Positions 1-29,673 of a stretch of DNA of 29,673 nucleotides are shown here, in pieces. The translations under genes and the position numbers were made by a program. Where the stretch lies: the IMG/VR virus record IMGVR_UViG_3300010389_000088, positions 1 through 29,673 of that record; one strand, 5' to 3'. How positions within the stretch are numbered: the stretch's first letter is position 1; each line of letters starts with the position of its first letter. The DNA is from a virus. The notes beneath the pieces were generated by a model, which ran no database searches, was not told where the DNA came from, and saw only the letters and a program-made list of their open reading frames with translations.

Positions 1-6
1 CCTCCC

Positions 7-52
7 TACGGTCGGGGTCGGTGCTGCTCACCGCAGCGGGGCTTACCGAGAT
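7..52. repeat. Dispersed non-coding repeat, copy a (partial)
   Basis: This shares TACGGTCGG near its start and GCGGGGCTTACCGAGATA at its end with copies at 796-870 and 2719-2774. No ORF with a recognisable start signal covers it, and its function is unknown. The similarity was judged by eye and is weakest for this copy. Confidence 0.35.
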
Positions 53-116
53 ATCCACAGCTTATCCACATCTTGTGGAAAAGGTTATCCACAAGTTTTC
101 CACAGGTTGTGGACAG
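51..116. promoter_or_regulatory. DnaA-box-like cluster A
   Basis: Six 9-mers match or nearly match the bacterial DnaA box TTATCCACA: 51-59 (one mismatch), 62-70 (exact), 74-82 (inverted TTTTCCACA), 85-93 (exact), 96-104 (TTTTCCACA) and about 108-116 (inverted TGTCCACA core). Neighbouring boxes face each other with 2-3 bp between them. The cluster lies downstream of the leftward gene at 148-399. Binding of host DnaA, for origin function or titration, is inferred. Confidence 0.65.
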
Positions 117-139
117 CCCCCGCCCGGTGTGGGCGGGGG
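117..139 (-). terminator. Hairpin terminator of the 148-399 gene
   Basis: A GC-only stem, CCCCCGCCC / GGGCGGGGG with a 5-nt loop, sits directly after the stop codon of the leftward gene. There is no U-tract, which is common for actinobacterial terminators. Confidence 0.55.
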
Positions 140-147
140 TCGCCGGG

Positions 148-399
148 TCACCACTCAACCGCCCGGTGGCGTGAACCGCCCAACGTCGACCCGCAAGCGT
201 CGCACGGTGACCACGAGAACGGGTCGCAGTATTCGGCGTCATCGCCGCAATCTAGCACGAACGAGTGGCCGTTGCGCACGGCAACGACACGCTCGTCGGT
301 ATCGTAGTCCGGCAGCTCTCCGTTGGCCTGAAAGTGTGCGCAATCTTCGCACACCCACAGATAGGCGGTCGGCTCGGTGATTTCGTGTGTGTTGGTCAT
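148..399 (-). CDS. Small protein with two CxxC pairs (83 aa)
   Basis: Begins MTNTHEITEPT. The start was chosen because the -10 box (TAGTGT) lies exactly 7 nt upstream of this ATG, as at most genes here, so the mRNA should be leaderless; an ATG 12 codons upstream would lie inside the promoter. The product has CEDC near residue 18 and CDAC near residue 67, a spacing that could hold one zinc ion, and an acidic middle. No family is recognised. It is monocistronic and followed by a hairpin. Confidence 0.75.
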   Translation of the reverse strand: MTNTHEITEPTAYLWVCEDCAHFQANGELPDYDTDERVVAVRNGHSFVLDCGDDAEYCDPFSWSPCDACGSTLGGSRHRAVEW

Positions 400-406
400 A
401 GGTGAA

Positions 407-435
407 ACACTACAGGAAAACCGAACCCGTGCCAA
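407..435 (-). promoter_or_regulatory. Promoter, leaderless gene 148-399
   Basis: TTGGCA-N17-TAGTGT, 7 nt before the ATG. Confidence 0.75.
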
Positions 436-480
436 CCCCTACGGCGAGAAAATTTCTTTTCTGATTTTTTCGTTCTGGGG

Positions 481-509
481 TTGTGTCTCGGCGTTGGGGG
501 CAGTAGTCT
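481..509 (+). promoter_or_regulatory. Promoter, leaderless gene 517-696
   Basis: TTGTGT-N17-TAGTCT, 7 nt before the ATG; divergent from the promoter at 407-435. Confidence 0.75.
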
Positions 510-516
510 CATGTAC

Positions 517-696
517 ATGAACACACACAAGGAATACAACGTCACTTGGACAGACACCGACGGCGACACGGTCACGGTCACGGTTCTGGCCACGAGCCGG
601 AATGACGCCCGCGAGGCGTGGCGCCGGGTCATGCGGTTGGCAGGCGACACCCTGCCCCCGGCGGTCGGTCGCCCGACCGTGGCGGTGGCCATGTGA
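517..696 (+). CDS. Small hypothetical protein (59 aa)
   Basis: Starts MNTHKEYNVTWTDTDGD at the ATG predicted by the 7-nt leaderless rule; an in-frame ATG at 511 lies between -10 and start. Residues 5-25 alternate in beta-strand fashion (YNVTWTDTDGDTVTVTVLA) before a short arginine-rich helix. No family recognised. It is transcribed divergently from the 148-399 gene and followed at once by an 11-bp hairpin. Confidence 0.75.
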   Translation: MNTHKEYNVTWTDTDGDTVTVTVLATSRNDAREAWRRVMRLAGDTLPPAVGRPTVAVAM

Positions 697-703
697 CCGC
701 ACC

Positions 704-729
704 GCCCCTGCCCCTACGGGGGCGGGGGC
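704..729 (+). terminator. Hairpin terminator of the 517-696 gene
   Basis: An 11-bp stem, GCCCCTGCCCC / GGGGCGGGGGC (one T-G pair), with a TACG loop, 7 nt after the stop codon. Confidence 0.6.
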
Positions 730-795
730 ACCCGCAAGGGTGAGAGTTTTAGACTATCGGCCCGCCCCGCTACGCCTATCGGCGCTCGCGATGGC

Positions 796-870
796 GGTTA
801 CGGTCGCAACGTCCCGCCCTCGCTTGCGCTCGGACGAAGCGTCAAGCGCTGATGCGGGGCTCACCGATAG
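796..870. repeat. Dispersed non-coding repeat, copy b
   Basis: Shares, in order, TTACGGT, AACGTCC, CTTGCGC and GCGGGGCTCACCG with the copy at 2719-2774. It lies in the roughly 200-bp gene-free stretch between 697 and 897, where I see only this repeat and hairpins. Confidence 0.45.
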
Positions 871-889
871 GGGGCGGTTGCCCGCCCCC
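870..889 (-). terminator. Hairpin terminator of the 898-1020 gene
   Basis: GGGGGCGG-TTGC-CCGCCCCC, an 8-bp GC stem 8 nt past the stop of the leftward gene. Confidence 0.5.
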
Positions 890-897
890 GGTGTCGG

Positions 898-1020
898 TCA
901 CTTCTTGTCGCGTGGCTTTTGCGACCCCCGTGCGGGGTTGTGGCGCCCGCTGGCGACGAACCGCGAGGCGGTGCGCAAGGTTGGCGGGCGGATTGGTTCG
1001 GTTCCTTGATTCCCTGTCAT
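898..1020 (-). CDS. Small basic protein (40 aa), leaderless
   Basis: The sequence runs MTGNQGTEPIRP to KPRDKK: basic, Arg- and Pro-rich, without a recognised domain. The start rests on the promoter, TTGCTT-N17-TAGTCT with 7 nt to the ATG, exactly as at its neighbours. It is followed by a hairpin. The reading frame extends upstream, but that part lies inside the promoter. Given the size, the promoter is the main evidence that the gene is real. Confidence 0.6.
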   Translation of the reverse strand: MTGNQGTEPIRPPTLRTASRFVASGRHNPARGSQKPRDKK

Positions 1021-1027
1021 GTGGTAC

Positions 1028-1056
1028 AGACTAGGGCACCCGCACCGGAAAAGCAA
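1028..1056 (-). promoter_or_regulatory. Promoter, leaderless gene 898-1020
   Basis: TTGCTT-N17-TAGTCT, 7 nt before the ATG. Confidence 0.7.
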
Positions 1057-1092
1057 CCCCATCGGGGAAATTTTCCCGGAAAAATGCAAGCA

Positions 1093-1112
1093 CCCGCCCC
1101 CGTAGGGGCGGG
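1093..1112 (-). terminator. Hairpin terminator of the 1136-1411 gene
   Basis: CCCGCCCC-CGTA-GGGGCGGG, an 8-bp stem about 24 nt past the stop codon. Confidence 0.5.
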
Positions 1113-1135
1113 CACCCGCTGGCGTGGCGTGTCGG

Positions 1136-1411
1136 TCACCCGAACACGCTGGCGTAGTTGTGGGCGATGCCAGCGCCCGACAGAATGATGCCTGTCCCGC
1201 ACTTATCGGACATCGAACCCCAACCGGGGTTCACGGCGGTCACCGTGTCGTCGGCGTTCACGTCGAACATGTGCGTCGTGTGGTGGACGATGGCCACCGA
1301 ACCGTCGGGGCGGGCGTGTGCTTCCCATGTAGACGCCACGGCGTGACCCTTGCGGGCGCGGGCGGTAGCGATGAGACGACGGCGTGATGTGGTTTTTGCT
1401 GGTGTGTTCAT
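1136..1411 (-). CDS. Hypothetical protein (91 aa), leaderless
   Basis: Starts MNTPAKTTSRRRLIATARARKGHAVASTW. The start is fixed by TTGCAA-N17-TAGTTT and a 7-nt gap. The N-terminus is strongly basic (residues 5-20); the rest is a mixed segment with HHTTHMFDV and a Gly/Ser-rich end (SMSDKCGTGIILSGAGIAHNY). No family recognised. Monocistronic with a hairpin behind it. Confidence 0.75.
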   Translation of the reverse strand: MNTPAKTTSRRRLIATARARKGHAVASTWEAHARPDGSVAIVHHTTHMFDVNADDTVTAVNPGWGSMSDKCGTGIILSGAGIAHNYASVFG

Positions 1412-1418
1412 GTAGCTA

Positions 1419-1447
1419 AAACTAGCGCATAGCGTCGCCCGTTGCAA
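1419..1447 (-). promoter_or_regulatory. Promoter, leaderless gene 1136-1411
   Basis: TTGCAA-N17-TAGTTT, 7 nt before the ATG. Confidence 0.75.
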
Positions 1448-1515
1448 CCCGTGCACCATCATTCCTACAGATAAGCGCACATCTCAGAAAAAGATAGGAA
1501 AATCCTAGCTAGGGG

Positions 1516-1544
1516 TTGCGTCGGGGGTTCGGTTCCTGTATCGT
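1516..1544 (+). promoter_or_regulatory. Promoter of the 1558-1731 gene
   Basis: GGGTTGCGT-N17-TATCGT. The gap to the ATG is 13 nt rather than 7, giving a leader of only about 6 nt. Confidence 0.65.
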
Positions 1545-1557
1545 TCGGGGTGTGGAA

Positions 1558-1731
1558 ATGAGAAACCCAAACCCCAGCACCATCAAACCGTCGACACGCC
1601 TTTTTGAGGTGTTCGACCCGACCCGGAACGGCATCGTCACATGGGGCGGTCCCCGCAAGTGCGCCGAATACATCGCGCGCCTACCGGAACACCGTCGCAA
1701 GGTGGCGGTCATGCGACCCGCCAGCCGGTGA
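1558..1731 (+). CDS. Small hypothetical protein (57 aa)
   Basis: Begins MRNPNPSTIKPSTRLFEVFDP and ends RRKVAVMRPASR; basic, with WGGPRKCAEYIARLPEHRRKVAV suggesting a C-terminal helix. The start was chosen by its distance from the promoter; GGGGTGTGGAA just upstream could also serve as a weak ribosome site. No family recognised. A long GC hairpin follows. Confidence 0.7.
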   Translation: MRNPNPSTIKPSTRLFEVFDPTRNGIVTWGGPRKCAEYIARLPEHRRKVAVMRPASR

Positions 1732-1739
1732 CCCGGCGA

Positions 1740-1766
1740 GGGGGCGGGGGGCGACCCCCGTCCCCC
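1740..1766 (+). terminator. Hairpin terminator of the 1558-1731 gene
   Basis: A stem of about 11 bp made of G and C runs (GGGGGCGGGGG against CCCCCGTCCCC) 9 nt past the stop codon. Confidence 0.5.
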
Positions 1767-1783
1767 ATCGGGGAGTCCCGGAG

Positions 1784-1851
1784 TTATCCACACCCTGTGG
1801 ATAAGTCTGTGGATAAAGTTTTCCACAACCTGTGGATAAAGCTGTGGAAAA
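1784..1851. promoter_or_regulatory. DnaA-box-like cluster B
   Basis: Six boxes: TTATCCACA at 1784-1792; TGTGGATAA at 1796-1804, 1808-1816 and 1831-1839; TTTTCCACA at 1819-1827; TGTGGAAAA at 1843-1851. Two inverted pairs (1784/1796 and 1819/1831) are each separated by 3 bp. The cluster lies in the convergent gap between the genes ending at 1731 and 1905. Confidence 0.7.
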
Positions 1852-1893
1852 CCAAGATGGGGGCGGGACTAGACTACCTCTCTCTAAAACACC

Positions 1894-1907
1894 CAATGGT
1901 GTTCCTA
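1894..1907 (+). promoter_or_regulatory. 14-bp asymmetric site, copy 1
   Basis: CAATGGTGTTCCTA. Upstream CTCTAAAAC resembles the extension of other intergenic copies. The stop codon of the leftward 1905-2135 gene lies inside it. Here, and only here, AACACC-CAAT-GGTGTT forms a perfect hairpin. Confidence 0.6.
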
Positions 1908-2135
1908 CCGTTCCGGTACACCATGGTGCTGCATGACGGCGCTCACGGCGATAGACATGGCCTCCAAAGTGGAACGCATGCTGTAGAACCGTACGCCCCT
2001 ATCGCTCAGTTCTTCCATGTTGAGTGCCAAAGTGTCCAGCAACCGCATGGAGTCCGCTAGCAACGCCTCTGTGACCTCGTAGGACGAGTTCAGAATGTCC
2101 TCTACTGCTTCTAGGGGTGACTGATCTGTGCTCAT
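1905..2135 (-). CDS. Hypothetical protein (76 aa), likely helical
   Basis: MSTDQSPLEAVEDILNSSYE onward; acidic and helix-forming (EALLADSMRLLDTLALNMEELSDR), no domain recognised. The start overlaps the stop of the upstream 2132-2332 gene as ATGA, with AGGAGGTG about 6 nt before it, so the two are translated together from one mRNA. Its stop codon falls inside copy 1 of the 14-bp site. Confidence 0.8.
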   Translation of the reverse strand: MSTDQSPLEAVEDILNSSYEVTEALLADSMRLLDTLALNMEELSDRGVRFYSMRSTLEAMSIAVSAVMQHHGVPER

Positions 2136-2332
2136 CGGTACACCTCCTTGAGCCATTCGTCGTTTGCCCAGCGCATAGCGTCTTGTAGGCAGGTCTCGCC
2201 ACGGAACTTCCGTGTGGCTCCAGTCCGCATGTGCATGACCTGAGCCTTGAGCGGGTCGGTCTTGTGCTCCATGACGGCATAGTCGCCCTCTGCTGTGTAG
2301 TCGATCCAGTCGGTTACTTTGTCTGTGTTCAT
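2132..2332 (-). CDS. Hypothetical protein (66 aa), leaderless
   Basis: MNTDKVTDWIDYTAEGDYAV; contains ATRKFRGETCLQDAMRWANDEW. First gene of a two-gene unit with 1905-2135. The start is fixed by TTGTGT-N17-TATACT and the 7-nt gap. No family recognised. Confidence 0.8.
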   Translation of the reverse strand: MNTDKVTDWIDYTAEGDYAVMEHKTDPLKAQVMHMRTGATRKFRGETCLQDAMRWANDEWLKEVYR

Positions 2333-2339
2333 GGGAGTA

Positions 2340-2368
2340 AGTATAGGACGACGGGAGGCGGTACACAA
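2340..2368 (-). promoter_or_regulatory. Promoter of the 2332-to-1905 unit
   Basis: TTGTGT-N17-TATACT, 7 nt before the ATG. Confidence 0.75.
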
Positions 2369-2412
2369 CCCCATCGGCAAAGTTTTTTCGTCAAATTTAT
2401 TTGCCTTGAGTG

Positions 2413-2441
2413 TTGCTTTTGCCGGTGGGATACCCTACACT
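2413..2441 (+). promoter_or_regulatory. Promoter of the 2449-2703 RNA
   Basis: TTGCTT-N17-TACACT. Seven nt after the -10 box the predicted start falls at 2448-2449, the first base of the long helix. No start codon follows. Confidence 0.75.
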
Positions 2442-2448
2442 GTTCTTA

Positions 2449-2703
2449 TTGACAACTGAAGAGAGGACAACGACCGGCGAGGCACCGAATAGCCCGCCCG
2501 TTGACCACACCGCTGACGGCTAACGACCACGACTCGCACTAGATGCGAGCGATCCCTGAACGAACGGTGTGCGAGGGTAGGGGGAATGCGAGTGAAGTCG
2601 GAGAACTCCACGAAAGCCGAGCCGAGGGCAACCCGGCGTGCGCACAAGGGGCGAGAGTAGGCGAAGCGAGTAGCGGGGGCGTTGTTCTCTCTTGAGTTGT
2701 CAA
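2449..2703 (+). ncRNA. Candidate structured RNA with 24-bp closing helix
   Basis: Positions 2449-2472 (TTGACAACTG...GACAACG) pair with 2680-2703 (CGTTGTTCTC...GTTGTCAA): 22 Watson-Crick pairs, one G-U and one mismatch. Inside, further helices are visible: CTCGCA-CTAGA-TGCGAG, GGCG-A-GGC...GCC-CGCC, GUGUGCG with CGUGCGCAC, and GCC-GA-GGG-CAA-CCC-GGC, consistent with a multibranched RNA of about 255 nt. The promoter ends 7 nt before the helix. I could not match it by eye to RNase P RNA, tmRNA, 6S RNA or a riboswitch. No plausible protein is encoded on the plus strand. Confidence 0.7.
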
Positions 2704-2718
2704 CTCATTTACGTTGAC

Positions 2719-2774
2719 GTTTACGGTGGGAACGTCCTGCTTGCGCCTTTGGCTCAGCGGGGCTCACCGGTATA
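2719..2774. repeat. Dispersed non-coding repeat, copy c
   Basis: TTACGGT...AACGTCC...CTTGCGC...GCGGGGCTCACCG, as at 796-870. It lies between the 3' end of the large RNA and the facing promoter at 2803-2831. It includes GACGTT/AACGTC arms able to form a 6-bp hairpin. Confidence 0.45.
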
Positions 2775-2802
2775 CCAGAGCCTCTCCTCTAGGTATGTGA
2801 CC

Positions 2803-2831
2803 AGTATAGCAGGGTAGGGGCGAGGATACAA
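2803..2831 (-). promoter_or_regulatory. Orphan leftward promoter facing the large RNA
   Basis: GGGGTTGTAT-N17-TATACT. The predicted start near 2795 is followed by no start codon; the transcript opens with TACC-T-AGAG...CTCT-GGTA, a hairpin, and would run antisense into 2449-2703. Confidence 0.55.
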
Positions 2832-2849
2832 CCCCTACCCTGCTTTTTC
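2808..2849. terminator. 13-bp hairpin with T-tract on the plus strand
   Basis: AGCAGGGTAGGGG and CCCCTACCCTGCT (2808-2820 / 2832-2844) pair perfectly, followed rightward by TTTTT. This would end the rightward RNA. The leftward orphan promoter's -35 box lies in its loop. Confidence 0.7.
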
Positions 2850-2887
2850 TCAGAGGCTGGCCTTGACCTTCTCTTTCAGCGCCTCCT

Positions 2888-3124
2888 CTAGCGTGTGGCG
2901 GGTTCAAACACGCCTGCCTCAATCAGCGTCAGAACGTGCTGCACGGCCTTGTTATGGTCATCGTAGGTTCCCATGACCTTGCTATAGTCAAACGGCCCAA
3001 AGATACACGTTTCGTCCAGTGGGGTCTTGGTGCCGAACACGCGGTAGTGTACGGACGATACCTCAATCTCACCTTGCTCGGTGTGAATGATAGTTAGGAT
3101 GTGGGGTCTGATTGTTTCTTGCAT
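2888..3124 (-). CDS. Hypothetical protein (78 aa)
   Basis: MQETIRPHILTIIHTEQGEIEV onward, with beta-strand-like N-terminal half and a C-terminal helix (NKAVQHVLTLIEAGVFEPATR). Unlike its neighbours it has a ribosome site, GAGAAGG, 8-9 nt before the ATG, and I cannot place a standard promoter; TATAGAT lies 23 nt upstream. Divergent from 3284-3490. No family recognised. Confidence 0.75.
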   Translation of the reverse strand: MQETIRPHILTIIHTEQGEIEVSSVHYRVFGTKTPLDETCIFGPFDYSKVMGTYDDHNKAVQHVLTLIEAGVFEPATR

Positions 3125-3186
3125 GTGTACACCTTCTCATATCTATAGGCACATGTCAAGCCTATCGGGCATATTTCTAAATAAAG

Positions 3187-3219
3187 TTATCCACAACCTG
3201 TGGATAACCCTGTGGAAAA
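3187..3219. promoter_or_regulatory. DnaA-box-like cluster C
   Basis: TTATCCACA (3187-3195) faces TGTGGATAA (3199-3207) across 3 bp, forming a 10-bp perfect palindrome arm; TGTGGAAAA follows at 3211-3219. It sits in a divergent gap, so it cannot be a terminator for either neighbour. Confidence 0.65.
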
Positions 3220-3246
3220 AGAAATCTGAAAAAATCCTGTTTCGAC

Positions 3247-3277
3247 TTGACCGGTGCGTTCCGAGTGTGCCTATAAT
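3247..3277 (+). promoter_or_regulatory. Promoter, leaderless gene 3284-3490
   Basis: TTGACC-N19-TATAAT, 6 nt before the ATG; the spacer is longer than at the other promoters. Confidence 0.55.
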
Positions 3278-3283
3278 GTACAC

Positions 3284-3490
3284 ATGAACAACACCACAGA
3301 AATCCAAATCAACCCTTTCCACCTCGCACAGACGATTGCAGCTCTCCGCATCGAAGTGCGGACAGGCCTTCGCCACAGCCGTGGGAGCGTCTGGAAGATG
3401 GCTAAGGAGACCTACGGGGTCACCGGTAACAAAGAGGCGGTTCTCAAGAAGTTGGAGGTTCTACACGAACTGGTAAAGACCGCCGAGTGA
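3284..3490 (+). CDS. Hypothetical protein (68 aa), leaderless
   Basis: MNNTTEIQINPFHLAQTIAA onward: helical and basic, with LRIEVRTGLRHSRGSVWKMAKETYGVTGNKEAVLKKLEVLHELV reading like a small helix-turn-helix or helical bundle, though I recognise no family. TATAAT ends 6 nt before the ATG. A terminator hairpin follows. Confidence 0.75.
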   Translation: MNNTTEIQINPFHLAQTIAALRIEVRTGLRHSRGSVWKMAKETYGVTGNKEAVLKKLEVLHELVKTAE

Positions 3491-3496
3491 GAGCGA

Positions 3497-3528
3497 GGGG
3501 GTGGGGCTCCGGCCTCACCCCCACTTTT
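3497..3528 (+). terminator. Terminator of the 3284-3490 gene
   Basis: GGGGGTGGGGC and GCCTCACCCCC pair over 11 bp (one G-T), loop TCCG, followed by ACTTTT. Confidence 0.65.
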
Positions 3529-3545
3529 CCACAGCTTGTGGATAA
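3525..3545. promoter_or_regulatory. DnaA-box-like cluster D
   Basis: TTTTCCACA (3525-3533) faces TGTGGATAA (3537-3545) across 3 bp, the same arrangement as the pairs in clusters A to C. Confidence 0.55.
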
Positions 3546-3555
3546 CTAACGGAAA

Positions 3556-3584
3556 GCCCCGCCAAGCCATTCGGCTAGCGGGGC
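3556..3584 (-). terminator. Hairpin downstream of the 3649-3804 gene
   Basis: GCCCCGC/GCGGGGC with inner AGCC-ATTC-GGCT; read leftward it is followed by TTTCCG. The 64 bp between it and the gene hold no start codon in a usable frame. Confidence 0.55.
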
Positions 3585-3648
3585 GGTTCGGCGGTCTGTT
3601 CAGCTCTGTTATTAGGCTAGCACTCGGCAAGCCCCGGCGGGCTAGGGC

Positions 3649-3804
3649 TCAGCCCCACGCCCCCTTCCGGCACGCCTCTCGGCTTGCCTTCCGGCGCTTG
3701 TTGGGCACGGTCTGTGCCCGTAGACGGTTACCGTCTGCGAACGCCTGCCTATCCTCGGCGCTCCAGCCTCGGCGGGTGTTGGTGGTGGTGTTGCTCTTGC
3801 TCAT
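3649..3804 (-). CDS. Small basic protein (51 aa), leaderless
   Basis: MSKSNTTTNTRRGWSAEDRQ onward, ending KASREACRKGAWG. About a quarter of the residues are Arg or Lys, suggesting nucleic-acid contact, but no family is recognised. The ATG is 6 nt from a TACAAT -10 box. The upstream gene's strong hairpin abuts the -35 box. Confidence 0.65.
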   Translation of the reverse strand: MSKSNTTTNTRRGWSAEDRQAFADGNRLRAQTVPNKRRKASREACRKGAWG

Positions 3805-3810
3805 GACATC

Positions 3811-3838
3811 ATTGTACCACCCGCTAGGGTAAAAGCAA
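3811..3838 (-). promoter_or_regulatory. Promoter, leaderless gene 3649-3804
   Basis: TTGCTT-N16-TACAAT, 6 nt before the ATG. Confidence 0.65.
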
Positions 3839-3872
3839 CCCTCTAGGTGAGATTTTTCCCACCTAGAGGGTC
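3837..3872 (-). terminator. Terminator of the 3881-4171 gene
   Basis: ACCCTCTAGGTG and CACCTAGAGGGT form a perfect 12-bp stem; read leftward TTGCTTTT follows, so the run of T after the hairpin is also the next gene's -35 box. Confidence 0.7.
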
Positions 3873-3880
3873 GCCCCCTA

Positions 3881-4171
3881 TCAGACGGTCACCTCCTGAG
3901 TGCGGTAGGTGATGGTGCTAGTGCGTGATGAGTAGGTCTCTACGGCTGCGTTCTTGATGGCGTTGGCTGCGCGCCCCGCCGACTCTCCGGCGTCTGCAAT
4001 GAGCCTCAGAGCCTCAGCCATGCCACCCTCTAGGGTGTAGATGTGGCTGAACCCGCCGTCGTTCTTCCAGTAGACCATGACGCTACCGTCGTGCCAGAGC
4101 ACGATTCGGGTGACAGCGGTGCTGTCAGCGGTGGCGAGTACGATTCCTGTTTCTGTGGTATGTGCTTTCAT
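3881..4171 (-). CDS. Hypothetical protein (96 aa), leaderless
   Basis: MKAHTTETGIVLATADSTAVTRIVLWHDGSVMVYWKNDG onward: two or three beta strands, then a helix (EGGMAEALRLIADAGESAGRAANAIKNAA) and a Thr/Ser-rich tail. Start from TTGTGC-N17-TAGTCT plus 7 nt. No family recognised. Divergent from 4288-4434. Confidence 0.8.
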   Translation of the reverse strand: MKAHTTETGIVLATADSTAVTRIVLWHDGSVMVYWKNDGGFSHIYTLEGGMAEALRLIADAGESAGRAANAIKNAAVETYSSRTSTITYRTQEVTV

Positions 4172-4178
4172 GTGTGTA

Positions 4179-4207
4179 AGACTACAGGCATCAGCCCACG
4201 AGCACAA
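4179..4207 (-). promoter_or_regulatory. Promoter, leaderless gene 3881-4171
   Basis: TTGTGC-N17-TAGTCT, 7 nt before the ATG. Confidence 0.75.
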
Positions 4208-4251
4208 CCCCTAGACCGGGATTTTTTCTTTTTATTTTTCGGGCTCAAGGG

Positions 4252-4280
4252 TTGCGGTTACCGAATACATAGGGTAAAGT
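4252..4280 (+). promoter_or_regulatory. Promoter, leaderless gene 4288-4434
   Basis: GGGTTGCGG-N17-TAAAGT, 7 nt before the ATG. Confidence 0.75.
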
Positions 4281-4287
4281 TACATGC

Positions 4288-4434
4288 ATGAACCACAACG
4301 ACTACGAAAACGACATCTTCTACACCGACCGTGAGGAGTTCTACGAGGCTCCAGAGGAGGCGTGGGAGTACGACCACGGGGGCTACGAGGACTACGAGCC
4401 CAACCCCTACGACGGCACCTACAGCGAGTGCTGA
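4288..4434 (+). CDS. Acidic Tyr-rich protein (48 aa), leaderless
   Basis: MNHNDYENDIFYTDREEFYE onward, ending NPYDGTYSEC. Nearly all of it is Asp, Glu, Tyr and Asn, with no hydrophobic core, so it may be a disordered or DNA-mimicking peptide; that is speculation. The start obeys the 7-nt rule and a strong terminator follows about 60 nt later. Confidence 0.7.
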   Translation: MNHNDYENDIFYTDREEFYEAPEEAWEYDHGGYEDYEPNPYDGTYSEC

Positions 4435-4497
4435 AGGCAAAATAGATCGGACTGGGATAGGGGTGGCGGACAACAAACTCCGCAACCGACGCCAGTG

Positions 4498-4532
4498 AAA
4501 CCCACCCCCGCAGCTGGGGGTGGGTTTCGTTT
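4498..4532 (+). terminator. Terminator after the 4288-4434 gene
   Basis: AAACCCACCCCC and GGGGGTGGGTTT pair over 12 bp, loop GCAGCT, followed by CGTTT. The gene-free 4435-4748 stretch otherwise holds only GC-rich inverted repeats. Confidence 0.7.
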
Positions 4533-4722
4533 ACCCTTTCGGGGCTCCCCCGCCTGCCTCGCTTCCCCTCTCGGGGAGAGGTTTACACATCTATCGGAGA
4601 GCCCCGCCTGTCGGCGGACACCGACGAGACATCTGTACTATCCTGTCTCTCGGGAAGCCCCGCCTCACCTTGTGGGCGGGCGGGGCGTGTCGGCGGTAGC
4701 AGACAGCACGCCGGGGCTGGTC

Positions 4723-4742
4723 GGGAGGGGTCTCCCCCTCCC
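4723..4742 (-). terminator. Hairpin terminator of the 4749-4892 gene
   Basis: GGGAGGGG and CCCCTCCC, an 8-bp stem ending 6 nt past the stop codon. Confidence 0.5.
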
Positions 4743-4748
4743 TCCCTC

Positions 4749-4892
4749 TCATTGGGCGATGAGTTCTCGTGCTACCTCTTCCAAGTAGTCCTCGTGCTCC
4801 AAGTAGGACTCGTAGCACCCTCCGCATAGGTCGTCCAGCGAGTCCGCCAGAGCGCATCGGAGGTTGTGGTTGTTGTTGTGGTTGTTGTTCAT
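4749..4892 (-). CDS. Small acidic protein (47 aa), leaderless
   Basis: MNNNHNNNHNLRCALADSLD onward, ending EVARELIAQ. An Asn/His-rich N-terminus (possibly metal-binding) precedes CGGC and an acidic helix. TAGAGT lies 7 nt before the ATG. No family recognised. Confidence 0.7.
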   Translation of the reverse strand: MNNNHNNNHNLRCALADSLDDLCGGCYESYLEHEDYLEEVARELIAQ

Positions 4893-4899
4893 GTCATGA

Positions 4900-4928
4900 A
4901 CTCTACCAGCACCTACCGAAATACGCAA
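4900..4928 (-). promoter_or_regulatory. Promoter, leaderless gene 4749-4892
   Basis: TTGCGT-N17-TAGAGT, 7 nt before the ATG. Confidence 0.75.
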
Positions 4929-5079
4929 CCCTTTAGGTGATATTTTTGAGATTTCTTTCTAAGGTACCTAGAGCTCGCTCTAACGGCATAAACCTAATCT
5001 TAGGTATCCCAGAGGCTCCGGTATGGTTGCGAGGCTCTGAGAGGCATACAGACGCCATACAGAGCAAAACGAGAAAAGC

Positions 5080-5097
5080 CCCACCCTTTCGGGTGGG
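5080..5097 (-). terminator. Terminator of the 5116-5379 gene
   Basis: CCCACCC-TTTC-GGGTGGG; read leftward it is followed by GGCTTTTCTCG. Confidence 0.65.
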
Positions 5098-5115
5098 TAC
5101 TCCTCTCCTCTCCTA

Positions 5116-5379
5116 TCACCAGTCGGCGCAATCCTCGGCGTAACTCTCCGCCCATGCATCGGCTGCTCGGCGCTCTGTCTCCTCGGCGTAGTGCTCCAGA
5201 GCGTGGTCAAAGTGGTGAGAGTTCCAGAACTCCTCCTCTGTGCCTCCGGTCTCTTGTTGGAACTCTGCAAGAGCCTCGGCGTACTCCTCGGACTCTGCGA
5301 ACTCCTCGCTCAGAGCGTCCGAATCGCCCATGGCGTTGAGGTACTGGTTGGTCTGTGCTGTAACGTGACAGTAGGTCAT
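5116..5379 (-). CDS. Strongly acidic helical protein (87 aa), leaderless
   Basis: MTYCHVTAQTNQYLNAMGDS onward, then long Glu/Ala-rich stretches (EEFAESEEYAEALAEFQQ and ALEHYAEETERRAADAWAE). The composition fits an acidic helical bundle; no family recognised. Start from TTGTCA-N17-TACAGT plus 7 nt. A T-rich terminator follows. Confidence 0.8.
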   Translation of the reverse strand: MTYCHVTAQTNQYLNAMGDSDALSEEFAESEEYAEALAEFQQETGGTEEEFWNSHHFDHALEHYAEETERRAADAWAESYAEDCADW

Positions 5380-5386
5380 GTCAGAT

Positions 5387-5415
5387 ACTGTACTCCTTGT
5401 TTTTGGGAATGACAA
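5387..5415 (-). promoter_or_regulatory. Promoter, leaderless gene 5116-5379
   Basis: TTGTCA-N17-TACAGT, 7 nt before the ATG. Confidence 0.75.
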
Positions 5416-5429
5416 CCTCTGAGGGAAAA

Positions 5430-5461
5430 TTTCTCCGGTGCCATCGCTGACACCGGAGAAA
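5430..5461 (-). terminator. Terminator of the 5470-5799 gene
   Basis: TTTCTCCGGTG and CACCGGAGAAA, an 11-bp perfect stem; read leftward it continues as TTTTCCC. Confidence 0.7.
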
Positions 5462-5469
5462 CTCTCCGC

Positions 5470-5799
5470 TCACGTCGTGAGGAACCGCACCTCTCGCACT
5501 AGGCGAGCGAGCGACTCGTTCGTAACGCCATCGTGTCGCATGATGGAGTAAATGAGTTTGTATGCCTGCTCTAGCGAGTGTGGCCAGTCGTAGTGCGCCG
5601 TCTTGCGCTCTTTGATGTCGTACACGCTCCATACAATGTCACCATCGAAGTTGTAGATAGTGACGGCGAGTTCATCGGTGTAGCGTAGCGAGACGCCATT
5701 GAGAGTCACGGCGCTGAGCCACGACGGAGTGAGGACTGCGAAGTCGTTGTTTGCGAGGGTGTCGGAGTGGGTACCGACTGCGTTGGTCATCTGTGCCAT
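5470..5799 (-). CDS. Hypothetical protein (109 aa), leaderless
   Basis: MAQMTNAVGTHSDTLANNDF onward, with TPSWLSAVTLNGVSLRYTDELAVTIYNFDGDIVWSVYDI looking like an antiparallel sheet, then a helix (SLEQAYKLIYSIMRHDGV). The first ATG is used because TAGTCT ends 7 nt before it; the second, three codons later, is too far. Divergent from 5907-6092, with both promoters in the 107-bp gap. Confidence 0.8.
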   Translation of the reverse strand: MAQMTNAVGTHSDTLANNDFAVLTPSWLSAVTLNGVSLRYTDELAVTIYNFDGDIVWSVYDIKERKTAHYDWPHSLEQAYKLIYSIMRHDGVTNESLARLVREVRFLTT

Positions 5800-5806
5800 G
5801 TCCTAG

Positions 5807-5835
5807 AGACTATCGACCCCAAACACTCACCACAA
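5807..5835 (-). promoter_or_regulatory. Promoter, leaderless gene 5470-5799
   Basis: TTGTGG-N17-TAGTCT, 7 nt before the ATG. Confidence 0.75.
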
Positions 5836-5870
5836 CCTCAGAGGGAAAATAATCTTTTTTTCTTTGGAGG

Positions 5871-5899
5871 TTGCGGAACGCAAAAATAGCGAGTAGTCT
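5871..5899 (+). promoter_or_regulatory. Promoter, leaderless gene 5907-6092
   Basis: TTGCGG-N17-TAGTCT, 7 nt before the ATG, preceded by an A/T tract. Confidence 0.75.
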
Positions 5900-5906
5900 T
5901 ACTGAC

Positions 5907-6092
5907 ATGACATACAGCAACGAGCTACCAGACCCCGACTACGATGCCATGATTGAGGCGCAGGCTGATATCCTCTGGTGGGAGTCGGAGCCACATCGCC
6001 ACACCGACGAGGACATCGCACGGTGGGAGGCACCGGACGAGGAGCCGGAGCCGGAGGCGCTCTACGACCCCGACGCACGACGGGAGCGGTGA
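5907..6092 (+). CDS. Acidic protein (61 aa), leaderless
   Basis: MTYSNELPDPDYDAMIEAQA onward, with Trp-Trp at about residues 24-25 and an Asp/Glu/Pro-rich C-terminal half (EAPDEEPEPEALYDPDARRER). No domain recognised. The start follows the 7-nt rule; a 7-bp hairpin lies just downstream. Confidence 0.75.
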   Translation: MTYSNELPDPDYDAMIEAQADILWWESEPHRHTDEDIARWEAPDEEPEPEALYDPDARRER

Positions 6093-6107
6093 GGGGCAAC
6101 CCTCCCC

Positions 6108-6124
6108 ACTCCCCCTCGGGGAGT
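6108..6124 (+). terminator. Short hairpin after the 5907-6092 gene
   Basis: ACTCCCC-CTC-GGGGAGT, 7 bp. Confidence 0.4.
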
Positions 6125-6203
6125 CCCGGTGCGCTCAGCGCGAGCCACCGCACACGAAGAAGGAGGAGGAGGGACAGCCCCGCTAAGCTCTCGCTATAGC
6201 ACT

Positions 6204-6217
6204 CAACGGTGTTCCTA
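6204..6217 (+). promoter_or_regulatory. 14-bp asymmetric site, copy 2
   Basis: CAACGGTGTTCCTA, one change from the consensus, followed by a partial second half (GGTGTACCTA). It lies between the converging 5907-6092 gene and the leftward transcript from 6356. Confidence 0.55.
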
Positions 6218-6244
6218 TGGTGTACCTATGCGAACCGGAGCAGT

Positions 6245-6356
6245 TTCTCTTCATGCTCAGGAAGTTCCTCATGATTCACTTCCACGCCTCATGAGGTAGG
6301 CAATGTGGAAGTCGCACAGATCCCCTATTGGTGACGACGCTGTGCTCTCTCGCCGT
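6245..6356 (-). ncRNA. Candidate small structured RNA (3' end uncertain)
   Basis: A full promoter (6364-6392) points into 250 bp without a usable ORF; all three frames close quickly. The transcript would form GCACAG/CTGTGC (6340-6345 with 6314-6319), then ACTTCCAC/GTGGAAGT (8 bp, 6305-6312 with 6278-6285) with an inner GCCT/AGGC stem. The 3' end is set only approximately; copy 2 of the 14-bp site follows about 30 nt beyond. No known RNA family recognised. Confidence 0.5.
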
Positions 6357-6363
6357 TGTCCTC

Positions 6364-6392
6364 AGTATAGCAGGACGTTATCGTAGTGTCAA
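6364..6392 (-). promoter_or_regulatory. Orphan promoter of the 6356 transcript
   Basis: GGTTGACA-N17-TATACT; no start codon at the expected distance. Confidence 0.7.
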
Positions 6393-6409
6393 CCTATCCC
6401 GCAGATTTT

Positions 6410-6709
6410 CTACGGGCGGAACAGGTAGCCACGCTCCTCCCAGTAGCCCTCCATGCGGAGGTCGCTAGCAAGGCTGTCATAGTTGATGTACATACGAATC
6501 CAGTCATCACCTACGTGGTTGTCTACGAGGTCGCTAACGTACTCACGGAGCGTCATCTGGCCAGCGTACGATTCGGTAAACTCTGACTCGTAGTTCTCTG
6601 CCTCTTCCGGAGAGAGGTGGTTATTCTCGCACCACGCCTCTACGGCCTCGGTATCGTAACCCCACTCTTCTGCGAGGCTGTCGTATGTGGTTTCTGTGTC
6701 TGTGTTCAT
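6410..6709 (-). CDS. ardA: ArdA-like antirestriction protein, short form (99 aa)
   Basis: ArdA proteins mimic B-form DNA and block type I restriction-modification enzymes. From about residue 40 to the end the sequence follows the ArdA C-terminal pattern: E(S/F)xESYxGxxxxxEYVxDLVD, then YINYDSLASDLRMEGYWEERGYLF. It is strongly acidic, as expected for a DNA mimic. Typical ArdA is about 165-180 aa; this one lacks the N-terminal domain and starts directly at a helical segment, with its start fixed by TTGCAA-N17-TATAGT plus 7 nt. The assignment is by eye; inhibitory activity of the short form is inferred. Confidence 0.6.
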   Translation of the reverse strand: MNTDTETTYDSLAEEWGYDTEAVEAWCENNHLSPEEAENYESEFTESYAGQMTLREYVSDLVDNHVGDDWIRMYINYDSLASDLRMEGYWEERGYLFRP

Positions 6710-6716
6710 GTCAGTA

Positions 6717-6745
6717 ACTATAGCGGAGGGGTCGCTCTATTGCAA
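6717..6745 (-). promoter_or_regulatory. Promoter, ArdA-like gene, with embedded inverted repeat
   Basis: TTGCAA-N17-TATAGT, 7 nt before the ATG. TAGCGGAGGGG (6721-6731) and CCCCTCCGCTA (6746-6756) pair around the -35 box. Confidence 0.75.
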
Positions 6746-6770
6746 CCCCTCCGCTAAGATTTTCTTCTGA

Positions 6771-7244
6771 TTATTGTGCGCCGTGGTCGTGCCACACTAG
6801 GCGACCACCCTCTTCTTTGTACCGGCACGCTGTGTGGCGGTATTCGTGCATGTTTGCACTTAGACGCCAACGCCATGCGACCGTGTTACAACAGGACACG
6901 CATATGGCCTCGTAGCGTCCCTCAGGGGCGCCCTCTGGTGCCGCAGCACACCGCTCGCCCCTGCACCCGATGCTCTTAGCCATCGCACGCCAACGGGGAC
7001 CGTGGCCCTCACCCGGCCCTACGAGGGCGTGGGCAATCTCGTGCAGAATAGTGTCGATGATGTCATCGTCTGATGCGTGCTCTGCCCATAGGCGAGACAT
7101 ACCGATGACCTTTTTGCTGAACTTGCATACTCCCGCCCTACGCTTGGCGTTGTCCCATTGGAACGTCCAATCGTGGAGACCGTGCTCGTCCATGAGGTCG
7201 ATAGCGAGGCTTTGGATACTTTGCTTTGTGGTTGTCGTTGTCAT
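6771..7244 (-). CDS. SprT-like zinc metalloprotease (157 aa)
   Basis: SprT-like proteins are minimal gluzincin-type metalloproteases; the eukaryotic relative SPRTN removes DNA-protein crosslinks. HEIAH at residues 68-72 gives the zinc ligands His68 and His72 and catalytic Glu69; His81 in GHGPRW is the likely third ligand. A C-terminal zinc-ribbon part follows (CVSCC ... HTACRYKEEGG). Length is normal for phage members. Its substrate here is unknown. Leaderless start from TTGCGA-N17-TATACT plus 7 nt. Confidence 0.85.
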   Translation of the reverse strand: MTTTTTKQSIQSLAIDLMDEHGLHDWTFQWDNAKRRAGVCKFSKKVIGMSRLWAEHASDDDIIDTILHEIAHALVGPGEGHGPRWRAMAKSIGCRGERCAAAPEGAPEGRYEAICVSCCNTVAWRWRLSANMHEYRHTACRYKEEGGRLVWHDHGAQ

Positions 7245-7251
7245 GTCAGCC

Positions 7252-7280
7252 AGTATAGCCTAGGGGTCGCACCGTCGCAA
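7252..7280 (-). promoter_or_regulatory. Promoter, SprT-like gene, with embedded inverted repeat
   Basis: TTGCGA-N17-TATACT. AGCCTAGGGG (7257-7266) and CCCCTAGGCT (7281-7290) flank the -35 box; the same arms recur at the 8220-8248 promoter. Confidence 0.75.
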
Positions 7281-7297
7281 CCCCTAGGCTCAGATTT

Positions 7298-7678
7298 TCA
7301 CTCGTTTTCTTCGTAGGCCTCTTGTAGCACACCGGCCATGATACCTAGTGCCACTCGCTGTGCTGATGCCACGATAGCGTACAGCGTGGCATCGCTAACG
7401 AGCCCTTCCGCTATCACGTCGTCGCAGTAGTACCTACGACTAGGGTCGTCGGCCAACCATTGGAAAAGGTCGGTGTAGTAGATGTCAACTAGTGAGTCGC
7501 ACTCCGCGTCGATATCGAAACCCTCCGAGATGGTATGATAGAGAGCCGCACAGCGACTCCACCGCCACTCGTTAGGTGCCTCACCGTCGTGGGCCTCACG
7601 AACAGCATCAAGGAGCCATTCGGGAGCCTCTTCTACAAGGGTAGTGTTTTCGTTTCTGGATTTGGTGAAGTAAGTCAT
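7298..7678 (-). CDS. Acidic helical hypothetical protein (126 aa), leaderless
   Basis: MTYFTKSRNENTTLVEEAPE onward; acidic, with DAVREAHDGEAPNEWRWSRCAALYHTI and a C-terminal helix (ATLYAIVASAQRVALGIMAGVLQEAYEENE). No family recognised. The start lies 7 nt from TATACT; the frame is open 40 codons further upstream, but that part runs through the promoter. Confidence 0.8.
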   Translation of the reverse strand: MTYFTKSRNENTTLVEEAPEWLLDAVREAHDGEAPNEWRWSRCAALYHTISEGFDIDAECDSLVDIYYTDLFQWLADDPSRRYYCDDVIAEGLVSDATLYAIVASAQRVALGIMAGVLQEAYEENE

Positions 7679-7685
7679 GAGAGAG

Positions 7686-7714
7686 AGTATAGGATAGCTC
7701 CGACCTAAAAACAA
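7686..7714 (-). promoter_or_regulatory. Promoter, leaderless gene 7298-7678
   Basis: GGGTTGTTT-N17-TATACT, 7 nt before the ATG. Confidence 0.75.
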
Positions 7715-7738
7715 CCCCAAAGAAAAAGAATTTTGAGG

Positions 7739-7767
7739 TTGCTTTTTCTGATGGGCTCCGGTAGTCT
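7739..7767 (+). promoter_or_regulatory. Promoter of the 7775-8201 unit
   Basis: GGTTGCTT-N17-TAGTCT, 7 nt before the ATG. Confidence 0.75.
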
Positions 7768-7774
7768 GACACTC

Positions 7775-7909
7775 ATGGAACAAACAACCAAAATACATAA
7801 GACCCTACGCTTCCCCCTCGTCCTCTGCGACGAGTGCGGTCAAGTGTTCGACCTCTCAGACGATAACGACGCCGATGAGTGGTACTACGGCCACGATTGC
7901 GAGGGCTGA
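7775..7909 (+). CDS. Small CxxC protein (44 aa), leaderless
   Basis: MEQTTKIHKTLRFPLVLCDE onward, with CDEC, an acidic loop (DLSDDNDADEWYY) and GHDCEG at the end; the Cys/His set resembles a one-zinc ribbon. No named family. First gene of a two-gene unit: its TGA is followed by C and the ATG of the next gene. Confidence 0.75.
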   Translation: MEQTTKIHKTLRFPLVLCDECGQVFDLSDDNDADEWYYGHDCEG

Positions 7910-7910
7910 C

Positions 7911-8201
7911 ATGGACGACATGGAACGCATCGCATGGGACATGCTCGTAGATTGTGCGTGGTCGCTTGACATCAAGGTCAACGCAAAGAAACTCGGCATC
8001 GTACTAAAAGCCGCAAAAGCGGAGAGCGAGGAGACCTACCACGCCGTGCTAGGCATGGCACTGCGACGGAGGGCGGGTCGCTTGACTCACGAGACCCTCG
8101 TTCAGCGCGGATGGCAGACTAAGGTCTCCCGTAGACCACAGCGTGGTACTCACCACGACTCATGGAGCATCAGGGAGAAGTACGTCACCGGAAGAACGTG
8201 A
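7911..8201 (+). CDS. Hypothetical protein (96 aa), helical
   Basis: MDDMERIAWDMLVDCAWSLD onward, then KKLGIVLKAAKAESEETYHAVLGMALRRRAGR and a basic C-terminus. Start chosen for coupling to the upstream stop (TGAcATG); a weak GAGGG precedes it. An ATG 12 codons upstream would overlap the previous gene. No family recognised. Confidence 0.75.
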   Translation: MDDMERIAWDMLVDCAWSLDIKVNAKKLGIVLKAAKAESEETYHAVLGMALRRRAGRLTHETLVQRGWQTKVSRRPQRGTHHDSWSIREKYVTGRT

Positions 8202-8219
8202 GAAAAGTTAGCCTAGGGG

Positions 8220-8248
8220 TTGCGTCATCGTAGCCCCTAGGCTATACT
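8220..8248 (+). promoter_or_regulatory. Promoter, leaderless gene 8256-8402, with embedded inverted repeat
   Basis: TTGCGT-N17-TATACT, 7 nt before the ATG. AGCCTAGGGG (8210-8219) and CCCCTAGGCT (8234-8243) flank the -35 box, the same arms as at 7257-7290. Confidence 0.75.
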
Positions 8249-8255
8249 GGTCTCC

Positions 8256-8402
8256 ATGGAACGATACGACATACGCCCAACGCCCACCGGAGAGTGGGCG
8301 GTCATCGACCGAGGTAACGGGGGAGGCGTCCGAGATACCTACCCGACCCGCGAGCTTGCCCTCAGAGAGGCAAAGCGTCTAGAGAGGGGGACAAGAACCT
8401 AA
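8256..8402 (+). CDS. DUF2188-like small protein (48 aa), leaderless
   Basis: MERYDIRPTPTGEWAVIDRG onward, ending LALREAKRLERGTRT. The order 'V.P...G.W.V......-GG-R....T..EA...A' matches small DUF2188-type beta-beta-alpha proteins, whose function is unknown. The likeness is by eye. Start from the 7-nt rule. Copy 3 of the 14-bp site lies 19 nt past the stop. Confidence 0.65.
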   Translation: MERYDIRPTPTGEWAVIDRGNGGGVRDTYPTRELALREAKRLERGTRT

Positions 8403-8421
8403 CCCCTCTTCTATAAACACT

Positions 8422-8435
8422 CTATGGTGTTCCTA
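8422..8435 (+). promoter_or_regulatory. 14-bp asymmetric site, copy 3
   Basis: CTATGGTGTTCCTA, preceded by CTATAAACACT. It spans the last codons and stop of the leftward 8422-8574 gene and lies just past the rightward 8256-8402 gene. Confidence 0.6.
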
Positions 8436-8574
8436 CAGCCCAGAGCTGAGAAACGTCAAGCCACCCGAGCTCGGTACCTGCCTTGAGCTCAGTATCTATT
8501 AGCGACCAAGCTAGCTCAGAGTTGCACCTCTCAGCTGCGTAAAGCGCTATTATCAAGCGTTCTAGCTTATCCAT
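8422..8574 (-). CDS. Small amphipathic protein (50 aa)
   Basis: MDKLERLIIALYAAERCNSE onward, ending VSQLWAVGTP. One long amphipathic helix is likely. No family recognised. Promoter fit is imperfect (TTGCGG, 19-bp spacer, TAGCAT, 6 nt to the ATG). The 8575-8641 stretch upstream contains only this promoter and AT-rich sequence. The coherent hydrophobic pattern supports a real gene; the alternative is chance. Confidence 0.5.
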   Translation of the reverse strand: MDKLERLIIALYAAERCNSELAWSLIDTELKAGTELGWLDVSQLWAVGTP

Positions 8575-8641
8575 ATTATTATGCTAGCTAGAGGGCTGTC
8601 CAGCCCCGCAACTATTGATGCTATAATAAGCTCGCAACCAC

Positions 8642-8670
8642 TTGACAAGTAAACTACAAGAAAGTAATAT
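8642..8670 (+). promoter_or_regulatory. Promoter, leaderless gene 8678-8827
   Basis: Consensus TTGACA-N17-TAATAT, 7 nt before the ATG. Confidence 0.75.
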
Positions 8671-8677
8671 GACTCTC

Positions 8678-8827
8678 ATGGCTACCGAAACAGTAAAGTT
8701 CGTATGTGAAAAGTGCGGAACTACTTTAGAGACGTTCTCGTCCGCTGCTGTGTGGTGCCCCATGGGTCATAGAATGGAACCCGAGGAGGCCCCAAGTGGC
8801 AAAGCAAAGCAAAGTAGTACAAACTAA
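8678..8827 (+). CDS. Small zinc-ribbon protein (49 aa)
   Basis: MATETVKFVCEKCGTTLETF onward. CEKC near residue 10 and CPMGH near residue 28 give four potential zinc ligands. The C-terminal tail is Ser/Lys-rich. Start by the 7-nt rule; an ATG three codons upstream is the alternative. It is followed, overlapping by 32 nt, by the basic 8796-8927 gene. Confidence 0.75.
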   Translation: MATETVKFVCEKCGTTLETFSSAAVWCPMGHRMEPEEAPSGKAKQSSTN

Positions 8828-8927
8828 GAGCACCAAGCGTCCGGGAATTCACGCTAAGAGCAAGAGCTCAAACCAACCCCGCTCTAAGAACTACGCCAAG
8901 AAGTACCGTGGTCAGGGTCGTCCCTGA
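8796..8927 (+). CDS. Small basic phage protein (43 aa), GTG start
   Basis: MAKQSKVVQTKSTKRPGIHA onward, ending KKYRGQGRP. The pattern TKSTKRPGIHAK...SSKNY-KKYRGQGR recurs in tiny basic proteins of many unrelated phages; their function is unknown. A strong ribosome site, GAGGAGG, lies 7 nt before the GTG, inside the upstream gene, so translation is probably coupled. Confidence 0.75.
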   Translation: MAKQSKVVQTKSTKRPGIHAKSKSSNQPRSKNYAKKYRGQGRP

Positions 8928-9058
8928 TTCTTTCTAATATGTTCGTTGAGTTTGGCAATCCACGCTGCCTCTTTTCTTTCATCAGCGTATAACGGCGCCT
9001 GATAAGCCTTCTTCGGGTGTTTGATATGACCTGATGAAGTATTATTGTTGTATCTCAA
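8912..9058 (-). CDS. Small hypothetical protein (48 aa), TTG start
   Basis: MRYNNNTSSGHIKHPKKAYQ onward, ending LNEHIRKNQGRP. AGGAGG lies 5 nt before the TTG. It converges on 8796-8927; both end in the palindrome TCAGGGTCGTCCCTGA, so both proteins end GQGRP/QGRP. No family recognised, and the non-ATG start lowers confidence. Confidence 0.5.
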   Translation of the reverse strand: MRYNNNTSSGHIKHPKKAYQAPLYADERKEAAWIAKLNEHIRKNQGRP

Positions 9059-9086
9059 CGAATCCTCCTGTTATTAGACTAGGTTT

Positions 9087-9320
9087 ATGGGTAGACGAGA
9101 GTCCGCAGGAAGTTATGCGTGGGGCGTACTCGCCCTGTACGTCATGATGTACGACCTCGTTGCTCTCAAGCGTAAATACTCCACGCTGAGCTTTGCCTTC
9201 TACCGAGCTTCTACTCATAAAAGCGGTCGTTACCTCCTAATAGGTCTCTGGTGTTATCTTACAGCACATCTGTTTAGATGGCTACCTAAAAAGTGGGATA
9301 TTCTAAGAGCCTTTTTCTAG
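9087..9320 (+). CDS. Small two-helix membrane protein (77 aa)
   Basis: MGRRESAGSYAWGVLALYVM onward. Two hydrophobic segments are visible (about residues 10-27 and 49-66) with a basic loop between them (ALKRKY). Similar short membrane proteins with an N-terminal RRESAGSYAW-type motif occur in many actinobacterial phages and are sometimes taken for holins; the role here is not shown. TAGACT ends 6 nt before the ATG, so it may be leaderless, but no clear -35 box was found. Confidence 0.75.
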   Translation: MGRRESAGSYAWGVLALYVMMYDLVALKRKYSTLSFAFYRASTHKSGRYLLIGLWCYLTAHLFRWLPKKWDILRAFF

Positions 9321-9584
9321 TCACCACTCTCTCCATGCTCTACCCCAGCGTGGGGACGTAGAACGAAGGTAGCACGCCCATAAGGGGTGCCTTTCCTCTA
9401 CCATCTCAGGTAGAACGATGTGTACGGCGTAGTCGATGCTGCGAACGAACCGACACGGGGAGCCGAAGAAGAACCGGCTCTGTGGCCTGCTCTCCGTCGC
9501 CCTAGCGATGCTAGCACACCTTTCTAGGCATACGTCCCACGGGTCGATACCGATGTTGTCTGCGAATCGTCTTACGCTGTTCAT
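9321..9584 (-). CDS. Basic hypothetical protein (87 aa), leaderless
   Basis: MNSVRRFADNIGIDPWDVCL onward, with Arg-rich and Trp-rich stretches towards the end (YLRSTSPRWGRAWREW). No family recognised. Start from TTGCTT-N17-TATACT plus 7 nt. Its stop abuts the stop of the convergent 9087-9320 gene without a visible terminator. Confidence 0.75.
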   Translation of the reverse strand: MNSVRRFADNIGIDPWDVCLERCASIARATESRPQSRFFFGSPCRFVRSIDYAVHIVLPEMVEERHPLWACYLRSTSPRWGRAWREW

Positions 9585-9591
9585 GTGTGTC

Positions 9592-9620
9592 AGTATAACC
9601 TCCCTCAGTAGAAAAAGCAA
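9592..9620 (-). promoter_or_regulatory. Promoter, leaderless gene 9321-9584
   Basis: GGTTGCTT-N17-TATACT, 7 nt before the ATG. This is the last leaderless unit before the block with short leaders. Confidence 0.75.
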
Positions 9621-9636
9621 CCTGAAAAACAGAAAA

Positions 9637-9662
9637 TCCCCACCCTCCGTAGAGAGTGGGGA
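9637..9662 (-). terminator. Terminator of the 9679-9921 gene
   Basis: TCCCCAC / GTGGGGA, 7 bp; read leftward TTTTCTGTTTTTC follows. Confidence 0.65.
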
Positions 9663-9678
9663 CAGTCTGGCTATGAAA

Positions 9679-9921
9679 CTAGGTTGCGTATGAGATGAAC
9701 AAGAACCCCGGTTCGTTGCCCTCCTCGTCGCAGGACACCTCTACAAAGGCGTACTCGCCAGTCTTGGTGTTCTGAATCGTCAGCGTTGGCCAGAACTCCG
9801 GCCAGTGTTCGCTACCTTCTTCTTTGATATCGACAGCGACCACCTGCCAGCCAATGAGTTGGCTGTAGTATTCTTTGAAGAACGCTCTCTGTCGTGCGAG
9901 TGTGTCGTCCATGGTTGTCAT
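9679..9921 (-). CDS. Hypothetical protein (80 aa)
   Basis: MTTMDDTLARQRAFFKEYYS onward; FFKEYYSQLIGWQVVAVDIKEEG followed by beta strands (PTLTIQNTKTGEYAFVEVSCDEEGNEPGFLFISYA). No family recognised. This is the first leftward gene with the leader AACGAAAGGAAACACT before ATG; the start was chosen by that ribosome site rather than the in-frame ATG three codons later. Confidence 0.8.
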   Translation of the reverse strand: MTTMDDTLARQRAFFKEYYSQLIGWQVVAVDIKEEGSEHWPEFWPTLTIQNTKTGEYAFVEVSCDEEGNEPGFLFISYAT

Positions 9922-9951
9922 AGTGTTTCCTTTCGTTGGTTGGTAGTAGAG

Positions 9952-9980
9952 AGTGTAGCACTCCCATGGGCCCACCACAA
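9952..9980 (-). promoter_or_regulatory. Promoter of the 9679-9921 gene, with 14-bp inverted repeat
   Basis: TTGTGG-N17-TACACT. AGCACTCCCATGGG (9957-9970) and CCCATGGGAGTGCT (9981-9994) pair perfectly around the -35 box. Confidence 0.75.
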
Positions 9981-10035
9981 CCCATGGGAGTGCTTTCCCA
10001 GACGGACACCCCGATCCTGTGCCCTCTGGGTGCGC

Positions 10036-10332
10036 TCAATCCCTGAATAACGGGGAGAGCGACATCTGATCGAACTCGTGGTCCTCCAGCATAGCGATTA
10101 GGTCCTTGGTGCTCTCAGCGAGACGAGCGAACTCGTCCTTCATAGCGTCCGCCGCCACGGCTCCGTCCTCGCCCTCTGCCCAGAATGCCATCTGGCCCCC
10201 GTTGCGGAGACCATCCGCCAAGATAGCGAACTCGTCTGAAGTGCTGTGGTGCTTCTCCACGAGATGGCGCAAAGCAGACATGATGAGCATCATGTGGGCA
10301 GATGAGATGTGGATATCGGTTGTGGTTGTCAT
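10036..10332 (-). CDS. Hypothetical protein (98 aa), helical
   Basis: MTTTTDIHISSAHMMLIMSA onward; mostly helical with acidic patches (AKSTKDLIAMLEDHEFDQMSLSPLF). No family recognised. Leader AAACGAAAGGACAAGCA precedes the chosen ATG; the frame is open far upstream but runs through the promoter. Confidence 0.8.
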   Translation of the reverse strand: MTTTTDIHISSAHMMLIMSALRHLVEKHHSTSDEFAILADGLRNGGQMAFWAEGEDGAVAADAMKDEFARLAESTKDLIAMLEDHEFDQMSLSPLFRD

Positions 10333-10355
10333 TGCTTGTCCTTTCGTTTGTTTAG

Positions 10356-10384
10356 AGTGTACCAGATCATTACGTCCAACACAA
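10356..10384 (-). promoter_or_regulatory. Promoter of the 10036-10332 gene
   Basis: TTGTGT-N17-TACACT; leader of about 24 nt. Confidence 0.7.
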
Positions 10385-10414
10385 GTATTGGACCGAAAAC
10401 TGTGAGGACGTATG

Positions 10415-10774
10415 TCACTCCTCGTCCTCGTCCTCATGACAGTCGCCATCACACCAGCGAGTAGTCTCCCCGCAGTTCCAACAGGTTTCCTCCTCTGGCG
10501 CTGGGTCGAAGTCGATTGTGACACGCAGGATACGACCGTCACTACCGTACTCAGCAGTCACAGGGTATGCTCCATCGCCGTATGCCGTACTAGTCACGAC
10601 ACCGCCAGCGACCTCGCCAGCCTGAGCATCGCTCAGAGTGATGCGACACGCTGTGTCGTAGTCGCCTCCGCTAGGCGCGCCGTCAGGATCGAACCGGTCG
10701 TCCCAGACATAGCATGGGTCGATGAGCAGAATCTGCCCGCTATCGACTCCGCAGTATCCGATGAGCTTTTCCAT
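10415..10774 (-). CDS. Hypothetical protein with C-terminal zinc ribbon (119 aa)
   Basis: MEKLIGYCGVDSGQILLIDP onward. Residues 1-90 (ILLIDPCYVW, then VVTSTAYGDGAYPVTAEYGSDGRILRVTIDFD) resemble a widespread phage/bacterial beta-rich family with an 'IDPCY' and 'YGDGxYPV' signature whose function is unknown. The end carries CWNCG and CDGDC plus an acidic tail, four likely zinc ligands. Leader AACGAAAGGAACCACCACA before ATG. Confidence 0.75.
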   Translation of the reverse strand: MEKLIGYCGVDSGQILLIDPCYVWDDRFDPDGAPSGGDYDTACRITLSDAQAGEVAGGVVTSTAYGDGAYPVTAEYGSDGRILRVTIDFDPAPEEETCWNCGETTRWCDGDCHEDEDEE

Positions 10775-10805
10775 TGTGGTGGTTCCTTTCGTTATTGGTG
10801 AGATC

Positions 10806-10834
10806 AGTATACAGTATCGACTACCGAATAGCAA
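10806..10834 (-). promoter_or_regulatory. Promoter of the 10415-10774 gene
   Basis: GGGTTGCTA-N17-TATACT. A similar but degenerate segment lies inverted at 11126-11160. Confidence 0.7.
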
Positions 10835-10912
10835 CCCTATCTGCGAGATTCTGGCAAGTGGCCGTCGCCAGAGACGCTACCTAGGATTCTGCGTCATACT
10901 CATACCAGAGGA

Positions 10913-11053
10913 ATGTCGCCAGAGGTTTTCGCAAGAGGAGGCCGGATGTGTGCAGAGCGTATCGTAAGAGGAGGACGGATGGATACCCGCAACCATGACA
11001 TCCATGGCTATCATGGAAGGATTATCGGGCAACAGAGCCTTATCGTAGTTTGA
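10913..11053 (+). CDS. Doubtful small ORF (46 aa) with repeated ribosome-site motif
   Basis: MSPEVFARGGRMCAERIVRG onward. Three in-frame ATGs are present; the second and third each follow AGAGGAGG by 4 nt. The two RGGRM repeats in the protein are just these ribosome sites read in frame. No promoter fits. It could be a short leader peptide, a decayed gene or chance. Confidence 0.25.
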   Translation: MSPEVFARGGRMCAERIVRGGRMDTRNHDIHGYHGRIIGQQSLIVV

Positions 11054-11171
11054 GGGACGATGCTACAGAGCCTTATCTTTGGAGTGAACTTGGGAGTGAT
11101 GCTTCGCATAAGCGTACTCACCAGAATCCCGCAGGCAGGGTTGCTATTCAGTTGTCAATGTGCTGAGAGTC

Positions 11172-11200
11172 AGTGTATCAGAGTCGGAGGCTACTTGCAA
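11172..11200 (-). promoter_or_regulatory. Orphan promoter 1
   Basis: GGGGTTGCAA-N17-TACACT; no start codon at the expected distance. A hairpin (GTGA...GCTT/AAGC...TCAC) lies about 45 nt downstream. Confidence 0.5.
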
Positions 11201-11251
11201 CCCCTTTCTCGGATTTCTTTCTCTCGGTCGGCTGTCTCTCCGACGAACACC

Positions 11252-11280
11252 AAGATACAGGATCACCAACAGCATCGCAA
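11252..11280 (-). promoter_or_regulatory. Orphan promoter 2
   Basis: GGGGTTGCGA-N17-TATCTT; the transcript would begin GTCGGAG and soon meet CCGAC or, further on, CTCCGAC. No ORF follows. Confidence 0.5.
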
Positions 11281-11337
11281 CCCCTTTCTCATTATTCGGA
11301 CAGATAGGGGACATCACTAAAAAAGATGGAGATGATG

Positions 11338-11366
11338 TTGCATCTGTGGTTTGATGCTGGTAAGGT
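11338..11366 (+). promoter_or_regulatory. Promoter, leaderless gene 11374-11580
   Basis: TTGCAT-N17-TAAGGT, 7 nt before the ATG. Confidence 0.65.
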
Positions 11367-11373
11367 CATACCC

Positions 11374-11580
11374 ATGAACAACAAAGAGAACACACACGCA
11401 GTTATCTACGCATCTGCGGGGTGCATACCAGACTCGGATTATCCAGAGTTTGTAGGCACCTACAAAGAGTGTGTAGACTTCATCAACCGAAACGCCGAGG
11501 ACTACGAGCGTCCTTGGGTAGAGCACGATCTCTACAGTCTAGACATCATCGAATACGAGGACGACGGACTCTTCCTCTGA
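11374..11580 (+). CDS. Acidic hypothetical protein (68 aa), leaderless
   Basis: MNNKENTHAVIYASAGCIPD onward; YPEFVGTYKECVDFINRNAEDY reads like a small alpha/beta unit and the end is acidic (IIEYEDDGLFL). No family recognised. The start obeys the 7-nt rule; 16 further in-frame codons upstream lie in the promoter. A TTCG-capped terminator follows. Confidence 0.75.
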   Translation: MNNKENTHAVIYASAGCIPDSDYPEFVGTYKECVDFINRNAEDYERPWVEHDLYSLDIIEYEDDGLFL

Positions 11581-11589
11581 TCAGGACGG

Positions 11590-11614
11590 CCTCCCCTTCG
11601 GGGGAGGTCTTTCT
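11590..11614 (+). terminator. Terminator of the 11374-11580 gene
   Basis: CCTCCCC-TTCG-GGGGAGG followed by TCTTTCT. Confidence 0.75.
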
Positions 11615-11693
11615 GCTGCACTGCGGGGCTCTGCGCTGGTTGCTTGCTGTTAGCAAGGAGGTCAAGCCCCGCTAACCCCAGCGCTAAAGTAGC

Positions 11694-11707
11694 CAATGGT
11701 GTTCCTA
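11694..11707 (+). promoter_or_regulatory. 14-bp asymmetric site, copy 4
   Basis: CAATGGTGTTCCTA, preceded by CGCTAAAGTAGC, between the convergent 11374-11580 and 11736-12065 genes. Confidence 0.6.
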
Positions 11708-11735
11708 GCAGGTAGGACAATCTAGCTCATGCTCC

Positions 11736-12065
11736 TTAGATGTGTCGGACATTGGTTGCCTCCATGAAAGAAGCGCCCCTGTCGATGAGCATTTGCAAGT
11801 CCTCGGCCATTGTCGATTCCCATGAGCCGTCTTTACTGACGTAGGAAAAGTTCTGAACAGCAAACTCACTGATAGGTAACTTTTGGATTTCACACCACCC
11901 GCCGACTTCCCATACTTCTACCTTCCCGTAGGACTGAAAGTCATACGCATTACGGCGGATAGTTGCTCGGAAAGAGCCAGACGGCAGTACGCTAATCATA
12001 CCTCCGTGTAATGACTGTTCTCGGTTGTAGCAATAATCAAGTTCGTAGTTAGTTACTGTTGACAT
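11736..12065 (-). CDS. Hypothetical protein (109 aa)
   Basis: MSTVTNYELDYCYNREQSLH onward: alternating beta strands (MISVLPSGSFRATIRRNAYDF, KVEVWEVGGWCEIQKL) then a helical C-terminus (AEDLQMLIDRGASFMEATNVRHI). No family recognised. Leader AACGAAAGGAATCAACC; monocistronic. Confidence 0.8.
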   Translation of the reverse strand: MSTVTNYELDYCYNREQSLHGGMISVLPSGSFRATIRRNAYDFQSYGKVEVWEVGGWCEIQKLPISEFAVQNFSYVSKDGSWESTMAEDLQMLIDRGASFMEATNVRHI

Positions 12066-12091
12066 GGTTGATTCCTTTCGTTGTTGTGGTC

Positions 12092-12120
12092 AGTCTAACA
12101 GATGGCTCAGGCGTAAGCAA
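12092..12120 (-). promoter_or_regulatory. Promoter of the 11736-12065 gene
   Basis: TTGCTT-N17-TAGACT, with the AACGAAAGGAA leader downstream. Confidence 0.75.
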
Positions 12121-12604
12121 CTTGATACTCAAGATTTTCCATCAGAATATCCATGATGTCTGCGCCGTCTGAGAATGGCTCCCACCCGTAGGATACCACG
12201 CTGCACTCCAGCACACGCTGATTACAACAGTCGCAGGTCGTGTAGATACTCATGCGGTACCCACTCCAGCCGTAGTCGATAATCTCTCTGATGAGTTTCT
12301 CGTAAGTACGGAGCAACTCTGGGTCGGTTACGTCCTTGGGCGGTTGCCACCAGACTTGCTCACCGAAATGTGAGGTAATCTTCTTGGCACCGCCGTCGAA
12401 CCCCTCTGGGCGAAAACTACCGTGACGGCAAACGTACTCAACGTTGCCGTAGTAGTCAAAGTCTCTAAGTGATGTGTCGTAGTCGGGGACTTGCTCCACC
12501 TCTACCGTGTACTGGTCGGTGAAGGCGACCCATTCGCTACCGTAAGTGTCGATGCGCTCAGCCATGGTGTCTTTCACGATAGCTTTCTGTGTGTCTGTAA
12601 ACAT
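12107..12604 (-). CDS. Hypothetical protein (165 aa)
   Basis: MFTDTQKAIVKDTMAERIDT onward. The middle is aromatic and acidic (DYDTSLRDFDYYGNVEYVCRHGSF), and CDCCNQRVLEC near residue 120 could bind metal. No family recognised. The 3' end overlaps the promoter of the next gene (12092-12120). Leader AACGAAAGGAACCACA fixes the start. Confidence 0.8.
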   Translation of the reverse strand: MFTDTQKAIVKDTMAERIDTYGSEWVAFTDQYTVEVEQVPDYDTSLRDFDYYGNVEYVCRHGSFRPEGFDGGAKKITSHFGEQVWWQPPKDVTDPELLRTYEKLIREIIDYGWSGYRMSIYTTCDCCNQRVLECSVVSYGWEPFSDGADIMDILMENLEYQVAYA

Positions 12605-12634
12605 TGTGGTTCCTTTCGTTGGTTGGTAAAAACG

Positions 12635-12663
12635 AGTGTACCACACCCGAAGGTGTGGTACAA
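12635..12663 (-). promoter_or_regulatory. Promoter of the 12107-12604 gene, spacer is a hairpin
   Basis: TTGTAC-N17-TACACT. TGTACCACACC (12637-12647) pairs with GGTGTGGTACA (12652-12662) with a 4-base loop that reads TTCG on the transcribed strand. Confidence 0.75.
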
Positions 12664-12666
12664 CCC

Positions 12667-12747
12667 TTACTTCCTTTTTGTTGGTTTATTTTTGATGCCC
12701 CACAAAAGAGCATACGTGAAGATGGTTATTCCTAATACGTGCCACAT
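12667..12747 (-). CDS. 26-aa single-pass membrane peptide
   Basis: MWHVLGITIFTYALLWGIKN onward, then PTKRK. Residues 3-18 are hydrophobic enough for one membrane span, with a basic C-terminal tail. It is supported by AAAGGAGG 6 nt before the ATG and by TTGACT-N17-TATGCT further upstream, so it is more than a chance ORF. The role is unknown; it follows no lysis gene here. Confidence 0.65.
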   Translation of the reverse strand: MWHVLGITIFTYALLWGIKNKPTKRK

Positions 12748-12765
12748 GTTGCCTCCTTTGTGGTA

Positions 12766-12794
12766 AGCATAGACCAATGCGGGCGGGGAGTCAA
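12766..12794 (-). promoter_or_regulatory. Promoter of the 26-aa peptide gene, with 12-bp inverted repeat
   Basis: TTGACT-N17-TATGCT. GCGGGCGGGGAG (12779-12790) and CTCCCCGCCCGC (12803-12814) pair around the -35 region. Confidence 0.65.
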
Positions 12795-12825
12795 CCACCA
12801 ACCTCCCCGCCCGCTGAAGCAAGAC

Positions 12826-13107
12826 TTAGTAATTATCCGCCCACTCAGCCACCTCAATGCTCTCAAGAGCAAAGCGCTGGCCAATGTCGTTCTCTACCCA
12901 CCACCACGACTCTCCACAGTCGCCATCATGGGTGTGGTCAATACCGCACAGGACGGGCAATGTTTCAGGCTCTCGGACTGAATAAATACGCTCCAAGTTG
13001 TCGCACTCTATCCAGCCCTCTACGTCCAGAGCTTCGTCGTAGCCCCACACGCAGTCTCCTGCCTGTGGTGCCATACCGTCCATTGGGCGTATGCGTAGGC
13101 GGGTCAT
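12826..13107 (-). CDS. Hypothetical protein (93 aa), third gene of an operon
   Basis: MTRLRIRPMDGMAPQAGDCV onward, with GYDEALDVEGWIECDNLERIYSV and a Cys/His cluster (CGIDHTHDGDCGESWWW). No family recognised. Its ATG overlaps the upstream stop as ATGA, with GAGGTG before it. Confidence 0.8.
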   Translation of the reverse strand: MTRLRIRPMDGMAPQAGDCVWGYDEALDVEGWIECDNLERIYSVREPETLPVLCGIDHTHDGDCGESWWWVENDIGQRFALESIEVAEWADNY

Positions 13108-13418
13108 TGTGACACCTCTACCCAGTCAGGGCTCATCCATGACAGTTTCTCAAGTACCTTTTTAGGGTTACCAGAGCAGTCGTCAAGTTCGTTGACTATC
13201 ATGGCGAGTCCTGCCTTGAGAGCGCCTCGGTCGGCGTGTACGGGCATATTGGTGCAGTATGAACCGTCGTCAATAGCCTGCCACTCTCCGTTGATAAGTT
13301 CGTATGTGTCGAACCTAAGCAGAGCGACATCCTCAGGGTCATTGGGGTCATACATTCCATGCAACCCCTCGTCTAGGTCAACCCATTCTGCCTTGTAGTT
13401 GTTGTGGATAAGTTCCAT
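13104..13418 (-). CDS. Hypothetical protein (104 aa), second gene of an operon
   Basis: MELIHNNYKAEWVDLDEGLH onward; a beta-rich acidic N-terminal half, then NMPVHADRGALKAGLAMIVNELDDCSG. No family recognised. The ATG shares one base with the TAA of the upstream gene, with GAGGAAA as ribosome site. A TGTGGATAA inside the coding sequence (near 13405) is taken as a coincidence. Confidence 0.8.
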   Translation of the reverse strand: MELIHNNYKAEWVDLDEGLHGMYDPNDPEDVALLRFDTYELINGEWQAIDDGSYCTNMPVHADRGALKAGLAMIVNELDDCSGNPKKVLEKLSWMSPDWVEVSQ

Positions 13419-13762
13419 TATTTTTCCTCCTCGGCTTTGATTTCGGGATATTCGATTTCGTCCCAGATGATGTTGTTCAGGGCATCCCATCCCTGCTCTG
13501 TCATCCACTCTTCCATAAAGCGGTACCATGCCCGGGTATTCATCACCTTTGCAACGGCTTCCTCCATCTGCTCGTCGGTGTATGGTTCCTTGTCGTCTAC
13601 CTCACGACGCTCTCGGATGGACTCTCGGATATCGTCGTCACAGAAAACTGTACCGACCCACCCGAACTCTCTCTTGATTTTGTGCATAAGGATAGAAGCC
13701 GTGGCCTCGTCCAAGATGTATGTTTGGTTTTCTACTTCGATAGATTTGTATTCGGTATTCAT
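13418..13762 (-). CDS. Hypothetical acidic protein (114 aa), first gene of an operon
   Basis: MNTEYKSIEVENQTYILDEA onward; acidic, helical middle (DDIRESIRERREVDDKEPYTDEQMEEAVAKVMN) ending EYPEIKAEEEK. No family recognised. Leader ACCGAAAGGAACCCGAT before the ATG; heads the unit 13762 to 12826. Confidence 0.8.
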   Translation of the reverse strand: MNTEYKSIEVENQTYILDEATASILMHKIKREFGWVGTVFCDDDIRESIRERREVDDKEPYTDEQMEEAVAKVMNTRAWYRFMEEWMTEQGWDALNNIIWDEIEYPEIKAEEEK

Positions 13763-13792
13763 ATCGGGTTCCTTTCGGTGTGGTGTGTGGTA

Positions 13793-13821
13793 AGGTTACC
13801 ACGGGTGGGAGCGGGATACAA
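13793..13821 (-). promoter_or_regulatory. Promoter of the 13762-12826 operon, with embedded inverted repeat
   Basis: TTGTAT-N17-TAACCT. CCACGGGTGGG (13799-13809) and CCCACCCGTGG (13824-13834) flank the -35 box. Confidence 0.75.
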
Positions 13822-13838
13822 CCCCCACCCGTGGATTT

Positions 13839-14201
13839 CTAATGGGTCAATACCGCAGATGCTGAGATGAACGAGTCTACGTCCATCTCTCGCTCACGGT
13901 AAATAACCGTAGGGTCTTTACCCCATTCAGAGCCCCATCGGATTTCCGGACAGTCATAGTTGCTGTCAGGCTCTTCACCTCCGATGAAGATACCGAATCC
14001 GAGGTCATCGCCACGGCAACCTGTCAGCGTATCGAAAATGATACGAGTTGCGTAGGATGGGTCGTTCATGCGACCTGCACTCCGAACACGCTGCAAAGCA
14101 TCAGCCGTAATCTCTACGATACGGTCTCCGCTCCAATGCGTGTACATCCAGATGTGTCCCTCGTCTCCGTGGGTAACTTTGATGCTTGCTCTTTCTCCCA
14201 T
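13839..14201 (-). CDS. 'YTHW' family protein (120 aa), function unknown
   Basis: MGERASIKVTHGDEGHIWMY onward. The opening MG-RA-IKV...VY(L/M)YTHWSG and the following ADAL..........DPSYATRIIFD belong to a small protein type common in actinobacterial phages and plasmids; no function is established to my knowledge. Length is typical. Leader AACGAAAGGAACCACT fixes the start. Confidence 0.75.
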   Translation of the reverse strand: MGERASIKVTHGDEGHIWMYTHWSGDRIVEITADALQRVRSAGRMNDPSYATRIIFDTLTGCRGDDLGFGIFIGGEEPDSNYDCPEIRWGSEWGKDPTVIYREREMDVDSFISASAVLTH

Positions 14202-14230
14202 AGTGGTTCCTTTCGTTGTGGTCGTTGTAC

Positions 14231-14259
14231 ATTGTAGCGTGGGTGGGAGCCAACGACAA
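14231..14259 (-). promoter_or_regulatory. Promoter of the 13839-14201 gene, with embedded inverted repeat
   Basis: TTGTCG-N17-TACAAT. GTGGGTGGG (14239-14247) pairs with CCCACCCAC (14262-14270). Confidence 0.75.
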
Positions 14260-14278
14260 CCCCCACCCACAGATTTTC

Positions 14279-14989
14279 TCAAACTCCCAGAGAAGTCGCT
14301 GCGCTCTCTACGGCATCCATGATGCGCTCGTAGATTACCTCGTAACGGTCGTCGTCGTCAACGTCGTCACCAATGCTGTCCATGATAGCGTCAATATCTA
14401 CCGACTCAGTAACCATATCGCCGTTCTTCCATACGTCAACGCCTGCGAAGAACCACGCCTCCTCAGTCATGCGAATAGCGAAGGTGAGATTTGGGAACAG
14501 CGTGCTGACATGAGTCATGAAGCCCTCCCCGAACGGCGCCCACGGCGTCTCGTAATCGACATGGATAGCGTCCTCGGTCATTGTTGGCGAAACACCAGTA
14601 CGGCAGTCGCCCCACTTGATGCCCCAGTTAGCGTGTTGCCATTCATACCAAGATGTGTAGCCTGTCTCAGCCTTGACACGCACGCCCTCGTTGTAGCGGT
14701 CGATATTGTTCTGTACGAGTTCGTCGTGCCACTCCTGAGTAATCTCCCCATTAGCGAGCAGGTTAGCCCAGTTAGGGTGCGGTTCAGGTGAGTCCGGTGC
14801 AGGTGAATGGGTACCCTCCAATGCGGTAGGCATGGGCATGAGCCGAATGAGCGAGTACTTCTGTACTTCCCACGCATCTTCATCACGCATGTCCTCGGGA
14901 ATGGTAATCATATCGACAAACCGCTTGAGTTCGTCAATGTGACCCTCGTCTGCGGTTACTGTCATGTGATTAGTTGTCCAGTTTGGCAT
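14279..14989 (-). CDS. Api92/YubB-like ferredoxin-fold protein (236 aa)
   Basis: MPNWTTNHMTVTADEGHIDE onward. The N-terminal MPNW-xN motif followed by a beta-alpha-beta segment, the central HANWGIKWGDCRTG and the later YETPWAPFGEGFMTHVSTLFPNLTF and EEAWFFAGV are typical of the Api92-like / YubB ferredoxin-like family (DUF1281-type) found on plasmids and phages. Function is unknown. Start at MPNW with leader AACGAAAGGAAAATGCC; the open frame upstream lies in the promoter. Confidence 0.8.
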   Translation of the reverse strand: MPNWTTNHMTVTADEGHIDELKRFVDMITIPEDMRDEDAWEVQKYSLIRLMPMPTALEGTHSPAPDSPEPHPNWANLLANGEITQEWHDELVQNNIDRYNEGVRVKAETGYTSWYEWQHANWGIKWGDCRTGVSPTMTEDAIHVDYETPWAPFGEGFMTHVSTLFPNLTFAIRMTEEAWFFAGVDVWKNGDMVTESVDIDAIMDSIGDDVDDDDRYEVIYERIMDAVESAATSLGV

Positions 14990-15019
14990 GGCATTTTCCT
15001 TTCGTTGTTGTTGGGTGCC

Positions 15020-15048
15020 ATAGTATCTGTAGATGAGGCCAATGTCAA
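15020..15048 (-). promoter_or_regulatory. Promoter of the 14279-14989 gene
   Basis: GGTTGACA-N17-TACTAT, then the AACGAAAGGAA leader. Confidence 0.75.
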
Positions 15049-15065
15049 CCCCACCGACAGATTTG

Positions 15066-15332
15066 TCAAAACTTTTCTGACTCTTGTTGTAGTAAGCGAA
15101 CGATAATCTTAGCCTCGTCAGCGTCATTGACCATAGTCCATAGCATGGAGACGTAGGAGTCTGCTCGCATATCCTCCATACTAGAGACCATCTCATCAGT
15201 CATTTCTGCGCCTCCGGCAAGAGCTTCTTCAGTAAGGTATTCGATACCATCGTCTATCATTTCGATAGCAGTCTTCACTAACTGATAACGGTCTAGAATG
15301 TCTAGAGGCGTTGCGTCGTCACGCTCACTCAT
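15066..15332 (-). CDS. Acidic helical protein (88 aa)
   Basis: MSERDDATPLDILDRYQLVK onward, largely helical (TAIEMIDDGIEYLTEEALAGGAEMTDEMVSSMEDMRA). No family recognised. The ATG overlaps the upstream stop as ATGA, coupling it to the 40-aa basic protein before it. Positive/negative pairing of the two could mean they interact, but that is only a guess. Confidence 0.75.
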   Translation of the reverse strand: MSERDDATPLDILDRYQLVKTAIEMIDDGIEYLTEEALAGGAEMTDEMVSSMEDMRADSYVSMLWTMVNDADEAKIIVRLLQQESEKF

Positions 15333-15451
15333 CGTGAACCCACCATGTGGCGCTTGCGGTTCTTCTCGGAAACAGAGCGTTCCCACGCAAGCCTACGCTT
15401 AGCTTTTCTATTGTCAATATTCAGGTCGGTTCTAATATTTCGTTTACTCAC
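15329..15451 (-). CDS. Basic small protein (40 aa), GTG start
   Basis: MSKRNIRTDLNIDNRKAKRR onward, ending RKRHMVGSR; more than a third Arg/Lys. AAAGGAG lies 6 nt before the GTG. Unlike neighbouring units the leader is long (about 85 nt) and contains a GACGGGG/CCCCGTC hairpin. No family recognised. Confidence 0.65.
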   Translation of the reverse strand: MSKRNIRTDLNIDNRKAKRRLAWERSVSEKNRKRHMVGSR

Positions 15452-15544
15452 TTTATCTCCTTTATTTATGGGTAAGACGGGGGCAGGTAAGCCCCGCTCC
15501 CCGTCGACCCTATTGCTCAATGATGCTTCCCAAGCTGTACCCAC

Positions 15545-15573
15545 AGTCTAGCCCGTCGGACTCAGATTCGCAA
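15545..15573 (-). promoter_or_regulatory. Promoter of the 15451-15066 unit, with 15-bp inverted repeat
   Basis: GGGTTGCGA-N17-TAGACT. AGTCTAGCCCGTCGG (15545-15559) and CCGACGGGCTAGACT (15575-15589) pair perfectly around the -35 box; TTTT follows on the plus-strand side. Confidence 0.75.
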
Positions 15574-15597
15574 CCCGACGGGCTAGACTTTTGAGCA

Positions 15598-16014
15598 TCA
15601 GCCTCCGAGATTCAGACTGTCTACGGCCTCCGCAGCGGTAACGGTTGCTTCTCTATCTGCAACCCTGACAACTGCCCCGTACCTCATAACCTGTTGATAC
15701 GATTCGGTAGGGTCGTCGCCCCACGACATGCCACCAGTCAGAATGATTGGCCTATCGCCCAAGTCGGGGTCATGAATCCATGCCATGTCCCTCGGCTGTT
15801 CATTGTGAATGTAGTCGATGGCCTCTACTAGCAGTTCACGGTACTGATTGTCAGGGTCGGTACCCTCTCCAGTAATGTCGTCGTACAGCCATTCGTCGCC
15901 TGCGTCCTCAGCAATCCACATGATGAGTTCTGGCGTTGCATACTGTACCAGAGTCTTGAGTGACTCAGGCTGGTCTGACTTGCGTGCATACGCTACGATA
16001 AAATCTGCTCCCAT
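15598..16014 (-). CDS. Hypothetical protein (138 aa)
   Basis: MGADFIVAYARKSDQPESLK onward: an alpha/beta pattern with DMAWIHDPDLGDRPIILTGGMSWGDDPTESYQQVMRYGAVVRVAD. No family is named with confidence. Monocistronic, with leader AACGAAAGGAACCGAA. Confidence 0.8.
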   Translation of the reverse strand: MGADFIVAYARKSDQPESLKTLVQYATPELIMWIAEDAGDEWLYDDITGEGTDPDNQYRELLVEAIDYIHNEQPRDMAWIHDPDLGDRPIILTGGMSWGDDPTESYQQVMRYGAVVRVADREATVTAAEAVDSLNLGG

Positions 16015-16043
16015 TTCGGTTCCTTTCGTTGTTGGTGGCTGTA

Positions 16044-16072
16044 AGTGTATCGTGGGGGCTACGAGAACGCAA
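16044..16072 (-). promoter_or_regulatory. Promoter of the 15598-16014 gene
   Basis: GGGTTGCGT-N17-TACACT, then the AACGAAAGGAA leader. Confidence 0.75.
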
Positions 16073-16093
16073 CCCCTACGCGGTTTTATTACA

Positions 16094-16288
16094 CTAAATT
16101 TCTACTAGGTAGATGTGAGCTCCACACCCGTCGCACTCGTAGTCGTCGTAGATGGTGACCGGTGGAAAGTTGTCCATAAGGTCGCCCTCGTAGCGAGGGG
16201 CGCAATCTCGGCAGAGATCAACCATCGGTGTTACCCCTTCAGCGTCCAGTTGCCCGTTGAGAGCGTAGCGTTGTGCTTTGCGCGCCAT
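16094..16288 (-). CDS. Small zinc-ribbon protein (64 aa)
   Basis: MARKAQRYALNGQLDAEGVT onward. CRDC near residue 26 and CDGC near residue 53 form a classic two-pair zinc site. Third gene of the 16932 operon: the upstream TGA is one base before this ATG, and the ribosome site is a variant of the repeated AAGGAGGACAACTGAC cassette (AAGGGGGACAACTGAC). Confidence 0.8.
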   Translation of the reverse strand: MARKAQRYALNGQLDAEGVTPMVDLCRDCAPRYEGDLMDNFPPVTIYDDYECDGCGAHIYLVEI

Positions 16289-16289
16289 G

Positions 16290-16682
16290 TCAGTTGTCCC
16301 CCTTGATTTTGTTCTCATTGATTTCTTTCCGTAGTTGGTCTTCGTCATCACCGTAGATGCTCAGAAAGGTGAGGTATTCGTCGATGCGTTTGGCGTGTGC
16401 TTTCGCACCCTCTGAATACTCTTCCAGCAGGTTGAGTTGTCTATCCATGGCGTTGACGATGCTAACGGCATCCGCTACAGACCGTAAAGCGTCGTCGGGA
16501 TATTTGGGGTAAGAATCCACTATAAAGGTGAACCACTTGTGCAAGCCTAGGTAAGCCTTGTCTAGACGAGCACTGTAAAGTTGCCATTCGTCAATGGCTT
16601 CCAACAGTTTCTCCGCAACCTTTCTCTTTGTCCAGTCGTCAGCTTGTGTTGCTAACTCTTGGATCTCTTTGATCGTGGTCAT
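16290..16682 (-). CDS. Helical protein (130 aa), possible coiled coil
   Basis: MTTIKEIQELATQADDWTKR onward; almost entirely helical with charged heptads (KRKVAEKLLEAIDEWQLYSARL, QLNLLEEYSEGAKAHAKRIDEYL). Second gene of the operon; AAGGAGGACAACTGAC precedes the ATG. It has a faint internal likeness to the 82-aa product upstream, perhaps an old duplication; no family recognised. Confidence 0.8.
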   Translation of the reverse strand: MTTIKEIQELATQADDWTKRKVAEKLLEAIDEWQLYSARLDKAYLGLHKWFTFIVDSYPKYPDDALRSVADAVSIVNAMDRQLNLLEEYSEGAKAHAKRIDEYLTFLSIYGDDEDQLRKEINENKIKGDN

Positions 16683-16683
16683 G

Positions 16684-16932
16684 TCAGTTGTCCTCCTTGG
16701 TCATCATTTCTTTTCTGTTCGTCCGTTCTGTTGCGATGATCGACTGTATTTGATCGACATACTTGGACAGTTCCGCAACATAATCGGCAAGCGCCGTAGC
16801 GGAGTCTTCGATCTCCCTCATGTTTCTGTCCACAGCGCCCCCAGTACCTAGGTAGCGGTGCATGCCCTTGACGTATTGGACGCGGTGGTCGATGTTTTCC
16901 ATGTGGATCTTCACTTGTTTCCCCGTGAGCAT
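16684..16932 (-). CDS. Helical protein (82 aa)
   Basis: MLTGKQVKIHMENIDHRVQY onward, with ADYVAELSKYVDQIQSIIATERTNRKEMM helical. First gene of a three-gene operon (16932 to 16094). AAGGAGGACAACTGAC directly precedes the ATG, the same cassette as before the next gene; the in-frame upstream extension would include it. No family recognised. Confidence 0.8.
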   Translation of the reverse strand: MLTGKQVKIHMENIDHRVQYVKGMHRYLGTGGAVDRNMREIEDSATALADYVAELSKYVDQIQSIIATERTNRKEMMTKEDN

Positions 16933-16963
16933 GTCAGTTGTCCTCCTTGTGGTTGATGTACTC

Positions 16964-16992
16964 AGTATGACACACCCGTTAGAACGTGTCAA
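16964..16992 (-). promoter_or_regulatory. Promoter of the 16932-16094 operon
   Basis: TTGACA-N17-CATACT; the leader ends in the AAGGAGGACAACTGAC cassette. It overlaps the 3' end of the upstream 16979-17164 gene. Confidence 0.65.
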
Positions 16993-17164
16993 GTGATTCA
17001 GGTAAAACTTCTACGATTTGCCAAGAGTGGAGCAAGGGATCATCGTCGTGGTAGTCTTGCGATGACTCTATGAACTTGATGAGTCCGGCGTCTACCGCCC
17101 TAGCTGCGTAGTCTGCGTGGCAGTCGTCGTTGATGTTCATCTCTATGGTGACCAATACTTTCAT
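16979..17164 (-). CDS. Hypothetical protein (61 aa)
   Basis: MKVLVTIEMNINDDCHADYA onward: a beta strand, then a helix (ARAVDAGLIKFIESSQDY) and an acidic C-terminus. Likely a small alpha/beta protein; no family recognised. The ATG overlaps the stop of 17161-17385 as ATGA, so it is the second gene of that unit. The open frame upstream runs antisense-free through the first gene and is not used. Confidence 0.7.
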   Translation of the reverse strand: MKVLVTIEMNINDDCHADYAARAVDAGLIKFIESSQDYHDDDPLLHSWQIVEVLPESLDTF

Positions 17165-17385
17165 GAAATGCTCTCCAGCTCGGCTTCTAGCTCTGCGATC
17201 TGTTGCCTGAGGGCGTCCCGCCGTGGCTTCTTCTGAGCCTCTTCGTGGCACGAGGAGCATTGCAGCTCCGGTGCGAAGTCTTGGAATACCCACCCAAGCT
17301 CTTTGAGCTCTTGGCGACTAACGTAGTATTCATAGTCGTCGTAGTAGTCGCACACCTCGCACACAAGTTCTATACGTACTGCCAT
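17161..17385 (-). CDS. Zinc-ribbon plus coiled-coil protein (74 aa)
   Basis: MAVRIELVCEVCDYYDDYEY onward. CEVC (residues 9-12) and CSSC (about 43-46) form a probable zinc ribbon; a C-terminal helix (DALRQQIAELEAELESIS) looks like a short coiled coil. First gene of a two-gene unit; leader CAACGAAAGGAAAGACAA. Confidence 0.8.
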   Translation of the reverse strand: MAVRIELVCEVCDYYDDYEYYVSRQELKELGWVFQDFAPELQCSSCHEEAQKKPRRDALRQQIAELEAELESIS

Positions 17386-17411
17386 TTGTCTTTCCTTTCG
17401 TTGATGTGACC

Positions 17412-17440
17412 AGTATAGCCTGTGGGGGAGGGGCTCGCAA
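17412..17440 (-). promoter_or_regulatory. Promoter of the 17385-16979 unit, with embedded inverted repeat
   Basis: GGGTTGCGA-N17-TATACT. GGGGGAGGGG (17424-17433) pairs with CCCCTCCCCC (17441-17450). Confidence 0.75.
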
Positions 17441-17459
17441 CCCCTCCCCCTAGATTTTC

Positions 17460-18350
17460 TCAGGCCATTGCCATGAGCAGACCCTGCGCCTTGAGGGTCA
17501 GGCTCTGCTTCTTGTCAGGCTGGCGGATAACCTCAGCCTGCTTTTCCACCTTGTCCTTAGTGGCCGTGTGGAACTCGTAGGACTGAACGGCGTTGTAGAA
17601 CGACCATGCGTTCGCACCGAACTTGTCAGCCTCTTCTGTGAAGAAGTAGCGGATAGCGTTGCGACGCTTCTCCGCATGGTTGACAGCCTTAGGAGCCGCA
17701 TCCTCGTCGGTGATGAGAGGTGCAACCTCGACCAGTAGACGGCGCAGGACGAGTTCGGTGACCTGTATGCTCTTCAGCATGGTCACGTCGCCCATGAACC
17801 GCTCAAAGGCGTCGATACTCTTAGCGAGCACCTGAGCCTTCTGGAACAAGAGCGCATCGTGGTTACGAGTACGCTTCTGGCTCAACTGCACCAGTCCGTT
17901 CGGAATCTGGTTGGTGCAGAATGGGCGGAACGAGAATCCGTAGATTGCCGTTGACCATGTGCTGTTGAGTGATGCTGTGTACATCAGGTTGTTGATGATG
18001 GTATCACCGTCTGCGAAGGTGTGCTCCTCACCAATCTGCTGAGTGAACATGAGGCGTGCCCCATCGTTCAGCACCGTGAGTGAGGTGCAGGAGTCGGGGA
18101 ACATGGCATCTGCCGTGGTCACCAACTGAGTGTACGAGCCAGCGTGGTAGCCAGACTTGACACCTGCGTTGAGTACGACCTGACTGCCGTCAGCGTACTC
18201 ACGGTACACCGTGAAGGTGTCCTCGCTCTCCGTGCCGTTCGGCAGGAGGGTGCCGGTCACCTGAGGCTCAAAGAGAGCCTGAGCGTCCAGAGCAGCGTCC
18301 ATAACGCTGCCCCCGTTGACCGTATCGCTGTTCTGAATGATGTAACCCAT
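17460..18350 (-). CDS. DUF932 family protein (296 aa)
   Basis: MGYIIQNSDTVNGGSVMDAA onward. The course of the protein, including YADGSQVVLNAGVKSGYHAGSYTQL, MFTQQIGEEHTFADGDTIINNLMYTASLNSTWSTAIYGFSFRPFCTNQ and a helical C-terminal half with NAWSFYNAVQSYEFH, fits the DUF932 family of phage- and plasmid-encoded proteins. Function is unknown. It is the largest leftward gene of this block, monocistronic, with leader AACGAAAGGAAACGAC. Confidence 0.85.
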   Translation of the reverse strand: MGYIIQNSDTVNGGSVMDAALDAQALFEPQVTGTLLPNGTESEDTFTVYREYADGSQVVLNAGVKSGYHAGSYTQLVTTADAMFPDSCTSLTVLNDGARLMFTQQIGEEHTFADGDTIINNLMYTASLNSTWSTAIYGFSFRPFCTNQIPNGLVQLSQKRTRNHDALLFQKAQVLAKSIDAFERFMGDVTMLKSIQVTELVLRRLLVEVAPLITDEDAAPKAVNHAEKRRNAIRYFFTEEADKFGANAWSFYNAVQSYEFHTATKDKVEKQAEVIRQPDKKQSLTLKAQGLLMAMA

Positions 18351-18386
18351 GTCGTTTCCTTTCGTTGGTTGTTGTTGACGAGTAGA

Positions 18387-18415
18387 ACTCTAGCGTAGTT
18401 TTCCGACCGACGCAA
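18387..18415 (-). promoter_or_regulatory. Promoter of the DUF932 gene
   Basis: GGGTTGCGT-N17-TAGAGT; leader of about 33 nt. Confidence 0.75.
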
Positions 18416-18452
18416 CCCCCAGATGAGATTTTTTCTTTTTTCTTCTGAGATG

Positions 18453-18481
18453 TTGTGCTTGATGATGGGAGCCAGTATACT
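18453..18481 (+). promoter_or_regulatory. Promoter, gene 18489-18719
   Basis: TTGTGC-N17-TATACT, 7 nt before the first ATG. Confidence 0.7.
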
Positions 18482-18488
18482 GACTCAC

Positions 18489-18719
18489 ATGAAAGGAGCC
18501 AACATGAAAACTCTAGAAGACATCGACTGCCTTGACCGGTGGGGCAACTACACCATACATGTCCGGGGAGAAGATTACGACCAAGTTATCAAAACGCACT
18601 ACATTGAGATTGCTGAGGATAGCTTCAACTCCGTTGCGGTGTACTTCATCATGAATGGGTGGGACGCCCGAGTGTTCCTGCCGGTGCACGACATCATCAG
18701 CATCGAAGAGGCCAGCTAG
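18489..18719 (+). CDS. Hypothetical protein (76 aa) with two possible starts
   Basis: MKGANMKTLEDIDCLDRWGN onward; DRWGNYTIHVRGEDYDQVIKTHYIEIAEDSFNSVAVYFIM suggests a small beta-rich fold. The first ATG (18489) sits 7 nt from TATACT (leaderless rule); the second (18504) is preceded by AAAGGAG made from codons 2-4 of the longer form. Both are in frame and either or both may be used. No family recognised. Copy 5 of the 14-bp site lies 24 nt past the stop. Confidence 0.75.
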   Translation: MKGANMKTLEDIDCLDRWGNYTIHVRGEDYDQVIKTHYIEIAEDSFNSVAVYFIMNGWDARVFLPVHDIISIEEAS

Positions 18720-18743
18720 CCTTGACGTGTACTCTAAAACCTG

Positions 18744-18757
18744 CTATGGTGTTCCTA
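18744..18757 (+). promoter_or_regulatory. 14-bp asymmetric site, copy 5
   Basis: CTATGGTGTTCCTA, preceded by CTCTAAAACCTG, downstream of the 18489-18719 gene. Confidence 0.6.
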
Positions 18758-18784
18758 TAGAGCTACGTATAATTCAAAAAGCGC

Positions 18785-18811
18785 AGAACCCCGGACGACA
18801 GTCCGAGGTTC
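18785..18811 (+). other. Small hairpin between 18489-18719 and 18894-19253
   Basis: GAACC-CC-GGAC-GACA-GTCC-GA-GGTTC. It may end transcription of the upstream gene. No T-tract follows closely. Confidence 0.4.
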
Positions 18812-18893
18812 CCGCTCAATGCTTAACTCCATTTTTCCCCGAAGGAGCGCGCAGTAATTATCCTAGCACAGTTTTACCAGAAAGGACCGACAT

Positions 18894-19253
18894 ATGACAA
18901 ATGAGCCAAATTTATTTGGGCAAATAACAGTCAATGGTGTTCCTATGGAAGACATTACGCTTGTCTTTGAGCATTGGAAGCAAACGTTTAATAAACGAGC
19001 TACTACTGTTTTAGATGATGCGCGTGCAAAGAAGATATCCGCAGCTGTAAAGGCTTACGGCATCGAAACGTGCAAACAAGCTATTACTGGTTGCTCGTTG
19101 TCACCATGGCATCAGGGAAAGAACCCCGGTAACAAGAAGTACAACGATATTACCCTTATCTTCAGAAACGCTGATAAGGTGGAGATGTTCCTCAATATCT
19201 ATGAGGACGAAACAAAAGCAAAGACAGAAATGGAGGAATGGCTTAATGACTAA
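18894..19253 (+). CDS. Phage replication-protein-like C-terminal domain (119 aa)
   Basis: MTNEPNLFGQITVNGVPMED onward. LDDARAKKISAAVKAYGIETCKQAITGCSLSPWHQGKNPGNKKYNDITLIFRNADKVEMFLNIYE matches a segment found at the C-terminus of phage and plasmid replication or helicase-loader-type proteins ('SPFHxG-N-GKxYNDLxLILRdaxxVExF'). Here it stands almost alone, so a role in replication is inferred only from that likeness. AGAAAGGACCGACAT precedes the ATG. The first codons contain copy 6 of the 14-bp site. Confidence 0.65.
   Translation: MTNEPNLFGQITVNGVPMEDITLVFEHWKQTFNKRATTVLDDARAKKISAAVKAYGIETCKQAITGCSLSPWHQGKNPGNKKYNDITLIFRNADKVEMFLNIYEDETKAKTEMEEWLND
18932..18945 (+). promoter_or_regulatory. 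14-bp asymmetric site, copy 6 (intragenic)
   Basis: CAATGGTGTTCCTA within codons for VNGVPM of the 18894-19253 gene, without the CTAAAAC extension. Confidence 0.5.
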
Positions 19254-19509
19254 GCTGAAAGAAAGTGACTTCTCTCAAGTAGGGTACTGGACCCTCTACG
19301 TACTACGGGACGAGCTCCCACACGGTATAGATGTAGAAACCGAAGATGAGTTCCTCCAGCTGCCTGACGCCGTCAAGCTAGCTGTAGCGCATAACTTCAA
19401 CTTCGCTCCTCCCGGAGCTGTCAAGACAGCTGATCTGCCAAGCCAGTATAACTGGATGATGTTCTGCTTAGATGAGTTTTTGAACGAGCACAACGTCACC
19501 CCGTTCTGA
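19246..19509 (+). CDS. Hypothetical protein (87 aa)
   Basis: MTKLKESDFSQVGYWTLYVL onward; acidic, mixed alpha/beta, ending MFCLDEFLNEHNVTPF. The start overlaps the end of 18894-19253 by 8 nt (AATGACTAA), and GGAGGAATGG lies upstream, so the two form one unit. The 3' end overlaps the convergent 19496-19852 gene by 14 bp. No family recognised. Confidence 0.75.
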   Translation: MTKLKESDFSQVGYWTLYVLRDELPHGIDVETEDEFLQLPDAVKLAVAHNFNFAPPGAVKTADLPSQYNWMMFCLDEFLNEHNVTPF

Positions 19510-19852
19510 TGCCGCAATGGCCACAGAACTCCCACTCACCTAACTTTTCTGTTGGAGTGGATTCGTACTCACACGGCCAGCGAGCCCCGCAGGGAGCAAC
19601 GAGCTTGTCTTCGCCGCTCACGTACGCCCGGAGCACGTCAGCGGTTGTAGGGATAGGAGCAGCAGCAGGGGGAGGCTTGGGAAGCTCAATGGTGTTCCTA
19701 ACACCCTCGCGCAGGAACCCCAAACAAATTTGTGACACCGGGAGTTGCATCTCTTCGGCAAGCATGATAAGATCATTCTTGAGTTCGGCTGGAACCGTAA
19801 GATCCATACGAACTGTTGTACCGGGCTTAGCTCGCTGACTCTTGGTACTCAT
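19496..19852 (-). CDS. Ribbon-helix-helix protein with C-terminal zinc ribbon (118 aa)
   Basis: MSTKSQRAKPGTTVRMDLTV onward. Residues 12-55 (TTVRMDLTVPAELKNDLIMLAEEMQLPVSQICLGFLREGV) have the strand-helix-helix pattern of MetJ/Arc-type dimeric DNA-binding proteins. A Pro/Ala linker follows, then Cys pairs (PCGARWPCEY, FCGHCGIRTG) that should bind zinc. Probably a transcriptional regulator. It contains copy 7 of the 14-bp site. Its start overlaps the end of 19827-20051 by 26 bp. Confidence 0.7.
   Translation of the reverse strand: MSTKSQRAKPGTTVRMDLTVPAELKNDLIMLAEEMQLPVSQICLGFLREGVRNTIELPKPPPAAAPIPTTADVLRAYVSGEDKLVAPCGARWPCEYESTPTEKLGEWEFCGHCGIRTG
19687..19700 (+). promoter_or_regulatory. 14-bp asymmetric site, copy 7 (intragenic)
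   Basis: CAATGGTGTTCCTA inside the RHH-zinc gene, in the same orientation as all other copies. Confidence 0.5.
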
Positions 19853-20051
19853 CTAGGCTTTCCATTCCGGATTCCTTGAGTGCGAGAACCAGCAAGAGCT
19901 CGGTCATCGTAATATCGTATCCGTCAGCTATATCCAAAAGGAGGTTCTTGAGCCGGGGGTCCAGCTTGAATGAGACGCCGACACTGTCCAAGGACATGTC
20001 TGCTCTCTTAGCTGGCCTCCCGGTCTTCATTGATGGTAAATTGTAGTTCAT
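19827..20051 (-). CDS. Ribbon-helix-helix-like protein (74 aa)
   Basis: MNYNLPSMKTGRPAKRADMS onward. GVSFKLDPRLKNLLLDIADGYDITMTELLLVLALKE fits a strand followed by two helices, as in small dimeric repressors; the basic arm (KTGRPAKRAD) could contact DNA. GAGGAAACT precedes the ATG. With 19496-19852 it forms an overlapping regulator pair. The assignment rests on pattern only. Confidence 0.65.
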   Translation of the reverse strand: MNYNLPSMKTGRPAKRADMSLDSVGVSFKLDPRLKNLLLDIADGYDITMTELLLVLALKESGMESLDEYQESAS

Positions 20052-20071
20052 AGTTTCCTCGTTATCAACCC

Positions 20072-20100
20072 TTGTGGGTACTTTACTTTATAGATATTAT
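20072..20100 (+). promoter_or_regulatory. Promoter of the tRNA
   Basis: TTGTGG-N17-TATTAT. The mature tRNA 5' end lies 7 nt past the -10 box, the same offset as for leaderless ATGs. Confidence 0.75.
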
Positions 20101-20107
20101 ACCACAC

Positions 20108-20183
20108 GGGGCAAGGTGCGGCGCTGGTTGCTGCAGCGTGTCTTATAAACACGTGGTCATCGGTTCAATTCCGATTTGCCCTA
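20108..20183 (+). tRNA. tRNA-Ile(UAU)
   Basis: Cloverleaf of 76 nt: acceptor GGGGCAA/TTGCCCT (one G-T), anticodon stem CGTGT/ACACG with loop CTTATAA (U33 then UAU, reading AUA), T arm ATCGG-TTCAATT-CCGAT, discriminator A, no encoded CCA. The D arm is unusual (weak 4-bp TGCG/TGCA or 5-bp GCGGC/GCTGC), with GG in the loop. A rare-codon AUA tRNA would suit a phage gene set in a GC-rich host. Confidence 0.75.
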
Positions 20184-20266
20184 CTAGATTGTGACTACAA
20201 TCACGATCTGACACAACATATAGGGCCGCTAGAGCTCGTACACTAAACATGACGGAAGGAGGTGTC

Positions 20267-20389
20267 GTGTTACGACGTATACGAGCATTACGGGCAGCTA
20301 AGAAGCAGAACAGCGCTCCAGTAGGATTGCGCCTTACTGATGATATGGAGCGGGAGTGGATTAAGTCCAAGTTCCATCGATCAGTCTGA
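20267..20389 (+). CDS. Small basic protein (40 aa), GTG start
   Basis: MLRRIRALRAAKKQNSAPVG onward, ending KSKFHRSV. GGAAGGAGGTGTC places a strong ribosome site just before the GTG; an in-frame ATG at 20249 would give 46 aa and include that site. No family recognised. Followed by a terminator-like hairpin; it may share the tRNA transcript. Confidence 0.6.
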   Translation: MLRRIRALRAAKKQNSAPVGLRLTDDMEREWIKSKFHRSV

Positions 20390-20408
20390 TTCCATATAGC
20401 CCACGAAA

Positions 20409-20451
20409 CGGTCCCTGAGAGCTTTATGCTTCCGGGGGCCGCTTAATTTTT
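20409..20451 (+). terminator. Terminator after 20267-20389
   Basis: CGGTCCC/GGGGCCG with inner AGC/GCT, then CTTAATTTTT. Confidence 0.65.
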
Positions 20452-20545
20452 ACGCTAAGTTCAAAAGAGCTCCGTTCTGTGATGGTTGGCCATTCATAGG
20501 ATACGAGAGGTAGCTTCTATAAACCCTCAGAAAGGAGGACCCGCA

Positions 20546-20707
20546 ATGCCATCTCTCATCCGTTTCCTACAGCGTACCATCATGACCCTGATTTGTCAAC
20601 CAAATATTCCGAAAAATCAGAAAGAAAAACCCGTGTTTAATAAACAGCGTGAGATTTTCCTCTGTGAAGCTCACAGGAGGGGTGGGGCGGGGCTCCCCCA
20701 TCGCTAA
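20546..20707 (+). CDS. Small basic protein (53 aa)
   Basis: MPSLIRFLQRTIMTLICQPN onward: a hydrophobic/basic N-terminus that could be an amphipathic helix, then a Lys-rich part (PKNQKEKPVFNKQREIFL) and an Arg/Gly end. AAAGGAGGACCCGCA precedes the ATG. No family recognised; copy 8 of the 14-bp site follows within 10 nt of the stop. Confidence 0.6.
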   Translation: MPSLIRFLQRTIMTLICQPNIPKNQKEKPVFNKQREIFLCEAHRRGGAGLPHR

Positions 20708-20714
20708 AACTAGC

Positions 20715-20728
20715 TAATGGTGTTCCTA
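20715..20728 (+). promoter_or_regulatory. 14-bp asymmetric site, copy 8
   Basis: TAATGGTGTTCCTA, preceded by CGCTAAAACTAG, in the short gap between the converging genes 20546-20707 and 20737-21060. Confidence 0.6.
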
Positions 20729-20736
20729 TGGCGTCC

Positions 20737-21060
20737 CTACCGCAGGCGGGCACCGCACTTGTTGCAGAATTCTGACCACTGATAGCTCTTGCGATATTCC
20801 AAAGGGTGAATACACTCAAAGATTTCGCGATAACGAGTATCGGCCATCTGACGCAACCAATCTGAAACTGAACTTCCATCAGCTTCGGCAGCTGCCTGCC
20901 ACTGTGCGCGCTGCTTCTCTGACACCCGGATCAGCACTTGCTTGTCCATGACATTGTCTTCTTCGTCTTCGACTAGCTCATCCTTCAGGGCATCCTCAAC
21001 AGCTTTAGCGACGTTGATTTGGTTCTTGAAGAAGGTTTTCTTATAATATTCACTTGACAT
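20737..21060 (-). CDS. Ribbon-helix-helix protein with C-terminal zinc ribbon (107 aa)
   Basis: MSSEYYKKTFFKNQINVAKA onward. KQVLIRVSEKQRAQWQAAAEADGSSVSDWLRQMADTRYRE (about residues 40-80) is a good RHH domain; the C-terminus carries ECIHPLEYRKSYQWSEFCNKCG, with one Cys-His and one Cys-Cys pair. The same order occurs in 19496-19852. It shares one base (TAATG) with the stop of the terminase-small-like gene upstream. Confidence 0.7.
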   Translation of the reverse strand: MSSEYYKKTFFKNQINVAKAVEDALKDELVEDEEDNVMDKQVLIRVSEKQRAQWQAAAEADGSSVSDWLRQMADTRYREIFECIHPLEYRKSYQWSEFCNKCGARLR

Positions 21061-21671
21061 TATTCTGTTTCACTTTCTACGACTTCGGCTTCGATGATGT
21101 CGCCATCATCCCCGACTCCTGATAATATTCCATTTACTACTGTCTGGTCAAGTACTCCAGACGAGGCCATGAGCTCTAGTAGGCGGAGGGATTCATCTTT
21201 AGGATCTGCACCCATAGAGCCGCCGTCTCCCGAACCAACTCCAGCAAGCGACGAACGTACTTCCACGTCCTCTACTCCCCCTACTATCGCCATATCGATC
21301 TTCTCAACATGCATACCCAAAAGCTTGGCTCTTCTATCCATAATGGCTAGGACACCCTGTACAGCCTTCTGATCGGGCTCTACCATCACGACAGAGCCAT
21401 CATCTAGCTCTTCGCGCCTGAACTGCGTCAGGGGCCACAGAGCCTTCTGTAGCTCATCTAGGCGCTCTAGCTCCAACCTGAGTACTTCAGGGTAGGACAT
21501 GAAGGCTTCACTGTTGAGCTTACCGAGCTGACGGCGTACAGCGGCTGCTACCGCAGATGCGGTCATATCGAATCGCTTGGCGATCTCCACGTTGGATAGG
21601 CCAGACTTCTTCAGCTGAAATATGCGCGCATCACGCTCTGCTAAGAACTCTTTTGGTAAGTTATCTGCCAT
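21060..21671 (-). CDS. Terminase small subunit-like HTH protein (203 aa)
   Basis: MADNLPKEFLAERDARIFQL onward. An N-terminal helix-turn-helix (LSNVEIAKRFDMTASAVAAAVRRQLGKL, residues 25-52) followed by a helical segment (LRLELERLDELQKALWPLTQ) and a Gly/Asp-rich C-terminus is the layout of many siphophage terminase small subunits, which recognise the packaging site. No large terminase follows in the window, so another HTH role is possible. AGGAGGTGACAAC before the ATG. Confidence 0.6.
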   Translation of the reverse strand: MADNLPKEFLAERDARIFQLKKSGLSNVEIAKRFDMTASAVAAAVRRQLGKLNSEAFMSYPEVLRLELERLDELQKALWPLTQFRREELDDGSVVMVEPDQKAVQGVLAIMDRRAKLLGMHVEKIDMAIVGGVEDVEVRSSLAGVGSGDGGSMGADPKDESLRLLELMASSGVLDQTVVNGILSGVGDDGDIIEAEVVESETE

Positions 21672-21687
21672 GTTGTCACCTCCTGTT

Positions 21688-21716
21688 AGTATAGCTCAAG
21701 ATATACAAAATTGCAA
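21688..21716 (-). promoter_or_regulatory. Promoter of the terminase-small-like gene
   Basis: TTGCAA-N17-TATACT. Confidence 0.7.
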
Positions 21717-21718
21717 CA

Positions 21719-21790
21719 AACACAATATGTTGTGTCTCGGTTTGATACAACCCCGTGTTTTTTGATACCCACCTACTATATGTTGTGTCT
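21719..21790. promoter_or_regulatory. Operator-like repeats upstream of 21671
   Basis: ACACAATATGTTGTGT (palindromic, about 21720-21735) and a second ATATGTTGTGTC near 21778-21789 lie just behind the -35 box of the terminase-small-like gene and after the WhiB stop. A bound regulator is inferred, not shown. Confidence 0.4.
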
Positions 21791-21791
21791 G

Positions 21792-22205
21792 TCAGGGGTT
21801 TGGACCCTTGTTATAGGCGCTCCAGACCTGTGCAAGGGTGAATCGTTCGGGTTTCACGCCTCGTCGTTGGGCCTCAGCAGCGATCTGTCGGGGGGTCAAT
21901 CCTGCCCATACACCGTGTAAATCGCTCGCTGGAAAGCTCAATGCGTACTCCAAACACTCCTTCCTCACAGGGCATGCCCTACATATCCGCCGTGCCTCGC
22001 TGATGTAACTCAAGTCCTTGTGACCCTGTGGAAACATCTTACTTCCTTTGTTTGCGCAGGCTGCAAGGGTACTCCAATGGGCCTTTTTGGGGGAAATAGG
22101 GTCGTTTAGGGGAGTCGCAATTGGTATATCGCTCGTGTTCGTTTTGGTTAAGTCATTCTTTTGAATTCTTCGGAGACGGTTCTTCTCACCTGATTCATCA
22201 CTCAT
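21792..22205 (-). CDS. whiB: WhiB-family transcriptional regulator (137 aa)
   Basis: WhiB-like proteins carry a [4Fe-4S] cluster and act with the main sigma factor region 4 to change transcription. Cys50, Cys75, Cys78 and Cys84 give the C-x24-C-x2-C-x5-C pattern; GVWAG (about 97-101) is the usual GVWGG turn with one change; a basic end (AQRRGVKPERF) could bind DNA. It has a 40-aa N-terminal extension before the cluster. Phage WhiBs can regulate host and phage genes. AGGAACCCAGA precedes the ATG. Confidence 0.93.
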   Translation of the reverse strand: MSDESGEKNRLRRIQKNDLTKTNTSDIPIATPLNDPISPKKAHWSTLAACANKGSKMFPQGHKDLSYISEARRICRACPVRKECLEYALSFPASDLHGVWAGLTPRQIAAEAQRRGVKPERFTLAQVWSAYNKGPNP

Positions 22206-22232
22206 TCTGGGTTCCTACCTATTCGTATCTCA

Positions 22233-22259
22233 CTCCCCCGTTATGGTCGCTTGGGGGAG
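22233..22259 (-). other. Hairpin in the whiB leader
   Basis: CTCCCCC/GGGGGAG, 7 bp, 28 nt before the whiB ATG on its own mRNA. It could be an attenuator or the terminator of the upstream gene. The 22206-22416 stretch holds nothing else except AT-rich repeats. Confidence 0.4.
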
Positions 22260-22416
22260 AGGGTTGTTCTGTATGTACTTGTATGTAGTATGTAATAGGT
22301 AGAGAGGGTGTTCTTTACTTAAGTGTAACTTATGTATAAGGGGAGAGTCAAGTATCTGACATTTTCAGAATAACGTGGGATTATTAAGCCGCCCTTAGCC
22401 TTGTGGGGTGGGTATT

Positions 22417-22560
22417 TCAGCGGCGTAGACGACGCACTCCAACAGTGATCGAACGAACTATATATCGCGCTATAACACTCATAGTCACCAGTGGAGTTAT
22501 CGTCACCATAAGGATAATACTCGCCAGTAACAGCTGATCTAGAACGCTGTGGTCGTCCAT
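22417..22560 (-). CDS. Small membrane protein (47 aa)
   Basis: MDDHSVLDQLLLASIILMVT onward: acidic N-terminus, one long hydrophobic segment (about residues 8-34, with a Thr-Pro kink) and a basic C-terminus (RSITVGVRRLRR), a holin-like layout. AAAGG lies 8 nt before the ATG. It overlaps the 3' end of the zinc-ribbon gene by 22 nt in another frame. A third frame (22319-22633) is also open but shows no protein-like pattern. Confidence 0.55.
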   Translation of the reverse strand: MDDHSVLDQLLLASIILMVTITPLVTMSVIARYIVRSITVGVRRLRR

Positions 22561-22685
22561 TTGAATAGCCTTTCTCCCTCTTCTCCGCACCACCAGCAGC
22601 ACGTAGATTCGTTCCTATCCCAGCCAACATCACACGCTGAACAGTGCATATCGGGGTACCAAAGAGGGTACTTGGTTAGTATCAT
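22539..22685 (-). CDS. Small zinc-ribbon protein (48 aa)
   Basis: MILTKYPLWYPDMHCSACDV onward, then STCCWWCGEEGERLFKW. CSAC and CWWCGE are the two halves of a zinc knuckle seen in many tiny actinophage proteins. The ATG overlaps the stop of 22682-22855 as ATGA. Partner and function unknown. Confidence 0.75.
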   Translation of the reverse strand: MILTKYPLWYPDMHCSACDVGWDRNESTCCWWCGEEGERLFKWTTTAF

Positions 22686-22855
22686 TCGGGCCTAGCCTTT
22701 AGGTTACGCTCAATATGCTCGTCGGATTTGCAAGGATTAGGGCATACACACAGATGATATGTGGTTACCCTGCCTGACTTATTAGCCCAGTGCCTTTCTT
22801 GAGCCCGTAATCGCTTGTCATCTTTCTTTCGGCGCTTTGGTGATCTGTGTATCAT
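22682..22855 (-). CDS. Basic Cys-containing protein (57 aa)
   Basis: MIHRSPKRRKKDDKRLRAQE onward; a highly basic first half, then YHLCVCPNPCKSDEHIERNL. The Cys group resembles an incomplete zinc site. The ATG overlaps the nuclease-like gene's stop as ATGA; GGGAGG lies 4 nt before. No family recognised. Confidence 0.7.
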   Translation of the reverse strand: MIHRSPKRRKKDDKRLRAQERHWANKSGRVTTYHLCVCPNPCKSDEHIERNLKARPE

Positions 22856-23442
22856 TCGTCCTCCCAGCCGTTCACATAGGGGCTGATCTTTCTCCAATAT
22901 TCAGCTGATTTATTTGGTGCGATAAGGTCATAATGGTACATATTGATACAGGCAGTCCAGAATTGAGTACCGTTACGGGGGTCTACCTCGTCTGTCTTGC
23001 GCTCTATTCCCTTCGTGTGGAGGAGCTTTTGGCTCGCTGCGCCTAATACGTAGGCTTCCTGAAATCGGCGCAGGTCATTACTAGGTAGGCTCTTGTCTCT
23101 GTGTAGGGAGATGAATAGGTAGTAGTCTGGGCGTTGGTGCTCGTGGTTGTACAGGGGCACTGATGCTTCATAATCAAGACGTGGGATTACTGTGCGGTCC
23201 TTAGTCTTTACGTCTATCGTCTTACTGGGTTCAGGCATCATAAGATCATGCTGGGTCGTGTTGGTGGGGATGTACTTCACCCCCATTGACTTGAGCCACC
23301 TACGGGCGATAACCTCACCCATAATACCTACGTGATTAGCCGCTTCTTCCCTGTGGGAGCCCTTGTATACGGGTGTTTCAGCTAATATTTCCTCAGCTGC
23401 AGCTATGTCGTTACTAGTAATCTGCGTTCTGGCGAACGTCAA
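22852..23442 (-). CDS. PD-(D/E)XK nuclease-like protein (196 aa), TTG start
   Basis: MTFARTQITSNDIAAAEEIL onward. GEVIARRWLKSMGVKYIPTNTTQHDLMMPEPSKTIDVKTKDR carries an early Glu, an Asp and a DVKTK core: the E...D...(D)xK arrangement of the PD-(D/E)XK fold. A restriction-type or recombination nuclease is likely, but the target is unknown. The start codon is TTG, sharing bases with the upstream TGA (TTGA), so translation is coupled; GAAGAGG lies upstream. Confidence 0.65.
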   Translation of the reverse strand: MTFARTQITSNDIAAAEEILAETPVYKGSHREEAANHVGIMGEVIARRWLKSMGVKYIPTNTTQHDLMMPEPSKTIDVKTKDRTVIPRLDYEASVPLYNHEHQRPDYYLFISLHRDKSLPSNDLRRFQEAYVLGAASQKLLHTKGIERKTDEVDPRNGTQFWTACINMYHYDLIAPNKSAEYWRKISPYVNGWEDE

Positions 23443-23600
23443 GATGCTGCCTCTTCAGGCTCTGACAACTGTCGTGTCATGGTGAGAAGGTCTAAGAGCC
23501 TATCTTGAATGTCTGTGGCTTCTAGAATGTTACGGCCAGCGGTCTCTTTCAGCATTTCTTCGATCTCAGCGATCATATTATCTACGATTTCATTGTCCAT
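23439..23600 (-). CDS. Acidic helical protein (53 aa)
   Basis: MDNEIVDNMIAEIEEMLKET onward, ending LSEPEEAAS; helical and acidic. AAAAAGGAGACACA precedes the ATG. It is directly coupled (TTGA overlap) to the nuclease-like gene, so it may be a partner or inhibitor of it; this is inferred from position only. Confidence 0.7.
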   Translation of the reverse strand: MDNEIVDNMIAEIEEMLKETAGRNILEATDIQDRLLDLLTMTRQLSEPEEAAS

Positions 23601-23647
23601 TGTGTCTCCTTTTTGTGTAAAAATCGGCGGAAGTCATACTAGGTATG

Positions 23648-23731
23648 TCAGCGAGCTATGAGATATATCGCTGCCCACATCCAGATTATGTTGATGCTCT
23701 GGATTACGTCAATTACGTTTTGGTCTGTCAT
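23648..23731 (-). CDS. 27-aa membrane peptide
   Basis: MTDQNVIDVIQSINIIWMWA onward, then AIYLIAR. Residues 10-26 form a hydrophobic span. AAAGGCGG precedes it, and its ATG shares the last A of the upstream TAA (TAATG). The coupling with another membrane-protein gene supports it as real. Confidence 0.6.
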   Translation of the reverse strand: MTDQNVIDVIQSINIIWMWAAIYLIAR

Positions 23732-23919
23732 TACTTACCGCCTTTCATGATGCGTTGGTCTACCTTGAAGAATATCAGAGATCCTATCAGGTTTGCAACT
23801 ATAGTGCGAAATAAAGTTGATCCGGGCACGAATATCACTGCGAGTGCCAAAATGGGGGTAGATAACTGCCAGCGTAGCATGTACGCGGGGAGTCGGTATT
23901 TACGTAAGAAAGTGATCAC
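23731..23919 (-). CDS. Small membrane protein (62 aa), GTG start
   Basis: MITFLRKYRLPAYMLRWQLS onward. Hydrophobic segments PILALAVIFVPGSTLF and TIVANLIGSLIFF and a basic end (KVDQRIMKGGK); possible two-span holin-like protein. The GTG lies 20 nt inside the upstream gene; GGGGAG is close to it. ATG at codon 14 is an alternative start. Confidence 0.6.
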   Translation of the reverse strand: MITFLRKYRLPAYMLRWQLSTPILALAVIFVPGSTLFRTIVANLIGSLIFFKVDQRIMKGGK

Positions 23920-24097
23920 CTACTCCCCGAAGTCGGTTTATCTCACGCGCTGCTTCTCTAAACACATGAGAGTTAGTCAATTCTAGCTTCACACCACCGT
24001 TATCGATGATGTCTGCGAATAGTACAAGAGTCTCGTATATATCCATTTCGGACAAATCTACGGTACCCTCGCGGTACTCAGAAAACGGCTCTGTCAT
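23900..24097 (-). CDS. Acidic hypothetical protein (65 aa)
   Basis: MTEPFSEYREGTVDLSEMDI onward, helical, ending REAAREINRLRGVGDHFLT. GAGGAGATATACGT precedes the ATG. No family recognised. Confidence 0.75.
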   Translation of the reverse strand: MTEPFSEYREGTVDLSEMDIYETLVLFADIIDNGGVKLELTNSHVFREAAREINRLRGVGDHFLT

Positions 24098-24112
24098 ACG
24101 TATATCTCCTCG

Positions 24113-24538
24113 TCAGTCTTTCCATGTGATCATATCTGTTCTAAATGAGACTCCGTGTCCCTCATTGTCCGTGTAAACGATTCTAGAGATGCCTGCGTCG
24201 ATAATATGCTGCAAACACCATACACACGGCTTAGAGAGCGCTGTAGAGCCCTCTGCGGACAACCTCGCCACATACATTGTAGCACCTTCCGTGTTCTTGA
24301 CGCCCTTGATAGCGCGAATCTCCGCGTGTGTGGAAACACGCTTGGGCGGTGTGTCAGGTGATATTTTGGGGCTGTTAGTGTCGCCACCCAACACCCTACC
24401 TGACTTGACTATCATCGCTGCCATGCGAAACCTGTACTCAGAAGTTAGAGCAATCTTGGCTGCTGCGGATAGAAAGGAAGTGTCGCTATTGGATAGCGTA
24501 TCTTCAATAAAGTCGTACTTACTGTACGGGTCTTTCAT
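24113..24538 (-). CDS. Deoxycytidylate/cytidine deaminase-like protein (141 aa)
   Basis: Such enzymes hydrolyse the amino group of (d)CMP or cytidine using a bound zinc. HAE at residues 71-73 supplies the first zinc ligand and proton-shuttling glutamate; PCVWC at 104-108 supplies Cys105 and Cys108. The length and HAE...PCxxC spacing fit the CDA superfamily, most likely phage dCMP deaminase, which supplies dUMP for thymidylate synthesis. TATAAC ends 6 nt before the ATG, so it may be leaderless. Confidence 0.8.
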   Translation of the reverse strand: MKDPYSKYDFIEDTLSNSDTSFLSAAAKIALTSEYRFRMAAMIVKSGRVLGGDTNSPKISPDTPPKRVSTHAEIRAIKGVKNTEGATMYVARLSAEGSTALSKPCVWCLQHIIDAGISRIVYTDNEGHGVSFRTDMITWKD

Positions 24539-24631
24539 CGGTATGTTATAGTTACTCAGTTGGCTAGTACGTACATGTTATCATCAACTCCTTATGTATA
24601 AGCTCAGATGCGTACTCGTGGACGCCCTGAC

Positions 24632-24709
24632 TTATCCCCTTCCAATAAAGCGTATAAACAAAAATATGGCAGGTATTGTCAGTATTGCTATTATGTCCAG
24701 AGCACCCAT
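24632..24709 (-). CDS. 25-aa membrane peptide
   Basis: MGALDIIAILTIPAIFLFIR onward, then FIGRG: one hydrophobic span with a basic end. The ATG overlaps the upstream TGA (TGATG), so translation could be coupled; no separate ribosome site. The clean hydrophobic pattern favours a real gene, but at this length chance cannot be excluded. Confidence 0.45.
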   Translation of the reverse strand: MGALDIIAILTIPAIFLFIRFIGRG

Positions 24710-24897
24710 CAGCGATGCATGGAGGAAATCTTACGCACTGGCTTAAACTTATTCCAGCGACGCTTCAAGGGGATGGTATGTGTGCTGTAATCCACATCAA
24801 GTGCTCCGCGCTCATACATGTCTTCCAACCATTCCTGATACGCATAATCGTCTTCGATAGAGCGACGGGTAAATAGTTCCTTTAGTTTATTAATCAT
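24709..24897 (-). CDS. Small charged protein (62 aa)
   Basis: MINKLKELFTRRSIEDDYAY onward; acidic middle (EWLEDMYERGALDVDYSTHT) and basic end (LKRRWNKFKPVRKISSMHR). GGAGGAAGAACT precedes the ATG, which overlaps the upstream stop as ATGA. No family recognised. Confidence 0.7.
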   Translation of the reverse strand: MINKLKELFTRRSIEDDYAYQEWLEDMYERGALDVDYSTHTIPLKRRWNKFKPVRKISSMHR

Positions 24898-25211
24898 AGT
24901 TCTTCCTCCGTATCTGTTGTACCGGCTAATGTTCGCAGTGCCTCTGAAATGTACATTTCTATAGCCTTCTCTCTAACATAGTTAGCGAGTTCAGGCTCAA
25001 TGACTGCTATTTCGTTGTCGTCTTCGTCAACGATAACAATTGACTCATCTTTGAGTTCTTCAAGTTCAGCCTGTAGATCTACTACGTTCTGCTGTAAGTA
25101 TTCAATCTTATTTGCAGCCTCGTGCATCATAGCGCAAATGGAAGCAGAGGGTTGGCGTGACTGACCGTATACCCCATCTGCCTCATTTCGCAATTCTTCA
25201 ACTATATTCAT
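24894..25211 (-). CDS. Coiled-coil protein (105 aa)
   Basis: MNIVEELRNEADGVYGQSRQ onward. AANKIEYLQQNVVDLQAELEELKDE (about residues 33-57) is a clear coiled coil, followed by an acidic beta-like stretch and a helix. No family recognised. The start overlaps the upstream gene by 14 bp. Confidence 0.75.
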   Translation of the reverse strand: MNIVEELRNEADGVYGQSRQPSASICAMMHEAANKIEYLQQNVVDLQAELEELKDESIVIVDEDDNEIAVIEPELANYVREKAIEMYISEALRTLAGTTDTEEEL

Positions 25212-25500
25212 TCTTCAGTAACCTCGCAATCTGCTGTCGTAGTTCTTTGTTTTCGTTTACTAGCTGGCTGTTATGGGCTAAAATTTCTTGTAAATTAGTA
25301 CGATTATCATGGTACACAACGTCTTCGTACAGCTTAACTATTCCTTTACTAGCTGTTGTAGTGAATAGAAACGGAAATACCGAGTGTACGATTAATGCTA
25401 CGAATATAAAGAGAAACTCTGATGCATATGCAACAGCAACTTTAGCGTGTTGTAGGTACGTCAGGCCCTGACTCTGTGGGTGCTCGGTAAACATATTCAT
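25198..25500 (-). CDS. DUF6356-like membrane protein with coiled-coil tail (100 aa)
   Basis: MNMFTEHPQSQGLTYLQHAK onward. The order F-EHP---G-TY--H, a transmembrane stretch (FLFIFVALIVHSVFPFLF) and TTASKGIVKLYED is the DUF6356 pattern, known to me mainly from proteobacteria; function unknown. Unlike those, it adds a coiled-coil tail (EILAHNSQLVNENKELRQQIARLL). The likeness is by eye. Confidence 0.65.
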   Translation of the reverse strand: MNMFTEHPQSQGLTYLQHAKVAVAYASEFLFIFVALIVHSVFPFLFTTTASKGIVKLYEDVVYHDNRTNLQEILAHNSQLVNENKELRQQIARLLKNEYS

Positions 25501-25594
25501 AATCTGTTACCGTAGCATCTTCATCAGCCTTTGTCAAGACTGGTAACTCAGGTCGCTCCCCTAGCATCTCTTCAGGGAAGTCGTCGGGCCACAT
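25442..25594 (-). CDS. Acidic small protein (50 aa) overlapping the DUF6356-like gene
   Basis: MWPDDFPEEMLGERPELPVL onward, ending GPDVPTTR; Pro/Glu-rich. Its ATG overlaps the thioredoxin stop (TGATG), which suggests coupling, but its last 59 bp overlap the next gene in another frame, so one of the two starts may be wrong. No family recognised. Confidence 0.5.
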   Translation of the reverse strand: MWPDDFPEEMLGERPELPVLTKADEDATVTDYEYVYRAPTESGPDVPTTR

Positions 25595-25959
25595 CAGACG
25601 TATCCTAGCAAATCCTTTGTGAGCACTTTCTTATCGCGCGCACCGATGAGGGTTTTTACTGGCTTACCGTCAACAAATAGCATGAGTGTCGGAATGCTGG
25701 ATATGTCGAATCGCTCCTGAAGGCTAGGGGCCTCATCGACTTCGATCTTGATGACCTTAACTGAATCTGCATACTCAGCGGCGAACTCATCAAGTATGGG
25801 GCCTTGAATATTACATGGACCGCACCACTGAGCCCAGAAGTCTACTAGGACAGGCTTATCAGATGTTGAGATGATCTGGTCGAATGACTTTTCGTCAGCT
25901 TGAATAGCAAAGCCCTCACCTAGAACGACTCGCTTCATTGATTCTTCGTTTCTTTCCAT
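25594..25959 (-). CDS. Thioredoxin (121 aa)
   Basis: A thiol-disulfide exchange protein with the active site WCGPC (Cys46, Cys49), cis-proline segment SIPTLMLFVDGKPV and a complete thioredoxin fold after a 20-residue N-terminal extension. In phages it can serve ribonucleotide reductase or act as a polymerase processivity factor. TATAAT ends 6 nt before the first ATG (leaderless); a second in-frame ATG at codon 8 is the alternative start. Confidence 0.92.
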   Translation of the reverse strand: MERNEESMKRVVLGEGFAIQADEKSFDQIISTSDKPVLVDFWAQWCGPCNIQGPILDEFAAEYADSVKVIKIEVDEAPSLQERFDISSIPTLMLFVDGKPVKTLIGARDKKVLTKDLLGYV

Positions 25960-25965
25960 GACAGT

Positions 25966-25993
25966 ATTATACTTGGTTTAGGTGACTAGTCAA
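25966..25993 (-). promoter_or_regulatory. Promoter, thioredoxin unit
   Basis: TTGACT-N16-TATAAT, 6 nt before the ATG. Confidence 0.7.
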
Positions 25994-26063
25994 CACTAGT
26001 GCGACTTGTCTCCTACTGTATGTGTATCACCTGAAGAGGGGGAGTAGGGAAAGTTGATGAGCA

Positions 26064-26309
26064 TCAAATACTGTCGTTATCTGGGAGCCACTCCGGCAAA
26101 GTGGCGGTCAGTACAACTTCATCACGTGACGCTGGCATGGTAGTAACTGTTGGATCATCTAGTAGTGCGTCGGCCTGTTCCTTGTACACTTCAGAATAGA
26201 TTCGCCGTACTTCAGCCTTGACAAAGTCCAATACAAACTTGTCAACAAACGGGTGAATTGTGTTTACAGCGTGAGCCTCTGCCTCACTTAACGTGATTAT
26301 GATTTCCAT
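26064..26309 (-). CDS. Hypothetical protein (81 aa)
   Basis: MEIIITLSEAEAHAVNTIHP onward: a beta strand, a helical middle (FVDKFVLDFVKAEVRRIYSEVYKEQADALL) and an acidic end. AAAGGAATAATTAA precedes the ATG, 23 nt after the tail-fibre stop, so it belongs to that unit; a tail-related or chaperone role is possible from position only. Confidence 0.7.
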   Translation of the reverse strand: MEIIITLSEAEAHAVNTIHPFVDKFVLDFVKAEVRRIYSEVYKEQADALLDDPTVTTMPASRDEVVLTATLPEWLPDNDSI

Positions 26310-26332
26310 TTAATTATTCCTTTCAAAAAAGC

Positions 26333-28615
26333 TTACCTTGCGCCTTCAAGTTCTTCAACTCTGCCTGCTAAATATTGTACCGCAGCGACAAGATCAGCGA
26401 ACATCGCCTTGTCGTTGTATGAAACGACTACGGCATCATCAAGAGTCTGATCTGTTCTGCTCAATTCCTCCGTGAGTGGCTGGCCTGTCTTGTCGCCATC
26501 GCCATCACCTTCGCGGTATAGCCAGCCATATTGTGCAAGTACACGGTCAACAGCCTCAACATCTTCAGCGATAAAGCCACGATGAACATTGAATCCGATC
26601 AGTTCTGTATTGTCCGTATCCGGTCGATGCTCGGGCTTCCATGTGTACTCCACAGGCGATAGCGCCATGATTCTTGAGTAAGCCGCAGTCTTATCAACCT
26701 CGCCAATTACATTCTTCCACTCTCTACGTGACCCGTAGTACCCAATACGCCCTGCGGCGTCAGAATATAGAGGGCCGATAGCGGTTTCCTGCCCTAAAGA
26801 AAAGTATGCCCGGTCACCCTTCAGACGGAGTGCTGATGTTGAATTATACGAACTCCAGTTGTTACCGCAACGGAACGACAGTTCTGCTTGGTTCCAGCCA
26901 TTCATGCCCCCGCAGGTAATCATGAATCCCGTGTGCAGCGTGTAAGCGCCGCCCCAATATGTGTCAGTGTTGAACTGTATAGATGAATGCTCTGCGTACG
27001 TATTATTGATGGAGTTTTGGGCTATACCACCATAGACCACATACCCGTCACTTGTTTCATGTCTAAGAGAAGTAGAGATGTAACCGCCGGAATTAACCGA
27101 CCCTTCAAGAACTCCCGTTCCACTGCTCAGGCGAAGACCGCCCTCAGTATAGAACTCGTTGTCTGAATCGTCCCAGCCAAATGTACGCCAAGTATTAGAG
27201 TTGTCATCATAGAAGTGAACCCAAGAGTCACCGCCACCGTTATCCCCTACATACATTTCCGTACCTGCATGCAGATAGCCGGACAACTTCATGTTGTGTG
27301 AAGTTCTAAAGCGGTTTTCTGAGTCGTCCCAAAAGAACTCTCTCCACGCATTAGAGTTGTCATCATAGAAATAGATGTAGGAGTCACCTCCTCCATTTTT
27401 CCCAACATAAAGATTGCCATCAGCGGTAAAGTTACCGCTAACAAGAACTCCATCACTTTGAGTTGATAATTTGGTTGAGCCAGTGTGGTATAGGCTTACG
27501 CCGCCGTTGGTAAAGCAGGTTATCATCCAGCGGTTATCGACATCGTTATAAATTCCAGACGTAACATTTCCGTCGTGCATGAAGACAACGCGGCCATCAA
27601 TACTGTAACCCTCGTAGTTTCCCGCACCAGACCCATGCGTTTGAACAGTCCCATAATCTCCAGATACTTGGCGCAACCCTCTGCTGCTACCAAGGTACAA
27701 AAGCCCATCAAGACGAATGTTCCCCGGCGTATAAACACCGTTACTAAATTCGCTCAATTGGTTGAGCCGCAGCCAGCCATCGTTGTAATCAGCGGATAAC
27801 GCTGTCCTGTTGTTGAACGCAATACCGCGAGAATCGTTAGTGTCGTTTGCGCTAAAATTCAAAACATCTTGACCGTCTTGCGACAACTGCAACTGACCCG
27901 TCACAGTACCACCAGACAACGGCAAATACGAATGAGTATGCGATGACGCAGCAAAAGCAGAAGCATGACTCCCGTCCAGAGTGTCAGCGTCTAGGCCAGA
28001 TGAAGCGCCGTCTACAGTTTTAATCTTAGCTAGAACGTCAGCGGCAGTATAAGAAGAACTATCCAACTTCAATGCTAAAGCATTAGTGATAGTAGTAGCA
28101 TAACTAGCGTTATCATTTAACGCAGCAGCGAGCTCATTTAGTGTATTCAGCTGTGATGGAGCACCATCAACTAAATTAGCAATAGCACTCTGCACAAAGG
28201 CAGTAGTAGCTAAAGTATCATCATTAGTTGTCGCAGCCTGTGTTAAATAAGTTCCAGCTAATACTTCAGATAAACTAATAGTAGACCCATCAGAAGTTAA
28301 CCTAAGTCCGTTGATATCTACTGTGCCGGTAACATCTAAATTCTGTCCGACTTGGAAATCACCTGTAACTTCACCCACGCCGTCAACATGTAGTTCATAT
28401 TGAGGATTGGCTGTGCCAATACCTACACGACCCGTATCAGAGTCAACATGTAGTGCTCCGCCCGCAGTAAAGTCATTAGCGATATCTAGCGTGGGAGCAA
28501 CTTCAGCTAGTCTAGCTTTAGTTCTGCGCCACCTGTTACCACGGTAGGTATAGGTTCTACCATTTACTGTGAAGGTATCGTTCTGTTGTGGGTTGTCTGG
28601 GAAGTTTAATGGCAT
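26333..28615 (-). CDS. Tail-fibre protein with S74 intramolecular chaperone (760 aa)
   Basis: MPLNFPDNPQQNDTFTVNGR onward: the N-terminal 'LNFP..P..-DTFTVNG-TYTY-G-RW' module, a Ser/Thr/Asp-rich repetitive shaft, two copies of a segment with VG-NGGGDS..(Y/V)(I/H)FYDDNSN.WR.F.WDDS.N.F (about residues 400-500), a beta-rich head, and a C-terminal S74-type chaperone with Ser629-x4-Lys634 (SRREWK) and GFIAEDVEAVD. Such domains help the fibre trimerise and then cut themselves off. Reads leftward, 6 nt after 28622. Confidence 0.88.
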   Translation of the reverse strand: MPLNFPDNPQQNDTFTVNGRTYTYRGNRWRRTKARLAEVAPTLDIANDFTAGGALHVDSDTGRVGIGTANPQYELHVDGVGEVTGDFQVGQNLDVTGTVDINGLRLTSDGSTISLSEVLAGTYLTQAATTNDDTLATTAFVQSAIANLVDGAPSQLNTLNELAAALNDNASYATTITNALALKLDSSSYTAADVLAKIKTVDGASSGLDADTLDGSHASAFAASSHTHSYLPLSGGTVTGQLQLSQDGQDVLNFSANDTNDSRGIAFNNRTALSADYNDGWLRLNQLSEFSNGVYTPGNIRLDGLLYLGSSRGLRQVSGDYGTVQTHGSGAGNYEGYSIDGRVVFMHDGNVTSGIYNDVDNRWMITCFTNGGVSLYHTGSTKLSTQSDGVLVSGNFTADGNLYVGKNGGGDSYIYFYDDNSNAWREFFWDDSENRFRTSHNMKLSGYLHAGTEMYVGDNGGGDSWVHFYDDNSNTWRTFGWDDSDNEFYTEGGLRLSSGTGVLEGSVNSGGYISTSLRHETSDGYVVYGGIAQNSINNTYAEHSSIQFNTDTYWGGAYTLHTGFMITCGGMNGWNQAELSFRCGNNWSSYNSTSALRLKGDRAYFSLGQETAIGPLYSDAAGRIGYYGSRREWKNVIGEVDKTAAYSRIMALSPVEYTWKPEHRPDTDNTELIGFNVHRGFIAEDVEAVDRVLAQYGWLYREGDGDGDKTGQPLTEELSRTDQTLDDAVVVSYNDKAMFADLVAAVQYLAGRVEELEGAR

Positions 28616-28621
28616 TAGTCT

Positions 28622-29673
28622 TTACACCTTAATCAAATAGTTGACGACAATGTATGGTTGAAGGTTGTTGTGGGCTGTGCCGCCACCCGTGTTCTGGTTC
28701 GTGGCTGTGGTGGCGTTGTTTGTTGCCGTCGTTGCATTGTTTGTGGCCGTTGTAGCGTTATTGGTTGCTGTCGCCGCAGCGATTGAGGTGTACTGCAAAA
28801 TCGCAGAGTTTCCAGCGATTAGGTTTACGTAATCGCCAAATCCCGTTGCCAGCGCCCAAGAACCATATTCAGATCCAAGGAAACCGAAATTATGAGTGTG
28901 AGGGTTTTGTGTGTGATTGTGTGAGTTCTGGGTATGGTTATGTGAGTTCTGGGTGTGATTGTGGCTATTTTGAACGTGAGTGTGTGACGGCATCTCAGAC
29001 TCAGTCAAAATGTGAGTCTTCGCTCCACCCGTCTCACCAAGACCATCGAACGAAGTGTCACTGGTATCACAACCTACAGGAACCTTGCCCTTCATGTTCG
29101 GCAAATTAAATGTCGTTGATCCATTACCTAAACCATACGGGTATGAACTGACACCGCCCAAAGAAGCAAACAAACGGGCGTATGTCGTCCTGCTTACTTC
29201 ACGCCCATCGCACATCAGCCAACCCTGAGGCTCTGCTGTTCCTCCATATTGGATAATAGCACCAGCTGGAGTACCAATCGGATCATACAGAGTACCATCA
29301 TTTGTGTAGTGCCACATATCATCGGCTTCAGACCATTTGATGGCAACATTTGGCTCATCGCCACGTTCCACTTCTATTCCCGAATCAAGGGTCGGACTAC
29401 CTGTCGATCCAGAATTAAGTGTAACTAAATTGTCTTCTACTAAAAGCTCAGTTGTATTTATTTCTGTAGTGGTTCCGGATACTGTCAGATCTCCAGTTAC
29501 CGTCAAATTGCCGTCAACTGTACCGCCAGACAGGCTTGCCTCAGGCAATGACAGCGTCGATCCATCGCTAGTAATAGAAACTCCGCCCAAATCAATTGAG
29601 GTGCCCGACAAATATAAATCTCTAAATCTATTAGAAGCTGAACCTAAATCATAGGCTTCATTTGCCGTGGGAA
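28622..29673 (-). CDS. Tail-fibre protein with collar domain, 5' end outside the window
   Basis: The frame is open to the window edge (…ANEAYDLGSASNRFRDLYLSG…), so the start is not visible. Visible parts: a repetitive 'DLGS-SNRFRDLYLSGTSIDLGG' fibre module, a tail-collar domain (GAIIQYGGTAEPQGWLMCDG…YPYGLGNGSTTFNLPNMKGKVPVG), a His-rich stretch with HTH and HNH motifs every 7 residues (DNA about 28901-28990), Asn/Thr/Ala repeats and a C-terminal NNLQPYIVVNYLIKV, as in short tail fibres. Likely receptor-binding. Confidence 0.85.
   Translation of the reverse strand, partial: PTANEAYDLGSASNRFRDLYLSGTSIDLGGVSITSDGSTLSLPEASLSGGTVDGNLTVTGDLTVSGTTTEINTTELLVEDNLVTLNSGSTGSPTLDSGIEVERGDEPNVAIKWSEADDMWHYTNDGTLYDPIGTPAGAIIQYGGTAEPQGWLMCDGREVSRTTYARLFASLGGVSSYPYGLGNGSTTFNLPNMKGKVPVGCDTSDTSFDGLGETGGAKTHILTESEMPSHTHVQNSHNHTQNSHNHTQNSHNHTQNPHTHNFGFLGSEYGSWALATGFGDYVNLIAGNSAILQYTSIAAATATNNATTATNNATTATNNATTATNQNTGGGTAHNNLQPYIVVNYLIKV

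Follow-up and report, generated by a model that had tools for sequence, protein, structure and literature searches.

The packaging RNA of phage phi29 is a small phage RNA that multimerises through its loops, and the retroviral dimer initiation hairpin presents a purine-flanked palindromic loop on a short stem. The structured RNA OLE forms a dimer supported by a symmetric kissing loop in which a palindromic tetranucleotide covaries, and the GOLLD and ROOL RNAs, encoded by phages or prophages and of unknown function, are homo-oligomeric via covarying kissing loops (PMC12286853). Kretsch et al., who solved structures of OLE and GOLLD homo-oligomers, made use of loop covariation that is impossible in cis (PMC12286853). 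Homo-oligomers are uncommon among natural RNAs, and what they do in phages is not known. The RNA described here, 255 nt long, is encoded in a viral DNA stretch of 29,673 nucleotides (IMG/VR record IMGVR_UViG_3300010389_000088; hereafter, the window). It belongs in kind with OLE, GOLLD and ROOL, although it is much smaller and no relationship to them was detected. Like OLE, it is a structured RNA with a covarying palindromic kissing loop; OLE, however, is approximately 600 nt long, bacterial and bound by known proteins, whereas the phage RNA has no match in Rfam. With GOLLD and ROOL it shares its phage origin, the lack of a known function and the kissing-loop covariation. Those RNAs, however, span 600 to more than 800 nt, build 14-mers and 8-mers and are frequently sited close to tRNA islands, whereas the phage RNA measures 255 to 390 nt, shows a single detected self-contact and lacks a consistent tRNA neighbour. 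The phi29 packaging RNA forms a ring through two different complementary loops, while the single palindromic loop found here predicts a dimer. The likeness to the retroviral hairpin is one of geometry only; that element is part of a genomic RNA and there is no homology.

The RNA occupies positions 2449 to 2703 of the window and, like all elements of the RNA and its flanking signals given below, lies on the plus strand. A first-pass annotation, made from the sequence alone, had proposed a 24-bp closing helix with 22 Watson-Crick pairs, one G-U and one mismatch. Direct inspection of the sequence gave the same pairing: in this helix (P1), 2449-2472 faces 2680-2703 over 24 positions, the mismatch being G-G. 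The predicted folding energy of the 255-nt strand (−110.9 kcal/mol) lies well below that of 200 dinucleotide shuffles of the same strand (−87.8 ± 4.5; z = −5.1), none of which scored as low. Folding also confirmed the proposed T-tailed terminator as a strong one; it consists of a 13-bp stem followed by TTTTT at 2808-2845, about 105 nt past P1. The promoter claimed in the same annotation fared less well. A −10-like TACACT is indeed present at 2436-2441, 7 nt upstream of the helix, with TTGCTT 17 nt further upstream (putative promoter, 2413-2441), but the combination matches the consensus at only 7 of 12 positions and a scan of the window returned nothing at 9 of 12. The promoter in the window itself is weak. 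Clean promoters precede the RNA in several relatives, as exemplified by TTGACA-17-TATAGT in loci L043 and L047.

The Rfam 15 models, including those for GOLLD, ROOL, OLE, raiA, 6S and tmRNA, gave no match over the RNA when run against the window at E ≤ 1, and at the gathering score 15 relative loci likewise lacked any match over it; at E ≤ 5, the segment 2400-2860 yielded only chance microRNA matches, which fell on the terminator. The annotation, too, had recognised no known RNA family. No earlier description of the RNA in mycobacteriophages was found in the open-licence literature, and prior description elsewhere is not excluded.

A blastn search with 2380-2860 against 50,697 phage records matched only Mycobacterium phages of the subfamily Ceeclamvirinae (cluster C), namely Phabba, Myrna, Tonenili and Dandelion. 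With member sequences as further queries, the RNA was found in 190-194 phage records, essentially all of them Mycobacterium phages of cluster C. The carriers include Myrna, Phabba, ScoobyDoobyDoo and the Bxz1/I3 group, and their copies are near-identical or related. This presence throughout a subfamily of isolated mycobacteriophages, along with the covarying palindromic loop described below, had not been part of the first-pass annotation. Motif scans that included IMG/VR gave 39 distinct members, many of them from uncultured relatives, locus L181 being a 40th; members were accepted only when the two conserved core strands, M1 and M2, occurred together. The pattern GGYTAACGACCACGAC used alone also matches unrelated contigs, which were excluded by this demand. 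Exact motif scanning of 84,980 bacterial and archaeal species (one genome each) found the RNA motifs absent, so that the RNA looks like one of lytic phages rather than a host or common-prophage RNA; a scan of plasmids returned chance matches only.

The genomes of Phabba, Myrna and ScoobyDoobyDoo carry no annotation where the RNA lies, a gap of roughly 500 to 700 nt. Some Bxz1-type phages have hypothetical proteins annotated across the RNA, and gp076 of Tonenili (L004:3554-3817), another annotated hypothetical protein, overlaps it; the latter annotation is probably spurious. Identification of the RNA corrects the annotation of several "hypothetical proteins" in cluster C genomes that overlie it. 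A divergent relative (L175:4400-4720, minus strand) keeps P1 and the 3′ kissing hairpin and lacks the M1/M2 core. The combination of the 3′ kissing domain with a different 5′ core in this locus suggests that the dimer module has been retained more widely than the core. Of 36 loci scanned for tRNA or tmRNA genes, only 3 gave a prediction, so that the RNA does not share the location near tRNA arrays that marks GOLLD and ROOL. One of the ARAGORN tmRNA calls, in L016, was rejected as a part of the RNA: it is a separate gene (10219-10616; Rfam 57.7 bits) on the same strand of that phage contig, about 1 kb downstream. Another, in L031, was rejected as it had no Rfam support.

Covariation was analysed in an alignment of 16 compact relatives (A2), from which the window and cluster C were left out; A2 replaced a first MAFFT alignment (A1) that had a gap inside helix P3. 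In A2, 94.0% of the cells of 20 named pairs were paired, against 62.1 ± 2.0 upon shuffling, with 92 cells showing two-sided changes against 29 and a covariation score of 0.75 against 0.18. Sliding the partners by 1-3 columns caused pairing to fall to 36-49%. In a tree-aware null of our own implementation (not R-scape), inferred substitutions were redistributed over the branches for 25 members and 31,896 column pairs. Ten pairs reached E < 0.05, all of them within P4, the kissing stem, P2, P3, P1a or the loop palindrome. A covariance model built from A2, hence without the window or cluster C, detected the core of the window RNA with 110.9 bits (E = 4.3e-30) and those of Myrna, Phabba, Tonenili and ScoobyDoobyDoo at E of about 1e-16 to 1e-19. 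The annotation had ranked the locus first among its candidates for an undescribed RNA, to be refuted by, among other things, a lack of compensatory changes among relatives or a conserved protein on either strand. The two checks open to sequence comparison were run: two-sided changes are abundant, no reading frame on either strand is open in all members, and insert lengths among members are not multiples of three. Both results support the call. Within the reach of comparative sequence analysis, these tests together with the loop data below demonstrate the conserved RNA, its helices and the selection for loop self-complementarity. The window RNA is genuine and belongs to a large, apparently undescribed family of phage RNAs.

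From 5′ to 3′, the RNA comprises P1, P1a, a conserved GAGGYACC, P2, P3, M1, P4, M2 and the return strands of P3 and P2; these are followed by GGAG.. and GAGYGAA loops, a small helix, the kissing hairpin and the return strand of P1. The 5′ strand of P1 (2449-2472) carries the motif TTGACAAC in about half of the members. P1a pairs 2474-2478 with 2597-2601 and is marked by covarying columns 29-166 (E 0.03) and 30-165. P2 pairs 2497-2499 with 2575-2577; its columns 57-130 are 100% canonical, with four pair types, and exceed every null value. In P3 (2506-2512 with 2565-2571), two-sided changes occur in six of six modelled pairs. M1 (CTGACGGYTAACGACCACGA, 2513-2532), present in all members, and M2 (CGAYCCCTGAACGAA, 2550-2564) are near-invariant core strands that face each other and contain invariant columns in A2. 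Between them lies the P4 hairpin (2533-2549), whose covarying stem (2533-2538/2544-2549) includes columns 93-102, 94-101 and 95-100, all above every null value. Further 3′, a tentative helix between 2606-2609 and 2675-2678 has a weaker signal, and a short helix below the kissing hairpin (2621-2623 with 2660-2662; columns 195-241 and 196-240) is 96% canonical. The kissing hairpin itself spans 2632-2650, and columns 207-224 and 208-223 of its stem (2632-2634/2648-2650) are 100% canonical and exceed every null value. A possible tertiary contact of GG-YRC-C with GA-GYG-AA (columns 37-160, E 0.07) is suggestive only. The 255 nt of the window extend to about 390 nt in relatives, mostly through P4, which varies from 15 to more than 110 nt, and through the segment preceding the kissing hairpin.

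In 33 of the 39 members, the 3′ hairpin has the form stem-GG(A/C)-8-nt palindrome-(G/A)A-stem. The octamer is GTGCGCAC in 15 members, GTGGCCAC in 8, GGTGCATC in 5 and GTTGCAAC in 2, while GCTGCAGC, GTCCGGAC and GGTGCACC occur once each. The remaining six have shorter palindromes (4-6 nt: UGCA, AUGCAU, GUGCAC or GACGUC) near the same place, some of them in a less certain position. In the window the loop is GUGCGCAC (2638-2645), the inferred site of self-pairing; its alignment columns are 100% self-complementary, with two-sided changes at three of the four pairs. A tree from which the hairpin was excluded shows that the palindrome has undergone at least 13 changes among seven forms (GUGCGCAC, GUGGCCAC, GUUGCAAC and others) and has remained self-complementary throughout. 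Even the near-identical loci L148 and L158 differ here (GUGGCCAC versus GUCCGGAC). The adjacent loop columns 179-180 of A2 are GC in 11 relatives and CG in 5, and columns 178-181 are GC in 9 and UA in 7, all 16 being paired in both instances. Palindrome pairs 214-217 and 213-218 also passed E < 0.05 under the tree-aware null. Since the hairpin was first picked with a self-complementarity filter, the case for a universal palindrome depends on columns aligned without that filter and on two sequences that played no part in defining the loop, L181 and ScoobyDoobyDoo, which carry GTGGCCAC and GTGCGCAC.

Pairing of the inner two palindrome pairs in cis would need loops of two and zero nt, which implies that the complementarity is selected between chains. 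One mark of homo-oligomeric ornate RNAs of the OLE, GOLLD and ROOL kind is that neighbouring nucleotides of a symmetric loop covary, and the present loop shows it. The 8-bp loop-loop duplex is predicted to contribute −9.3 to −14.5 kcal/mol. Judged from these alignments, it is highly probable that the RNA is under selection to homodimerise, and two copies would most likely clasp each other through this one loop. RNAs of that kind are further marked by several intermolecular contacts per chain; covariation detected one here.

We favour, with good though not full confidence, the explanation that the locus encodes a structured RNA of about 255 nt that is independent of its neighbours, acts in trans and dimerises via its palindromic loop. 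In the absence of transcript data, transcription from its own promoter and trimming to P1 are inferred. P1, P1a, P2, P3 and P4 would form a closed body presenting the near-invariant M1/M2 internal loop, and in the infected cell the palindromic 3′ loop would pair with its counterpart in a second molecule to yield a symmetric homodimer. No partner has been identified; the M1/M2 internal loop is inferred to be a docking site for a conserved host factor. The fact that some 35 core nucleotides are invariant while every helix varies suggests that the partner, too, is conserved from host to host and would therefore be a host factor. With low confidence, the boxA-like motif present in about half of the members points to the Nus/ribosome-assembly machinery as the first candidate. 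It is conceivable, and offered tentatively, that these RNAs are a class that self-assembles without protein into a symmetric homodimer, possibly into something larger, and whose invariant core seizes a conserved actinobacterial component. If so, the RNA would be a particle that lytic actinophages turn on the host machinery or place in its service. That the dimer serves in infection as a bivalent decoy or scaffold for the host factor is a more doubtful inference. In any event, the RNA provides a compact case (255 nt) in which the dimer contact is written in covariation, in about 190 records of cluster C, whose phages grow on the laboratory strain M. smegmatis mc2 155, and it may represent a new and readily testable kind of virus-made RNA assembly.

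The RNA might alternatively be a cis-acting leader, a structure heading an operon transcript that either alters RNA polymerase, by boxA/Nus or put-like antitermination, or controls the gene that follows. It lies directly downstream of promoters in many relatives, and 18 of the 39 members carry on the 5′ strand of P1 a TTGAnAACT-type motif that we take to resemble the actinobacterial rRNA boxA region; similarly, TTGACAACTGAAGAG at the 5′ end of the RNA (2449-2465 in the window, and in relatives) resembles the boxA/spacer element of actinobacterial rRNA. ORFs with a ribosome site closely follow the RNA at several loci, such as that of Tonenili, and a leader role is possible there. However, the boxA-like motif is missing from about half of the members, and the flanking gene families include none common to the lineages, so that the conserved downstream gene expected of a leader is not found. 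In the window, the terminator follows P1 by 105 nt and the likely neighbour genes lie on the strand opposite to the RNA, which favours a stand-alone RNA gene. A cis element would also leave the selected self-pairing loop unexplained. We regard a leader as unlikely.

Two further readings were considered. Palindromic sequences commonly mark sites for dimeric DNA-binding proteins, and the loop could be such a site, or a DNA-level signal, rather than an RNA-RNA contact. A sequence-specific protein, however, would not be expected to tolerate at least 13 changes in which self-complementarity alone is kept, nor does this explain why the palindrome always falls within the loop of a covarying hairpin; we consider this very improbable. 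A phage RNA that binds RNA polymerase as 6S or Ms1 RNA does would be in line with the similar size and the long closing helix, and the hosts are not known to have a canonical 6S. Yet no Rfam family matches the RNA in the window or in the relative loci scanned, and 6S has neither a kissing loop nor a conserved core of two strands, making this reading improbable as well.

The RNA gene was said to lie amid clusters of DnaA boxes, and these are in fact over-represented: the window contains 10 exact copies of TTATCCACA, against 0.2 expected by chance. Nine of the ten lie within 3.5 kb (62-3545), the other at 13403, and the cluster may be a phage origin or a DnaA sink. Megablast of window segments 1-12000 and 21060-29673 against isolated phages gave no match, so that none of the isolates compared is closely related to the window phage. 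The window also encodes a tRNA-Ile with anticodon TAT, at 20108-20184.
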